64,000 nucleotides of DNA from Polaribacter sp. (GCA_028336245.1 JAOKTT010000001.1:85460-149459); one strand, 5' to 3'; shown: positions 1-64,000, numbered from the stretch's first letter. Notes: generated from the letters alone by a model not told the origin. A program made the numbers and translations.

Positions 1-1093
1 TTTATCCGATTTAGAATTTGCCTATGAGCATTTACCTAAACAATACCCTAATGAAGATTTAGGAAGAGCCACCTGGGGGGCTGCAACCGCTATGCTAGGA
101 AAACTTCACATCAATGAACTTGATTATATATCAGCAAAAAAGTATTTTGGAGAGATTTTGGATAGCAACCTGTACAGTTTAGTCCCAAATATTGGAGATA
201 ACTTCAATGAAGAAGGTGAAATGAACAGTGAATCTATTTTTGAAGTTGCATTTTCTACATTGGCAAAACCCGGAACTTTAGGTGGAGCCGCCGATGGTCC
301 GCTTGGATCGGAAGCTACCTCCAGAGCAATAACTTTAGCTACACCCCAAGCGGGTGGGTATCGAACCATCATGCCATCCTATTACATGACTATGTTGTTT
401 AAAAATGACATTATGGATCCCACAAATCCTATCAATACAACTAGAACAGGTTCTGCCAAATACTCCATGCGTGCTTCCTCCTCTATAGCTATTGCCGATG
501 ATAATAATACAACGCTTTATCAACGTGCTTCAAATCTAGGAGGTCAGTATAATAATGGCGAAGCTTCTTATTTAAAGAAATTTCAAAACTGGCTGCTAGA
601 CCGTGAAAGCGATCAATCAATTTCTGGAATTAATGAACGTGTAATTCGATTAGCGGATGTCATGTTACTGTATGCAGAATGCTTAATCGAAACGGGAGAA
701 CCCTACAGTGAAGCTCTAAGTTTAGTGAATGAAATTCGCCAACGTGCAGGAGTAATTTTACTAAATGAGACAGATTATGACGCCAATAGTATAATGGAGC
801 ATATCATGTGGGTAGAAAGACCACTTGAACTCATGTTTGAAGGCCATGATATTCGTTGGGAAGATTTAACAAGATGGGGGAAAGTTAAAGAACAATACGA
901 GCGATTGGCTTCAAAAAAATATGTCCTTATTTCTAAAGTATTATATGAATATGACCCCGTAATTCATGCTACTATTAATGGTAATAATATATTAAATGAA
1001 TTTACGGAAGCTGCTGCAATATACCAGCCAGGAGTTCATAATTATTTTCCAATTCCATCAACGGAGCAGAATTCAAATTCAGGCTCTTTTTAA
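1..1093 (+). CDS. SusD/RagB-like outer-membrane glycan-binding protein, C-terminal part (5' end outside window)
   Basis: Frame stays open to position 2 (LSDLEFAYEHLPKQYP...). SusD-type features: 'RLADVMLLYAECLIETGEPYSEALSLVNEIRQRAGV', 'LMFEGHDIRWEDLTRWGK', C-terminal 'YFPIPSTEQN'. Confidence 0.93.
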   Translation, partial: LSDLEFAYEHLPKQYPNEDLGRATWGAATAMLGKLHINELDYISAKKYFGEILDSNLYSLVPNIGDNFNEEGEMNSESIFEVAFSTLAKPGTLGGAADGPLGSEATSRAITLATPQAGGYRTIMPSYYMTMLFKNDIMDPTNPINTTRTGSAKYSMRASSSIAIADDNNTTLYQRASNLGGQYNNGEASYLKKFQNWLLDRESDQSISGINERVIRLADVMLLYAECLIETGEPYSEALSLVNEIRQRAGVILLNETDYDANSIMEHIMWVERPLELMFEGHDIRWEDLTRWGKVKEQYERLASKKYVLISKVLYEYDPVIHATINGNNILNEFTEAAAIYQPGVHNYFPIPSTEQNSNSGSF

Positions 1094-1159
1094 TCTATAA
1101 AAATCGAAAAAAAATCTATTAAAAAGAGGTTATTAAAGACCATAAAAAATATAAATATC

Positions 1160-2650
1160 ATGAAAACACACATTAAAAAAATATTAATTTTAGGCTTCTT
1201 TTTAGTGAGTATAATCGCTTGTGAAAAAGAGGACTCAGCCGATAAGTACAATGACTTTTCAGATCCAGTGGCCACAGCTTCAGGAGATATGACAATCCAA
1301 AGAGGTGATTTCACTTCGTTTGCAGACCTTTCTAAAGGCGTCACAAAAAGAACTTGGACCCTACCAGAAACGGCATACATCATTAATCTTGAAGGCAGAG
1401 ATCCCTCAGAAATGGAAATCATTCATGTCCAATTTGATACGCCTGGTGAGTTTGAGGTTAATTTAAAAAGTGAGTTTAAAGATTATTCTGTAAAACTAGA
1501 TGAAACGTTTAACGTTACCGTTTTCGATTACATACAAACTAATTTTGAGATAGTTTCTATTGATGCTAGCTTTTATGAAGAAAATCCTACTCAAATAGAC
1601 ATGTATGAAGGCGGGACTATTAATTTCAAAGATACATCCTTGGGAAATCCCAACAGGAGAAAATGGCTGTTCCCCGGGGGCGATCCGTCATCAGCGGGTG
1701 GAATTAGTGTTGATGATGACAAAGATTTTAAAAATATAGCGGTCTCCTATCCAACAATAGGAACCTACGATGTTTCGCTTGTTACTTGGCGTCAGTATCC
1801 AGAGGGAAGTAAGGATACATTGCATCTAAAAGACTATATAAATGTTATAGAAAATATTGACCCACCAACCCTAACCCAGATTACAGAAAGTGATGCAGGC
1901 GTGCTTCATTTAAATTATAATTTACCTCTAAAATTGACAGCTGATCTTATCCCTCATCTAACCCTTACTGTAGATGGTATTAAAACAGACATTTTAAGTG
2001 CTGCTATTAACGTGGATGACAATCGAATTGTGGACATTACTACTACTGAAAATATTAAAAGCACCTCTGTAGCAACTCTGTCCTATGATAATTCACAGGG
2101 AGTATTAGTGCGAGTAAACGATGTAGTTGCCGATTCCTTTACAGACCAGCCTGTGAACTTGTTTGTGCCATTAAATCTTGCTAACTCTAGCATTTACGGA
2201 TTTGAAGATGGTGGCGCTGGATGGATGGCAGCCTCAGATAATGTGGGCGAGATAAGTTTTACAGACCAAAAGGCAGCTTCAGGTAATTACAGCATGCGTA
2301 TGGAAGCTACAGCAGACGCCAAATGGACGAGGTCTTGGAGTTGGAAAGAGGGTTCTGAATTTGCATTGAAAGCTGGGCAAAAGGTTACCATTGAATTCAA
2401 AATTTGGATAGACCCCTCTTACACCGATGGTAGTATTGGACCATGGATTACCGGTACAGAAGCACCTTACCCAGGTACACAATTCTGGACTGGCATGAGC
2501 GGTTTACCCCGAGGCGAATGGATAACCATTAATAAAGAAACTGCTAAGGTATGGACAGTTACTGCAGATGGAGATTATTTTGTTGCGTTTAGATTTCAGA
2601 AAAAGGGAGTTATTTACATAGACGATGTTAAAGTATTTGTTCCGGAGTAA
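1160..2650 (+). CDS. PKD-domain surface glycan-binding lipoprotein (SGBP-like)
   Basis: Lipobox 'SIIAC'; PKD-like repeats ('GTYDVSLVTWR'); C-terminal beta-sandwich CBM-like region; directly follows SusD. Confidence 0.8.
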   Translation: MKTHIKKILILGFFLVSIIACEKEDSADKYNDFSDPVATASGDMTIQRGDFTSFADLSKGVTKRTWTLPETAYIINLEGRDPSEMEIIHVQFDTPGEFEVNLKSEFKDYSVKLDETFNVTVFDYIQTNFEIVSIDASFYEENPTQIDMYEGGTINFKDTSLGNPNRRKWLFPGGDPSSAGGISVDDDKDFKNIAVSYPTIGTYDVSLVTWRQYPEGSKDTLHLKDYINVIENIDPPTLTQITESDAGVLHLNYNLPLKLTADLIPHLTLTVDGIKTDILSAAINVDDNRIVDITTTENIKSTSVATLSYDNSQGVLVRVNDVVADSFTDQPVNLFVPLNLANSSIYGFEDGGAGWMAASDNVGEISFTDQKAASGNYSMRMEATADAKWTRSWSWKEGSEFALKAGQKVTIEFKIWIDPSYTDGSIGPWITGTEAPYPGTQFWTGMSGLPRGEWITINKETAKVWTVTADGDYFVAFRFQKKGVIYIDDVKVFVPE

Positions 2651-2708
2651 GTGATTACTTTAGCGCTATTTTAGTTGTATTTTAATATCCATTAAACAAA
2701 AGTTTAGT

Positions 2709-4526
2709 ATGTCATTAAAATTTGTATTCGTACATATATGTGTTTGTTTTTTTACATTCTCAACGGCACTCAAGGCGCAAGTTAATGTAGTATTGGTTGA
2801 ACCTTCTGTACAAAAATTTATTGGTGAAGTTTCTGAGCTAGATCGATCAAAATATTTCAATATTCATGCTCCTGGAAGCTCTCCATTACTTGAATCATTT
2901 TATAAAGACTATAATGTTGAACAATCAGGAAGAGGATTTTATGGACCTGGAATAGACGCCAAAAAATTGATGGGAGAAGTTGGCGCGTATCCAAAATCCA
3001 AAAATAAAAATGACGAAAACCTAAAGCCCGTAAATCGATATGTAGCCACAGAACATCCTCGGAATTTATACAAAGAGGGTATTGACTTAGAGGCGGTTTC
3101 GGACTGGGCAGTCGAATATTTTAAAAATGTTAAGGAAAATAACAGACCATTGTGGTATGAGCCAATGAATGAGCCTTTTGTTCATGCCAAAGATTTTTAT
3201 GAAGAAAAAGATTGGGATCCTGTTGCAGAATTACGGGTTAAAACAGAAATGTCTAAACTTTTTAGGGCACTTGCAGAAAAGATTCATGCAGATCCTGCTT
3301 TAAAAAATATTAAAGTAATGGGCTACAGCGCTGCATGGCCATCTTTTGAATTAAAAGATTTTAAAAACTGGGAAACCAATATGGGTCTTTTTCTGGACAT
3401 CGCTGGAGATGAATTGGATGCAATTTCCTACCATCTTTATGACGGAATCAATCAAGTGGGACAAGAAAACAAACGCTCAGGAAGTAACAACGAAGCTATA
3501 ATGGATCTCATTGAAACATACAGTTATCAACGATGGGGATTTATTAAACCTCATGCGATTACGGAATATGGTGGAATCGAGGTTTCTGAATTTTCCTTAA
3601 TCCGAAACATGCAATCGATTCGATCCCAAAACGCTATGATTTTTGGTTTGTTAAATCGGGAGGATCGCTTAGAAATTTCTATACCCTTCACAACAGATAA
3701 TGCCACTTGGCACATTACTAAAGCAAATAATTATTTACCATATAAAGCCGTGTTATGGCGTCCAGAAAATATGGGGGTGCCAAAGAATCAAATTACAGGG
3801 TGGTTATATACCAACCGGATTCAATTTTATGAACTGTGGAAAGCGGTTAAAGGAAAAAGAGTTTTCGTTTCAACATCAAACCCTGATATTCAAGTCCAAG
3901 CTTTTTTGGATGAGAAGAAATTATATGTAGCACTAAATAACTTAGACGATGCTGCACAACAAGTAGCGTTAGATATTGAATCAATAAAGTCTAATATTAG
4001 TGATTTATTGGTTAAGTCGTTAACTGTATATTCTGATAATTTTCCTCGGTATTATGAACAAACCATAAACACAATTCCTGATATTTTTTCTATAGATCCT
4101 GCAGAAACAATTGTACTAGAATTTAATTTAAAAAACACCATAAAATTTATTAATAAAATTAAATCCAGCCGCTACTACAGCAGCAATTACTTACTTCCTA
4201 TTGTAGCTCAAAAAGAGTTGATATTTGAATTTAATGATGTCCAACTTGGAGTTGGATTTTCCAAACTATGTATGAGTATAGGTAGGGGTCATGATTTATC
4301 AAAAACTCCAAAGGTATTCGTCAATGGAGAAAAAGTTGAAATTCCTTTAAACTGGAAAGGTTATGATCAGAGCAACAGAAAAAAATTCTTTGGAGCTATT
4401 GAAATTCCGATTCCTATGGATTTAATAAAAGAAAATAATAAAGTAAATATTACTTTTCCAGATTCTGGGGGGCATGTAAGCTCCCTAATTTTGGATGTAG
4501 AAAAAATAGTAAATCCTTCAAATTAA
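2709..4526 (+). CDS. GH86-family beta-agarase/beta-porphyranase, no T9SS domain
   Basis: Signal peptide; 'YFNIHAPGSS', 'WYEPMNEPFVHA' (putative acid/base Glu), 'HAITEYGGIE' (putative nucleophile). About 600 aa, collinear with the neighbouring GH86. Confidence 0.85.
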   Translation: MSLKFVFVHICVCFFTFSTALKAQVNVVLVEPSVQKFIGEVSELDRSKYFNIHAPGSSPLLESFYKDYNVEQSGRGFYGPGIDAKKLMGEVGAYPKSKNKNDENLKPVNRYVATEHPRNLYKEGIDLEAVSDWAVEYFKNVKENNRPLWYEPMNEPFVHAKDFYEEKDWDPVAELRVKTEMSKLFRALAEKIHADPALKNIKVMGYSAAWPSFELKDFKNWETNMGLFLDIAGDELDAISYHLYDGINQVGQENKRSGSNNEAIMDLIETYSYQRWGFIKPHAITEYGGIEVSEFSLIRNMQSIRSQNAMIFGLLNREDRLEISIPFTTDNATWHITKANNYLPYKAVLWRPENMGVPKNQITGWLYTNRIQFYELWKAVKGKRVFVSTSNPDIQVQAFLDEKKLYVALNNLDDAAQQVALDIESIKSNISDLLVKSLTVYSDNFPRYYEQTINTIPDIFSIDPAETIVLEFNLKNTIKFINKIKSSRYYSSNYLLPIVAQKELIFEFNDVQLGVGFSKLCMSIGRGHDLSKTPKVFVNGEKVEIPLNWKGYDQSNRKKFFGAIEIPIPMDLIKENNKVNITFPDSGGHVSSLILDVEKIVNPSN

Positions 4527-4565
4527 GTACTACTTTTTAAGAGGAGGTCAAAAATAAAGTATTAG

Positions 4566-7307
4566 ATGAAAAATAAAATAATAGGTGTTCAACTATTCAT
4601 TTTTGCATTCTGTATCAGCTGGATACAAGGGCAAAACGTAGTTAATTTCACATCCGATGAGGGCTTTACCAATGGAGCACTTTACAATCAGACTGGTTGG
4701 GATTCAAATTATCAAACAGCAACCTGGAATGTGGATGCTACTCAAGGCTTAGTATCCACCTCTGACGAATGGAAAAGAGCAGCTTGGGGGCAAGAATTTG
4801 CATTGTCTGGAACAGGAGATCAAATAACTTTTAGGGTCGATTTAAATTTTACAGGAAACTTAACTGCTCAAAACAATCCGATGATTAAAATTGGCTTTAG
4901 TTCAAGCAGCGCTGTTAGTACTTCAAATCCGCCTTCAAATACCGTCTTTTTATCCACAACAAATGACAGTGAGGATACTCCAGGAGGGGCACTTCAACTC
5001 CGTAACAATACAAATAATGCTCCCCTAAGTTTAGAAACTGTTTTATCCATTTCTGATTGCCAAGGGTCAAATGGAACAACAGATGATTTGGCTGTTTTGG
5101 TGACATTCACATTAGGCACAGCTGCGGATACATCTACACTCTCGGCAAAATTACTTAATGTTACCGATGGAACCGCTTCAAGTATTGGATCATACACCGG
5201 GGTTAGCGCAGCTATTTATGCAGCTGCAACGTCTAAAATTTATGGTTTTTTCCATGCACAATCATTTAAAAGCGGAAACTCAATTTCGGCAATAAATGTA
5301 AAAAAAGTTAGCATGACTACAAATGTAGACGTGTTCCCAAAAATAAAAAGAAGGATTGGCGGCATTTCTTTACTAGATCGAACTAAATATTTTAATATTC
5401 ATTCAAACCCAAATGATGTTGAGAATGGTTTCTACTCTAATTACAATGTGAGTCAAAGTGGAAGAGCTTTTTGGTCTCCAGGGTCGGCAGCCATGCAAAA
5501 TACAGGCGTAGTTGGTGTTTATCCAGACCCTATTACTGGAGGCACTGCAGAGCTAAGAGAGGTGCGCAGATACATAGCAACTGATCACCCAAACAAAGTG
5601 TATGCAGCAGGACTTGATCCAATAGCGTTTGCAGATTGGACTGTAGACTATTTTAAAAATCGTGTCGCTCCATTTTCACGACCTGAATATTACGAGCCAA
5701 TGAACGAACCCTTTGTTCATGCGCGTGATTTTTATGACGAACCCGATTGGAATTCGGCTGCAGAAGCTAGAGTGAAACTTGAGATGACTCAGTTTTTTAA
5801 GCAAATTGGACAAAAAATTCATGCCGCCTCCGAACTCGCCAATATGAAGATCCTTGGATATTCTGCTGCATTTCCATCATTTGAAAAGAATGATTTTTCT
5901 ATTTGGAATCAAAATATGAAACTATTTATGGATGAAGCTGGTGAGGATATGGATGCTTTTTCTACACATTTGTATGACGGCATCAATCAAATTGGCCAGG
6001 ACACTAAAAGATCCGGTAGTAATATGGAAGCCATTTTAGATATGATAGAAACCTACAGCTATGTAAAATGGGGAATTATTAAACCGCATGCCATCACAGA
6101 ATTTGGAGGTATTGAAAATGATGAATTTAGTGATCTTAGCAATATGCAATCCATACGCTCTCAAAATGCAATGCTGTTTAGCCTTTTGGAGAGAACGGAT
6201 CGAATGGAAATCGCAATTCCCTTTACAACGGGTAAATCTACATGGCACATCACAGAAGAAAATAATTATATGCCCTACAAAGCAGTGTTGTACAAACCAA
6301 TCCCTTTAGGGGTGCCATTAGATCAAGTCACAGGCTGGGAATTTACAAATAGAATTTACTTTTATGATTTATGGAAAGATCTTGCTGGTGATAGAGTATT
6401 AATTAAGTCAGATAATAGAGATATTCAAGTACAAGCATTTATGAATAGCAACAAATTGTATGTTGCCCTCAACAATTTAGATGATTTTGACCAACCTATT
6501 AATTTAAATCTGAATGGAAACCTACCTGCAATTAGTAGTGTAAGAATTAAATCCTTGACAATTCACCGAGACGCGGATCCAGATTATACGGATCAATTAT
6601 TTTCAACACATCCAGAAACGCATACCCTTTCTAAAAACGAAACGACTTTAATTGAATATACTTTCTCAGAATCGCCTACTTATGACAATCTAATTGAATC
6701 TGAACGTTATTATAGCCAGACCTATTTAAAAGCCATACAAGCAGGTCAACCAATTAATTTTAATTTTAATAATGTTTTTACTCCCACTTCTGGATATGCA
6801 ACTCTAGCAATGAGTATTGGGCGAAAGCATAACCGTTCAAAAGCACCAACTGTTTTAATTAATGGGGTCTCCATTCCTGTGCCTAGTAATTGGAAAGGCT
6901 ATAATCAAACAAGTAGGGACGATTTTTTTGGAGCCATTGAAATTCCTGTGCCAATAAATCTTATCCAACCGGACAACACTATTTCTATCACTTTCCCTGA
7001 TAGTGATGGGCATATAAGCTCTGTTGTGCTAACTGTAGATTCCTTAAATTCAACCGTTTTGGGGATGAATACAACTGAGAGTGCTCTTGGAAGAAATAAA
7101 TTAAAAATCTATCCCAACCCCAACACTGGTATAGTTCAAATTATAAACGCTGAAGTAGGAAGTATGATTTCTGTCTATGCAATTACTGGTGCTAAGGTAT
7201 TTACAAGTAGGTATGACAAAACCTCCATAAACTTAGAACATCTAAGCAATGGACTTTATTTTGTTAGGGTGCATAATACCACTTTGAAGCTAATCATAAA
7301 GCGATAG
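4566..7307 (+). CDS. GH86-family beta-agarase/beta-porphyranase with N-terminal CBM-like module and T9SS C-terminal sorting domain
   Basis: GH86 core 'YFNIHSNPNDVENGFYSNYNVSQSGRAFWSPG', 'YYEPMNEPFVHARDFYDEPDW', 'HAITEFGGIE'. C-terminus 'KIYPNPNTGIVQI...LSNGLYFVRVHNTTLKLIIKR' is a type-A T9SS sorting domain. Confidence 0.88.
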   Translation: MKNKIIGVQLFIFAFCISWIQGQNVVNFTSDEGFTNGALYNQTGWDSNYQTATWNVDATQGLVSTSDEWKRAAWGQEFALSGTGDQITFRVDLNFTGNLTAQNNPMIKIGFSSSSAVSTSNPPSNTVFLSTTNDSEDTPGGALQLRNNTNNAPLSLETVLSISDCQGSNGTTDDLAVLVTFTLGTAADTSTLSAKLLNVTDGTASSIGSYTGVSAAIYAAATSKIYGFFHAQSFKSGNSISAINVKKVSMTTNVDVFPKIKRRIGGISLLDRTKYFNIHSNPNDVENGFYSNYNVSQSGRAFWSPGSAAMQNTGVVGVYPDPITGGTAELREVRRYIATDHPNKVYAAGLDPIAFADWTVDYFKNRVAPFSRPEYYEPMNEPFVHARDFYDEPDWNSAAEARVKLEMTQFFKQIGQKIHAASELANMKILGYSAAFPSFEKNDFSIWNQNMKLFMDEAGEDMDAFSTHLYDGINQIGQDTKRSGSNMEAILDMIETYSYVKWGIIKPHAITEFGGIENDEFSDLSNMQSIRSQNAMLFSLLERTDRMEIAIPFTTGKSTWHITEENNYMPYKAVLYKPIPLGVPLDQVTGWEFTNRIYFYDLWKDLAGDRVLIKSDNRDIQVQAFMNSNKLYVALNNLDDFDQPINLNLNGNLPAISSVRIKSLTIHRDADPDYTDQLFSTHPETHTLSKNETTLIEYTFSESPTYDNLIESERYYSQTYLKAIQAGQPINFNFNNVFTPTSGYATLAMSIGRKHNRSKAPTVLINGVSIPVPSNWKGYNQTSRDDFFGAIEIPVPINLIQPDNTISITFPDSDGHISSVVLTVDSLNSTVLGMNTTESALGRNKLKIYPNPNTGIVQIINAEVGSMISVYAITGAKVFTSRYDKTSINLEHLSNGLYFVRVHNTTLKLIIKR

Positions 7308-7311
7308 CGGG

Positions 7312-8706
7312 ATGTTTAAGAAAAGGTCTCTTATTTTTTTATGCATTATTTTCATACATTTATTGAAACCCCAGCCAGCAGATGCGCAGGCCCCTACATC
7401 TAAAATTTTTGAGAGTGGAAATACCATTTGCTTTTTAGGGGATAGCATTACTCATGGTGGACAGTTTCATGAATTCTTGCAGCTTTTCTATGCTACACGG
7501 TTTCCAAGTCTAAAACTTACCTTTTATAATTGCGGCATTGCGGGAGATAACGCCGAAGGAATGCATTACCGCTTTAAGGATGATGTACTTGTGCATCATC
7601 CAAGTCATGTGTTTTTAATGACCGGCATGAATGATGTGATACGGACGCTCTATTTTGAAGGTAAAGCTTCCGATGAGGTTATAAGAAAACGAAAAAATGC
7701 GCTGTCTGAATACAAACAAAACACAAATATATTAGCAAAAAAAATTAAAGCATCGGGAATCACCCCAATATACCTCACGCCTTCAATTTACGATCAATAT
7801 TCAAAGATTGAGCGCGCGAATAATAAGGGCTGTAATGATGCCCTCATTGCATGTTCTGACCAAATTAAATCAATTGCAAATGAGTATAACACCGCCGTTG
7901 TTGATTTAAATACGCGAATGAAAAACATCATGGACCGAGAACTTCAGAATGATTCTTTGTTTACTATTGTTGGCAAAGACCGCGTACATCCAGAAACCAC
8001 AGGGCACTTCATTATGTTTCATGAGATTTTATCTACTATCGAGTCTTCTAGTGTGGTCGCTAAAGTCTCCATTGACCTAAATCAAAAAAATCGAATTAAA
8101 ACAGAGAACTCCTGTGTAGATGAGCTGCATGTTTCAAGTGAAAAAATTTCTTTTAACTGCCTAGAAAACAGCTTGCCCTTTCCCACAAATAATGCAATGG
8201 ATAAAGCCATTTCTTTACTTCCTTTTGAAAAAAATTTTAACCAAGAAATCCTTCAAATTATTGGTCTGGAAGATGGTGACTATGCATTTTTTATTCAGGA
8301 TAAATTGATAACTACTTATTCTGCAGAACAACTTAACGAAGGAGTCAATCTTTCAACTGAATCGAATACACCGCAATACAAACAAGCACAAGAAATCATG
8401 GCGCTTTGTGAAGACTATCGAAAAACAGGCTATCAACTAAGAGCGGTTCCGTTTATGGTCTTTAAATACCTTCGAGATTACACCGGTCCTAACAATGTAC
8501 CTAGTACACAAATTCACTTGGAAAAAAAGCTAAAAAAAATGAAAGGCGCAGCGTTTTATAAGTATATAAAAAAAAGCATGCAGGACTATTATGAGGTTCT
8601 TCCAAAACAAGATTCATTAAATAACCGATTAAAAAAAATAGCGAAAGAAATTTATAGAAAAAATAAGCCCACCAAAAGGAGCTGGTCAATTGTTAAAAAT
8701 GAATAG
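7312..8706 (+). CDS. SGNH/GDSL-type hydrolase, secreted
   Basis: 'CFLGDSITHGG' (GDS block I), 'GMND', 'DRVHPETTGH' (DxxH block V); signal peptide. Confidence 0.85.
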   Translation: MFKKRSLIFLCIIFIHLLKPQPADAQAPTSKIFESGNTICFLGDSITHGGQFHEFLQLFYATRFPSLKLTFYNCGIAGDNAEGMHYRFKDDVLVHHPSHVFLMTGMNDVIRTLYFEGKASDEVIRKRKNALSEYKQNTNILAKKIKASGITPIYLTPSIYDQYSKIERANNKGCNDALIACSDQIKSIANEYNTAVVDLNTRMKNIMDRELQNDSLFTIVGKDRVHPETTGHFIMFHEILSTIESSSVVAKVSIDLNQKNRIKTENSCVDELHVSSEKISFNCLENSLPFPTNNAMDKAISLLPFEKNFNQEILQIIGLEDGDYAFFIQDKLITTYSAEQLNEGVNLSTESNTPQYKQAQEIMALCEDYRKTGYQLRAVPFMVFKYLRDYTGPNNVPSTQIHLEKKLKKMKGAAFYKYIKKSMQDYYEVLPKQDSLNNRLKKIAKEIYRKNKPTKRSWSIVKNE

Positions 8707-8802
8707 TGCGTATAAAGTAATTTGTAACACAAATATGAACATTTGTAATACACTGTTAAAAAGTCTACGTTTATTTTTAGCTAAACTTTAATTCAATATA
8801 TT

Positions 8803-9780
8803 ATGAAAAAATTTTACTTTTTATTATTTGCTTTGACAGCAAATTTTTTGACTGCACAAACGACCGTAAACTTTACAACCGAAGAAGGCTTTACAGATGG
8901 AGCTCTTTACAATCAAACAGGTTGGGACTCACATTTCTCTGGCACTACTTGGTTGGTTGATACATCCATCGGTGCTTTAACTCTATCAAATAATTGGCAA
9001 AGAGCAGCTTGGGAACAAGGCTTTTCAGTTTCTGGGGCTGGTGAATCTATTACTTTTAGAGTTGACCTTAAGTTTTTGGGTACTATGGGCACCAATAACA
9101 ATCCACTTATAAAAATTGGGTTTAGTTCCTCAAGCGATGTGGCTACCTCCACACCCCCTAATAATAGTGTGTTTTTAAGAACAATGAATACTGATTCGCA
9201 ACTGCAACTTGGAAATAATTTGAATAATGGGGAGTTATCTCCAAATGCATCCCTTCCAATAGCTGATTGTCAAGGTACAGGCGAGTCGGATGATTTAGCA
9301 GTGCTCGTCACATTAACTCTTGGTGCAGATGCCGCCAGTTCAACAATCTCTGCTAAATTAATGAATTTAACAGACGGAACTGAATCTGTTATTGGTTCAT
9401 ATACTGGTATTAGTGCAGCTGTCTTTGCAGCAGCAACAACTAATATTTATGGTTTTCTACATGCTCAATCATTAACTACAACTGGAAATAATGCAATAAC
9501 ACAAATTCAAGTAAGTTCGGTTACTATGACAAACGAAAATTCACTAAATACAGAATCATACGCTCGATCTACGTTTAACTTATCACAAAACCCAATTGAA
9601 GATATCGTACAACTCAAAGGAGTCGAAATAGGGCGTAAAATCTCTATTTACTCAATAACAGGTGCAAAAGCAAGTAATCATATTTATGACGGTAGCCCGT
9701 TAAATCTTAGTCATCTAAGTACTGGGGTTTACTTTATGCAAGTGCCTGGATTTACAACTCAAAAACTAATAAAGAAATAA
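8803..9780 (+). CDS. Stand-alone CBM-like module with T9SS C-terminal sorting domain; paralog of the N-terminal region of the GH86 at 4566-7307
   Basis: 'VNFTTEEGFTDGALYNQTGWDSHF...ITFRVDLKFLGTMGTNNNPLIKIGFSSSSDV' aligns with 'VNFTSDEGFTNGALYNQTGWDSNY...ITFRVDLNFTGNLTAQNNPMIKIGFSSSSAV' of the GH86. T9SS tail 'LSTGVYFMQVPGFTTQKLIKK'. Confidence 0.85.
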   Translation: MKKFYFLLFALTANFLTAQTTVNFTTEEGFTDGALYNQTGWDSHFSGTTWLVDTSIGALTLSNNWQRAAWEQGFSVSGAGESITFRVDLKFLGTMGTNNNPLIKIGFSSSSDVATSTPPNNSVFLRTMNTDSQLQLGNNLNNGELSPNASLPIADCQGTGESDDLAVLVTLTLGADAASSTISAKLMNLTDGTESVIGSYTGISAAVFAAATTNIYGFLHAQSLTTTGNNAITQIQVSSVTMTNENSLNTESYARSTFNLSQNPIEDIVQLKGVEIGRKISIYSITGAKASNHIYDGSPLNLSHLSTGVYFMQVPGFTTQKLIKK

Positions 9781-9812
9781 TAGCAATTAGTTAATCAATT
9801 AATTTTTTAGAT

Positions 9813-9839
9813 CAAAGCCACCACAATTCGGTGGCTTTG
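9813..9839 (+). terminator. Rho-independent-type hairpin after the 8803-9780 gene
   Basis: Perfect 10-bp stem CAAAGCCACC-ACAATTC-GGTGGCTTTG, followed by T-rich sequence. Confidence 0.75.
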
Positions 9840-9869
9840 TCTATTCTACTCTAGCAGTAAAAATCTATA

Positions 9870-10143
9870 TGAAACTGTGTGTCAGCATTTGGTTGTGTTT
9901 TTTTTATGAGGGCAAATACCCCTCCAAACTTGCTCATTCATGCTGCAGACGATCAAGTGGTTGTCCCAGAAAATAGCATCTTGTATCATAAAAAGCTGCA
10001 AAAAAAATAAGATTTTTATAGAACTGTATATTTTAAAGGAAGACGGTTACGGCTTTGGTATTTCAGACAGCAATACCGCAACACAATTATGGTTAGAGAT
10101 CACAAAAGAATGGTTATTTTCTAGCGAGCTCCTCAAAAATTAG
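9870..10143 (+). pseudogene. C-terminal remnant of an alpha/beta-hydrolase (BD-FAE/acetyl-esterase-like), frameshifted
   Basis: Frame starting at 9906 gives 'TPPNLLIHAADDQVVVPENSILYHKKLQKK*'. After an A-run at ~9998-10007 the other frame continues 'KNKIFIELYILKEDGYGFGISDSNTATQLWLEITKEWLF', together matching a typical esterase C-terminus. Confidence 0.75.
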
Positions 10144-11684
10144 TCAAATTGCAATCTACTGGTGTTTTTGTAAGCATCTCCTACAATATTCTTAAAATCG
10201 GCCATCATTTCTTTACTTTTTCCTGGCAGCTTGCTTGCTAAATTATTCTGCTGCGATGGGTCTTCTTTTAAATTATAAAGCTGAATATCTTCGCTATTTC
10301 CTGTCTCAATGCCTTTCGTTAAAAACATTTTCGGTCCTTCGTAAGGAGGTATTAATACCCAATCTCCTTGGCGGTAGGCTGTTCTAGAAGTTGCTTCTAA
10401 AATTAAGTCAGTCCTGCCTTCCTTAACTTTACCTAGCAATAAATCCATGTGGTTTTCACTATCTAAATTTGTAATTATTGAATCTGTTAAGGCAGACAGA
10501 GAAGACAACCAGTCAACTTGAGAAATAATCGCATCCGATACACCAGGTTTAATACTTCCTTTCCAATAGGTAATAAATGGTACTCGCGTTCCGGCTTCAT
10601 ACAAGCTGTATTTACCGCCTCTTAGATTCCCTGTTGGCGAATGGCTTCCCAGCTTAGCAATTGCATCATCTTCATATCCGTCGTCTAATACAGGGCCGTT
10701 ATCACTAGATAAGAAAATAAGGGTGTTTTCTAGTAGCCCTTGCTTTTCAAGGGTTTTTATGAGCGCTCCAATACACCAATCTGCTTCTGCAATAACATCG
10801 CCTCTTGGGCCCATACCCGTTGCGCCCACAAAACGCGGATGTGGTGTTCTTGGTACATGCGGTTGCTGCAAGCCATAATACAAAAAGAAAGGTTGTTGCT
10901 TATTACTGTTTCGAACATAGGCTTGTACCTCCTCTAAAAATACATCAGCCATGTCTTCATCCACCCAGCGCGCGGCCTGCCCGCCTTTCATATGTCCAAT
11001 TCGAGGAACCCCATTTACAATGGTTCTGTTGTGTTGGGAATCCCCTTTCATTTTTAATAAATGGGGTGCGTCCTCCCCTGTAGGTTCTCCAGGAAAGTTA
11101 TTTTTATAATCAATTGCTATAGGATCGTTGGGATTGTGATTGTACACATTTCCATTTTGAATATATACGGTTGGAACCCTGTCTTGTGTTGCAGCCATAA
11201 TAAAACTATAATCAAATCCAACCTCATTAGGACCAGGCGTGATGTGTGTATTCCAGTCAACATTTCCAGTTCCAAGGCCTAAATGCCACTTGCCAATAAC
11301 CGCTGTTTGGTATCCATTATGACGCAACATTTTAGGAATCGTCATTTGTGTGGTATCGATTAACAAAGGCGCTGTACCAGGAAGTATTTTCGCATTTCTA
11401 TTGCGCCATGGATATTGACCTGTTAGTAAGGCATACCTACTTGGAGTGCAGGTAGCCGAAGTAGCATATCCATTGGTAAATTTAAGACCATTGTTTGCCA
11501 AAAAATCAATGTTGGGGGTAGTTAACTCGGTAGCTCCGTAAGAACTCACATCTCCATAACCCAGATCATCAAGATATATAAAAATTATATTAGGCTTCTG
11601 TTTGGTGTTTAGTACCGTTTTATTTTCAATATGTTTACAAGAACTAAACAGTAAAAAAGCAATAATTGCTATGAAGTTTTTCAT
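10140..11684 (-). CDS. Sulfatase (S1-type, formylglycine-dependent), lipoprotein-like signal
   Basis: 'YLDDLGYGDVSSYG', 'CTPSRYALLTGQ' (C-x-P-S-R), 'GKWHLG', 'SSDNGP'. Confidence 0.93.
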   Translation of the reverse strand: MKNFIAIIAFLLFSSCKHIENKTVLNTKQKPNIIFIYLDDLGYGDVSSYGATELTTPNIDFLANNGLKFTNGYATSATCTPSRYALLTGQYPWRNRNAKILPGTAPLLIDTTQMTIPKMLRHNGYQTAVIGKWHLGLGTGNVDWNTHITPGPNEVGFDYSFIMAATQDRVPTVYIQNGNVYNHNPNDPIAIDYKNNFPGEPTGEDAPHLLKMKGDSQHNRTIVNGVPRIGHMKGGQAARWVDEDMADVFLEEVQAYVRNSNKQQPFFLYYGLQQPHVPRTPHPRFVGATGMGPRGDVIAEADWCIGALIKTLEKQGLLENTLIFLSSDNGPVLDDGYEDDAIAKLGSHSPTGNLRGGKYSLYEAGTRVPFITYWKGSIKPGVSDAIISQVDWLSSLSALTDSIITNLDSENHMDLLLGKVKEGRTDLILEATSRTAYRQGDWVLIPPYEGPKMFLTKGIETGNSEDIQLYNLKEDPSQQNNLASKLPGKSKEMMADFKNIVGDAYKNTSRLQFD

Positions 11685-11858
11685 TTAAAATACTAATTTA
11701 AATTTATTTTTGATATTTCAACTTCGATATCATAAATAGTAATATCTATCAATATTACACAAAATTCAAGTCCTCATCTGTCTATAATGTACAATTATGT
11801 AACACATATTTACTTTTTACTGAACTTTAAGATGTTATGTTGATTTAATTGAAAATAT

Positions 11859-12881
11859 TTAATGTATCAAATTTTTCAATCTATCAACAGCTTGTTCTGC
11901 AGTAATATCTCGTTGTGGCGAACCAAACATTTCGTAGCCTACCATAAACTTCTTTACGGATGCACTTCTTAATAATGGTGGATAAAAACTCATGTGCCAA
12001 TGCCAGTGTTCATTTGGTTCTCCGTTGGTTGGTGATTGATGAATTCCACTAGAATACGGAAAAGAACATTCAAAAAGTTTGTCGTATGCTTTTGTTATTT
12101 TAGAAATTGCATCTGCAAAAGCGAGACGCTCTATATTAGAAATCTCAGTAATATTTTTATACTTCACCTTGGGAACAATCATCGATTCAAAAGGCCAAAT
12201 TGCCCAAAATGGTGTGAGCACAACAAAGTGTTCATTTTGATAAATTATACGCTCGTTAACTTCAAGTTCTTGTTTTAAATAATCCCCTAATAGACTACTT
12301 TTATTTTTAGTATAATACGTTTTTTGTTTTTGGTCTTTTTTATCAACTTCATTGGGTAAGGTTGATTGGCTCCAAATTTGCCCATGTGGATGCGGATTAC
12401 TGCAGCCCATAACGGCACCTTTATTTTCAAAAATCTGAACATAATTAATCATCTCATTTGAAGCTAATTCTTTATACTCTTGCTGCCAAGTCTTAACTAC
12501 TTTGTCAATATCTTGCACTTCCATATCTGCCAAACTTTTTGAGTGGTCTGAACTAAAACAAATCACTTTACAAATACCTTGTTCACTTTCGGCTTTACAT
12601 AAACCTTCAGTTATCGAAAATTTTGGAGAAGTAGTCTGTAAAGCCGCAAAATCATTAGTAAAGACAAAAACATCTTTATAATCGGGGTTTATCTCTCCAT
12701 TAATTCTAGTATTTCCAGCGCATAAATAACAGTTTGGGTCATGTGCAGGACGTTGTCCATTAGAAACAGCTTCGTTCTGTCCTTGCCATGGTCTTTTTGC
12801 TCTGTGAGGTGATACTAAAACCCACTCCCCTGTCAAAATATTAAAACGTTTATGCGAATAATTTTGTAAATTTGTATTCAT
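11859..12881 (-). CDS. galT: Galactose-1-phosphate uridylyltransferase
   Basis: 'RFNILTGEWVLVSPHRAKRPWQG', 'CYLCAGN', 'GCSNPHPHGQIWSQ' (HPHGQ active site), 'HWHWHMSFYPPLLRS'. Confidence 0.96.
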   Translation of the reverse strand: MNTNLQNYSHKRFNILTGEWVLVSPHRAKRPWQGQNEAVSNGQRPAHDPNCYLCAGNTRINGEINPDYKDVFVFTNDFAALQTTSPKFSITEGLCKAESEQGICKVICFSSDHSKSLADMEVQDIDKVVKTWQQEYKELASNEMINYVQIFENKGAVMGCSNPHPHGQIWSQSTLPNEVDKKDQKQKTYYTKNKSSLLGDYLKQELEVNERIIYQNEHFVVLTPFWAIWPFESMIVPKVKYKNITEISNIERLAFADAISKITKAYDKLFECSFPYSSGIHQSPTNGEPNEHWHWHMSFYPPLLRSASVKKFMVGYEMFGSPQRDITAEQAVDRLKNLIH

Positions 12882-12895
12882 TGTTTTTACTACTA

Positions 12896-14044
12896 TTATG
12901 GAACGATCCGTGTTCCTTTTGATAATTTTACTTTAAAGACAGCGCATGATTTTCCAAATTTTTTCTGAAAACTATCTAATACCTCTTTTTCAAATCTTTT
13001 AAAATCTCTTTTTAAAATTAAGTTAATTGTGCAGCCCCCAAAGCCACCGCCCATCATGCGTGCTCCAAGAATATTTGAGTTCTCTTTTGCGCTATCAACT
13101 AAAAAATCTAACTCTTCACAACTTACTTTATACTTAGTACTCAAACCTTCATGCGATTGATAGAGCAATTTTCCTAATGTATTAATATCATTTTCTTGTA
13201 TCGCTTCCGAAAATAATTTTACACGTTTATTTTCCTGAATTACATATAATGCTTTTTGAAATTCTTCTTCTGTAATTTCTTCTTTGATTTTGTCTAAATC
13301 TTCTTTAGACGCATCTCTTAAAGCATCAATCTGCAAAAGCCTTGAAACTTTTTCACACACTTCTCGTCTTTCATTATAGGCACTTTCGGATAAATCATGC
13401 TTTACATTGCTATTAATCAGCATTAATTTATACTCCTTAAAATCTATTTTATAAGGTTGAGATTCAACCGTTCTACAATCTAAAAGTAAAGCACTTTTTT
13501 TAACTCCAAACATACTCGCATACTGATCCATAATGCCACATTTTACCCCTGCGTAATTATGCTCAGCTTTTTGAGAGATTAAAATCATTTCATTTTTAGT
13601 TAAGCCTAGTTCAAACAATTTATTTAGTGCAAATGCAAAACTATTCTCTAAAGCTGCAGATGATGACAAACCTGCACCTACTGGAATGTTGCCAGCAAAG
13701 ACACTATTAAAGTTACCAACTTCTTTGCCAAGCTTTTGTAATTCTGCAACAACACCTAAAACATAATTTCTCCAACCACCATCTTCTAAGGGTTTGGGAT
13801 TTTCTATATTAAATTCGCAAAGTTCTTCATTATTTAAGGCATACGCTTTACTTACACTTAATTCACTCTTGCTTATGGCAAGCACAATACCTTTATTAAT
13901 AGCTGCAGGAAATGCGAAACCATCATTATAATCGGTGTGTTCTCCTATAAGGTTGATTCTACCTGGTGAAAACACCATAAGAGGTTTGGTTTTAAATTGT
14001 TCTTTAAAACTACCCTTAACTTCTTTAACTAATTTTTTACTCAT
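12896..14044 (-). CDS. galK: Galactokinase (start re-called at MSKKLVKEVKG; the ORF-track start runs into the upstream gene)
   Basis: 'SPGRINLIGEHTDYNDGFAFPAAI' signature, 'GAGLSSSAAL', 'GARMMGGGFGGCTI'. Confidence 0.96.
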   Translation of the reverse strand: MSKKLVKEVKGSFKEQFKTKPLMVFSPGRINLIGEHTDYNDGFAFPAAINKGIVLAISKSELSVSKAYALNNEELCEFNIENPKPLEDGGWRNYVLGVVAELQKLGKEVGNFNSVFAGNIPVGAGLSSSAALENSFAFALNKLFELGLTKNEMILISQKAEHNYAGVKCGIMDQYASMFGVKKSALLLDCRTVESQPYKIDFKEYKLMLINSNVKHDLSESAYNERREVCEKVSRLLQIDALRDASKEDLDKIKEEITEEEFQKALYVIQENKRVKLFSEAIQENDINTLGKLLYQSHEGLSTKYKVSCEELDFLVDSAKENSNILGARMMGGGFGGCTINLILKRDFKRFEKEVLDSFQKKFGKSCAVFKVKLSKGTRIVP

Positions 14045-14049
14045 AAGAA

Positions 14050-15696
14050 TTAAGCAAAATAAATATAGACACCTATTACAATTACACAGATAACAATACC
14101 CGTTTGTTTTGTGTACTTCCATGGTGTAATGTCTACTTGTTTTGTATACTCTTGCACAAAATCTTCTTCTCTTGGTTTTAGCTTTCCGATACCTAACATG
14201 ATGCTAACATTTAATGCAAATAAAATTGCCATCACATCTAAAAAGTGCGGATACGCTTGTGCTTCTATAAGTGCTAGAGCAGCGCCGTCAGTAATCCTTG
14301 CAGCTGCTGCATTTTCGAGTGCTTTATGAATAAAATATGGCTGAAGAATAAACTGACTGAGAATGTATAATAAACAACCAGAAAATAATCCAACTTTAGC
14401 TGCAATGGCAGGCACACGTTTTGTTAAATAGCCTACAACTATAATGGTTAAAATAGGAATGCTGTAAATACCGTTAATCTCTTGAAGATATGCAAACAAA
14501 CTGCCTGCGTTGGCAATAAGTGGTGCAATAAACATAGAAGCAATGGCTAAAATAACACCAAATGTTTTTCCGTATTTTACCACTGTTTTTTCAGCTGCAT
14601 TTTTATTAATATGTTGTTTGTAAATATCAATTCCGAATAAGGTTACAGAACTATTTAAAACACTGTTAAATGAGCTTAAAATAGCTCCAAATAATACTGC
14701 TGCAAAAAAACCAACCCAAGCACTAGGTAATACTTTTTTTACCAACATTGGATACGCACTATCTGCACTCTCTAAATTTCCTTGAAATAGGTGAAAGGCA
14801 ATTATACCAGGTAAAACAACAATTATTGGCCCGAGTATTTTTATAAAAGAAGCCAGTAATAATCCTTTTTGTCCTTCCTTTAAATCCTTTGCACCAAGTG
14901 CTCTTTGGATAATCTGTTGATTCGTTCCCCAATAAAATAGCTGTACTAACATCATTCCTGTAAAAATGGTATAAAATGGAACAGGGTCTGTTGCACTACC
15001 CATCGATTTAAATTTATCTGGGTTTTCAGTAGTTAAGGTGGATAGGCCATCTAAAATGCTTCCATCACCAATCATCATTAGGCCAAATATTGGAATTAAA
15101 ATCCCTCCTATCAATAAGCCAATAGCATTAATAGAATCTGAAACAGCAACGGCTTTTAAGCCTCCGAAAACGGCGTAGACAGAGCCGATAATTCCAATTC
15201 CCCAAACACAAATCCAAATAGATTGCGTATGTGTAACACCTAATAATTCGGGTATATCAAACATTCCGCTAATGGCTAAAGATCCTGAGTATAAAATTAC
15301 TGGAAGTAACACTACAACATAACCAGAAAGAAATAAAATTGAGGTTAGTGTTTTTGTAGTAACATCGAATCGTTTTGCTAAAAACCCGGGAACTGTTGTT
15401 AAACCACCTTTTAAGTAACGTGGTAGTAAAAACATTGCTGTAACCACCATTGCTACAGCTGCTAGGGTTTCCCATACCATTACAGATAGACCACTTTGAT
15501 ATGCAGAACCGTTTAACCCAACTATTTGTTCTGTAGACAAATTAGTTAATAATAAGGAGCCTGCTATAACACCCGCAGTTAAACTGCGACCGCCAAGAAA
15601 GTAACCATCTGATGAGGACTCTTTAGTACCTCTCGTTTTTAAATAGGATATGATAGCCACAAAAGCTGTAAATCCAATAAATGTTAAGAATTGCAT
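14050..15696 (-). CDS. Sodium:solute symporter (SSS family), probable galactose transporter
   Basis: Multi-TM, 'GRSLTAGVIAGSLLLTNLSTEQIVGLNG', 'FYWGTNQQIIQRALGAKDLKEGQKG'. Placed in the gal operon. Confidence 0.9.
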   Translation of the reverse strand: MQFLTFIGFTAFVAIISYLKTRGTKESSSDGYFLGGRSLTAGVIAGSLLLTNLSTEQIVGLNGSAYQSGLSVMVWETLAAVAMVVTAMFLLPRYLKGGLTTVPGFLAKRFDVTTKTLTSILFLSGYVVVLLPVILYSGSLAISGMFDIPELLGVTHTQSIWICVWGIGIIGSVYAVFGGLKAVAVSDSINAIGLLIGGILIPIFGLMMIGDGSILDGLSTLTTENPDKFKSMGSATDPVPFYTIFTGMMLVQLFYWGTNQQIIQRALGAKDLKEGQKGLLLASFIKILGPIIVVLPGIIAFHLFQGNLESADSAYPMLVKKVLPSAWVGFFAAVLFGAILSSFNSVLNSSVTLFGIDIYKQHINKNAAEKTVVKYGKTFGVILAIASMFIAPLIANAGSLFAYLQEINGIYSIPILTIIVVGYLTKRVPAIAAKVGLFSGCLLYILSQFILQPYFIHKALENAAAARITDGAALALIEAQAYPHFLDVMAILFALNVSIMLGIGKLKPREEDFVQEYTKQVDITPWKYTKQTGIVICVIVIGVYIYFA

Positions 15697-15721
15697 AGTT
15701 GATTGTTTAGTTTATTAGTTT

Positions 15722-16627
15722 TTATTTTAGTGTTAAAGTTTCAATAGACACACACCATTTTACATCGTATGTTTCATTTGGTTGCAGCGTTTGCAACCCT
15801 ATTTCATTATTAAAATTATCTGCCGCACCGGTCATAGGCTCAATTGCAATAATATTTTGATCGTCTGGTGTGTAGAGTTGCAAAAAAAAATATTTTGAGT
15901 TAGAACTTATATTCAAATTATACTCTGGTGTTGAGAACTTAATTTCATTTGTTGTTAGTAGATAACCAGTGTCTAATTTTACGTCTTTTAGCTGAAAAGG
16001 CATTTCGACATCTAATGCTGTGGTGCCTGAAATAATTTGTTGAGCATCATAGACGTATTTTGTATCACTTTTAAAATTTAGAGCACTATTATCAAAATTT
16101 TTACTGTAAAAATAAGGATGCCAACCTATGTTAAAAGGAAAGCTGCTCTTATCATTGTTTACCGCTTTAATTGATAAAATAATTCCGTTTTTATCCAGTC
16201 TATACGTTAATTCTATATTGAATTTAAAAGGAAACCCCTCCGTCTTCCCGTCATCTTTATAGAGCAAAGTTAAGGAAGCATACTCTTGAGTAGCCACGCT
16301 ATCTATGACCTCAAATGGTTTGTTATAAACGAATCCGTGTAACGCATTGTTTTTATCAATTTCGTTGCATTGTAGTTTGTATTTTAAATTATTAAAAGTG
16401 TATTCACCATCCTTAATTCTGTTGGCAAATGGAAACAAAATAGAAGACGCAAAGGTGTCTTTATAAGAAGTGCTGTTAGAATCTGCAAGAATCTGAATAT
16501 TTTTAAATACAAAATCACTTAATCTTCCGCCTTGATGTATACATATTTGAGCTTTAGATTGACCGTCGGGACTCTCTAATTCTATATAATTTAATTCTGC
16601 TGCGACTATTTCTGTTATTTTATACAA
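15722..16627 (-). CDS. galM: Aldose 1-epimerase family protein
   Basis: 'LFPFANRIKDGEYTFN', 'LHGFVYNKPFEV', 'FNIGWHPYF'. Placed in the gal operon. Confidence 0.88.
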   Translation of the reverse strand: MYKITEIVAAELNYIELESPDGQSKAQICIHQGGRLSDFVFKNIQILADSNSTSYKDTFASSILFPFANRIKDGEYTFNNLKYKLQCNEIDKNNALHGFVYNKPFEVIDSVATQEYASLTLLYKDDGKTEGFPFKFNIELTYRLDKNGIILSIKAVNNDKSSFPFNIGWHPYFYSKNFDNSALNFKSDTKYVYDAQQIISGTTALDVEMPFQLKDVKLDTGYLLTTNEIKFSTPEYNLNISSNSKYFFLQLYTPDDQNIIAIEPMTGAADNFNNEIGLQTLQPNETYDVKWCVSIETLTLK

Positions 16628-16631
16628 ACTG

Positions 16632-17648
16632 TTATAATGATTTTCTAATAATTAAATGGTTTGGGTTTTCTACTTGCGCAAATTCTCTATTCAAAATCAT
16701 TTGTGCCAATCGTTCTCCCATATGGGTAAAATCTGTTGATATTGTTGTAATTCCTCCTTCAACCACCTCCTTTAAAAGCGTATCATTATAAGAAATAATA
16801 CCAATGTCTTGTGCCAGTTTAAAGTCCTGTTCTTTTGTGCGCTTAATAATTCGGATTAAATTTTTATCCTCTAAAAGTATATATAATTCTCCTTTTGAAA
16901 GCGTTCTATTACTTAGCGTTTCAATAACCTCATTTTGAATGGCATAATCGGTACAAAACAAATTAAAACCCTCTAAAATTCCTTGTGGCTGATGTTCCCT
17001 GTCGTAGAGAAGAATCGCTTTTTTATATTTTTTTATACCTTCAAGTCCGGCTACTAAACCTTGATATATATCCTTCTTAAAGTTCTGGTAAATAGAAGGG
17101 TACTCCAATAGTTCTGATTGTATTTGGTCTAAAATATATACTTTATCATTTGGTAATCTTTTGATAACCGTTTCAACCCCTTTGAGGTTGGCAGGCATAA
17201 TGACATAGCAACTATAGTCTCCTACATTGTCATTTATTAATTTATTAAAGACCTCTAGATTAAAATGATGGAAAAACACATCTACTTGCACATCAGCACC
17301 CAAACCAACTAAAAAAGAGTTATATAAGTCTTCTTTAAAAGAATTAAACTCATCAAATAATAAAAATATTTTCTGATTTAGTTCAACATTCTCACTCGTA
17401 ATATAGTAGCCTTTACCCACAATAGATTGAATAATTCCGCGCGTTTTTAGTTCATTAAATGCCGTAAGTACGGTATCTCTAGAAAGAGAATGTTGGTCTT
17501 TTATCCGGTTTAAAGACGGCAACTTATCGCCTTTTTTAAGCACTCCGTTAAGGATAGCATCTTCAATTGAAGCTATAATTTGTTTGTACTTCGGCTTACC
17601 ATAATTTTCTTTAATTTTTACGATTTCCATCTTGCAAAGATAGAACAA
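16632..17648 (-). CDS. GntR-family transcriptional regulator with LacI-type substrate-binding domain
   Basis: N-terminal wHTH 'KYKQIIASIEDAILNGVLKKGDKLPSLNRIKDQHSLSRDTVLTAFNELKTRGII'; C-terminal periplasmic-binding-like domain. Last gene of the gal cluster. Confidence 0.9.
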   Translation of the reverse strand: MFYLCKMEIVKIKENYGKPKYKQIIASIEDAILNGVLKKGDKLPSLNRIKDQHSLSRDTVLTAFNELKTRGIIQSIVGKGYYITSENVELNQKIFLLFDEFNSFKEDLYNSFLVGLGADVQVDVFFHHFNLEVFNKLINDNVGDYSCYVIMPANLKGVETVIKRLPNDKVYILDQIQSELLEYPSIYQNFKKDIYQGLVAGLEGIKKYKKAILLYDREHQPQGILEGFNLFCTDYAIQNEVIETLSNRTLSKGELYILLEDKNLIRIIKRTKEQDFKLAQDIGIISYNDTLLKEVVEGGITTISTDFTHMGERLAQMILNREFAQVENPNHLIIRKSL

Positions 17649-17665
17649 AATTTTAATAAATAAAA

Positions 17666-17679
17666 CTAGTAGGTACTAG
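17666..17679. promoter_or_regulatory. Candidate operator palindrome upstream of the GntR gene
   Basis: CTAGTA-GG-TACTAG, perfect 6-bp inverted repeat 18 bp upstream of the GntR start codon. Confidence 0.4.
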
Positions 17680-17709
17680 ATGGTTTTTAAAACCATTTTA
17701 TTTACTTAT

Positions 17710-18165
17710 TCTATCTTTTGCCGAACCAATTAAAAACCTTAAAACTGTCTTGAAAAACGGAATTAACTTGATGACTATTACTACTCTTGTTGTTCTCTGA
17801 AGCATCCCTAAAATAACAAAATAAATTTAGAATAGGGTTCTAACCAAGGCAACTAAATGTTGACTCTTACATTTATACCCATCCAAAACACTCCGTTTTT
17901 ATCATTAAATAAGTAATCGTATTACTAGAAATAGCTCCATCACTTAGTTTTGTGGTTCTTATTTCAGCACGGGTCAATAAAGAACATACCGTATCAATCC
18001 ATTGAGAGTTGCGTGCCACAAAAAGCACTATCTATTTTGTTCAATAGAATGGACAGTATTTTGATTAAAACCTTCTTTACTAGAAATTATTTCAAAACTT
18101 TAAGCACAAGCTTACTGCGAAAATAATGAAATTAAAAAACTAATAAATAATATAATTCTGTGCAT
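17710..18165 (-). pseudogene. Degenerate N-terminal fragment of a hybrid two-component system (HTCS) sensor
   Basis: Reverse strand, several frames: 'MHRIILFISFLISLFSQ*...SFEIISSKEGFNQNTVHSIEQNR*CFLWHATLNGLIRY', 'TTKLSDGAISSNTITYL...', 'VNSVFQDSFKVFNWFGKR'. These are typical HTCS beta-propeller repeat motifs interrupted by stops and frameshifts. Confidence 0.72.
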
Positions 18166-18269
18166 CTGCTTTTATATTTACTCCCAAAATAATCCTATTT
18201 TTTAGAAATTTGTAATACTTTTTTTGCATTTTTTAATACTATTTTATTTTATTTGCTAAATTAGCATCA

Positions 18270-19157
18270 ATGAAACTACACTTATTAGATAGAAGTAACA
18301 GCAATTCAGGAATTTCTGTAAAAAAAAACAACTACCCTAGTTTTTTGAAACTATGGCATTATCACCCAGAATTAGAGTTAGTAGCAATCTTAAAGAGTAC
18401 AGGAACCTGTTTTATTGGAGATAGTATAAAAAAATTTCAGCCAAAAGACGTTGTTTTAATTGGTAAAAACCTGCCACATATGTGGTTAAATGATCCTTTG
18501 TATTTTGAAGAGAATAGCACACTAAAAGCAGCAGCAATTTCTATACATTTCAAAGACCTATTTTTAGGAAACACTTTTTTTAATTTACCAGAAATGAATT
18601 CAATTTTACAGCTTTTTAAAAAAGCTGAGCAAGGCATTCAATTTAAAAACGTCTCTAAAAAATTAAGACAGTCTATTAAAAAACTTCATACAGCATCAGA
18701 TTTTAATAAAACATATCATTTTATAGCGATACTATATGAGCTCTCAATACATAGTGATTATAAGGTATTGGCAAGTCCTGGTTATGTAAACGCATTACAA
18801 CAAGAAGATTCAGCATTAACAAATCAAGTAATTGCCTATATTTTTAAGAATTTCAACAAAGAGATTAACCTTAAAAAAGTTGCTGAAATATCAAAAATGA
18901 ATGCATCTGCATTTAGTAGATCCTTTAAGCGTGTTCATCGTAAAACATTTTCAAAATACGTAAATGAAATAAGAATTGGATATGCTTGCAAGTTACTAAT
19001 AGAAAATGACTTAAATATTTCAGCAATTGCCTACGAAACAGGATTTAACAATTTATCAAATTTTAATAGACAATTTAAAATGATAAAGAAAATATCACCT
19101 TCTGCCTATATTAAAAAACATATTAATTATACAAATGTTACTAATCACTCAGGTTAA
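18270..19157 (+). CDS. AraC-family transcriptional regulator
   Basis: N-terminal cupin-like region, 'HYHPELELVAILKSTGTCFIGD'; C-terminal AraC HTH 'INLKKVAEISKMNASAFSRSFKRVHRKTFSKYVNEIRIGYACKLL...IAYETGFNNLSNFNRQFK'. Confidence 0.95.
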   Translation: MKLHLLDRSNSNSGISVKKNNYPSFLKLWHYHPELELVAILKSTGTCFIGDSIKKFQPKDVVLIGKNLPHMWLNDPLYFEENSTLKAAAISIHFKDLFLGNTFFNLPEMNSILQLFKKAEQGIQFKNVSKKLRQSIKKLHTASDFNKTYHFIAILYELSIHSDYKVLASPGYVNALQQEDSALTNQVIAYIFKNFNKEINLKKVAEISKMNASAFSRSFKRVHRKTFSKYVNEIRIGYACKLLIENDLNISAIAYETGFNNLSNFNRQFKMIKKISPSAYIKKHINYTNVTNHSG

Positions 19158-19216
19158 GTGCAAAAATAGTATTAGTTTGTGTCAAGTTTTTAGTGGACAT
19201 ACATAAAAAGACGTAT

Positions 19217-19224
19217 TACTTTTG
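19217..19224 (+). promoter_or_regulatory. Candidate Bacteroidota -7 element (TANNTTTG) for the fucose-type operon
   Basis: TACTTTTG 21 bp upstream of the ATG at 19246. No well-spaced -33 element was found. Confidence 0.35.
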
Positions 19225-19245
19225 TAACGTAACAAACGACCCACA

Positions 19246-20565
19246 ATGAAACAAGCAATTACCATTATAAATATAGTAACAAAAGACGTACGTTTCCCAA
19301 CCAGTGATTCTTTAGATGGATCAGACGCAATGAATCCAGATCCAGATTATTCTGCGGCATATGTCATTTTAGAAACAGACCATCCAGAATTTAATGGACA
19401 TGGACTAACATTTACTATTGGTCGTGGAAATGAATTATGTGTTGCCGCAATTGAATCTTTATCCCACTTAATTATTGGTAAAACGTTAGAGTCCTTTACT
19501 CAAAACATGGGTGACTTTTGGAAAATGATTACAGGAGATAGCCAATTGCGTTGGTTAGGTCCAGAAAAAGGAGTGATTCATTTGGCAACAGGTGCCGTGG
19601 TTAATGCAGTTTGGGATTTATATGCGAAAGTAGAAGGAAAACCGCTTTGGAAATTAATTGCAGGCATGTCTCCAGAAGAATTTGTAAAGTGTGTTGATTT
19701 CACATACATTACAGACGCAATTACGCCAATTGAAGCATTTAACATTCTAAAAAAGAACGAAACAACGAAGCAAGAACGCATTGATCATTTATTAGAAAAC
19801 GGTTATCCTGCTTATACTACTTCTGCCGGTTGGTTGGGTTACAGCGATGATAAAATGCGAAGACTTTGCCAAGAAGCAAAAGCGGAAGGTTTTAAGCATA
19901 TGAAAATAAAAGTTGGTTCAGATTTACAGGATGATATGCGTAGAGCGCAAATTATTCGGGAAGAAATTGGAGAAGACTTACAATTAATGATGGATGCCAA
20001 TCAAAAATGGGATGTAGATGAAGCGATTGAAAATATGGCTGCATTGAAAAAATTTAATCCCTATTGGATTGAAGAACCAACAAGCCCTGACGATATTTTA
20101 GGACACGCAAAAATTGCACGAGCCATTGCTCCAATTAAAGTTGCAACCGGCGAACATTGTCAAAATAGAGTAATGTTTAAACAATTAATTATGGCAGACG
20201 CTTTACAAATTTGTCAAATTGATAGTTGTAGAGTTGGTGGTGTAAACGAAATTATGGCTATTTTATTAATGGCTGCAAAATACAAAGTTCCTGTTTGTCC
20301 TCACGCAGGCGGCGTTGGTTTGTGCGAATATGTACAACACTTATCTATGATAGATTATATTTGTGTAAGTGCAACAACTGACAATAGAATTATAGAATAT
20401 GTAGATCATTTACACCAACATTTCTTTGAGCCTGTTGTAATTAAAAACGGTGCATATATGCCACCAAAACAACCAGGATATAGCATTACAATGAAACCTA
20501 AATCGTTAGAAACCTACAGTTTTCCGAATGGAAAAGTTTGGGCTAAAAAACTACAATTAAAATAA
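19246..20565 (+). CDS. L-fuconate dehydratase (enolase superfamily)
   Basis: 'DVRFPTSDSLDGSDAMNPDPDYSAAYVILETD', 'QLRWLGPEKGVIHLATGAVVNAVWDL', 'GYPAYTTSAGWLGYSD', 'HMKIKVGSDLQDDMRR', 'WIEEPTSPDDILGHAKIA'. Closely resembles human ENOSF1 as remembered. Confidence 0.92.
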   Translation: MKQAITIINIVTKDVRFPTSDSLDGSDAMNPDPDYSAAYVILETDHPEFNGHGLTFTIGRGNELCVAAIESLSHLIIGKTLESFTQNMGDFWKMITGDSQLRWLGPEKGVIHLATGAVVNAVWDLYAKVEGKPLWKLIAGMSPEEFVKCVDFTYITDAITPIEAFNILKKNETTKQERIDHLLENGYPAYTTSAGWLGYSDDKMRRLCQEAKAEGFKHMKIKVGSDLQDDMRRAQIIREEIGEDLQLMMDANQKWDVDEAIENMAALKKFNPYWIEEPTSPDDILGHAKIARAIAPIKVATGEHCQNRVMFKQLIMADALQICQIDSCRVGGVNEIMAILLMAAKYKVPVCPHAGGVGLCEYVQHLSMIDYICVSATTDNRIIEYVDHLHQHFFEPVVIKNGAYMPPKQPGYSITMKPKSLETYSFPNGKVWAKKLQLK

Positions 20566-20566
20566 T

Positions 20567-21346
20567 ATGATATTTAGTTTAAAAGGAAAAACAGCCATTG
20601 TTACAGGGGGTGGAAGTGGCATTGGAAAAGCAATTTCAAAAACCTTTGCAAAGCAAGGTGCACATATTTGTATTCTTGATTTTAGTGAAGAAAATGGAAA
20701 TACAACGGTTTCAGAAATAAAAAAAGAAAATGGCGCTGCCAGCTTTTATCAATGCGATGTAGCAAATCAAAATCAAATAGAAGAAATTTTTAACGCAATT
20801 TCTAAAAATAATTCCATAGATATTTTAATAAATAACGCCGGTATTGCGCACGTTGGAAACATAGAAAATACAAATTCTGAAGATCTAGATCGCCTATATA
20901 ATGTAAATATAAAAGGTGTTTATAACGGAATGAAAGCCGCTATTAAACATTTTATGAAAAATAGAAAAGGAGTTATTGTTAATATGGCTTCCATTGCCTC
21001 TTCAGTAGGTATTTCCGATAGATTTGCGTATTCGATGACCAAAGGAGCTGTGTTAACCATGACCTATTCTGTGGCAAAAGATTACGTAACTAGTGGAATT
21101 AGATGTAATTGTATTTCTCCAGCTCGAGTGCATACACCATTTGTAGACAACTTTATAAAACAAAATTATCCAGAGAATCAAGAAGAAATGTTTGAGAAAC
21201 TTTCTAAAACACAACCAATTGGTCGTATGGGAAAACCTGAAGAAATAGCAAACCTTGCACTCTATTTATGCAGTGATGAAGCTTCATTTATAACAGGTAC
21301 AAACTTTCCTATTGATGGAGGATTTGTTACGTTGAATGGAAATTAA
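20567..21346 (+). CDS. SDR-family oxidoreductase, probable 2-keto-3-deoxy-L-fuconate dehydrogenase
   Basis: 'VTGGGSGIGKAI', 'NNAGIAH', 'YSMTKGA'; between dehydratase and FAH-family hydrolase. Confidence 0.85.
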   Translation: MIFSLKGKTAIVTGGGSGIGKAISKTFAKQGAHICILDFSEENGNTTVSEIKKENGAASFYQCDVANQNQIEEIFNAISKNNSIDILINNAGIAHVGNIENTNSEDLDRLYNVNIKGVYNGMKAAIKHFMKNRKGVIVNMASIASSVGISDRFAYSMTKGAVLTMTYSVAKDYVTSGIRCNCISPARVHTPFVDNFIKQNYPENQEEMFEKLSKTQPIGRMGKPEEIANLALYLCSDEASFITGTNFPIDGGFVTLNGN

Positions 21347-21368
21347 ATAAATAATAAAAGATGTAAAA

Positions 21369-22220
21369 ATGAAATTAATAAGATTCGGAACAGAAGAAAA
21401 CGAAAAACCAGGAATTCAATTAGAAAATAAACGCATAGATGTTAGTGCATTTGGAGAAGATTACAACGAAAAATTCTTTGAAACAAACGGGTTAGAACGT
21501 TTAAAATATTGGATAAAAACGAACGAAAGCAATTGTCCCATAATTGATGATGCAGTTCGTTTAGGTTGTCCTATTACAAGACCTTCTAAAATTGTTTGCG
21601 TTGGTTTAAATTATGCGAAACACGCAGCAGAAGCTGGAATGAAAGTTCCTGATGAGCCTGTTTTATTCTTTAAGTCTACCACAGCAATTGTGGGTCCTAA
21701 TGATGATGTTGTAATTCCTAAGAATAGTAAAAAAACAGACTGGGAAGTAGAACTAGCAATCGTAATTGGTAAAAAAGCATCATATGTTTCTTTAGAAAAT
21801 GCAGAAGATTATATTGCAGGCTATGTTTTACATAATGATGTTTCTGAACGTGCTTTTCAAATTGAAAAAGAAGGACAATGGTGTAAAGGAAAAGGTTGTG
21901 ATACATTTGCTCCTTTAGGTCCATTTTTAGCAACTAAAGATGAAATAAAAAATCCTAACAACCTGCACTTGTGGTTAGAAGTTAATGGCGAACGTTTGCA
22001 AGATTCTTCTACATCAGATTTTATTTTTAACGTACAAGAAGTTGTATCTTACATCAGTCAGTATATGACTTTATTACCTGGTGATGTTATTTCTACAGGA
22101 ACGCCATTTGGTGTTGGTTTAGGTTTCCATCCGCCAAAATACTTAAAGCCAGGAGATGTCATGCGTTTAGGTATTGAAGGATTGGGTATTTCAGAACAAA
22201 AAACAGTAGGCTACCGATAA
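21369..22220 (+). CDS. Fumarylacetoacetate hydrolase family protein, probable 2,4-diketo-3-deoxy-L-fuconate hydrolase
   Basis: 'SKIVCVGLNYAKHAAEAGMKVPDEPVLFFKSTTAIVGPND', 'DWEVELAIVIGKKA', 'GDVISTGTPFGVGLG'. Confidence 0.9.
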   Translation: MKLIRFGTEENEKPGIQLENKRIDVSAFGEDYNEKFFETNGLERLKYWIKTNESNCPIIDDAVRLGCPITRPSKIVCVGLNYAKHAAEAGMKVPDEPVLFFKSTTAIVGPNDDVVIPKNSKKTDWEVELAIVIGKKASYVSLENAEDYIAGYVLHNDVSERAFQIEKEGQWCKGKGCDTFAPLGPFLATKDEIKNPNNLHLWLEVNGERLQDSSTSDFIFNVQEVVSYISQYMTLLPGDVISTGTPFGVGLGFHPPKYLKPGDVMRLGIEGLGISEQKTVGYR

Positions 22221-23051
22221 ATGAAAATAGACGCACATCAGCATTTTTGGCAATATAATCCGCAACGTGATAGGTGGATTAATGAAGAAATGAGTATGCT
22301 TAAACACGATTTTTTACCTGAAAATCTGCTACCAGTATTACAACAACATCAATTTGATGGGTGTGTAGCTGTACAAGCTGATTCTTCAGAAAAAGAAACA
22401 ACATTTTTATTAGAATTAGCAGAAGATAATGCTTTTATAAAGGGCGTTGTTGGTTGGCTAGATTTGTGTAATGAAAATATTGATGTGCGTCTAAACCATT
22501 TTTCAAAATATAAAAAACTAAAAGGATTACGCCATATTGTGCAAGCAGAACCAGATGGTTTTATGCTTCAAAAAGAATTTCAACGCGGTATTTCTGCATT
22601 AGAAAAATATGATTTTACGTATGATATTTTAATATTTCCGCATCAATTAGAAGAAGCAATTGAATTGGTTAGCAAATTTTCGAAGCAAAAATTTATTTTA
22701 AATCATTGTGCTAAACCTTACATTAAAGACAATAAAATCACTATTTGGAAAAAGAATCTCGAAAAATTAGCTCGTTTTAAAAATGTAGCCTGTAAGGTAT
22801 CAGGTTTAACAACAGAAGCCAATTGGAATTCTTGGAATCAAAAAGAGATTCAACCTTATCTTGATGTTGTTTTTAAAGCATTTGAAAATGATCGCTTACT
22901 TTTTGGAAGCGATTGGCCAGTAAGTTTATTAGCTGGCAATTATACAGAAACTGTTGGACTTATTGAAAATTACATTCAACAATTTTCTAAAACGGAACAG
23001 CAACAAATAATAGGATTAAATGCCATAAATTGGTATAACTTAAAAGATTAA
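22221..23051 (+). CDS. Amidohydrolase, probable L-fuconolactonase
   Basis: 'MKIDAHQHFWQYNPQRDRWI', 'LNHCAKPYI', 'LLFGSDWPVSLLAGNY'. Confidence 0.9.
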   Translation: MKIDAHQHFWQYNPQRDRWINEEMSMLKHDFLPENLLPVLQQHQFDGCVAVQADSSEKETTFLLELAEDNAFIKGVVGWLDLCNENIDVRLNHFSKYKKLKGLRHIVQAEPDGFMLQKEFQRGISALEKYDFTYDILIFPHQLEEAIELVSKFSKQKFILNHCAKPYIKDNKITIWKKNLEKLARFKNVACKVSGLTTEANWNSWNQKEIQPYLDVVFKAFENDRLLFGSDWPVSLLAGNYTETVGLIENYIQQFSKTEQQQIIGLNAINWYNLKD

Positions 23052-23054
23052 ATT

Positions 23055-23834
23055 ATGGATTTAAATCTTAAAAATAAAGTAATAATTGTTACCGGTGGCT
23101 CAAAAGGTATTGGTAACGGAATCTGCAATATACTTGCTGAAGAAGGGGCAATTCCTGTAATTGTAGGTAGAAATAAAGCGAATGTTTTAGATGCCGTAAA
23201 AATAATAAAAAATAATGGTGGTCAAGCATTTCATTGTTTTGCAGAACTAACAGACCAAAACGCTTGTAAAAAAGCTGTAGATCGCGTTCTTAAAGAATTT
23301 GGCAGAATAGATGGCTTGGTAAATAACGCAGGTGTAAATGATGGAGTTGGTTTAGAAAATGGAAATTATGATCATTTTATGATCTCGATTCAACGCAACG
23401 TTGCACATTATTATGCGATGGCTAAATACGCATTACCAGCACTTAAAAAAAGTAAAGGAGCCATTGTAAATATTGGCTCAAAAACTTCATTTACCGGTCA
23501 AGGTGGAACCTCTGGATATGCTGCTGCAAATGGAGCTCGAAATGCTTTAACTAGAGAGTGGGCGGTAGAGTTATTACCTTTTTCAATTCGCGTAAATGCG
23601 GTAATTGTTGCAGAATGTTACACACCATTATATAAAAAGTGGTTAGACACTTTTCCAAACCCAGAAGAAAAAATAAACGGTATTACTAAAAATATTCCAT
23701 TAGAAAACCGAATGACTTCCACTACAGAAATTGCAAACACTGTTGCATTCTTGTTATCTGAAACATCGAGCCATACTACAGGACAATTATTGTTTGTAGA
23801 TGGTGGTTATACACATTTAGACCGATCCATATAA
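23055..23834 (+). CDS. SDR-family oxidoreductase, probable L-fucose dehydrogenase
   Basis: 'VTGGSKGIGNGI', 'VNNAGVNDGVGLENG', 'GYAAANGA'; operon context. Confidence 0.83.
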   Translation: MDLNLKNKVIIVTGGSKGIGNGICNILAEEGAIPVIVGRNKANVLDAVKIIKNNGGQAFHCFAELTDQNACKKAVDRVLKEFGRIDGLVNNAGVNDGVGLENGNYDHFMISIQRNVAHYYAMAKYALPALKKSKGAIVNIGSKTSFTGQGGTSGYAAANGARNALTREWAVELLPFSIRVNAVIVAECYTPLYKKWLDTFPNPEEKINGITKNIPLENRMTSTTEIANTVAFLLSETSSHTTGQLLFVDGGYTHLDRSI

Positions 23835-23836
23835 TT

Positions 23837-25204
23837 ATGAAAAATACTACAAAACATCCAATCGTTTCAAAAAAAGTACTCCTTCCTTTTCTTTTAGTAA
23901 CCTCATTATTTGCACTTTGGGGCTTTGCCAATGCAGTTACAGATCCCATGGTAAATGCATTTAAAAAAGTATTAGAATTATCAAACACGCAAGCCTCATG
24001 GGTTCAAATGGCCTTTTATGGAGGGTATTTTTGTATGGCTTTGCCAGCCGCAATGTTTATGCGCAAGTATTCTTATAAAGTTGGTGTTTTAATTGGACTA
24101 GCATTGTATGCAACAGGAGCATTGCTTTTTTATCCGGCTGCGCAGTCAGAGAGTTTTGTGTTCTTTTGTCTGGGATTATATGTGTTAACTTTTGGATTGG
24201 CATTTTTAGAGACTGCTGCAAACCCTTATGTATTAGCAATGGGAGCAAAAGAAACAGCTACTCAGCGTTTAAACTTAGCGCAATCTGTAAATCCAATAGG
24301 ATTAATTGCTGGATTATTAGTAGCAAAATTCTTTGTTTATGATAAATTACAATCTGACGATATTGCAAATTTTGGAGCTTTAGATGAAGTAAAAAGAGGA
24401 ATGATTAAAGTTGCAGATTTAGCAGTAATACGGGATCCTTATGTAGTATTAGGTCTGGTTATTTTAGGTGTATTTGTTTTGTTTTTGGTAAATAAAATGC
24501 CGCAATCAAAAGAAGAAGGAAAAATGCCCAGCTTAAAAAATACTTTTAAAAAATTATTGCGTAATAGAAAATATGTTTTAGGAGTTGTTGCACAAATATT
24601 ATACGTTGGAGCACAAATTATGACTTGGACTTATATTTATCAATATGCTGAAGCAATAGACGTCGCTAATGCAGGTGAAGTCGGTTATGAAAAGGTTGAT
24701 GTATTTACGTATCAATTTATAGCATTTGTATTATTTACGGTAGGCCGTTTAGTTGGAACAGCAATGCTACGCTTTATGAGTTCTGGTAAATTATTAATGT
24801 TTTTTGCACTACTTGCAAGTGTTTTCGTTCTATCTGCTATCTGTATTGAAGGCTTAATTGGATTGTACGCCATAGTCGGAATATCCTTCTCTATGTCATT
24901 AATGTTTCCAACCATTTATGGAATTGCATTAAATGATTTAACCGAAGAACAAGCTAAAGTAGGATCTGCTGGATTGGTAATGGCAATTGTTGGCGGTGCT
25001 TTGTTACCGATGCTACAAGGGATGATTATTGATACAGGAGGCAGTGGTGTTTCAGATACTAAAATAATGGGAGTTGCAGAGGTTAATTTTTCTTTTATTT
25101 TACCACTACTTTGTTTTATTTACATAGCCTGGTATGGTTTAACTGTTTATATGAAATATGAGAAAACAAGTAATGCTTCATTAAAAGGAAACGTTTTAAA
25201 ATGA
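23837..25204 (+). CDS. fucP: L-fucose:H+ symporter family MFS transporter
   Basis: 'TSLFALWGFANAVTDPMVNAFKKVLELSNTQASWVQMAFYGGYFCMALPAAMFMRKYSYKVGVLIGL', 'ETAANPYVLAMG'. Confidence 0.92.
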   Translation: MKNTTKHPIVSKKVLLPFLLVTSLFALWGFANAVTDPMVNAFKKVLELSNTQASWVQMAFYGGYFCMALPAAMFMRKYSYKVGVLIGLALYATGALLFYPAAQSESFVFFCLGLYVLTFGLAFLETAANPYVLAMGAKETATQRLNLAQSVNPIGLIAGLLVAKFFVYDKLQSDDIANFGALDEVKRGMIKVADLAVIRDPYVVLGLVILGVFVLFLVNKMPQSKEEGKMPSLKNTFKKLLRNRKYVLGVVAQILYVGAQIMTWTYIYQYAEAIDVANAGEVGYEKVDVFTYQFIAFVLFTVGRLVGTAMLRFMSSGKLLMFFALLASVFVLSAICIEGLIGLYAIVGISFSMSLMFPTIYGIALNDLTEEQAKVGSAGLVMAIVGGALLPMLQGMIIDTGGSGVSDTKIMGVAEVNFSFILPLLCFIYIAWYGLTVYMKYEKTSNASLKGNVLK

Positions 25205-25539
25205 AAAAAAATAAAAGATATTGTTTTGCTTTAGATTTAGTTAATGACCCTAAACTCATTTCTGAATATAAAAAATATCACGAAAAAATATGGCCAGAAA
25301 TTACCAAAAGTATAAAATTAGCTGGTATTGAACATTTGGACATTTATTTAGCGGGGAATCGGTTATTTATGATTTTAGAAGGAAACGAAACTTTTTCTTT
25401 TGAAAAGAAAACTACCATGGATTTAGAAAATCCAAAAGTGCAAGAATGGGAAAATTTAATGTGGAAATATCAGCAAAAATTACCTTTTGCAAAAGAAGGT
25501 GAGAAATGGATATTAATGGATAAAATTTATCAGTTGTAA
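25201..25539 (+). CDS. L-rhamnose mutarotase-like (DUF718) sugar mutarotase, probably for L-fucose/L-galactose
   Basis: 'KRYCFALDLVNDPKLISEYKKYHEKIWPEI', 'GIEHLDIYLAGNRLFMILE'; 4-bp overlap with fucP. Confidence 0.88.
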   Translation: MKKNKRYCFALDLVNDPKLISEYKKYHEKIWPEITKSIKLAGIEHLDIYLAGNRLFMILEGNETFSFEKKTTMDLENPKVQEWENLMWKYQQKLPFAKEGEKWILMDKIYQL

Positions 25540-25552
25540 AAAAATAAAAAAT

Positions 25553-26701
25553 ATGGAATTAACAATCAATCCAAAATACCCATCAGTAGATGATTTAAGA
25601 AAAAGAGCAATGGTGAAAATGCCAAAATTTGCTTTTGAATATTTAGATGGCGGATGTAATGAAGACGTCAATTTAAATAAAAATAGAACTGATTTACAGA
25701 AAATTGAATTAATGCCTCAATACTTATCTACCTTTGAGAAATCAGAAATGAAAACAGAATTATTTGGACACACCTATGATGCGCCTTTTGGAATTTCTCC
25801 CATAGGTTTACAAGGATTAATGTGGCCAAATTCTCCAGAAATTTTAGCTAAATCTGCGAAGAAACACAATGTTCCATTTATTTTAAGTACCGTTACTACT
25901 TCTAGTATAGAACGCGTAGCAGAAATAACTGAAGGAAAATCATGGTTCCAATTATATCATCCAACAGAAGAAAGGGTAAAACGTGATTTATTAGATAGAG
26001 CAGCAGCAGCTGGTACTGACGTATTAGTTATTTTAGCAGATGTACCTACATTTGGATACAGACCACGCGATGTTCGTAATGGATTGGCAATGCCCCCAAG
26101 TATGAGTGTTAAGAATATTATTGAAGTAATGAGAAAACCTGATTGGGCTTTGCAAACTTTAATACATGGACAACCTAGTTTTAAAACATTAGAGAAATAT
26201 ATGCCTAAAGGACTTAACTTAAAGAAGTTAGGAGAATTCATGGACGCAACTTTTTCAGGTAGATTAAATGAAGATAGAATTGCCTCTCTTCGTGACCAAT
26301 GGAAAGGTAAATTAGTTATTAAAGGAGTTGTTAGTGAAGAAGACGCTCAAAGCGCTATAAATTTAGGTGTAGATGGTATTATTGTATCCAATCATGGAGG
26401 TCGTCAATTAGACGCCGGACAATCTTCAATAGTACCAATGACAAGTTTAGCTGAAAAATTTGGACATCAAACAAAGATAATGGTAGATTCAGGTTTGCGT
26501 GGTGGTCCAGATATCGCAAGAGCAATGGCGAGTGGAGCAGAATTTACTTTCATGGGAAGAAGTTTCATGTATGGTGTTGGAGCTCTCGGTAAAAAAGGAG
26601 GTGATCATACTATCTCTTTAATGAAAAAAGAATTATTACAAGTTATGGAGCAAATTTGTTGTCAAAAAACAGGTGATTTCAAACCACATTTAATTAAATA
26701 A
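25553..26701 (+). CDS. FMN-dependent alpha-hydroxy-acid oxidase (L-lactate dehydrogenase-like)
   Basis: 'MPKFAFEYLDGGCNEDVNLNKN', 'FGISPIGLQGLMWP', 'GIIVSNHGGRQLDAG' (SNHGGRQ signature), 'DSGLRGGPDIARAMA'. Confidence 0.92.
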   Translation: MELTINPKYPSVDDLRKRAMVKMPKFAFEYLDGGCNEDVNLNKNRTDLQKIELMPQYLSTFEKSEMKTELFGHTYDAPFGISPIGLQGLMWPNSPEILAKSAKKHNVPFILSTVTTSSIERVAEITEGKSWFQLYHPTEERVKRDLLDRAAAAGTDVLVILADVPTFGYRPRDVRNGLAMPPSMSVKNIIEVMRKPDWALQTLIHGQPSFKTLEKYMPKGLNLKKLGEFMDATFSGRLNEDRIASLRDQWKGKLVIKGVVSEEDAQSAINLGVDGIIVSNHGGRQLDAGQSSIVPMTSLAEKFGHQTKIMVDSGLRGGPDIARAMASGAEFTFMGRSFMYGVGALGKKGGDHTISLMKKELLQVMEQICCQKTGDFKPHLIK

Positions 26702-27067
26702 TTAAGGAACTGGTATTGGCTGCGCTGTTTTAAGTGTTATGAAAACACTTGAAGTTATTTTTAATATAATATTAAATTATAAAATCACAAAGAGAAGATT
26801 TAATGTGATGTGCAAATTTTATTTGCACCTACAATTCTTGCTAAAGAAAAACTGGGCTGGACTGCTAAAAAAGATTTTATTTATTAAATTTATTTATACC
26901 ATAGCAGCAAATTAGTCTCAAAAAAAAACGCAGCGAAAAAATTACATTGAACCGTCCAAAAAATTAAATTACCCTTATTTTAAAAAAAACGATTTAATGG
27001 GTTTTTTACTTTATATAAATCTACACCAAAATAGTTCGACTTTACTCCCCTCTGCTCCACAGTAGAA

Positions 27068-27102
27068 CTCGCAACCTTTTATGGTTGTGGGTTTTTTATT
27101 GA
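27068..27102 (+). terminator. Hairpin plus T-run
   Basis: AACTCGCAACC-TTTTAT-GGTTGTGGGTT followed by TTTT. Stem includes two G-U wobbles. Confidence 0.5.
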
Positions 27103-27111
27103 TATTAAAAC

Positions 27112-28335
27112 TTATTTGTTCTTCCAAAAAGATTTAAAAAACAAACTCTTAAGGCTAAACCAGAAAGCCAAAATCCCTGGCAGGTTGGTTTTAGGAGACT
27201 TCCCTTTTCCAATACGTTGAATTTGAAGTTCATACCAGGGCAATTCTACACCGCCAAGTTTGTCCAAAAACGTAATACCAATTTCAGGTATCGGAGTTTC
27301 AAATCGTTTTACAGACCCATCAAAAATTTGAGTAGGCAAATTAGGATATAAGCAAAATGGTCTTGCCAAACCAATAACGTCTAAATGGCCATCTTCCAAA
27401 GCATTCTCCATTACTGAAACAGAACGAAAACCTCCCGTAAGTAACAAAGGAGTTTTAATCAATTTTCGCGCTTTTTCAATATAATCTAAAAAGTACGCTT
27501 CACGCGCAATGGTACTTTTTTTGCGATCTCCCTGAATCATAGCAGGCTTCTCATAAGTCCCACCAGATATTTCAATCAAATCGATTCCTTCATTCCCTAA
27601 TAGGCGAATTACCTCCATAGACGCTTCTTCTGTAAATCCGCCACGCTGAAAATCTGCCGAATTAATTTTAATTCCGATTGGATAATCTGCACCAACTTGA
27701 TGCCGAATTTCACGATAAATCTCTAAAACAAAACGCGCTCTATTGGACAGAGAACCACCCCATTGATCCGTTCGAACATTGCTATTTGGAGACAAAAACT
27801 GACTGACTAAATACCCATGAGCTCCATGAATCTGACAACCTGTAAACCCCGCTTCTTTTAATATTCTAGCGGTATTTCCAAAGCGCTTAATGATGTTCCA
27901 AATTTCTTCTTCTTTTAATGCTATTGGTACTTTAAACATCTTAGAAGCACTTCCCATTTTTAAAGGTATTGCAGAAGGCCCTACTATTTTTTTATTAATT
28001 GCAGCAAAGGCCTGTCTTCCTGGGTGGTTTATTTGTGGCCAAAGATGTACACCTGTTCCTTCTGCTGCTTTCGCCCATTCTTTTAATAATTCAAAATCTT
28101 TATAGTCTTCAACAACTACATTCCGCGCTTCACCCAACGCCAAAGAATCTACCATCACATTTCCTGTGATGAGCAACCCTGGATTTCCTTTTACCCAAAC
28201 CCGATATGCATTTATTAAACCCTTGCTTGGTGCGTGGTGTCGCGTCCCAAAATTTTCACTCATTGCAGACTTTGCAATTCTATTTTTTAAAACGGATCCA
28301 TTCGGCAAAGTAAAAGAAGAAGCGATATTTTTCAT
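27112..28335 (-). CDS. NADH:flavin oxidoreductase (old yellow enzyme family)
   Basis: 'SFTLPNGSVLKNRIAKSAMSENFG', 'GCQIHGAHGYLVSQFLSPNSNVRTDQWGGSLSNRARF'. Confidence 0.95.
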   Translation of the reverse strand: MKNIASSFTLPNGSVLKNRIAKSAMSENFGTRHHAPSKGLINAYRVWVKGNPGLLITGNVMVDSLALGEARNVVVEDYKDFELLKEWAKAAEGTGVHLWPQINHPGRQAFAAINKKIVGPSAIPLKMGSASKMFKVPIALKEEEIWNIIKRFGNTARILKEAGFTGCQIHGAHGYLVSQFLSPNSNVRTDQWGGSLSNRARFVLEIYREIRHQVGADYPIGIKINSADFQRGGFTEEASMEVIRLLGNEGIDLIEISGGTYEKPAMIQGDRKKSTIAREAYFLDYIEKARKLIKTPLLLTGGFRSVSVMENALEDGHLDVIGLARPFCLYPNLPTQIFDGSVKRFETPIPEIGITFLDKLGGVELPWYELQIQRIGKGKSPKTNLPGILAFWFSLKSLFFKSFWKNK

Positions 28336-28567
28336 TACTATATTTTTATCAAAGATATTTAAAACATCAAACGAAAGGCTAAAAAAAACCGCTTCTATTT
28401 TCGTTGTTATTTTACTGAAACTACGTTTAATTTTCTAGTAAAGAAAATGTTACCGGATAGGCAAAGTATGAAGCAAGCTAATTATAATCAGCATACATAA
28501 AAACTTTACCATATTCTATCCAATTGTCTATTATCTACTTTTCAATAAAGGCCTTTTTTATTCTCTT

Positions 28568-31036
28568 TTAAAACTCCCTTTCACCAAATTCACTATCAAT
28601 AAAATTTGATTTATTTTTTCCATTTTTAAACGTGTATGAAAGATTTAGGAAGACCATATCCACTTCATAAATATAATTCGTGGTTGTAAAGAATTCATTT
28701 GTTCTAAATGTAGTAATGCGCTGTTCGTTGGTATTTAGCATTCCCAAATCAATATTTTGCCATTGTAGGGTCGCTGTTAATCTATTATCTAAAAATGATT
28801 TTTGAAAAGTCAAGTTTGGGGAATAAAACCTAGAATTTTCTCCTTGAGCTGTTATTCTTTCAGAGAGGTAATTGAACGTAAATTGCAATGATGCATTTTC
28901 CCAAAAACGGTAAGTTGAATTTAAATTGATTGAATATACAGTTGTCTTAGCGTTGATTGATCTATTATCAAATTCTCCGTCAATTTGATAGCTATAGATA
29001 TTAGTTCCAATAAAATTGCTCCAGTTTTTAGTAGGTTTTAATTGCGCTCCTAATTCTAGACCAATGGTTTTGGCATCACCTACATTTGAGTAAATTCTAT
29101 TTAAAATAGTGTCGTTAAATACAGTGTTTACTCTATTTACTACATTTTTCACATTTCTATAATAACCAGTCGCAAAAATAGAATTACCTCCTTTTAATTT
29201 TTTATTTATGCTCAATTCGACCAAATCGATAAATTCGGGTCTAAGTTCTGGGTCTCCTTGTTCTAAAGTTTCAGAATGTTCACGTTCTGGAAAAGGATTC
29301 ATTTGAAAAGTAGATGTCCTTTCTACACGTTTGCTATAAGCTGCTTTTATGTTTGTTTTTTCATTGATACTATATTGTACAGATGCCGATGGGTAAAGTT
29401 TTGTGAAATCAAATTTGAATGTTTTATCTATTGTATTTGCTTTATCTTTCAGTTCCAAGGTTCTATCCATAACCTCAACTCTTGCGCCAGCAGTATAATC
29501 CCATTTGCCATTTTTTCCTGAAAATTGACCGTAAAAAGCGTGAATACTTCTTTTTAAGTTTACCTCACTTGAAAACTCTGGCACTAATTCAAAATCGTCA
29601 TTAAAATCAGTTCTCCTTTCATACACAAAATCGCCAGTATGGTCTAAATTCCTATATTGATAACCTGCATCTAATACGCCTGATTTAAATGGTTTGAAAG
29701 TATAATCTATCTGCACACGAACGCCGTGCAAAGGGTTTTCATTTGTATTGAATTCATCTTGATAAAGTATTGAATTATCGGGAAACCCAAGGTTTTGATT
29801 TACCGTGGGACCACCTAAAAGTGTGTACTCATATAAAAATGATGTAGATAGCTTTGAGTTATTTGAAAAAGTGTGCTCATAATCAAAACTTCCTAGCGCA
29901 AAATCACTTTTTCTTTCTCTTAGGTTATGGTTAAAATATTGAAACGTATAAAGTCTATTATCACTGTCTGCAGGAAAAACAGCGTGATTGTCAAAATAAA
30001 CGATATCTGCCAACCGATCCTTACTGCGTTTACCTGCAAAAAGGCCCAACGAAAATACATTGGTAGAACTGGGTGTAAAGTCGACATTAAAACGACCACT
30101 ATAGTTAATTTCATCAAAACTACGTTCGCCAGTTGATGGAAACTGTGTTTTCACGTCGTCTATTATAGTAAAAACATCTCCTTCTCGCCTACCACCTAAA
30201 TCGTTACGTTGGTAGTTTGCACCTAATGATACATTCCATTTATCATTTCTAATATTGTATGTAGCGTCTATTCCATAACGTTGATGAGCTTTATCGTTAC
30301 CATAAGTTTCAATAGAGGGGAAACCTCCTTTGAGGTTTATTTGGCCAAAAGCACCGTCTACAGCTCCCTTTTTTGTTATTATATTCAAAATCCCTGCTTT
30401 TCCCTCTGGGTCATATTTTGCTGATGGCGCAGTAATCACCTCTACACGCGCTATCGCATTTGCGGGTAGTTGTGCCATTAATGTACTGGCATTTCCTTGT
30501 ACTGGTTTTCCATTAAGTAATACCACAAAACCAGAACTACCTCTTACGTTAATTTCGCCTTGACCATCAATACTTACGGATGGCAAATTTCGAATAACAT
30601 CGATACCTGAACCTCCTTGAGCGTTTTTAAACTTGTCAGCATCAAAAACTTGGCGGTCTATTTTATTTATAACAGTAGCGCGTTCTCCTTGTATTACAAC
30701 TTCATTTAATGCATTACCTAATGTTAATCGCAATGTACCCAAGTCTGTTGTTTTATTTTTGCTAACAACTGCAATACCTTGAATTATTTTAACTTCGTAA
30801 CCAATAAAAGAAGCTTCAAGGTAATATGTTCCTTTTTTTAAATTATCAAAAACGAAAACACCGTTAATATCAGTTATAACTCCAGTTACCAACTCATTGG
30901 TTTCTTGATTGTAGATAGCAGCAGTAGCATATTCTAACGCAAAATTTGTTTTGTCAACAATTTTCCCTGTTACTTGTGATAAAACACTTAAACAGTTATA
31001 CATTATTAATAAAATTATTGAAATATTTTTTATCAT
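28568..31036 (-). CDS. TonB-dependent outer-membrane receptor (non-SusC type, carboxypeptidase-regulatory-like N-terminal domain)
   Basis: 'VTGKIVDKTNFALEYATAAIYNQETNELVTGVITDINGVFVF', plug 'GGSGIDVIRNLPSVSIDGQGEINVRGSSGFVVLLNGKP', beta-barrel C-terminus. Confidence 0.92.
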   Translation of the reverse strand: MIKNISIILLIMYNCLSVLSQVTGKIVDKTNFALEYATAAIYNQETNELVTGVITDINGVFVFDNLKKGTYYLEASFIGYEVKIIQGIAVVSKNKTTDLGTLRLTLGNALNEVVIQGERATVINKIDRQVFDADKFKNAQGGSGIDVIRNLPSVSIDGQGEINVRGSSGFVVLLNGKPVQGNASTLMAQLPANAIARVEVITAPSAKYDPEGKAGILNIITKKGAVDGAFGQINLKGGFPSIETYGNDKAHQRYGIDATYNIRNDKWNVSLGANYQRNDLGGRREGDVFTIIDDVKTQFPSTGERSFDEINYSGRFNVDFTPSSTNVFSLGLFAGKRSKDRLADIVYFDNHAVFPADSDNRLYTFQYFNHNLRERKSDFALGSFDYEHTFSNNSKLSTSFLYEYTLLGGPTVNQNLGFPDNSILYQDEFNTNENPLHGVRVQIDYTFKPFKSGVLDAGYQYRNLDHTGDFVYERRTDFNDDFELVPEFSSEVNLKRSIHAFYGQFSGKNGKWDYTAGARVEVMDRTLELKDKANTIDKTFKFDFTKLYPSASVQYSINEKTNIKAAYSKRVERTSTFQMNPFPEREHSETLEQGDPELRPEFIDLVELSINKKLKGGNSIFATGYYRNVKNVVNRVNTVFNDTILNRIYSNVGDAKTIGLELGAQLKPTKNWSNFIGTNIYSYQIDGEFDNRSINAKTTVYSINLNSTYRFWENASLQFTFNYLSERITAQGENSRFYSPNLTFQKSFLDNRLTATLQWQNIDLGMLNTNEQRITTFRTNEFFTTTNYIYEVDMVFLNLSYTFKNGKNKSNFIDSEFGEREF

Positions 31037-31150
31037 GATTTATATGTTTCAGTAGGAGTCTCCAGCTCCGTTATTAATGCGTCTTCTTTCTATTTTATAA
31101 AACGTAAGAGAATTAAATCTATATCTATTATCATGGGTAGTTGTATTTTA

Positions 31151-33055
31151 TTACAGCTTCTTTAGCAACAATAACCTAAAATCCATTACCTGAGAACCAG
31201 GAATGTCAGTAGCTTTAAGTGTCAATATTCCAGTGCCTTTTTCCAGATAAATAGTGCCAACTTTTATACGCTTAAATTCTTTCACAAAACCTTCACCACG
31301 GGGATAAATATCGCCATTTTTTAGAAGTTGAGAATCGAATACCTCATTAATTTTAAAATTAATTTTGGAACTTTTGAAACTTAATTCGACAGTAGAACCA
31401 ATATCCTTTTGAGGACACGTATAAAAAAGATCTACCTCATAGAGGCCTTCCGTTAAAACTTCAGCATCGAATGTAATCTTATCGTTTATTGAAGTCCAGT
31501 TTAATAGATACGAACTATTAGGCCATATATTTGAACGTTTTATTTTTCCATAGCGGAAGGCATCGCGCGCTGGAAGTTGCGTTTGAAACACGCTGGGATG
31601 ACCAATTGGGAATGAGCGAACGGCTTTTTCGTCTAACTCCGAAGCCACATTGTTTACCCATTTTTCTTTTGCAGCGGCCAAGTTCTTATGAATTTCGGGA
31701 AATTTATCAGAGACATTGGTGTATTGTCCCGGATCGTTTTCCATATCGTATAATTTATTTTGAGAATTTAAACGAAATTTCTGAGTTCGAAGGCTGGTTT
31801 CTCCTTTCCAATAATTGTAAATAATGCGTTCGTCCCAATTTGGGTTTTCATCTAATAGTAATGGTTTTATACTAATTCCATCAATTGGTTTTTGAGTTTC
31901 AAACTGAATTCCGGCTAAATCAGCTAAAGTTGGTAAAAGGTCAATTGCACTGGCAATTTGTCTTACTTTTTTACCAGCTTTAAGAGTGCCTTGCCATTTC
32001 ATTATCATTGGTGAGCGCACTCCTCCTTCATCGGTTGAACCTTTTTTGCCTTTCATTCCATCGTTCCAACGCACTCCGTTTGGACCATTATCCGATAAAT
32101 AAATAATGATGGTGTTTTCAGACAAACCTAATTCCTCCACTTTTTTTGTAATTCGTCCCACATTCCAGTCGATATTTTCGCACATTGCTAAGGCAGCCTT
32201 TGTAAATAGTATGTCTTCTTTGCCTTTATCGCGATTAAACATTTCTAATTCTTTGTCTTTGAAATTCTCCCAAAATCTATCGGGAACCTGCATGGGCGAG
32301 TGGGGCGTATTAAAAGGTAAATACAAAAAAAAAGGCTTGTTTCTGTTTTTTTCCATAAACGCGATTCCGTGTTGCGTGAAATCGTCTATTATAAAACCAT
32401 TTCCTTTTACAATTTCGCCATTGTGCTCCAACATCGGGTTGTAATAATTTCCCCAGTGACCTGAACAAAATCCATAATAATCGTCAAAGCCTCGTGAGTT
32501 GGGATGGTAAGGTGCTTGCATTCCATTGTGCCATTTCCCATAGGCAGCAGTTGAGTACCCTGCATTTTTGAAAATTTCGGCAATGGTTGTTTCATCTAAA
32601 TCCAATCGTTCGCCACCTGCTCCGGTAGACCAAACACCACCACGAACATGATAACGCCCGGTTAATAATTCGGCGCGGGTTGGCGAGCAAACTGGGCTCA
32701 CATAAAACCTCTCCAAGAAAACTCCGTCACTAGCTAGTTGATCAATGTTTGGAGTAGAGAGGTTTGTGTTTCCGGTCATGCTTAGATCCCCCCAACCCTG
32801 ATCATCAGTTAAAATCAGAATAATGTTGGGTGGTGTTGTCTTTTCATTTACCTGTTCTAAGGTCGCTTGAACTTCATTTTTTAGTCTAAGTTTCGGTAGT
32901 TGAGCTTTAGTCTGTAATACTGGAGAAATTGAAGAATCCTGCGGTTGACGCAATCCAAGATTCAAATTATAATTCTGTGAAAAAACCGATTGTTGGAAGC
33001 AGAAAACGGTCAAGATTATGAAGTAGCTAAATGATTTTTGTGGTCTTTTTTTCAT
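31151..33055 (-). CDS. Sulfatase (S1-type) with C-terminal accessory domain
   Basis: 'ILTDDQGWGDLSMTGN', 'CSPTRAELLTGRY', 'YGKWHNG', 'LSDNGPNG'; about 150 extra C-terminal residues. Confidence 0.93.
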   Translation of the reverse strand: MKKRPQKSFSYFIILTVFCFQQSVFSQNYNLNLGLRQPQDSSISPVLQTKAQLPKLRLKNEVQATLEQVNEKTTPPNIILILTDDQGWGDLSMTGNTNLSTPNIDQLASDGVFLERFYVSPVCSPTRAELLTGRYHVRGGVWSTGAGGERLDLDETTIAEIFKNAGYSTAAYGKWHNGMQAPYHPNSRGFDDYYGFCSGHWGNYYNPMLEHNGEIVKGNGFIIDDFTQHGIAFMEKNRNKPFFLYLPFNTPHSPMQVPDRFWENFKDKELEMFNRDKGKEDILFTKAALAMCENIDWNVGRITKKVEELGLSENTIIIYLSDNGPNGVRWNDGMKGKKGSTDEGGVRSPMIMKWQGTLKAGKKVRQIASAIDLLPTLADLAGIQFETQKPIDGISIKPLLLDENPNWDERIIYNYWKGETSLRTQKFRLNSQNKLYDMENDPGQYTNVSDKFPEIHKNLAAAKEKWVNNVASELDEKAVRSFPIGHPSVFQTQLPARDAFRYGKIKRSNIWPNSSYLLNWTSINDKITFDAEVLTEGLYEVDLFYTCPQKDIGSTVELSFKSSKINFKINEVFDSQLLKNGDIYPRGEGFVKEFKRIKVGTIYLEKGTGILTLKATDIPGSQVMDFRLLLLKKL

Positions 33056-33075
33056 CGTATAACTTTTTTTATCAT

Positions 33076-34554
33076 CTATTTTGGAGATTGGTTAACTACC
33101 TGCCTTAACCACCAGTCCCTATCCACATTATACTTGTATTTATCCCGTAGCTTTGCCAACGTATTGCGTAGATTTTTCTCAACATCATCAAATTCGGAAT
33201 TATTAATTAAGTTATTCATCTCTCCGGGATCCTTCTTTAAATCGTATAATTCATCAATATCATCTTTAAGAAAATTATCCACCAGTTTATATCTCTCTGT
33301 TCTGACAGCTAGCATGTCTGGCCCTGCATTTGGGTATTTATCGTCTACATAATATTCAAACATGGCAGCATCCCGCCACGCTACCTCTTTGTTCTCTTTT
33401 AAAAGAGGAACCATCGATTCTCCCTGCATATAACTAGGGATGTTGCTATTACTTAGATCAAGAAAGGTAGGTGCCATATCTATATTTAAACACATTTCTT
33501 TAATTTCAATACCTGGCTTAATCATTTTTGGGTATCTTATCAACATTGGAATCCGCATAGAGGGTTCATATGCAATACGTTTATCAGAATATGTATGCTC
33601 ACCCATAAAATATCCATTGTCACTTGTAAAAACGACAACGGTGTTCTCAAGCTCTCCAATTTCTTCAAGCGTTTCCAAAACTTTTCCCAAAGATTCATCT
33701 ACAGCGATTAAAGTCTCCAGCATCTTCTTTGTTTTTTCTTCCCGGATAGGCCAGCTTTTTCTCGGAAGAGAATCTACCGGTTGATATTTTTCGTGTTTTG
33801 AGCTAAAAGCTTTAATTCTTTGCCATTCAGGCTTTCCTGAAAAATTCTCTTCATGCGTATTAAAAGGCGGTTTTGGAATATCTTCCTTTTTATAAATATT
33901 TGAATGTCGCGGGGCAGGACTATGAGGTCCATGAGCAGCTTTATGCCAAAGGCAAAGATTAAAGGGCTTGTTTACATTTCTTTTTTCTTTAAGCCATTGT
34001 ATTGCTTTATTTGTAAGTATGTCTGTTATATATCCTTTTTCGCGGTAATCCTTTCCATTTTCATTTACCATCGGATCAAAATATTTTCCTTGACCAATAA
34101 AACTAAACCAATAGTCAAACCCTGGGCGAACGTGTTTTTTACCGCGATAGTGGGCCATGTGAATTTTACCAACCATTGCTGTTTCATAGCCCTGCTGCTG
34201 AAGAATAGAAGTATAAGATGGATATTTTTTCCAGTTGGGATCAAGCTGACCCTTATTTTGAGTCGCACCATGAACATGGGGGTATGTTCCTGTTAGAAAA
34301 CTTGCCCTTGAAGGAGAACAAAGCGACTGTGTAACAAAAAAATTTGTAAAATTAGCCCCTTCTCTCGCCAATCGATCCATATTTGGAGTTTCAAGAAATG
34401 GATACCGGTCATAAAAACCCAAGGCATCATAGGCTTGATCATCAACCATAACAAATAAAAAATTTGGCGGTAATTTCTGCTTGTTTGATTGTGCTATCGA
34501 ATCAAATGGTATTAGTAGTAACAGAAGTACTACAAAGTGAATTTTTTTAGTCAT
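33076..34554 (-). CDS. Sulfatase (S1-type)
   Basis: 'FLFVMVDDQAYDALGFYDRYPFLETPNMDRL', 'CSPSRASFLTGTY', 'VGKIHMAHY', 'TSDNGYFMGEH'. Confidence 0.93.
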   Translation of the reverse strand: MTKKIHFVVLLLLLIPFDSIAQSNKQKLPPNFLFVMVDDQAYDALGFYDRYPFLETPNMDRLAREGANFTNFFVTQSLCSPSRASFLTGTYPHVHGATQNKGQLDPNWKKYPSYTSILQQQGYETAMVGKIHMAHYRGKKHVRPGFDYWFSFIGQGKYFDPMVNENGKDYREKGYITDILTNKAIQWLKEKRNVNKPFNLCLWHKAAHGPHSPAPRHSNIYKKEDIPKPPFNTHEENFSGKPEWQRIKAFSSKHEKYQPVDSLPRKSWPIREEKTKKMLETLIAVDESLGKVLETLEEIGELENTVVVFTSDNGYFMGEHTYSDKRIAYEPSMRIPMLIRYPKMIKPGIEIKEMCLNIDMAPTFLDLSNSNIPSYMQGESMVPLLKENKEVAWRDAAMFEYYVDDKYPNAGPDMLAVRTERYKLVDNFLKDDIDELYDLKKDPGEMNNLINNSEFDDVEKNLRNTLAKLRDKYKYNVDRDWWLRQVVNQSPK

Positions 34555-34661
34555 CGTAAAAATTTTAATTGTTACAATATTTATACACGTATTTAATTGA
34601 TTATTATCAGTTTACGATATACACTCAAAGAAAGAGTATCCAAAATAAGGTGTTCATGAGC

Positions 34662-36506
34662 CTAAATTTCTTTATTCATATTAATAACATCCGAAACTGG
34701 CAACTTCATTGTATAATCTGCCATATATACAGGAATATCCCCCAAACGTTTCGTCGTTCTTGTAAGTTGAGGAATGGCCATAACCCAATAATAACCGTTT
34801 TTCGTTACTTTATAAGATGTTCCTTCTATTTCAGTAGCCATAAGTTTGGCTTCAATAGGGGTATTGGTTTCTGAAAAATAAAGTACATAATTTTTAACTC
34901 CCTCAAAAGAATCCCAACTTATAATGTCGGAATTACGCGTAATTTTCAATGCGTTATATTCCTGAGGACGCCATTCAGCTAAAGTTTGGAAACATAAATC
35001 ACGTTGCATCTCCTGATAATTTTTATCCAAAACTAGATTATTCATTTCGTTCGGATCTTCAGTTACGTTATACAACTGGTTAATTACACCGTGTGTATAC
35101 ACTAATTTATAATCACCTAGCCGCATCATTCTGGATGGCAGATTCTTAATGTCACGAAAGCCATTAATGCTCCCCCTGAATTCTGAAAATACGCTCCTAT
35201 TTGTTGATACTGTGCCACTTTTCAGATATTTAACGATGGATCTTCCCTGGGCCGTTTCAGGTACCTCCCAGCCCATTAAATCACATAATGTGGGCATGAC
35301 ATCGATTAAACTTACTAGTGAATTATTGCTTTGATTTGCCGGTAACAATTTTGGATAAGAGATGATAAATGGTATGTTTACGGCAGCCTCATACATATTA
35401 TGTTTTCCTGTAAACCCATGTTCAAAAAGATGTTCTCCGTGATCTGTAGTATAGATAATAATAGTGTTCTCATACAAGTTATTCTCTTTTAATGACTGAA
35501 CGATGCGCCCCACCATAGCATCCATTTCAGAAACACTTGCATGATAAGCAGCCATTACATTTTTTGCTTTTTCGGGCTGTTGGCTCAAGCTACTATTAGA
35601 CCAATTTGGTACCCATGGATATTTTCCTTTTTTATGAGAATCGTCTGAAGTTTCTGGTAACTCAAAATCTTTTGGGTCGAACATATCCAAATATTTCTTT
35701 GTGGTTGTTAAAGCTGGATGTGGTTTTTCAAGACCAACATGTAAAAAGAAATTTTTTCCATCTTTGCTTCGCTCTTTGATAAATTTGATAGATTTTTGAG
35801 TTACCACCATATCAAAGTTATCCTCATCATTCTTAACAAGAGAAGGTTTATAATCTGAATTCCACTTCAAATCTTTTCGAAATGAATTATACCCCCCAAA
35901 AACACGGTAACGCTCATACGTATCCCGCCCTACTTCGTCTTCATAATGCCCTCCTGGAAAGTTTGTGTAATAGCGCACGCTTGCTTCATCAAATCCCATA
36001 TCGTTCCCTTCCGGAAAGCTGGGGTCCACATTTTTCTGAAGTTCACCATGCACGTGCATCTTTCCAATACCAGCAGTCACATACCCATTGTTTCGGAATA
36101 TTTCCCCCAGGGTAACAATGCCTTCACGATAACTTGTTTTACGAAGCTCCCCAGACCCATAATCCTTCATTTTCCCCTTTTTATTCAAAACAGGAGCTTT
36201 ATGGAAGGGCGCACCGCATGCTTCAGGGTACATTCCTGTCGTCAGCGCAGCGCGAGAGGGTGCACATACCGGAGCAGCCGCATAACAATTATTAAGGGTT
36301 ATCCCGGTCGCTGCCAACTTATCAATATTGGGTGTTATGGCCATATCACTCCCATAACATCCTGAAGCCTTTTTTTTATGCTGATCTGAAATAATAAAAA
36401 CCACATTAGGATTCTTATAGTCTATTTTTTGTGCATTTAAAGAAATGGTTGGGCCAATGATTATTAGAATTACCACTACTATTTTTTGATAAAAAAAATG
36501 TTTCAT
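34662..36506 (-). CDS. Sulfatase (S1-type) with C-terminal FnIII-like extension
   Basis: 'ISDQHKKKASGCYGSDMAITPNIDKLA', 'CAPSRAALTTGMY', 'GIGKMHVHG', 'YTTDHGEHLFEHG'; tail 'ISWDSFEGVKNYVLYFSETN'. Confidence 0.92.
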   Translation of the reverse strand: MKHFFYQKIVVVILIIIGPTISLNAQKIDYKNPNVVFIISDQHKKKASGCYGSDMAITPNIDKLAATGITLNNCYAAAPVCAPSRAALTTGMYPEACGAPFHKAPVLNKKGKMKDYGSGELRKTSYREGIVTLGEIFRNNGYVTAGIGKMHVHGELQKNVDPSFPEGNDMGFDEASVRYYTNFPGGHYEDEVGRDTYERYRVFGGYNSFRKDLKWNSDYKPSLVKNDEDNFDMVVTQKSIKFIKERSKDGKNFFLHVGLEKPHPALTTTKKYLDMFDPKDFELPETSDDSHKKGKYPWVPNWSNSSLSQQPEKAKNVMAAYHASVSEMDAMVGRIVQSLKENNLYENTIIIYTTDHGEHLFEHGFTGKHNMYEAAVNIPFIISYPKLLPANQSNNSLVSLIDVMPTLCDLMGWEVPETAQGRSIVKYLKSGTVSTNRSVFSEFRGSINGFRDIKNLPSRMMRLGDYKLVYTHGVINQLYNVTEDPNEMNNLVLDKNYQEMQRDLCFQTLAEWRPQEYNALKITRNSDIISWDSFEGVKNYVLYFSETNTPIEAKLMATEIEGTSYKVTKNGYYWVMAIPQLTRTTKRLGDIPVYMADYTMKLPVSDVINMNKEI

Positions 36507-36646
36507 CAGTACACGTTTTTATATTTGATTACGAATTACAAAAGGAATTAGGTTTTCTCTTGAAATTACTTTTAGTTTTTTAGTGGGCATATCTCTACTT
36601 TTTTAACTTGATTTTATAATGAGAGTTAGGATAGGTAGGAAAGCGT

Positions 36647-37621
36647 TTAATAGTACACTTCTAAAATCTCGGCATTACTTGCCGCATGTACATTGATTTT
36701 ATGTATAGAAGCAGGGATGAGAATAGTTTCACCTTGCACCAAAGAATAACTAATTTCGTTTTCTATGAGCGTCAAAGAGCCACTAATACATATATAAATT
36801 ATAAAGGAATCGATTCCTGAATAGTCTTTTTCTAAAGCTCCTTCAATGTTTAGATAATTGGATGTAAAGTAAGGAGTGTGTACCAATGTGTTCGAATAGT
36901 TCTTTTCTTTTGAATAATCAGTTTTGTAGTTCTCATGTACTTCAAAATCAATTATATCTAGCGCTAAATCGTTGTGTAATTCTCTTGTTTTACCTGTTTG
37001 TTTGTCCACACGTTCATAGTCATAGATTCGATAGGTAACATCAGAAGTCTGTTGGATTTCAGCTAATAACACCCCTGCCCCAATAGCATGAACTCTGCCT
37101 GCGGGAATATAAAAAGTGTCTCCCTTTTGCACTGTTTCATGATGCATAACATCTAAAATTTTATTCGAGTCTAAGTATTCTTGATAACTCTTTTTGTTTA
37201 ATGCTTTGTCAAAACCAACAATAAGTTCCGCATTTTCATCCCCCTGCATCACATACCACATTTCGTTTTTACCAAAAGAGGCATGTCTTTCTTTAGCAAC
37301 GGCATCATTAGGATGTACCTGAATAGATAGTGGTGTTTTAGCATCAATAAATTTTATGAGTAATGGAAAATCAGTACCAAAAGAATCATAAACATTTTTT
37401 CCTACAAATGCATCTTTATATTCGGCTGCTAGTTGTTGCAAGGAATAGCCTCTTAAAGCTCCGTTACAAACTTTAGTTTTACCACCTTCTACATCAGAAA
37501 TCTCCCAAGACTCTCCAATATTGTCAGCTTGAAAGCCTTTATTTAATAGTGTATTTAGTTTGTTACCTCCCCAGATTCTATACTTAGAAAGGGGGATGAA
37601 TTTTAATGGGTATAAATTCAT
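36647..37621 (-). CDS. manA: Class I mannose-6-phosphate isomerase
   Basis: 'YRIWGGNKLNTLLNKGF', 'ESWEISDVEGGKT', 'PLLIKFIDAKTPLSIQVHPND', 'YVMQGDENAELIVGF', 'IPAGRVHAIGAGVLLAEIQQTSDVTYRIYDY'. Confidence 0.93.
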   Translation of the reverse strand: MNLYPLKFIPLSKYRIWGGNKLNTLLNKGFQADNIGESWEISDVEGGKTKVCNGALRGYSLQQLAAEYKDAFVGKNVYDSFGTDFPLLIKFIDAKTPLSIQVHPNDAVAKERHASFGKNEMWYVMQGDENAELIVGFDKALNKKSYQEYLDSNKILDVMHHETVQKGDTFYIPAGRVHAIGAGVLLAEIQQTSDVTYRIYDYERVDKQTGKTRELHNDLALDIIDFEVHENYKTDYSKEKNYSNTLVHTPYFTSNYLNIEGALEKDYSGIDSFIIYICISGSLTLIENEISYSLVQGETILIPASIHKINVHAASNAEILEVYY

Positions 37622-37628
37622 TTTTATT

Positions 37629-37651
37629 TATTATTATTATTATTATTATTA
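37629..37651. repeat. (ATT)n microsatellite directly upstream of manA
   Basis: TATTATTATTATTATTATTATTA-type run about 8 bp upstream of the manA start codon. Confidence 0.85.
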
Positions 37652-37857
37652 GACAACTTTTCGTGCAAGAATAGTTAGCGATTTTTAATCACGAACTTTT
37701 CAGTTTAATACTTAGGGATTTTTTTAATTTCACCTTTTTAAATAATTATGCAAAATTGAGAATTTTGCGGTTTTTGTACAATTATCTGAACTTTGAATCT
37801 AGCACTGAAACCCTTCTTTTTTTTACACATTCTTACAACACGTATTTTAACTTCTTA

Positions 37858-38760
37858 CTATTGCTTAAAAAACTCCCATATTTGAGTATAAGCAACGCGC
37901 TCTGTTTGTTCGTCGGAAAAACCATGATCTGTATTTAATGCTATCAGATATTTTATTTCATGACTGTTATCACAATTAGAGTATGTGAATGAACTTAAAA
38001 CGGTATTCTCCCAATTGAGACCTTCTTGAGTTGCAGTTGTGTTGCAGTTAAAATGAGTAGCCCAATTAAGTGCACTATTCTGCGCTGACATAAATGTTCC
38101 AACAGAACTTACTCCACCATTTAAGGGAATTACGCCATCAACGTCTCCATTAACCTGAAAAACAGACATTGCTTTAGTAGGTGTTAGATCTTTTAGACTT
38201 ATGATTTGTTGACTAAAAAGCGGAGCAATCGCATTGAAATAACTTGTAGATTTCCCTAACAGGTTTACCATGCCCGCACCATTTGAAAATCCTACGGCAT
38301 ATGCTTTGGATGTGTCTATTAAAGTAGAGGTTGCTAACTGGTCGATAATTAAATCTACATATTCTATATCATTAGCTGTAGTAGGTTCAGATCCTAAATT
38401 CCAAAACCCACCATTACTTCCATTATTTGAATGTCCATTAGGGAAAATTCCAATAAATTCTTCAGAATTTATTAGTTCAGTTAGGTTGTTATTTTGTAAG
38501 AAATTTTGTCCAGAACCTCCTGCCCCATGAAAAAAGAATACAATTGGGTAAGATAACGAACTATTTAAATTTTGTGGTGTTTTTATGTACACTAATCTTG
38601 GAACAGAATTTCCATCAATTGTTTGATTAATCGTCATTTTATTTGTTCCGCCTATTAAATTTAAAATACCTGTTGTATCTGCTATATCTGTTATCTTATC
38701 GACATTGCTACAGCTTTGAATTAAGAAAATACAAAAAATTATGATAATTATTTTTTTCAT
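37858..38760 (-). CDS. PHB depolymerase/feruloyl-esterase-like alpha/beta-hydrolase, lipoprotein
   Basis: Lipobox 'LIQSCS'; 'PIVFFFHGAGGSGQNF', 'AYAVGFSNGAGMVNLL' (GxSxG), 'NGDVDGVIPLNGG'. Confidence 0.85.
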   Translation of the reverse strand: MKKIIIIIFCIFLIQSCSNVDKITDIADTTGILNLIGGTNKMTINQTIDGNSVPRLVYIKTPQNLNSSLSYPIVFFFHGAGGSGQNFLQNNNLTELINSEEFIGIFPNGHSNNGSNGGFWNLGSEPTTANDIEYVDLIIDQLATSTLIDTSKAYAVGFSNGAGMVNLLGKSTSYFNAIAPLFSQQIISLKDLTPTKAMSVFQVNGDVDGVIPLNGGVSSVGTFMSAQNSALNWATHFNCNTTATQEGLNWENTVLSSFTYSNCDNSHEIKYLIALNTDHGFSDEQTERVAYTQIWEFFKQ

Positions 38761-38970
38761 TTTATTTCCTTTTTTTATAGTTACAACATAGGAATATATA
38801 GTGTAAAATAGACTCCCTTATATTCAAACCCCAAACACTCAAAAATCGATTCGTGTGTTTATGTCAATTTTTCTCTTCCCTTTTTAAGCGCATCTCTAAT
38901 TAACACTGAGAATAATGGTTTTAGCTTTAATTATACCATAAATATTAAAATTACGCTGATAATAAATATT

Positions 38971-40962
38971 CTATTCTACAAATCTCGAACTCCCTGAGAC
39001 ACCTAATGAATCATATGCTTCAATTAAGTACACATAATTTCTATCGGGTGTAGCAGTCGTATCCTTAAAAGTACTAATCGATGCATCAAATATTCCGAGT
39101 TCAACACCATTAGGTGCTCCTGACTTATTTATTCTGTACAATTTAAGTTCTTTGGTAATTTGCGCACCTTGCAAAAATTCCCATTTTAAATTTATACCTC
39201 CCTGCACATTATTAGCTTTTAGGGCTATCACTATTTCATTTAAGCCATCCTGAATAAAGTCTCTTTTATGATCGCGCGGTGTAAAAGGGCTTCTATCAAT
39301 TTCATCTATGTATGGGAAATTTTTCCCCTCTAAATATTTTTTTAGTCGATACTGATACTGATAAATTAAATATTTATCTGCAGAATTTATTAGGTTGTTA
39401 ACTTCCGTTAGATCTTCTTTATAATCTATAAACCTTGAAGAGGTGTATTTTACAGGGTATCTTCCGTTTGAAAACCTTGAAAAGCAATATTTATAATTAT
39501 CATCTACAATACCTAAAGTATAAGAAAAACGCGCGCTTTCCTTATCTGAAGAATCAGGAATGTCTGTAGAAATATTGAAGTCAGTATCAAGATTTGCATT
39601 GTGATAATCTTCGATAAAATTAAGGTCTCTCCATTCCTGTTGTTCCCCTTCAAGTAATGTTTTAAATGATTTTCCATCAATATTTGATCTTGAGAAAGCG
39701 AGCTCTGAGAAATCCAAAATAGTAGGCATTATATCAACATTAGACACTCTTTGCTTGTAGATTTGACCAGCAGGTATTTTGTCTGGATACCTAAAAAACA
39801 AAGGGACATTAAAAAGACGGTTGTACATTTTTTCATTAATTTTTCCAACATTGTAATGCATTCCTTTCATATCGCCATGATCGGAAGTAAAAACGACAAT
39901 AGTGTTATTAGCAAGTCCAAGGTCATCCAATTTATCGAGTACTTTTCCAACAAGAACGTCTGTCATTGCCACCAATGCTAAATAGTTAGCTACATATTCT
40001 TCAACACCTCTGTACCCTCCATTCAGTTCTTTAAGTTTACGCCCAATCCTTGTTGATAGTCCCGTATCTTGTTTAGGACTAAGCTCATCTCCCTCCAGTT
40101 TTATTAGATTATTATCCAACAGGTGTTTTGCTATCTTAGTATAGTAAGGATCCGGAACACTCCATGGGTCATGAGGTGGACTAATACTCATTGTCATAGC
40201 CCAAGTATTAGATTTGTTTTCATCTATAAATTCACACACTTCTTTTACAATATTCCATTCATACCATTTTTCTAACGGCACTAAATTCTTTCCTACATCA
40301 CCCCATTTGATTGGTTTAATAGAATTAAAAAAATATTTTTGCCAATCAGCGGTTAACTGAGTTGGCAAAATAGCTTTCCCTTTGACCCAACCTCCTTCAC
40401 TTCGTTCAAAATACGACTTTTTAGAATAATCAGGGTTTGCAAAATCCCAGGGATATTGTGCCTGCATCTCGGCTTTATATGGATAATTTTTCCCTGCATA
40501 TGGAAAGTCGAATTCGGGTGGTGTCGTATTATTATCAAAAAACAATTTTTTATTACCAATATGCCATTTACCTCGATGCCCGACCACATAGCCATCGTCA
40601 TGCAATATTCTGTCCGACAATTGACTGAATTCTGGGACAATCCCCATTATTCCTCGATTAGGATGTTCATTGTCATATACTTTATGCTTCCAGCTGTAGG
40701 TGCCGGTTACTAAACTTGCCCGAGATGGAGAGCAAGAAGGCAAATTAACGAAGGCGTTTGGAAACATGGCACCTTCTCTAGCTATCCTGTCTATATTTGG
40801 AGTTTGGATTAATTTATTTCCCTCTATGCTGGTTAATCCAACGGTTTGCTGATCAGTGTAGATGAACAAAATATTTGGTTTTTCATTCGACTCCTGGCCG
40901 GAAACCAATTTTGTGTTTAACCAAATAACACATAACAATACTATAGTTATAATCTTTTTCAT
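38971..40962 (-). CDS. Sulfatase (S1-type) with C-terminal FnIII-like domain
   Basis: 'ILFIYTDQQTVGLTSIEGNKLIQTPNIDRIA', 'CSPSRASLVTGTY', 'GHRGKWHIG', 'TSDHGDMKGMH'. Confidence 0.92.
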   Translation of the reverse strand: MKKIITIVLLCVIWLNTKLVSGQESNEKPNILFIYTDQQTVGLTSIEGNKLIQTPNIDRIAREGAMFPNAFVNLPSCSPSRASLVTGTYSWKHKVYDNEHPNRGIMGIVPEFSQLSDRILHDDGYVVGHRGKWHIGNKKLFFDNNTTPPEFDFPYAGKNYPYKAEMQAQYPWDFANPDYSKKSYFERSEGGWVKGKAILPTQLTADWQKYFFNSIKPIKWGDVGKNLVPLEKWYEWNIVKEVCEFIDENKSNTWAMTMSISPPHDPWSVPDPYYTKIAKHLLDNNLIKLEGDELSPKQDTGLSTRIGRKLKELNGGYRGVEEYVANYLALVAMTDVLVGKVLDKLDDLGLANNTIVVFTSDHGDMKGMHYNVGKINEKMYNRLFNVPLFFRYPDKIPAGQIYKQRVSNVDIMPTILDFSELAFSRSNIDGKSFKTLLEGEQQEWRDLNFIEDYHNANLDTDFNISTDIPDSSDKESARFSYTLGIVDDNYKYCFSRFSNGRYPVKYTSSRFIDYKEDLTEVNNLINSADKYLIYQYQYRLKKYLEGKNFPYIDEIDRSPFTPRDHKRDFIQDGLNEIVIALKANNVQGGINLKWEFLQGAQITKELKLYRINKSGAPNGVELGIFDASISTFKDTTATPDRNYVYLIEAYDSLGVSGSSRFVE

Positions 40963-41068
40963 AATCTCAACTTTAAATAATACACTCTAAAAATCAGCGT
41001 TTTAATGCTTTTTATTTGTTTAAAACTTGAAGGCTTACACCTACTATTAATTTCATTAAAGAGGCGCC

Positions 41069-42649
41069 TTATAAGTATTTAAACTTAACAGGTACTCCTT
41101 TCCAGTTTGTTGTCTTTAGCCATTCTGAAAGAGCTTCTTCAAGCTCAAGTACATCTTGGGTAAACTTTGGGTTATCAATAACATTCTTCATTTCGTTTGG
41201 ATCGTTTTCTAAATCATACAGAAATACATCGCCATCTGGATATATATTCAATTTATACCGATCGTTTCTTACCATGAAAGCTCCTTTTGCAGTGCTTAAA
41301 ATTTCGCGTTTCCCTTCAGGGTGGTATTGAATTCGTTCGCAAAATGAATATTTCGGTGCTTCGGTCATACTTTTTTCTCCTGTAAAGAACGGTACAATGT
41401 TCGTTCCACTTACTTTTGCTTTGTATTCTTCACCCACTACCGACAATATTGTAGGTTTTATATCTACTAAACTAATAGGCATAGATGAAACTCCTGGTTT
41501 GAACAATTTAGGATAACGAATAATAAAAGGTATATTGGCTATAGCTTCATAAAATGACTCGTTCGATTTCCATGTCATCCCGTGTTCACCCATCATATCC
41601 CCATGGTCTGCGGTAAAAATAATTAAGGTTTCATCCAGTTTGCCTTGTGCTTCCAGTTCCCCTAATATTTCACCAATTCTATCATCTAAATATTTGACGT
41701 TCGCATGATATATTCTTAGAAATTCCTTCAGTCCTTCATCTCCATAGCCATTTACCATTCGTCTTGACCACGAATTCTCGAATTTTTGTTCAGGAGTATT
41801 GAATTCAGGAATCTTTAATGAATCTGGATTGAACATTTCATAATATGGTGAAGGAGCAAAGTTTGGATCATGTGGCCAGATAAATGAACAGGTTAGCATA
41901 AAAGGATCATTTGTCTCTCCGCTTTCTTTAATCCTTGCAATCGTTTTTTTAGCAAGAATACCATCAATCCATTCTTCGGGTTTAATTTTCAATCGTCCCA
42001 TTTTAGTCACAAAGTCCCTATACTCAATGGAGCTCCATATTGAGTCCAGGTGTTCTCGCTTTCCTTTCATGTAAGGAGTGCCTTCAACGGGAAAACTTTG
42101 CCCGTAAAAATTCATATATTCATCAGAGTCCGCTTTTTTAAGAGTTACCCCAGATTCATTAGCTTCCTTTTTGTACTGGTATCCAAAATCATATTGGTCT
42201 GGATAATAGGGTAAATAAGGCAGGGAATCACTTTCCACGTGCCATTTCCCATAATGGTGTGTTTCATACCCATTTTCTGACAGGATTTTTTCGGTAGTTT
42301 CATCATCAATCGTAATCCCCTCTTTCTGTCTCCATCCCATATTTTGTACAATTCCATGTTCATGAAGATACTGTCCTGTTACAATTGAAGCTCGGGAAGG
42401 TGAACAGAATGGTGTTGTACAGTATGCTCTATCGAATCGAACGCCCTCATTTGCAAGGCGATCAATATTAGGAGTCTGCATTTCACCCCCATAACAACTC
42501 AACGCATTGACATTTAATTGATCGACCATAATAACCAACACGTTTGGTTTATTTTGGTTACTATGCGTCTTCGATATCTTTTTTGAAGAACATGAGGATA
42601 TGCCAACCATTAGAATAGCGATGATTAATTTTTCAATTGTTATTTTCAT
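41069..42649 (-). CDS. Sulfatase (S1-type), lipoprotein
   Basis: Lipobox 'GISSC'; 'IMVDQLNVNALSCYGGEMQTPNIDRLA', 'CSPSRASIVTGQY', 'YGKWHVES', 'TADHGDMMGEHG'. Confidence 0.93.
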   Translation of the reverse strand: MKITIEKLIIAILMVGISSCSSKKISKTHSNQNKPNVLVIMVDQLNVNALSCYGGEMQTPNIDRLANEGVRFDRAYCTTPFCSPSRASIVTGQYLHEHGIVQNMGWRQKEGITIDDETTEKILSENGYETHHYGKWHVESDSLPYLPYYPDQYDFGYQYKKEANESGVTLKKADSDEYMNFYGQSFPVEGTPYMKGKREHLDSIWSSIEYRDFVTKMGRLKIKPEEWIDGILAKKTIARIKESGETNDPFMLTCSFIWPHDPNFAPSPYYEMFNPDSLKIPEFNTPEQKFENSWSRRMVNGYGDEGLKEFLRIYHANVKYLDDRIGEILGELEAQGKLDETLIIFTADHGDMMGEHGMTWKSNESFYEAIANIPFIIRYPKLFKPGVSSMPISLVDIKPTILSVVGEEYKAKVSGTNIVPFFTGEKSMTEAPKYSFCERIQYHPEGKREILSTAKGAFMVRNDRYKLNIYPDGDVFLYDLENDPNEMKNVIDNPKFTQDVLELEEALSEWLKTTNWKGVPVKFKYL

Positions 42650-42924
42650 TTTATTATAATTATAGATTGATTGTTTTTTATTTTAGTAGGCAGAACTCTC
42701 TTAATTTAATTCATGTACTTATCAGTGAAATATTTTTTCATAGTCATACCATTTAGCAAATTATAAATGCTAAAATTGAGGTACTGGTTTAAAAAGATTA
42801 CTTCGCATGGTGTATCTTTAATTTTAAATGAGCCTTATTTTTTTATATAAAATAGATAACCTAGACTCTTTTACAACTCACTTTTTAAGGACTTCACCAT
42901 TTTCTCCTTTTTTATTTTGATTTT

Positions 42925-42954
42925 AATAAGCCTGGAAAAAATCCCAGGCTTATT
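42925..42954 (-). terminator. Hairpin downstream of SusD gene
   Basis: 11-bp perfect stem AATAAGCCTGG/CCAGGCTTATT with 8-nt loop. Confidence 0.65.
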
Positions 42955-42994
42955 ACAATATTTACGAACCTCTTGTGCATATTATTTTTAAACA

Positions 42995-44587
42995 TTAATC
43001 AATGTTGCTATTGGCCGAAACTTCAGTGATAGGAATGGGCCAGGTATAATCTTCAGGGCCTCTAATCCCTGCTTGTAAACCTCTATTTTTAGGATCAAAT
43101 GCAAGTTTAATTTTCTCTTCATACACGCCCATACGCGTTAGATCAAACCAACGATTACCCTCCATAAATAGCTCAGCCGCTCGCTCTCTTAACAATGCAT
43201 CCCTAAAATCTGACATAGTCATTCCTGTACCGTCAAAATCAACCATCCCTACTGCAGTTCTTAATGCATTCACATCGGTATTTGCCAGTTGAGGAGCTTG
43301 ATTAATTTCAGCAAGTGCTTCGGCGCGCATCAGGTAAACATCAGACAAACGAATGACATGCCAGTTTTGCTGGCTCGTAGCTTCAGTTGTTGCATCGCTA
43401 TCAATGTACTTTGAAGTATAAACCCTATTCAATTTACCCTTGGAAGCACCAGTCTCCAAGTCAAACCTCACATAACCGTCCATTTTTGGGTTTAGCTCAT
43501 GACGCAGCGTCTCTGTCTCAAATTCATGAATAATGCCATTCACATACCTTGGATCGGCAACATCTACATTATTTTTAACAAACCCAGCAATTGCCCAATT
43601 GGTACCCCCCCAGCCACCTCCGCTTAATCCTGCATTCCGCGGAGAAAAGAGGTTAGATACTGTTGATCCTTGTTCCGTTGCAGAACTACTCTGGATATCA
43701 AACAATATCTCCGAATTGTTTCCTTTTGTAGGGTCAAAAATATTAACCCAATCATCCAAAGTAGAAACCAGTTGATAACCGGGCTGACTTATAGCTAAAT
43801 CGCAATATATTTTACATGCTTCATAATAAGCCGTGTAATCCGCACCAAAAGCGGTATATGGAGCACACCCTTCACTACCCTCTGATGCAGCGCGGGCAGA
43901 AGAAGCAATATGAAGATAAACACGTGCCAGCAAGGCTTGGGCCGATGCATTGGTAGCTCTACCCAACGCCATATCCAGACGTCCCCAGCAGTTTTCCGAT
44001 GCATATTTTAAATCACTAATAATAATATCATAAATATCAGTTATAGGTGAAACAGGCAAACCGTTCTCCTCTCCCGGTTGCACAGGTATTGTTCTCAGAG
44101 GCACCTCGCCAAAACAACGAACCAGATTGAAGTAATGTAATGCTCTCAAAAACTTTGCTTCACCCACAATACGGGCCCTCAAGCTTTCGTCCATATCTAT
44201 TCTAGGAACATTATAGATCACATTATTGGCATCGCGGATGGCTTTATAAATTTGGTTCCAGGTATCAGGTAAAGTTGTATTAGAGGACGTTAATACCCCG
44301 TTGTAGTAATCATTATGTTTCCAGCTTGATCTCCCCTGGTCGGAAGATGCAAAAACATTGGAAAGAAACTGCTGGCTATAATAACCAAATCCAGCTTTCA
44401 TTTGAGCGTAAGCAGCTGTCAATGCATTGAGTGCATCTTGTTCATTCTGATAGAAAAAGTCAGTTCCCGTCTGTGTCTTTGGTTCTTCTTGAAGTACACT
44501 TTCACAAGAAGTAAGGATTACCAAAACCATTAGTAGATATGCAAAGTTTTTCATTTTAATATATTTTTTTAAGGTTATCTTATTCAT
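42995..44587 (-). CDS. SusD/RagB-family outer-membrane lipoprotein
   Basis: 'VILTSCESVLQEEPKTQTGTDFFYQNEQDALNALTAAYAQM', 'FLRALHYFNLVRCFGEVPLRT', 'RAAELFMEGNRWFDLTRMG'. Confidence 0.97.
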   Translation of the reverse strand: MNKITLKKYIKMKNFAYLLMVLVILTSCESVLQEEPKTQTGTDFFYQNEQDALNALTAAYAQMKAGFGYYSQQFLSNVFASSDQGRSSWKHNDYYNGVLTSSNTTLPDTWNQIYKAIRDANNVIYNVPRIDMDESLRARIVGEAKFLRALHYFNLVRCFGEVPLRTIPVQPGEENGLPVSPITDIYDIIISDLKYASENCWGRLDMALGRATNASAQALLARVYLHIASSARAASEGSEGCAPYTAFGADYTAYYEACKIYCDLAISQPGYQLVSTLDDWVNIFDPTKGNNSEILFDIQSSSATEQGSTVSNLFSPRNAGLSGGGWGGTNWAIAGFVKNNVDVADPRYVNGIIHEFETETLRHELNPKMDGYVRFDLETGASKGKLNRVYTSKYIDSDATTEATSQQNWHVIRLSDVYLMRAEALAEINQAPQLANTDVNALRTAVGMVDFDGTGMTMSDFRDALLRERAAELFMEGNRWFDLTRMGVYEEKIKLAFDPKNRGLQAGIRGPEDYTWPIPITEVSANSNID

Positions 44588-47500
44588 TAATAATTAAATT
44601 TCACACCAAATACATAGTTTTTTGTACCGGGATACGATCCAAAATCAATTCCTCTTCTTTGCGGATCCTTGTTATAAGATTGTACTTCAGGATCAAACCC
44701 CGGATAATCAGTCCAGGTAAATAAATTCTGTACCGAAGCATACAACCTAAAGCTTTTTCCTGTTCCTTTAATATTAAGAGTATATCCTAGGTTTACATTT
44801 TTCAATCTGATAAAAGAACCATCAAAGATCTGTCGACCCGACACGCTGAACCTGTCTCCAGAAGTTATTGATGGAGCTGGATTGTTAGCACCTACGAGCC
44901 TTCCAATAGATTCATCGTAACTAATTTGCCCTGAAGCTTTATCTACCGTAAGCGGAGCAATCCATGCACTATTATACGCGGAAGCCAAACCGTTGGCACC
45001 TCTCTGAAAAGCTGCTAATGCCCATGAATCTACCCAAAGTATATCACCTCCTTTTTGGCCTGTGAACAAGACACTCAGATCCCAATTTTTAAAAGTAACA
45101 GTATTGCTTAACGATGCTGTAAAGTCAGGGTTTGGGTCTCCTATCTGTACATAATCATCAAAATTAATCTGTTGCAACGCACTTGGATTTCCATCTTCAT
45201 CAGTGTCCACAGAATTGTTTACATATTTTATTTCACCTGGTGCGGCACCTGCTATACCACTGTCAATGGCTTCCTGCCAATTGGCATAGATGCCTTCGGT
45301 TTCCGCTCCCCAAAAAATACCCAAAGGTTTACCCTCCATAAACATAGAAGGAAAAGTATTATTATACCCTACAGATGGCCCTAATTGGTACTCCAGGTTA
45401 GAGTTTAGTTCAACCAGTTTGTTTTTGTTTATGCTTAGGATTCCTAAAACATTCCAACTAAAATCACTTTTTCGAATAAGATCTACTCCTAAACTAAACT
45501 CTAAACCCTTATTTTCAACTTTACCAAAATTATCTACCCTACTCTCGTAGCCATTTGAAGCAGGTAAATTAACATATTGAAGCAAGTCATGCGTTTTTTT
45601 ATAATAAGCATCTACAGTCAAGCTCAACCTCGAATTAAACATGCTAAAATCTACACCAACATCAAACTGATCCGTTGTTTCCCATGTTAAGTCTGGGTTG
45701 CTCAGGTTCTCCTCATAATATCCCGTCACTACTTGGTTATTAAAATTATACCTGATCGGCGAAGTCAATGCCAATGATTGAAAAGGCTGGATGGGGTTAC
45801 TACCTGTTTTCCCATATGAAAAACGTAGTTTTAAATTGGATATAGCCTCAACTTCATTTAAGAAAGGTTCTTCGGAAGCTCTCCAAGCCAATCCTATAGA
45901 TGGAAATATTGCGCTCTTTTTATTCGCTGCAAACTTGGAAGAAGCATCCATTCTTGCATTCACATCAATATAATATTTTCCTTTATAATTGTATGCTACC
46001 CGCATTAAACCAGAAAGTAAACTCTGTTCTCTAAATCCGGCTATTGGCACCTGAATATCTGTTGCCGACTCGAAGGTGTAGTATGATGTTAGATCACTCC
46101 CATAGCCATATGCCTTGTTAAACATACTACGGATATTGTTATTTTCGTATGTTCCAACAACAATTGCATCTACACGATGTCCGTTAAAGTTATTTTTATA
46201 ATGAAGGTTGACTTCAGCATAAGTCTTTATATTTTGCAAAAAAGCCTGTGAAGCTTCACCATTATTTCTCCTACCCCGAGTAGTGTTGGTTGGGTAATAA
46301 CTATCCCTAAAACTTTTTTGGTAGTTCAAAGCTCCTTTTAGGGTAGCACTCAAATTTGGTGTAATTTCACCTTTGATAGTAAGTGACTGAATAAAAGACA
46401 CCGCTTCTTTTCTATCTACTACATACTTGGCTAGGGTGTATGGGTTTGAAATTGGTTCATCGTCGTTCAATTCTGCATAAATCTCATCCCCTTGTCCCAG
46501 TTCAAGAAGCGGAAATATAGGTTGAAAACTCAGGGAATGGGACACAACGCCTCTTTGCTGAAATATTTCCCCATTACCAGTAGAAGCTGCATTCCCGTTG
46601 GAATAAGAAGCCTTTGTTTGGGTTAAAAGTGTAATTCTATCATCAAATGCCTTTCTTTTGGCATTCATATTAAAGGTAGCCCTCTTAAAATCAGAGTTAA
46701 TAATAACACCCTCGTTGTCTAACAAGCCAAGGCTTATGGATAAATTATTGCTTTTTGATCCTCCACGGTATGCGATATTATAATTTTTAGAATATGCTTT
46801 ACGAAACACTTGATCCTGCCAATTTGTATTAATACCAGTTGATTCAGGATATGGAAGTTGAAATGTAGCCACTTCATCAAAGTTACCAGCTGTAATTGGC
46901 TGGGTGCCGTTAAACACAGCCCCTGATCTATTCGGGTTTGTGATGTCTATGTACAACTGGTTCACAACTCTCTGGTTCATGAACTCCTCAAATTCTGGAC
47001 CATCAAATACATCTATATTTTTAATTACATCTGTAAGCGTAGTTTCAACTGTCACTGAAATTTTATCAGTTCCCTTTACATTATCAGCGCTTTTTGTGGT
47101 AATCACCACGACACCATTAGCCCCTCTCGCACCATAAATAGCAGTTGCAGAAGCATCTTTTAACACTTCCATTTTTTCAATATCGTTAGGGTTAAGAAAA
47201 CTCAGCGAACTTTGAGACTGACCAGAACCACTGTTTCCTTGCGCATCCATCAATGGGCTAATGGGAATACCATCCACAACATATAGCGGTTGAGTTCCTC
47301 CCAACATAGAGTTTGTACCCCTAATAGAGATTCCAATACCTCCACCAGGTTCTGAGTTTTCGCTTACCACAAGTCCTGCCACCTGCCCCTGCAACATCTT
47401 CTCAACAGAGTTTGTTCTGTTTTTATCCAATACTTCCGAAGTTACCTGAGAAATGGAGCCGGTCAAATCATCTTTTCTGACATCATAATAGCCTACACTA

Positions 47501-47811
47501 ATAGTTATTTCGTCCATTTGGGCTATATCTTCCTCCAAACTTACATTTATAATAGACCTCATCTGGACTGCTATCTCCTTGGTTTTTGACCCAATATATG
47601 AAAACACTAAGACGTCACTGTCATTAGCCTTAAGATTAAATTTTCCTTTCTCATCGGTAATAGTTCCTTCTTGGGTTCCTTTTATTAGAACCGTAACATA
47701 AGGTAATTGAGTTCCTGTGATGCGATCGGTTACAACTCCAGAGATACTCCTTTGCTGTGCCAAAATTCCTAGGGGCATTGCAATTAATAATAATATTAAT
47801 AATTTTTTCAT
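44587..47811 (-). CDS. SusC/RagA-family TonB-dependent receptor
   Basis: 'ISGVVTDRITGTQLPYVTVLIKGTQEGTITDEKGKF', 'GGIGISIRGTNSMLGGTQPLYVVDGIP', 'IEKMEVLKDASATAIYGARGANGVVVITTK'. Confidence 0.98.
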   Translation of the reverse strand: MKKLLILLLIAMPLGILAQQRSISGVVTDRITGTQLPYVTVLIKGTQEGTITDEKGKFNLKANDSDVLVFSYIGSKTKEIAVQMRSIINVSLEEDIAQMDEITISVGYYDVRKDDLTGSISQVTSEVLDKNRTNSVEKMLQGQVAGLVVSENSEPGGGIGISIRGTNSMLGGTQPLYVVDGIPISPLMDAQGNSGSGQSQSSLSFLNPNDIEKMEVLKDASATAIYGARGANGVVVITTKSADNVKGTDKISVTVETTLTDVIKNIDVFDGPEFEEFMNQRVVNQLYIDITNPNRSGAVFNGTQPITAGNFDEVATFQLPYPESTGINTNWQDQVFRKAYSKNYNIAYRGGSKSNNLSISLGLLDNEGVIINSDFKRATFNMNAKRKAFDDRITLLTQTKASYSNGNAASTGNGEIFQQRGVVSHSLSFQPIFPLLELGQGDEIYAELNDDEPISNPYTLAKYVVDRKEAVSFIQSLTIKGEITPNLSATLKGALNYQKSFRDSYYPTNTTRGRRNNGEASQAFLQNIKTYAEVNLHYKNNFNGHRVDAIVVGTYENNNIRSMFNKAYGYGSDLTSYYTFESATDIQVPIAGFREQSLLSGLMRVAYNYKGKYYIDVNARMDASSKFAANKKSAIFPSIGLAWRASEEPFLNEVEAISNLKLRFSYGKTGSNPIQPFQSLALTSPIRYNFNNQVVTGYYEENLSNPDLTWETTDQFDVGVDFSMFNSRLSLTVDAYYKKTHDLLQYVNLPASNGYESRVDNFGKVENKGLEFSLGVDLIRKSDFSWNVLGILSINKNKLVELNSNLEYQLGPSVGYNNTFPSMFMEGKPLGIFWGAETEGIYANWQEAIDSGIAGAAPGEIKYVNNSVDTDEDGNPSALQQINFDDYVQIGDPNPDFTASLSNTVTFKNWDLSVLFTGQKGGDILWVDSWALAAFQRGANGLASAYNSAWIAPLTVDKASGQISYDESIGRLVGANNPAPSITSGDRFSVSGRQIFDGSFIRLKNVNLGYTLNIKGTGKSFRLYASVQNLFTWTDYPGFDPEVQSYNKDPQRRGIDFGSYPGTKNYVFGVKFNY

Positions 47812-47956
47812 TTTATTAAAATTTAATGGTTTAGTTATTAATTATATTTAAAAACATACTTTCTATTTACTTCTAATTATTAAGATAGGAATCCATTGCG
47901 AATACCACCTATATTAATCTTATTCGCTAGGAGGAGTGCATGTCATCGCATTTCCA

Positions 47957-49207
47957 TTAATTTAAGATATTAAACTTCAAAGCTTTCTCCTGAAACACAG
48001 ACAAAAGTGGCATCTTTTTATTTTCCTGATAATACTGCTTTAAAAAGCGTTTACTGTCCTTATAAAACTTATTATGCGTGTGCCATATTTCTTGTTTTCT
48101 AGCTTTATCATCTATCATCCAGAAGCCTACTTGCTCTCCTGTTTCTTTTTTAATTTCATTATTATACATTTCCCAAAAAAGAATAAAAGGAGCATTCCAT
48201 TTTAACCCTGTCTTAATCACCCATTTTGCACGCTCATTTTGCACTTTTTCGCCATACCTCATGAAAGGACTTCCATACTCTCCAATCCATACACGCTTGC
48301 CGTCTGGCAATCCTTTTTTAGGTTGAAGATACGATTCGATATAATCCAAAGATTCGCTCAAAGAAACATGTAACTCTTGTTCTGTTTTAGGTGGATTTGT
48401 TGCGTCATAAGAAGAATAGGAAACATAGTCCGGGTTCACCTCTTTAATGATCGTATTGGTTACTACTTTATCGCCTAATTCAATGCCACGTCGTACTAGG
48501 TTCACTTCCACATAGTGATAGATATTAACATTCTTATATTCGGTATCTCTTTTAGCATCGTCGATGGCTTTCTGACGTACCTTCGCCCATTTCAACATGC
48601 CTTCTAATGTAGCTTCGTCGGCTGGTTTAGTCCGATCATAGTCCCAACGCAAGTGCCAATCGCCTTCCCAGTTACCTAGATAAAATACCTTGCCTGAGTT
48701 ATTGAATTCCTTTAATAAATAACTTGTCAACTCGTATAACTCTTTGTATAAAGCCTCGGCATAAAAATCAGGATAGCCTCCTATAAATTTAATTTGACTG
48801 GTATCATTTTTCTTGCCTTTTGGTTCAGGTGAATATTGCGAAAAACCGTATACCCAGATGTGATAAAACTTAAAATCCATATTGAGAACTTCTTTAACTG
48901 AAGGCTCTAATTGAGCTAAACTTGTTAATGAAGTTATTTCTTTATTCTCAGTAAGACCATAATTTTCGTTACAATATCGTGGATGCATCGAGAATTTAAG
49001 TAAATTAGAACCCATGTCTTTAATTTGCTTAGCTGTTTCTACCAACATCGACTCATTCGTGAATTTATATTTAGGCCCCACAGTTTGGGTGCCCACTATA
49101 TAATTATAGTCTTCCACCAACCTTTTCATAGCGTCATCTTTTGACGGGGTCTGCGCCCAAGTACAATTAACGATTAGTAATCCAATAATAATATAGGTAC
49201 TCTTCAT
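47957..49207 (-). CDS. Secreted TIM-barrel-like glycoside hydrolase, family not assigned
   Basis: Signal peptide ending 'NCTWAQ'. Clan-A-like elements: 'VFYLGNWEGDWHLRWDYD', 'NIYHYVEVNLV', 'RVWIGEYGSPF' (possible nucleophile Glu), 'FILFWEMYNNE'. Adjacent to SusC/D. Confidence 0.6.
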   Translation of the reverse strand: MKSTYIIIGLLIVNCTWAQTPSKDDAMKRLVEDYNYIVGTQTVGPKYKFTNESMLVETAKQIKDMGSNLLKFSMHPRYCNENYGLTENKEITSLTSLAQLEPSVKEVLNMDFKFYHIWVYGFSQYSPEPKGKKNDTSQIKFIGGYPDFYAEALYKELYELTSYLLKEFNNSGKVFYLGNWEGDWHLRWDYDRTKPADEATLEGMLKWAKVRQKAIDDAKRDTEYKNVNIYHYVEVNLVRRGIELGDKVVTNTIIKEVNPDYVSYSSYDATNPPKTEQELHVSLSESLDYIESYLQPKKGLPDGKRVWIGEYGSPFMRYGEKVQNERAKWVIKTGLKWNAPFILFWEMYNNEIKKETGEQVGFWMIDDKARKQEIWHTHNKFYKDSKRFLKQYYQENKKMPLLSVFQEKALKFNILN

Positions 49208-49324
49208 ACAACTTGATTTTATTTTGTTTTTATATATCTTCTAAGCTTATCTGCTGACTCCTTCTTTTAGAAATAGCTATACCAACACAATCGCTATCGC
49301 AAAATGCAAAAGTAAAACCAAATA

Positions 49325-49365
49325 TGAGTTTGAGAACTGTTCAGATGAGTTTAAAGGCTAATCAA
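49325..49365 (-). promoter_or_regulatory. Shared ~40-bp regulatory element, copy C (upstream of the 47957-49207 gene)
   Basis: Reverse strand TGATTAGCCTTTAAACTCATCTGAACAGTTCTCAAACTCAT; AAACTCAT direct repeat with 21-bp period. Confidence 0.75.
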
Positions 49366-49680
49366 CACCTATTACATACTCATTAAATGATGATTACAAA
49401 CCTCTATGGTTATACTTTACAAAAATAAAATCATATTCAAATTCTCAAAAAAGGTTGAATTTAGCCATATAAATATGTGTAATATATCTTTTAAAAAGAT
49501 ATAAATAAACTATCCACCTTTGAAGGAGAACTTGCAGCGAATAAACGAATAACAAGCCTTTAAAATAAAAAGCTACACTTATTTTTAATTGCTGCACTCT
49601 ATTTTTATATTATTAACGCTTACTCCACGGTTTCAATATCGAGCTAATAGATTTTAGGGATGAAATCACAGAGGTGAAAA

Positions 49681-52600
49681 TCAGTTTTCCTGGGTTCTCA
49701 TAAATTGTTTTGGCGTTTTACCGTAGAACTTTTTAAAAACTGTACTGAAGTATTTCGGATCATGAAAACCCGACTCATAAGCAATATCCGCAATGCGCAT
49801 ATTTTGATTCGATTTGAATAATTCTACGGCATGATTCAATTTAATCTTTATGATTAAATCAGAAGGTGTCATACCTGTTAGGCCTTTTAACTTTCTAAAA
49901 AGATTTGAACGACTAAACCCTAATTTTGAACAAAGTACATCGATAGTGAAATCCCGCTCAGTTATATTTTCCTTAATTAGTTCTACCGCTGTAGACAGAA
50001 ATTTCTCATCAGGCGACGTATAATTGGCTTTCTTAATATTTTCTTTACCTGCAATACCCCCCAGTGCCTGGCGTGTGCGCAATAGATTATTTATTGTAGC
50101 TTTTAAAACCTCAATACTAAATGGCTTCTCAACATAGGCATCAGCTCCCACATCAAGACCTTCTACTTTATCTTCAACGCCTCCCAAAGCAGTAATCATC
50201 ACCACAGGAATGTGGCTCGTTTTAATATTGCTTTTTATAATTTTGCACAATTCTTTACCGTTCATTAGTGGCATCATTACATCAGTAATAATTATATCTG
50301 GATTCTTTTCAACCGCTAAAACCAGCCCTTCCTTGCCATTAGGAGCTTCAATTACACGATAACTTTTATCCAGTTCTGCTTTAATGATTGCTCTAAGATC
50401 TTCGTTATCTTCCACCAGCAGTGCCAATTTGTTTTCTCCAATTATATCAGGAATCTTATCGTAACCACTATGAATAGTTTCTACCGTTTTAATTTCATCA
50501 TTTTTAAAGTGCTTGGAACCCTTTTGCAGTTCAACAATAAATGTTGAACCGATGTTCTCTTTACTTTGTAAAGATATTTTACCCTGATGTAATTCTACGA
50601 TTCGTTTTGCCAACATAAGACCTATACCACTTCCCGAAATACCCCTATGGTTAACATTGTCACCGCGAGTAAACCTTGTAAATATTTGTTTTTGTTGCTT
50701 TTCTGGAACTCCTAGCCCATTGTCCGAAAACTTGATTTTAATATTTTCTTCATTTGATTTTACGAGAATTTTTATTGATCCACCTTCCTCTCCATATTTA
50801 ATGGCATTAGATATTAAATTATTAATAACACTGCTCATTTTATTTTTATCAACCCAAATGTTCACATCTGGAGAGGTAACATCCAGATCCATAGATTTCT
50901 TTTGTAGCAGAGGTTGAAAATCTGAGACAAGTAATTTAAGTAAGCTTTTTATTTTCACCTCCTCCACACTTAGCTTTAATCTCTGCCGTTCCGATTTCTG
51001 AAACTCCAACAACTGAGACACATACTCACTTAGACTATTGGCATTCCTTTTTATCAACTCAAAAGCATCCTTGTTCTTATCTATAGGTGGAAGTTGATTT
51101 ATCAATAATTGAATAAGCGTGACGGGTGTTCGAATATCATGAGCTACATCTACAAAGAATTTTATTTTTTCATCGCTAAAACGTTGCTGATTCTTAGCGC
51201 GACTAGTTAAAATAAGAAGCACCCCTAAAACCCCTAAAATGAGGAAATACACGATATAAGCCCACCACGTTTTCCAAAAAGGTTTTTTAATTACAATATC
51301 CTTACGATACACATGAGGGGACTGCACTCCATCTGCATTAAACGTTGTAATGTTTAAAATATAAGTTCCGGATGGCAAATTAGAATAAGAAACAGTTCTG
51401 CTATCTTCTGACAAAATCGGATTTTCATCGTACCCTATCAATCTCCATTGAAACACATCTTTTTTAGGTCCATGAAATTTCAAGACCTCCGCTGTAAAGC
51501 TCAATGAGTTTTGGTCATAATCTAATGCTAACTTATTCTGGTAATTGATATCTCCAGTATTTATAATTGAATTAGACTGAACTCCATTTATTTTAAAATC
51601 ACTTACAAACAATTTTGATGCAAAAGCATCCTGCTCTAGTTCCTCCGGATCAAAAATAACCGCTCCATCGGGACCACCAAAAGCCAACCTGCCATCCCTA
51701 AGCTTCGTGGAAGCACCAAAACCAAACTCATTAGCCTCCACGCCCTCTTCTTGATCATATTGCCTAAAAAAAGAGTCTTGTAAATTAAATCGCCACAAAC
51801 CTGTAGAAGTGCCCAACCACAGCAAACCATCATTATCTTGCTGAATAGAATATACGATTCCTAACTTTCTTGCATCTTGTGAGTCATAGTGCTTAAACTT
51901 ATTCTCCTTTAAATCATAACTATGAATACCTGCATCATTACCAATCCATAATATTTTCTGGTTTAAATCTAGACATAAGGCATGAGCACTGCCTAAAATA
52001 TTTTGATTAAGAGATTTAGGATCCTCTAGTTTTTGAAAACTATAATTCCGTTTGTTTAAACGATAAACTCCTGCACCCGAGGCAACATACATAAAATCAT
52101 CAGCTCCTTCAAGGATGCACTTTATTATGCCACTGGGAAATCGCTGAACAAACTCCCCTTTATTATATAAGCTCAAAGGGCCATCATTGCCTCCAACCCA
52201 CAGCTCATCGTCTTTTGTAAAAGTAGAAAATATAAGATTCAGTTTCTTTTGCTGATTTCTTAATAACTCAGTTACAGCGCCCGATGCGCTATTTATAGTC
52301 AACAGCCCTTCTCCGTAGGTACCCAAGATCAGTTCTCCTTGATATTCATTAATACTTAGAACAGATGTTTTTTCTAGTTTTCTAGATTTATTAAAATGCG
52401 TCCACCTTCCATCTTTACTTCGTCGACCAACACCATCCTCTGTACCAAACCACAAAATCTCTTCCTCATCTTCATAAATACTGCGTATGATATTATTATG
52501 AATACTATTTTTTTCATTTAAAACGTGTGAAATATTATCGAAAGGATTGTCTTTTGAATAAAGTAAATCAACACCAATTTCACCAACTGCAAGCCAATAA

Positions 52601-53511
52601 ACATCAGATTTATCTATAAATATTCTATTTACATTATTCTGCCTTAAGGTGTTTTTTTGGTCTGGATCATTCATAAAATGATGTCGAACTTTAAACGATC
52701 TATCTACAACATACAAACCCAATCTATCAACAGCAATCACAGCATCTCCATTCGCGTTAAACGCTATATCCCGAACTGAATATGTTTTTAATGATGAATT
52801 AAACAATTCAACACGGATTGATTTATCAGTATCGTTAACAAAGAGTCCATCCCTTTCTGTCCCTATCCAAACTCTATTTTTATCGTCAATAGAAAGTGCT
52901 GTAATATCCTTATCCCTTAAGAGGGTGTCAACGACAATCAAATTTCCTTGGTCATACTCGAACGAAACAACCCCTTTTGAGGTCGCCGAATATACAGATT
53001 GCTCCTGAACGATTAAACGGCGGTTGAATGTAAAGTCAGAATACAGCACCTCCCCTAACTTTTTTTTATCTAGATCGTACATTAGGAGACCATGGGCCAA
53101 TCCAAAAATGATTTTATTATCTATGACACAAGCAGATATAAACTGAAAAGTAGGCTTATAAAATAATTCAACAAAGTCATTCTGATGATATCTATATTTT
53201 AAAAGAACGCCATCACGGCCAACAATATAGAGTTCTCCATTATAGTTAATGACCTCTTTAATATTATTGTTTTTAGTATTTGAAAAATCGGATATTGAAT
53301 ACTGCTTTATTTCATAGCCCGAATACTTGTTTAATCCTATAGATGTACCAAGCCACATATATCCCAACGAATCTGTTGCAAAGGCATTCACTGTACCATT
53401 ACTCAAACCGTCTTCAATACTAAGGTGTTTTACTTGATAAGCCTGTGCATTCAGTGAATGTAAAACAAACAAAACTACAAACAACTTCAGAAACCTATTC
53501 GTAAATTCCAT
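49681..53511 (-). CDS. Hybrid two-component system regulator (HTCS): beta-propeller sensor, Y_Y_Y domain, histidine kinase, receiver, AraC-type HTH
   Basis: Propeller repeats ('GYMWLGTSIGLNKYSGYEIKQYS', 'GLLWLGTSTGLWRFN'); kinase 'FFVDVAHDIRTPVTLI', 'GSGIGLMLAKRIVELH'; receiver 'PDIIITDVMMPLMNGKELC'; HTH 'IADIAYESGFHDPKYFSTVFKKFYGKTPKQF'. Confidence 0.98.
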   Translation of the reverse strand: MEFTNRFLKLFVVLFVLHSLNAQAYQVKHLSIEDGLSNGTVNAFATDSLGYMWLGTSIGLNKYSGYEIKQYSISDFSNTKNNNIKEVINYNGELYIVGRDGVLLKYRYHQNDFVELFYKPTFQFISACVIDNKIIFGLAHGLLMYDLDKKKLGEVLYSDFTFNRRLIVQEQSVYSATSKGVVSFEYDQGNLIVVDTLLRDKDITALSIDDKNRVWIGTERDGLFVNDTDKSIRVELFNSSLKTYSVRDIAFNANGDAVIAVDRLGLYVVDRSFKVRHHFMNDPDQKNTLRQNNVNRIFIDKSDVYWLAVGEIGVDLLYSKDNPFDNISHVLNEKNSIHNNIIRSIYEDEEEILWFGTEDGVGRRSKDGRWTHFNKSRKLEKTSVLSINEYQGELILGTYGEGLLTINSASGAVTELLRNQQKKLNLIFSTFTKDDELWVGGNDGPLSLYNKGEFVQRFPSGIIKCILEGADDFMYVASGAGVYRLNKRNYSFQKLEDPKSLNQNILGSAHALCLDLNQKILWIGNDAGIHSYDLKENKFKHYDSQDARKLGIVYSIQQDNDGLLWLGTSTGLWRFNLQDSFFRQYDQEEGVEANEFGFGASTKLRDGRLAFGGPDGAVIFDPEELEQDAFASKLFVSDFKINGVQSNSIINTGDINYQNKLALDYDQNSLSFTAEVLKFHGPKKDVFQWRLIGYDENPILSEDSRTVSYSNLPSGTYILNITTFNADGVQSPHVYRKDIVIKKPFWKTWWAYIVYFLILGVLGVLLILTSRAKNQQRFSDEKIKFFVDVAHDIRTPVTLIQLLINQLPPIDKNKDAFELIKRNANSLSEYVSQLLEFQKSERQRLKLSVEEVKIKSLLKLLVSDFQPLLQKKSMDLDVTSPDVNIWVDKNKMSSVINNLISNAIKYGEEGGSIKILVKSNEENIKIKFSDNGLGVPEKQQKQIFTRFTRGDNVNHRGISGSGIGLMLAKRIVELHQGKISLQSKENIGSTFIVELQKGSKHFKNDEIKTVETIHSGYDKIPDIIGENKLALLVEDNEDLRAIIKAELDKSYRVIEAPNGKEGLVLAVEKNPDIIITDVMMPLMNGKELCKIIKSNIKTSHIPVVMITALGGVEDKVEGLDVGADAYVEKPFSIEVLKATINNLLRTRQALGGIAGKENIKKANYTSPDEKFLSTAVELIKENITERDFTIDVLCSKLGFSRSNLFRKLKGLTGMTPSDLIIKIKLNHAVELFKSNQNMRIADIAYESGFHDPKYFSTVFKKFYGKTPKQFMRTQEN

Positions 53512-53705
53512 GGCAATATTTAATAAAAATTAAAATTCAATTTAAATAGAATAACCTTAATCTACAACTTTATAAAGCTTATTATTATTCTTGTTTTTTC
53601 ACTGCTATTAATCAAAAACTTTTTCTTAATTCTTTTAAAACACTCAACAGCTTTTTGATCTTCTTTGACCATCCTTTTATTCAGTTTGTCCTTATCCTCC
53701 CTAAT

Positions 53706-53930
53706 TTAAAAAGCGGGTAGCGAATATGTAAAAAGCGACAGTCTGCAAAAGTAATTTTCGAACAAAACACCTTCTTTTGCAAAACGCTCCATATTTAGCG
53801 TTTGCAAAAAAAGGTGATGAACATAGATTCCTAAAGCATCGCAAGGTTGATCATCAACCAATACAAAAAATAAGCTGGGCTGTTCTTTTGTATTATTAAG
53901 TAGTACTTGGAAAGATGCAAAATATAAAAG
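53706..53930 (-). pseudogene. N-terminal sulfatase remnant
   Basis: Reverse-strand reading 'NNTKEQPSLFFVLVDDQPCDALGIYVHHLFLQTLNMERFAKEGVLFENYFCRLSLFTYSLPAF*' aligns with 'LPPNFLFVMVDDQAYDALGFYDRYPFLETPNMDRLAREGANFTNFFVTQSLCSPSRASF' of the intact sulfatase at 33076-34554. Truncated, catalytic Cys lost. Confidence 0.8.
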
Positions 53931-53977
53931 CTACTCGTAAAATAAGTAGTACCTACTTCATTATATTATTTTTCTAT

Positions 53978-55612
53978 TTAATAAAAAATAAAGTACATCG
54001 TGAAACAAGCCATCACCAGCAGTAAGGATAATACTCTAAAATTTTTATACCACACCACATTTTTAAGCTCTTCCGTCTCTTGTTTCCAAATTTCCAACGT
54101 CCATGTATTTTGCTTGACTTTCTGTTCATCAGGCAAATGAGAGAACATACTAACGATTACATTAACAGCGACGCTTAGAAGGAGAATAATTGGAGCTAAA
54201 AGAAGGAAATGCATACTAATTTCCACATCAAGCACATACTTTGATATCATAATAATGGCTGCTAATAACAAACCAGACATCAAACCGGCAAAAGCACCTT
54301 TTTCGTTAGAACGCTTCCAAAATAAACCTAAGAAAAATGTACCTACAATAGGTGGTGCCAAATACGACGTAATTTCCTGATAATAGGAAACCAGCGAATC
54401 AAATTGTTCAATTATTGGCGCCCAAAGAACAGCAAATACCAGCACTAAAAAAGAGGTTACACGACCTACCAAAACTAGTTTTTTCCCATCAGCATTTGGA
54501 TGAAAGGGTTTGTAAAAATCCATAGTAAATAAAGTAGCTACAGAACTTAATGTAGCACTTAAAGTAGATGTAAGTGCTGAAATCATCGCTGCTAATATTA
54601 ATCCAATCAATCCAACAGGAAGTAACTTTACAATCATGCGTGGATATACTTGGTCGGTATTAATACCAAAGTTTGACTTTAGGGAGCTTCCGCTTATCAT
54701 GTCAAATGGCAAATTATCTACACCAAAAAGATTAGTACCTCGGGCAATTAATCCAGGTAGTATAAAAATAAACAAGGTGAATAGATATAAGAAACCAACA
54801 AATAAAACCCCTTTTCGACCATGGTCGATTGTTTTAGCAGACAAAACGCGTTGCACCATCACCTGGTTGTTTCCCCAGAAGTAAAACCCTAAGATGGGAA
54901 TTCCAATCCACATACCTAACCAAGGCACCGTTGGATCGCTCATTGGACGGGTTAACTTTAACCAAACACCCTCATTAAAACGCGTGTATAATTCTTCCCA
55001 TCCTCCTATGGAGTCAAGCGCGAAAAAATACAATATAGCTGAACCAATTATGAGCACTGCTGCCTGAATCATATCTGCATAAATAGCGGAAGATAATCCT
55101 CCAATAATAGTATAGCTCCCTGCAATAGCAGCCATTATAACGATAATCGTGAACAACTCAAACTCGGGAAAAATAAGCTTAATAATTAATGCGCCTGTGT
55201 AAAGTGTTGCTGCCGCATCTAAAAATATATTTCCAAAAATAGTAATGAATGAAAAATAATATTTCGATTTTTTATCAAAACGTCTCTCTAAGAATTCTGG
55301 TATCGTGAAAATACCTGATTTTATATAAAAAGGAAGAAAAAACAGGGCGAAAAACACCATCACTAAAACCGAAATCCAGTTATAATTAAAAACGGCAATC
55401 CCACTTATAAATCCTTCACCAGAATGTCCCATTAAGGTAGAACTGGAGACACTTGCTGCAAATAAGGAAAGACCGATGACAGGCCAAGTCATACTTCTAC
55501 CTGCCAAAAAGTAAGAATCTGAATCCGAACTTTTACCATTTTTTAATGCCCACCAAATTATTCCCGCCAAAAATACAACCAGGATGGTAATGTCAATTAT
55601 ACTAATATTCAT
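53978..55612 (-). CDS. Sodium:solute symporter (SSS family)
   Basis: 'DSYFLAGRSMTWPVIGLSLFAASVSSSTLMGHSGEGF', 'GFYFWGNNQVMVQRVLSAKTIDHGRKG'. Confidence 0.93.
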   Translation of the reverse strand: MNISIIDITILVVFLAGIIWWALKNGKSSDSDSYFLAGRSMTWPVIGLSLFAASVSSSTLMGHSGEGFISGIAVFNYNWISVLVMVFFALFFLPFYIKSGIFTIPEFLERRFDKKSKYYFSFITIFGNIFLDAAATLYTGALIIKLIFPEFELFTIIVIMAAIAGSYTIIGGLSSAIYADMIQAAVLIIGSAILYFFALDSIGGWEELYTRFNEGVWLKLTRPMSDPTVPWLGMWIGIPILGFYFWGNNQVMVQRVLSAKTIDHGRKGVLFVGFLYLFTLFIFILPGLIARGTNLFGVDNLPFDMISGSSLKSNFGINTDQVYPRMIVKLLPVGLIGLILAAMISALTSTLSATLSSVATLFTMDFYKPFHPNADGKKLVLVGRVTSFLVLVFAVLWAPIIEQFDSLVSYYQEITSYLAPPIVGTFFLGLFWKRSNEKGAFAGLMSGLLLAAIIMISKYVLDVEISMHFLLLAPIILLLSVAVNVIVSMFSHLPDEQKVKQNTWTLEIWKQETEELKNVVWYKNFRVLSLLLVMACFTMYFIFY

Positions 55613-55737
55613 AATAAAAAAATTTAATAAAAGGCTCTGAGACTTTATGTAAGAGATTCTTCTCTATGCCCAAAATGCTTTTGTTTGATTAATCCCTGTT
55701 TCAATGAAAATTTTATATTTCATTTCTCACATTGTAC

Positions 55738-56751
55738 TTATTTTGTGTTTTGCTTTATAAACTGTACCAATTCATGAATATTTGCAGTTGCCGCACAACA
55801 CCACTGGTCTGATGCACCATAATACACATATAAGGTATCATCAACAATAACATTCCCCGTTGGAAAAACTACGCCCCATTTATACAATCCATTTTTTTCA
55901 ATATCCGTTTCTGGTTCTAGGATAAAGTCTTTTGTGCGATACAAAATTTTGGTAGGATCTTCTAGATCGAGCAAACAAGCACCTAGTCGGTACGTGAAAT
56001 TTTTATCTACCCCATGATACAACATTAACCAACCCTCATTGGTACGCAATGGCGGTGTGTTTCCGCCTACTTTGTACTCCCACCATTCTTCGCCTTTCAG
56101 TAAAAGCGTACTCGCTACGTTCCAGGTCATCATATCTTCAGAAGACTTAATCCATATTGCAGGTGTTTCTGTATTGTATTTCGGGCCAACATAGTTCTTA
56201 GGACGGTGCAACATAAAAAACTTACTATTTATTTTTTCCGGAAATAAAATAACATCGCGATCATCTAGACTAGGATCTGTTAACCTGCCTACTTTTTTAA
56301 AATTGACAAGGTCCTTTGAGATAGCTAATGCAGTATTTCCAACATTCTCTCGCAAGCATTTTGGTGCAAACTCACTAAGTTTTGGTGCTTCAATCTGATC
56401 ATATTCATTTTTCCAATACTGTCCTGGAGGATACGGGCGAAAGGCATAAGTCATATAATACTCATCGCCAAATTTAACGACTCGTGGATCTTCCACAGAA
56501 CCAGCATCAAATCCGTTTGGGTCTGGTGTTAATACAGGCTTATCTTGTACACGCTTAAAATTGAATCCATCGGTACTTGTGGCTAAGCCTATGTGTATAT
56601 GGTGCTCTTTGTCTTCTCCTGCAGCTCTGTATAATAAATAGAATATACCATCTTCATACCACGCCGCTGGATTCGTTGTCACCAAGCTTTCCCATTCATT
56701 TTCAGGGTTAGGTGATAAAATAGGGTTTCCTTCAAATTTCTTGAGTTTCAT
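55738..56751 (-). CDS. GH130-family glycoside phosphorylase/hydrolase (start re-called at MKLKKFEGNP)
   Basis: 'KKFEGNPILSPNPENEWESLVTTNPAAWYEDGIFYLLYRAAGED', 'DAGSVEDPRVVKFGDEYYMTYA', 'DRDVILFPEKI', 'YHGVDKNFTYRLGACLLDLEDPTKILYRT'. Confidence 0.9.
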   Translation of the reverse strand: MKLKKFEGNPILSPNPENEWESLVTTNPAAWYEDGIFYLLYRAAGEDKEHHIHIGLATSTDGFNFKRVQDKPVLTPDPNGFDAGSVEDPRVVKFGDEYYMTYAFRPYPPGQYWKNEYDQIEAPKLSEFAPKCLRENVGNTALAISKDLVNFKKVGRLTDPSLDDRDVILFPEKINSKFFMLHRPKNYVGPKYNTETPAIWIKSSEDMMTWNVASTLLLKGEEWWEYKVGGNTPPLRTNEGWLMLYHGVDKNFTYRLGACLLDLEDPTKILYRTKDFILEPETDIEKNGLYKWGVVFPTGNVIVDDTLYVYYGASDQWCCAATANIHELVQFIKQNTK

Positions 56752-57190
56752 CTTTGTCTTCTTTAATTCTGCATTCCATTTGAATACTTTACAAATGCTT
56801 GAGTCAAATATATAAGGCCTTAAAGAAGGCAAGGTTTAATAGCTGATCAAGTAGTTTTAAAAAATGTTCAAATAATTATACTTTGTTGGTATTCTGATTG
56901 ATAACTAGAATTTTTATTCTCAAAATATAAGAATTTACGGCCTTACCTGGAAATATAGCTTGATTCTGACGGTTTTGAAGTTGAAAGATTAAAGCTGATT
57001 AAGAGCCGAGAATACGAAAACGAGAGAACCCATAAAATAAAAGCTGTTTTGTGTATCAGAAGATACTATTAATTGTAAAGATTTATTTTTCACCAAAACC
57101 AAAAAAGATACTTTGGATAGTCGATTTACATTTGGGAAGATTAATAAAGGCATCCACCATCGATTCAATAACAGCGTAAGCAGATATTAT

Positions 57191-57231
57191 TGATTAGCCT
57201 TTAAACTCATCTGAACAGTTCTCAAACCCAT
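57191..57231 (+). promoter_or_regulatory. Shared ~40-bp regulatory element, copy A (upstream of the 57284 gene)
   Basis: TGATTAGCCTTTAAACTCATCTGAACAGTTCTCAAACCCAT; AAACTCAT/AAACCCAT direct repeat with 21-bp period. Confidence 0.75.
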
Positions 57232-57283
57232 ATTTTGTTTTAATATTGCAACTTGCGATAAGCAATACAAAAAACATAAAAAA

Positions 57284-57805
57284 ATGAAAAAAAAGCACAT
57301 TTTAACTTTAGTAATGACCCTTTTCTTAACGGTTGCTTCTTTTGGACAAGAACTAATGCTAAACGGAGGGTTGGAAAATTGGACTACAGATACAAATCCC
57401 ACAGATTGGACCAAGGCAGAGGGATTAGTAAAATCTACAGATGCTAACACCGGTTCTTTTTCAGCTAAGCAAACAAAAGATGCTTCAAAAGGCCGCGTAA
57501 ATTTAACTCAAAATATTCCGAAGATTACTGTAGGAAAGAAGTATACTATCACTTTTTGGTATAAAATAGCGGTTGCTGGAAAACCTGTTAAAATATGGTG
57601 TAATTTTAGAGATAACAATGGCGGTTTTATAGGCGGGAATGATCCTGATGTACTCAGAGCTAATTTGGATATTAATGGTAATGCTTGGACAAAATATGAG
57701 GCGACTGTTACTGCACCAGCTGCAGCCGTAAAGTTTTGGTTTGAGGTCAGAACGTATAGTAATACAACAGTTTACTGGGATGCTTTTTCATTTATCCAAG
57801 CGTAA
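57284..57805 (+). CDS. Secreted CBM4/9-like carbohydrate-binding protein, single domain
   Basis: Signal peptide ending 'ASFGQ'; 'LMLNGGLENWTTDTNPTDWTKAEGLVKSTDANTGSFSAKQ...YTITFWYKIA...VYWDAFSFIQA'. Confidence 0.75.
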   Translation: MKKKHILTLVMTLFLTVASFGQELMLNGGLENWTTDTNPTDWTKAEGLVKSTDANTGSFSAKQTKDASKGRVNLTQNIPKITVGKKYTITFWYKIAVAGKPVKIWCNFRDNNGGFIGGNDPDVLRANLDINGNAWTKYEATVTAPAAAVKFWFEVRTYSNTTVYWDAFSFIQA

Positions 57806-57834
57806 GCACCCATTATTAAGGGCGTAATCTGTAT

Positions 57835-57875
57835 TGATTAGCATTTAAACTCATCTGAACAGTTCTTAAACCCGT
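57835..57875 (+). promoter_or_regulatory. Shared ~40-bp regulatory element, copy B (upstream of the 57928 gene)
   Basis: TGATTAGCATTTAAACTCATCTGAACAGTTCTTAAACCCGT; AAACTCAT/AAACCCGT direct repeat with 21-bp period. Confidence 0.75.
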
Positions 57876-57927
57876 ATTTGGTTGTACTTTCGGAATTTGT
57901 GATCACTAATATAAAAAACATAAAAAG

Positions 57928-58707
57928 ATGAACAAAAATTACATTTTAACGTTATTTATGACACTTTGTTTAACTATTGCTTCTTTTGGACAAGAAATGA
58001 TGTTAAACGGAGGGCTGGAAAATTGGACTTCAGATACGGAACCAACAAATTGGCTCAAGGCAGAGGGAGTAACAAAGTCTACAGATGCTAACACAGGGTC
58101 TTTTTCAGCTAATCAAACAAGTATTACAGGTAGAATAAATTTAACTCAAAATATTCCAAATACTGTAATAGGGGAGAGTTATACTATAAGTTTTTGGTAT
58201 AAAATAGCCCCTGGAGCTGAAAAACCTGTTAAAATGTGGTCTAATTTTAGAGATGATACCGGTGGCTTTATAGGTGGGACTACTGCTGATGTAATAAGAA
58301 CAAATTTAGCTGTTAATGGCAATGCTTGGACAAAATATGAAGAAACGGTTATTGCACCAGATACGTCGGTGAAGTTTTGGTTTGAGTTAAGAACGTTTGA
58401 TAATACAACCGTTTATTGGGATGATTTTTCATTTTTCCACAATGCTACAGCTTCTCTAAAAAACAACGCTATCGTGGGGTTTGCAGCGTACCCAAACCCA
58501 GTTTCTAACGGAATTTTAACTATTTCTTCTGCTGGTAACTCTTTAAAAAATATAACAATTTTTAACCTTTTAGGGAAACAAGTACTTTCATCAAGTTTTT
58601 CTGGTGTACAATCAAATGTGGATGTGTCTAGTATTTCTGCTGGAATTTATATTTTAAAGGTAACTGAAGCTGGTAAAACCGCAACTGAAAAGTTAGTGAT
58701 TCGATAA
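57928..58707 (+). CDS. Secreted CBM4/9-like protein with T9SS C-terminal sorting domain; tandem paralog of 57284-57805
   Basis: 'MMLNGGLENWTSDTEPTNWLKAEGVTKSTDANTGSFSANQ' plus 'FAAYPNPVSNGILTISS...ISAGIYILKVTEAGKTATEKLVIR'. Confidence 0.85.
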   Translation: MNKNYILTLFMTLCLTIASFGQEMMLNGGLENWTSDTEPTNWLKAEGVTKSTDANTGSFSANQTSITGRINLTQNIPNTVIGESYTISFWYKIAPGAEKPVKMWSNFRDDTGGFIGGTTADVIRTNLAVNGNAWTKYEETVIAPDTSVKFWFELRTFDNTTVYWDDFSFFHNATASLKNNAIVGFAAYPNPVSNGILTISSAGNSLKNITIFNLLGKQVLSSSFSGVQSNVDVSSISAGIYILKVTEAGKTATEKLVIR

Positions 58708-58748
58708 TTTTACCGTTATATTTGTTTATAACACCTGGTCTGGTTTAC

Positions 58749-58795
58749 TTTTAAAGGTTCTTAAATCTATCTCTTAGATTTAAGAACCTTTAAAA
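58749..58795. terminator. Strong hairpin between the CBM-like gene and the haem-protein gene
   Basis: Perfect 21-bp stem TTTTAAAGGTTCTTAAATCTA-TCTCT-TAGATTTAAGAACCTTTAAAA, with A/T runs on both sides. Confidence 0.85.
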
Positions 58796-58827
58796 TTTTA
58801 CTTCATGTTTATGCTTAAGATTTTAAT

Positions 58828-61530
58828 ATGAAATTTAAAATTACTTTTTTACTTTTTGTCATAACCTTTTTTTCATTTAATTCAGTTTTTTCACAACAAA
58901 TTGAGCTTCCTATTGAAGTACTTGGAGAAGAAGGGCTTGCCGTATCCGCGTCATTTACAATTGATCAAGAGCAATTTAACAAAATTAACAGTACCGATAA
59001 TTTATATCTAAGAGCGAATAATCTCGGGTATGAAGGAAAGGCCTCTGTTCAAGTCAATGGTGGAAGCTGGATTTCACTAACTCACAGTTCAGTTAAAATG
59101 TATAGCCCTGAAAAAGAGCGCGGTGGAATGACCAACGGTGGTTATAATACGATTCGTTTTACCGTTTCAATTTCAAATTTTCAGGTGGGTGTAAATACCA
59201 TTACTTTACGTTTTAATTATTCGGATGGAATTTCTAATGGTTACCGAATCATTGATCTTGATGTATTAGATGCTGCTTCTGAAAGAATATTAAACAATAG
59301 TTCCTATTACGTTTTACCCGGAACTACAACTCGCAATTATGAAACTAGTTACTTTGTTATGGATACTCCAGAAGATTGGAAATCGCCCTATTATACTAAG
59401 ACTGATGGCGAGCCAGACGATTTGTTTGATAAAGTATTTCAAGGTAAAAATCTCTGGTATTATGGAAGAAATGGAGCTTCCGGGGTTGAAGGAGACCCGC
59501 TACTAAATAATTATTTACCAACTACTAGAAAAGGCTTTTGGTATGGCTATACTAATTTAAGCAGTGGTAAAGAAATAAAGGCGAAGTGTACTAGCTGTCA
59601 TTTGCAGGATGGTAGAGACCTAGAATTCTTTTCATATTCAAATACATCTATTATTGAACGTTCAAAATTTCATGATCTTACTGAAGAAGAGGGAAAATTA
59701 ATTGCTACGTATATTAGATCTTTATCTGAAGAAACCCCAACATCTGGTAGCATTGGTCGTTATGGGCGTCCTTGGAATCCACCTTATCAACCAGGGCCTC
59801 AATTGGCGGGAAAGCCTATTGAGCAGTGGGCCGCTGGAGCAGGTCTTGATGCTGTGTTAGAAGAAGATGCTGACATGTTTCCATACCTTTTTCCCAATGG
59901 TGTAAGCCAAGAAGAATTGTATAAGGTATTCGATTCAGATGCTACCAGCGATCGAACGGAAATTCCGGTTGCTATCCAATTCCCAGACTGGAAACATTGG
60001 TTACCCATTGTGCACCCCATGGATGCCTATACTACAGATGATTATTGGAACGATACGTCAAAAACATATGATCCTAAAGAAGGATATAAAAAGTTTAGAT
60101 TACATATCCTTGATAATTTAAGCACCTATCAACAGCAAAACATTACAGCCCAACAAGCTAGTGATTTAATGAACGCTAATTCTGCTTTTCATAGTGAATA
60201 TAGGCGGTTTCTTGAAGACGGAAGTTCTAACATAAAACAATGGAGAACTGAAGATGGCACGGCAACCTCAAAAATTGCAGATGATATTCCTAGAGAACTA
60301 GCAGCTGCCAGTTTAGCGAGACTAATGGCCGTTCAGTATTTTGAAATTATGAATGAATTTAATTTTCAAGACAAAGCACATTGGTTTACACAATATGATG
60401 AAGAAGATCATCCTAAAGCACGACAATGGTTTGGTGATAGTTACCAAGTCTTTGAAGTTCCTCCACATTTTCAAGCTTGTGTTAAAACAGAGGATGCAAA
60501 TGGGAATTGCCTTTCTTTTAAGGGGCAAGAAGATGCTACTGGAAAATATGATTCCACAAATTGGTATCATTTACAATCTATTGTTAATGGTGGTGAAGGC
60601 ATGATGCAAAAAAATAGTCCTATAGATTATAATTACCAGAATATGTTTATTTTAAAAGCTAGTAGCGCTTCAGGTTTATACGAACCTCTGCGATATTATC
60701 AGACTTTGAATACAATGTACAGAACAAAAACGTGGTCTGGTGGAGGTGGGCCAAACACGAGTTCCGGTTTTAGAATACGGGTAATGGGTCCCTGGTTTTT
60801 CTATGGGATGACTTTCAGAAGAAATTTTGAAGGATTCGAAGAAGAGGCGTTTCCTAATCTATTAAACAAATTTTCCTCTGGTTTGCGTGCACGAGTTACC
60901 AACGCACAATTACTGCAATTTTTAACAGAAATTGAGGATGGTGAGGCCGATACCGATGGTAATTTATACAATGAAGGTCTTAACAAACTATATAATAAAT
61001 CCAACGGAAGTATTTACTGGGAAAGATATACGGATAGCAATGATACGAGCAACAAACTTGAACCAAAAGACATTCTAGAATCTGAAATACTAAAGGGAGA
61101 TGCTATCTTTGGCAGCGATGTCATAGGAATGTGGGTAGATCAGTTCTACTATTTAATACCCAAGTTTTATGATCTTGGTGTAGATCATGCTATCCTAGAG
61201 CGTCTTATAAATTGGTGCAACGCTGCATGGCCATTGATAGATTGGGACGCGCTTAGGCAAACGCTTTCGACTCCAGAACTTGCCAGCGATAAGGGCATTT
61301 ACCTGTCTTACAGTAATCATTATGAAACTGTCACGATACATGGTTTGACGAAGGGTGTTCATGATTTTGTAGTTTATGATCTTCTTGGAAGGATACACTA
61401 TAACCAGAGACTCCCAATAACCAGTAACTCAAAAATAATTGATACACAAGGGCTGCAATTAGGATTTTATATTCTAAGCGTCTGCAAAAATAATAGCAAT
61501 ACAAAAGTCTTTAAATTTTATAAAAAGTAA
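58828..61530 (+). CDS. Large secreted c-type haem-motif protein with T9SS C-terminal sorting domain
   Basis: Signal peptide; N-terminal beta-sandwich-like region; single 'KAKCTSCHLQDGRDLEFFSY' (CxxCH) cytochrome c motif; C-terminal 'DFVVYDLLGRIHYNQRLPITSNSKIIDTQGLQLGFYILSVCKNNSNTKVFKFYKK' T9SS-like tail. Confidence 0.75.
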   Translation: MKFKITFLLFVITFFSFNSVFSQQIELPIEVLGEEGLAVSASFTIDQEQFNKINSTDNLYLRANNLGYEGKASVQVNGGSWISLTHSSVKMYSPEKERGGMTNGGYNTIRFTVSISNFQVGVNTITLRFNYSDGISNGYRIIDLDVLDAASERILNNSSYYVLPGTTTRNYETSYFVMDTPEDWKSPYYTKTDGEPDDLFDKVFQGKNLWYYGRNGASGVEGDPLLNNYLPTTRKGFWYGYTNLSSGKEIKAKCTSCHLQDGRDLEFFSYSNTSIIERSKFHDLTEEEGKLIATYIRSLSEETPTSGSIGRYGRPWNPPYQPGPQLAGKPIEQWAAGAGLDAVLEEDADMFPYLFPNGVSQEELYKVFDSDATSDRTEIPVAIQFPDWKHWLPIVHPMDAYTTDDYWNDTSKTYDPKEGYKKFRLHILDNLSTYQQQNITAQQASDLMNANSAFHSEYRRFLEDGSSNIKQWRTEDGTATSKIADDIPRELAAASLARLMAVQYFEIMNEFNFQDKAHWFTQYDEEDHPKARQWFGDSYQVFEVPPHFQACVKTEDANGNCLSFKGQEDATGKYDSTNWYHLQSIVNGGEGMMQKNSPIDYNYQNMFILKASSASGLYEPLRYYQTLNTMYRTKTWSGGGGPNTSSGFRIRVMGPWFFYGMTFRRNFEGFEEEAFPNLLNKFSSGLRARVTNAQLLQFLTEIEDGEADTDGNLYNEGLNKLYNKSNGSIYWERYTDSNDTSNKLEPKDILESEILKGDAIFGSDVIGMWVDQFYYLIPKFYDLGVDHAILERLINWCNAAWPLIDWDALRQTLSTPELASDKGIYLSYSNHYETVTIHGLTKGVHDFVVYDLLGRIHYNQRLPITSNSKIIDTQGLQLGFYILSVCKNNSNTKVFKFYKK

Positions 61531-61820
61531 AGATGAAGTCCGGATCATTAATCAGAATATGCGAGCAGTTCTAACGAAATAAAAAAGAAAAATTGGAATA
61601 TGTCCTTGCACAGTAGCTAAAATATTTAATTAAAGAAACCTACCAGTTCTTTTTTATTTATTATACAGTACAAATGAAGCAAAGCATTACCTATTCAAAG
61701 ATTTAACAAATACAAAAAATTATTAAAAAACTTTCTAAATATCAACAATTGATGAATTTTAGCTTAGACAGTCCGCTTTAAATTCGAAAGTTATAAATGG
61801 TATCGCAACATAAAAAAATG

Positions 61821-62837
61821 AACAAAATTTACGATAAGATTTTCTACTGTGCTTTACTTTGTTTGTTGGGCAGTTGCGTAGGTAAATCAGAAACAAATAA
61901 AGCAAAAAATAAACTTACAATTGAAGGCATGGTATGGATTCCTGGTGGTGTTTATGACCAAGGAGCTTCTCATAACGATAAAATGGCATTGCCTCATGAA
62001 AAACCAAAACACAGCGTTCGTGTTGACGGCTTTTATATGGACATCACTGAAGTCACCAATGCCCAATTTTCAAGATTTGTAAAAGCCACCAACTATATGA
62101 CCACTGCCGAACAACCGATAGAATGGGCATTAATCGCGTCACAACTACCCGAAGGCACCCTAAAACCACACGATTCTATACTTCAACCTGGATCTTTATT
62201 ATTTAAAAAAACAACAATGTCTGTACCCAATTTATATGATTTTTCTCAATGGTGGAAATGGAGTATTGGCGCCAATTGGAAACAGCCTAACGGAAAAGGA
62301 AGTTCTATTGTTGGTAAAGAAAAGCACCCTGTAGTGCATGTATCTTTTGAAGACGCCCAAGCCTATTGCACATGGGCAAGAAGATGCCTTCCTACAGAAG
62401 CAGAATGGGAATACGCAGCTAGAGGTGGTAAAAAAGATAAGATCTATTTTTGGGGCGATTTTATTGAAAATCTTTCGTCCAATGTGAATAGCTGGGAAGG
62501 CGAATTTCCAGTTTCCAACACACAAGCAGATGGGTATGAAAAAAGTGCCCCTATAAAAACATTTCCTCCAAATAATTTTGGTTTGTATGAAATTTCTGGA
62601 AATGTTTGGGAATGGACCAGTGATTGGTACAATATCTATTACTATTCAACATTAGCTTCCAAAACAGAGATTTCTACAAATCCTATAGGGGCGGATACTG
62701 CCTACAATCCCAACAACCCCAAAATTAGTGAGAAAGTGATTAGAGGCGGATCGTTTTTATGCAATGCGTCCTATTGTGCAAGTTACCGAGTGTCCTCGCG
62801 TATGGCTACAGATCCGTCTACATCCTTAGAACATTAA
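61821..62837 (+). CDS. Formylglycine-generating enzyme (FGE/SUMF1)-like lipoprotein, apparently truncated at the C-terminus
   Basis: Lipobox 'LLGSC'; 'MVWIPGGVYDQGA', 'PTEAEWEYAARGG', 'YEISGNVWEWTSDW', 'VIRGGSFLCNASYCASYRVSSRMATDPSTSLEH'. Both Cys of the FGE CxxxxC pair are present. Confidence 0.88.
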   Translation, partial: NKIYDKIFYCALLCLLGSCVGKSETNKAKNKLTIEGMVWIPGGVYDQGASHNDKMALPHEKPKHSVRVDGFYMDITEVTNAQFSRFVKATNYMTTAEQPIEWALIASQLPEGTLKPHDSILQPGSLLFKKTTMSVPNLYDFSQWWKWSIGANWKQPNGKGSSIVGKEKHPVVHVSFEDAQAYCTWARRCLPTEAEWEYAARGGKKDKIYFWGDFIENLSSNVNSWEGEFPVSNTQADGYEKSAPIKTFPPNNFGLYEISGNVWEWTSDWYNIYYYSTLASKTEISTNPIGADTAYNPNNPKISEKVIRGGSFLCNASYCASYRVSSRMATDPSTSLEH

Positions 62838-62959
62838 GGTTTTAGAACAGTTGCAACTCCAGAAATGGTCAACGCAAAGAAGTAACTTTATTTGAAGGGA
62901 ATTAGATTATCACTCCATGTGAAGTATCTCTATTTTCTTCACGACTATTGTATGAAATC

Positions 62960-64000
62960 TTAAATAAAGTCCAACTTACTATATGATTTATTTAAAATGG
63001 TGGCATCATCAACCTCTAGCCATGTCTCTAATATGGTTGCATATATGGCCCTAAAATCTACAGTATATTTAATATCCCCATTTTCATCTAAATCTATTAA
63101 ATTAGGGGCTTCGTTATAGAATCCTTGTTTTTTTAAATTCTTACCAATTATAAACACATTATTTGCTGCACCATGATCTGTCCCGCTAGCTGCATTTTGT
63201 TGAACCCGTCTTCCAAACTCCGAAAAAGTTAAAATAAGGGTGTCTTTAAATGTGTCTTTTTGCTCTAAATCTTTGACAAAAACGTCCATCGCCTCGCTAT
63301 ATGTTTGTAGCAATTTATTTTGTTTTCCCTCTTGTTTTACATGGGTATCAAACCCTCCCATTGATACGTAAAAGACTTTGCTATCTACTCTAGAATTTAT
63401 GAATTGAGCTGTTGTTTTTAACTGTTTTCCAAAAGGATTATTAGGATATGTTATAGTGCTATTGTAGGTCTTAGATGTTTCAAAAATATATTTTGCAGAC
63501 GATTTTGCTTCAATCATCGTTTTATACAAATACCCTAAATTGTGTTCGCTTAAATGGACATCGCTTTGAGAATCTAACACCTTTTTAAAGTAAGGTGTTT
63601 TTGTATTATTAAATAAAATGGTGGGGTTTTTTGTCGCAATTCCATTTAAGACATTTCCTTTCATTATGAGAGACAAACTATCGTCTAGTTCTATTCCTGA
63701 ATAGGGTTTTTTACCATAAATATCAATATATCGCCCTAACCAACCTGTATTTAAATATTGATTACTATCGCTTGCGCTATGCCAAATATCCGTAGATCTA
63801 AAATGAGATCTAATTGGATTGGGATAGCCTACATTGTTAATAACAGATAAATACCCTTTATCATACAAGTGTTTTAAAGGTGCTAAATTTTTATTTATCC
63901 CAAACTCGTCGGTTATTTTAATGCAATCGTTTTTTGCAATAGCTAAATTTGGTCTACTTTTATAATAAATATCGTTTGTATATGGGATTATAGTATTTAA
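62960..64000 (-). CDS. DUF1501-domain secreted protein (5' end outside window)
   Basis: 'GYPNPIRSHFRSTDIWHSAS', 'FYVSMGGFDTHVKQEGKQNKLLQTYSEAM', 'LILTFSEFGRRVQQNAASGTDHGAANNVFIIG'. Frame remains open to the window edge. Confidence 0.9.
   Translation of the reverse strand, partial: LNTIIPYTNDIYYKSRPNLAIAKNDCIKITDEFGINKNLAPLKHLYDKGYLSVINNVGYPNPIRSHFRSTDIWHSASDSNQYLNTGWLGRYIDIYGKKPYSGIELDDSLSLIMKGNVLNGIATKNPTILFNNTKTPYFKKVLDSQSDVHLSEHNLGYLYKTMIEAKSSAKYIFETSKTYNSTITYPNNPFGKQLKTTAQFINSRVDSKVFYVSMGGFDTHVKQEGKQNKLLQTYSEAMDVFVKDLEQKDTFKDTLILTFSEFGRRVQQNAASGTDHGAANNVFIIGKNLKKQGFYNEAPNLIDLDENGDIKYTVDFRAIYATILETWLEVDDATILNKSYSKLDFI

Follow-up and report, generated by a model that had tools for sequence, protein, structure and literature searches.

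In a 64,000-nucleotide stretch of Polaribacter sp. DNA (the whole stretch is called the window below), the promoters of a glycan utilization cluster share a direct-repeat element that is, with high probability, the operator of the neighboring hybrid two-component system (HTCS, 49681-53511). On present sequence comparisons the HTCS would activate four promoters in the window, among them that of the sensor itself, with positive feedback. The original prediction, that the element is the HTCS operator and links the CBM genes with the hydrolase-SusCD genes, is supported by the published geometry of such operators, linkage across Bacteroidota lineages, covariation with the HTH domain and genome specificity.

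Results

Genes of the cluster

The proposed operator-binding protein is encoded on the minus strand (49681-53511) by a single open reading frame of 1276 residues in which Pfam recognizes propeller repeats and Y_Y_Y, HisKA, HATPase_c, receiver and AraC-type HTH domains. The S/CHIP motif described for the HTCS receiver domain (PMC11253607) reads TSHIP in the window protein and in seven orthologs. Also on the minus strand is a SusC/SusD/sulfatase run headed by the gene of a secreted (beta/alpha)8 hydrolase of clan GH-A type (47957-49207), which is followed by genes for a SusC-like TonB-dependent transporter (44587-47811, assigned from its open reading frame and synteny), a SusD-like lipoprotein (42995-44587) and two sulfatases (41069-42649 and 38971-40962). 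A sodium:solute symporter (53978-55612) and a GH130 phosphorylase (55738-56751) are encoded on the same strand. The plus strand carries the genes of secreted CBM_4_9-like protein 1 (CBM1, 57284-57805) and its tandem paralogue, CBM_4_9-like protein 2 (CBM2, 57928-58707), which has a T9SS type A sorting domain. A perfect 21-bp inverted repeat with a 5-bp loop (58749-58795), likely a terminator, lies between CBM2 and a gene of 900 codons at 58828.

The hydrolase matched no Pfam or NCBIfam family, and a PDB sequence search gave no match. Its fold is predicted with confidence to be a (beta/alpha)8 barrel (mean pLDDT 89.9), the nearest structures being those of clan GH-A enzymes (GH39, GH5_18 and the GH164 beta-mannosidase; TM about 0.5, 9-14% identity). 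The conserved GNWEGDW and IGEYG motifs contain the candidate catalytic residues Glu181 and Glu310, and relatives are found in several phyla. The protein may represent an undescribed glycoside hydrolase family. The presence of GH130, mannose-6-phosphate isomerase and many sulfatases suggests a sulfated mannose-containing glycan as the substrate. A possible precedent for this substrate, the diatom cluster for sulfated alpha-mannan (PMC13063451), was rejected: it depends on GH92 and GH195, and the window proteins examined included no GH92.

Three near-identical probable operators built from 21-bp units

A search of the window for AAACTCAT-N13-AAACYCRT gave exactly three matches, at 49324-49352 (-), 57203-57231 (+) and 57847-57875 (+), and 100 dinucleotide shuffles gave none. 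The longer TGATTAGC... core was found at the same three places only. Hence, the three near-identical elements of the original prediction are where it had placed them, the minus-strand core starting at 49364, one base from the predicted 49365. The geometry it had described also held: the half-sites of each copy start exactly 21 bp apart, the second half-sites of copies A and B end 52 bp before an ATG (57284 and 57928, respectively), and copy C lies directly downstream of the HTCS gene, in the 473-bp gap that separates this gene from that of the hydrolase. The source assembly (1.38 Mb, 54% complete) contained just these three sites when up to three mismatches were allowed.

Comparison with orthologs extended the element to 42 bp, composed of two 21-bp units of the form yTGAnnAGnnyTyAAACyCAT arranged in tandem with no gap. 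Thus, the 21-bp spacing of the predicted half-sites was right, but AAACYCRT is only the 3' part of the full unit. Operator C (49324-49365, -) has the units TTGATTAGCCTTTAAACTCAT / CTGAACAGTTCTCAAACTCAT, and operators A (57190-57231, +) and B (57834-57875, +) lie in the CBM1 and CBM2 promoters. A sequence-only profile of 17 hydrolase promoters, called R1, gave E values of 3.6e-13, 5.0e-13 and 7.7e-12 for C, A and B, respectively. In the window unit 1 and unit 2 are identical at 14 of 21 positions. Each unit contains two sub-boxes, TGA and AAAC, an arrangement that would suit an AraC-type domain having two HTH motifs. Inspection by eye found no third unit further upstream. A perfect palindrome, GAACAGTTC, lies between the half-sites in the window-clade copies; it was rejected as the true site, being not conserved in orthologs.

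A fourth site upstream of the sensor genes

The three-gene regulon first proposed was correct in that the CBM genes and the hydrolase-SusCD genes carry the element, but was drawn too small, because a fourth, diverged operator at 56830-56871 (-) had been missed. This site, TTGAACATTTTTTAAAACTAC / TTGATCAGCTATTAAACCTTG, lies upstream of the GH130, symporter and HTCS genes (R1 E=4.7e-4) and was found with a matrix made from hydrolase promoters alone, scoring 29 versus a shuffled maximum of 14. Its unit 1 has AAAAC in place of AAACy, and 78 bp separate the end of the site from the GH130 ATG at 56751. The -7 box TATATTTG (56805-56812, -), a perfect sigma-A TAnnTTTG, is found 17 bp after the operator. 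The same hydrolase-promoter-only matrix detected the diverged operator before GH130 in all 11 loci scored, with the same spacing (p<=0.05 in each and p=0.003 in nine); four loci (L042, L047, L117 and L123) were left out of the scoring as their GH130 starts were not matched by the pattern. Some orthologs (L046 and L055) have a weak site before GH130.

A TTG-started reading frame (55738-56832) would overlap its own operator and core promoter, and thus the ATG at 56751 (MKLKKF...) is most likely the GH130 start. Given that the GH130, symporter and HTCS genes are co-directional, the HTCS is predicted to activate its own operon. The fourth site suggests autoregulation of this predicted operon, in which the 466-bp gap between the symporter and HTCS genes leaves read-through a supposition.

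The probable operator and the -7 box lie at a constant distance

At all four window sites the -7 box begins 17 bp after the operator. Operator C is followed at this distance by CATTTTGC (49299-49306, -), a -7-like box that is of the SAnnTTGC type in orthologs, and the corresponding boxes of the CBM1 and CBM2 promoters are CAACTTGC (57249-57256, +) and GAATTTGT (57893-57900, +). When 24 hydrolase promoters were aligned (the operator register of one, that of L039, was shifted one base by hand), the eight-base box SAnnTTGC started 17 bp after the operator. Position 2 was A in 23 of the 24 promoters, the TT at positions 5 and 6 was found in 23 and 24, respectively, and position 7 was G in 21, the three exceptions being shifted by one base; the TTG began 21 or 22 bp downstream of the operator in 24/24. 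The first base was C or G in all except one of these promoters and fits neither the sigma-A nor the SM5 consensus. The CBM promoters have the same box, ending in TTGC, TTGT or, once, TTGG.

In Flavobacterium the -7 box of sigma-A promoters reads TAnnTTTG; the SM5 class, which was assigned to an alternative sigma factor, has TAnnTTGY in the same place (PMC9723704). In the register fixed by the operator, the hydrolase and CBM promoters read SAnnTTGY where sigma-A has TAnnTTTG, whereas the window GH130 promoter matches TAnnTTTG. Relative to the F. psychrophilum classes (PMC9723704), GH130-type promoters, with TAnn(T/A)TTG, resemble sigma-A and the SAnnTTGY of the hydrolase and CBM promoters is close to the SM5 box, but the C/G first base of the hydrolase promoters and the tie of the box to an operator 17 bp upstream are differences. 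The constant distance between operator and box is an argument for action of the element at the promoter, and class II activation is suggested by unit 2, which overlaps the -33 region. The available portions of the literature on HTCS operators and on Flavobacterium promoters gave no description of a constant operator-to-box distance with two box types. It is conceivable, if rather doubtful, that the operator and the non-consensus SAnnTTGY box form a rigid promoter module of constant spacing, in which the structural genes (hydrolase-SusCD and the surface CBM proteins) would have tight SAnnTTGY promoters and the sensor operon a leaky TAnnTTTG promoter.

Conservation in orthologous clusters

Orthologous clusters were collected by an HTCS search and a hydrolase-alignment scan of 84,980 species genomes. 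The carriers were Flavobacteriaceae (Hyunsoonleella, Yeosuana, Aestuariivivens and Kordia), Marinilabiliales (Labilibacter, Carboxylicivirga and Marinilabilia) and further Bacteroidota MAGs, and the usual gene order was GH130 - symporter - sulfatase - HTCS - hydrolase - SusC - SusD. The operator was found in the HTCS-hydrolase gap with p<=0.017 in 20 of 22 gaps, and 17 of the 22 beat all 300 dinucleotide shuffles; the G509 gap gave a weak match (p=0.08). The sulfatase gene located between the symporter and HTCS genes in most orthologs (62-75% identity) is about 20 kb away in the window, at 33076-34554, and its displacement leaves the gap at 53512-53977.

Within the genus, one other genome of 168 had the element by pattern search. 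This genome (G064, complete in one contig) carries the element four times, upstream of the hydrolase ortholog and of three CBM genes, always within the syntenic cluster. Two-mismatch matches in three further genomes (G065, G076 and G163) were located in housekeeping regions and were dismissed as chance. Divergence between the window and G064 was 7% in the operator and 0% in the next 25 bp, versus 21% in the upstream flank and 14% at HTCS third codon positions. An uncultured MAG labelled Marixanthomonas (G565) has the operator before the hydrolase gene and before both CBM genes, and all CBM operators read in G064 and this MAG retain both units and the -7 spacing. CBM operators were confirmed in three close relatives only. 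In several orthologous loci a further site resembling the operator lies downstream, about 13 kb from the hydrolase promoter. In Carboxylicivirga and Labilibacter (L207 and L209) this site precedes the gene of a secreted, signal peptide-bearing repeat protein, which may correspond to the CBM genes of the window lineage.

Genome specificity and covariation with the HTCS

When R1 was run on the genus, the complete G064 genome gave its four sites (hydrolase plus three CBM genes) with E values of 6.8e-14 to 2.5e-9, the next best match having an E value of 0.02. Hits below 1e-5 were confined to six genomes (G000, G020, G064, G081, G160 and G161), all of which are among the 14 of 168 that carry the HTCS. 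G000, G064, G160 and G081 (the last through the identical L043 sequence) had contributed to R1, and G020 and G161 were not in the model. The other eight HTCS-carrying genomes gave no strong hit; among their loci, several run into contig ends and others appear diverged. Hence, the motif is not scattered genome-wide without a link to PUL genes, an outcome that had been set out beforehand as counting against the proposal, and the scan for downstream genes that the original prediction had called for placed all G064 sites before hydrolase or CBM genes. The G020 HTCS ortholog (G020:C1:2236388-2237995) has one in-frame TAA, and its operator is intact.

Operator identity tracks HTH-domain identity (Mantel r=0.73, p=0.0002, n=19 clusters), a correlation from which shared ancestry was not removed. 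The window HTCS is 83% identical to that of Labilibacter sediminis (L037), a bacterium of another class, versus 45-48% to those of most congeners, and the window hydrolase is 85% identical to its L. sediminis counterpart. The window operator has an identity of 0.79 to that of Labilibacter versus 0.60 to that of congener G161. As the window HTCS and operator are both nearer Labilibacter than congeners, operator and regulator appear to have travelled together, which suggests horizontal transfer of the cluster together with its operator.

Discussion

The 21-bp direct-repeat architecture of HTCS operators is already published for gut Bacteroides, where the predicted motifs are direct repeats, spaced 21 bp apart on average, that precede co-localised glycan genes (PMC3878776), and Bacteroides HTCS fragments bind promoter DNA having such predicted sites (PMC11253607). 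The window element has the 21-bp direct repeat in its three copies, the fourth site and the orthologs, and has a conserved location upstream of a SusCD operon co-localised with the HTCS gene. As far as the accessible part of that study goes (Ravcheev et al. 2013, PMC3878776), the likeness to B. thetaiotaomicron HTCS_Man, HTCS_Rgu and HTCS_Hep includes a two-site direct repeat of about 21 bp (e.g., 16-bp sites with a 5-bp spacer), location before glycan-utilization operons adjoining the HTCS gene, prediction by comparative genomics and motif similarity that tracks HTH similarity. The present operator differs in its sequence, yTGAnnAG...AAACyCAT, and in its hosts, which are marine Flavobacteriaceae and Marinilabiliales rather than gut Bacteroides. 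The constant 17 bp to the -7 box and the separate conserved site at the promoter of the HTCS-gene operon are seen here and are not described in that part of PMC3878776. The SusR-like operators of Bacteroides in the same source are also direct repeats upstream of SusCD-type operons, but SusR is not an HTCS and its repeat distance is 67 or 77 bp; with a distance of 21 bp, an operator of the SusR type was ruled out. In two unrelated HTCS loci of the genus (L158 and L159; G020 and G148), direct repeats of 21 bp that share an ATGTAAC core precede the HTCS start. These are possibly the own operators of the L158 and L159 HTCSs but are not significant on this evidence, given that chance alone would, by a rough estimate, produce about one such self-match in the sequence scanned.

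The proposed mechanism is that sensing of the glycan would result in phosphorylation of the HTCS. Two AraC-type DNA-binding domains would then occupy the same face of the DNA in head-to-tail orientation, each HTH motif reading one sub-box, and the downstream domain would cover the -33 region and recruit RNA polymerase in the manner of class II activation. Four promoters would respond, those of hydrolase-SusC-SusD-sulfatases, CBM1, CBM2 and GH130-symporter-HTCS. Uptake, depolymerisation and glycan binding would rise together with the sensor, in positive feedback.

We weighed three other explanations of the element. The copies could be alike through recent promoter duplication alone, the element being a conserved stretch without a dedicated operator. 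Operators A and B belong to a tandem duplication that took in the CBM gene together with its promoter (84% over 289 bp), and hence they are not independent copies, and the similarity of A to C (92% over 71 bp) continues beyond the operator into the core promoter, such that C or A probably arose by promoter copying. However, the operator and promoter have been kept where the flanks cannot be aligned, as in G064, where copy A stands in an otherwise diverged gap, and the 42-bp two-unit layout persists in clusters whose HTCS is only 45-58% identical and in other orders. Copying also leaves the 21-bp periodicity inside the element unexplained, and we regard duplication alone as highly improbable. 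It is also very unlikely that the element is the operator of a different regulator, such as the AraC-type protein encoded at 18270-19157, the GntR-type protein encoded at 16632-17648 or one encoded elsewhere. Since the HTCS gene, operator and targets are physically linked and co-inherited, co-occurrence and covariation alone do not separate the HTCS from another binding factor, and the palindrome between the half-sites could suit another dimer. The palindrome, however, is a feature of the window clade that is not conserved in orthologs, and neither the AraC-type nor the GntR-type protein has a homologue within the hydrolase flanks (<=10 kb) of the orthologous loci that keep the operator. Moreover, the direct-repeat geometry and the linkage fit an HTCS (PMC3878776).

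The remaining explanation accepts an HTCS operator for the hydrolase/SusCD promoter only, the CBM or GH130-symporter-HTCS sites being relics or very weak, with no four-promoter regulon or feedback. The confinement of confirmed CBM operators to three close genomes would agree with this, and the GH130 site is more degenerate and precedes a better sigma-A -7 box, which could work without activation. Set against these points, every CBM operator read in G064 and the Marixanthomonas-labelled MAG retains both units and the -7 spacing, and the site at the GH130 promoter has the same spacing in 11/11 loci. We consider this restricted regulon unlikely and favor the HTCS as activator of all four promoters.

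The analysis gives a concrete predicted operator, with its half-site structure and promoter spacing, for the HTCS of a marine sulfated-glycan cluster and, for use in EMSA or reporter assays, a short DNA probe. A set of co-induced genes is predicted as well, the proposed regulon now also taking in two surface binding proteins and the operon of the sensor itself. If the doubtful rigid-module reading were true, it would be a general design of marine Bacteroidota by which glycan operons are kept fully off and yet enough sensor is retained. The 21-bp direct-repeat rule is extended from gut Bacteroides to marine Flavobacteriaceae and Marinilabiliales, with the operator kept together with its regulator as the cluster appears to have moved between classes.
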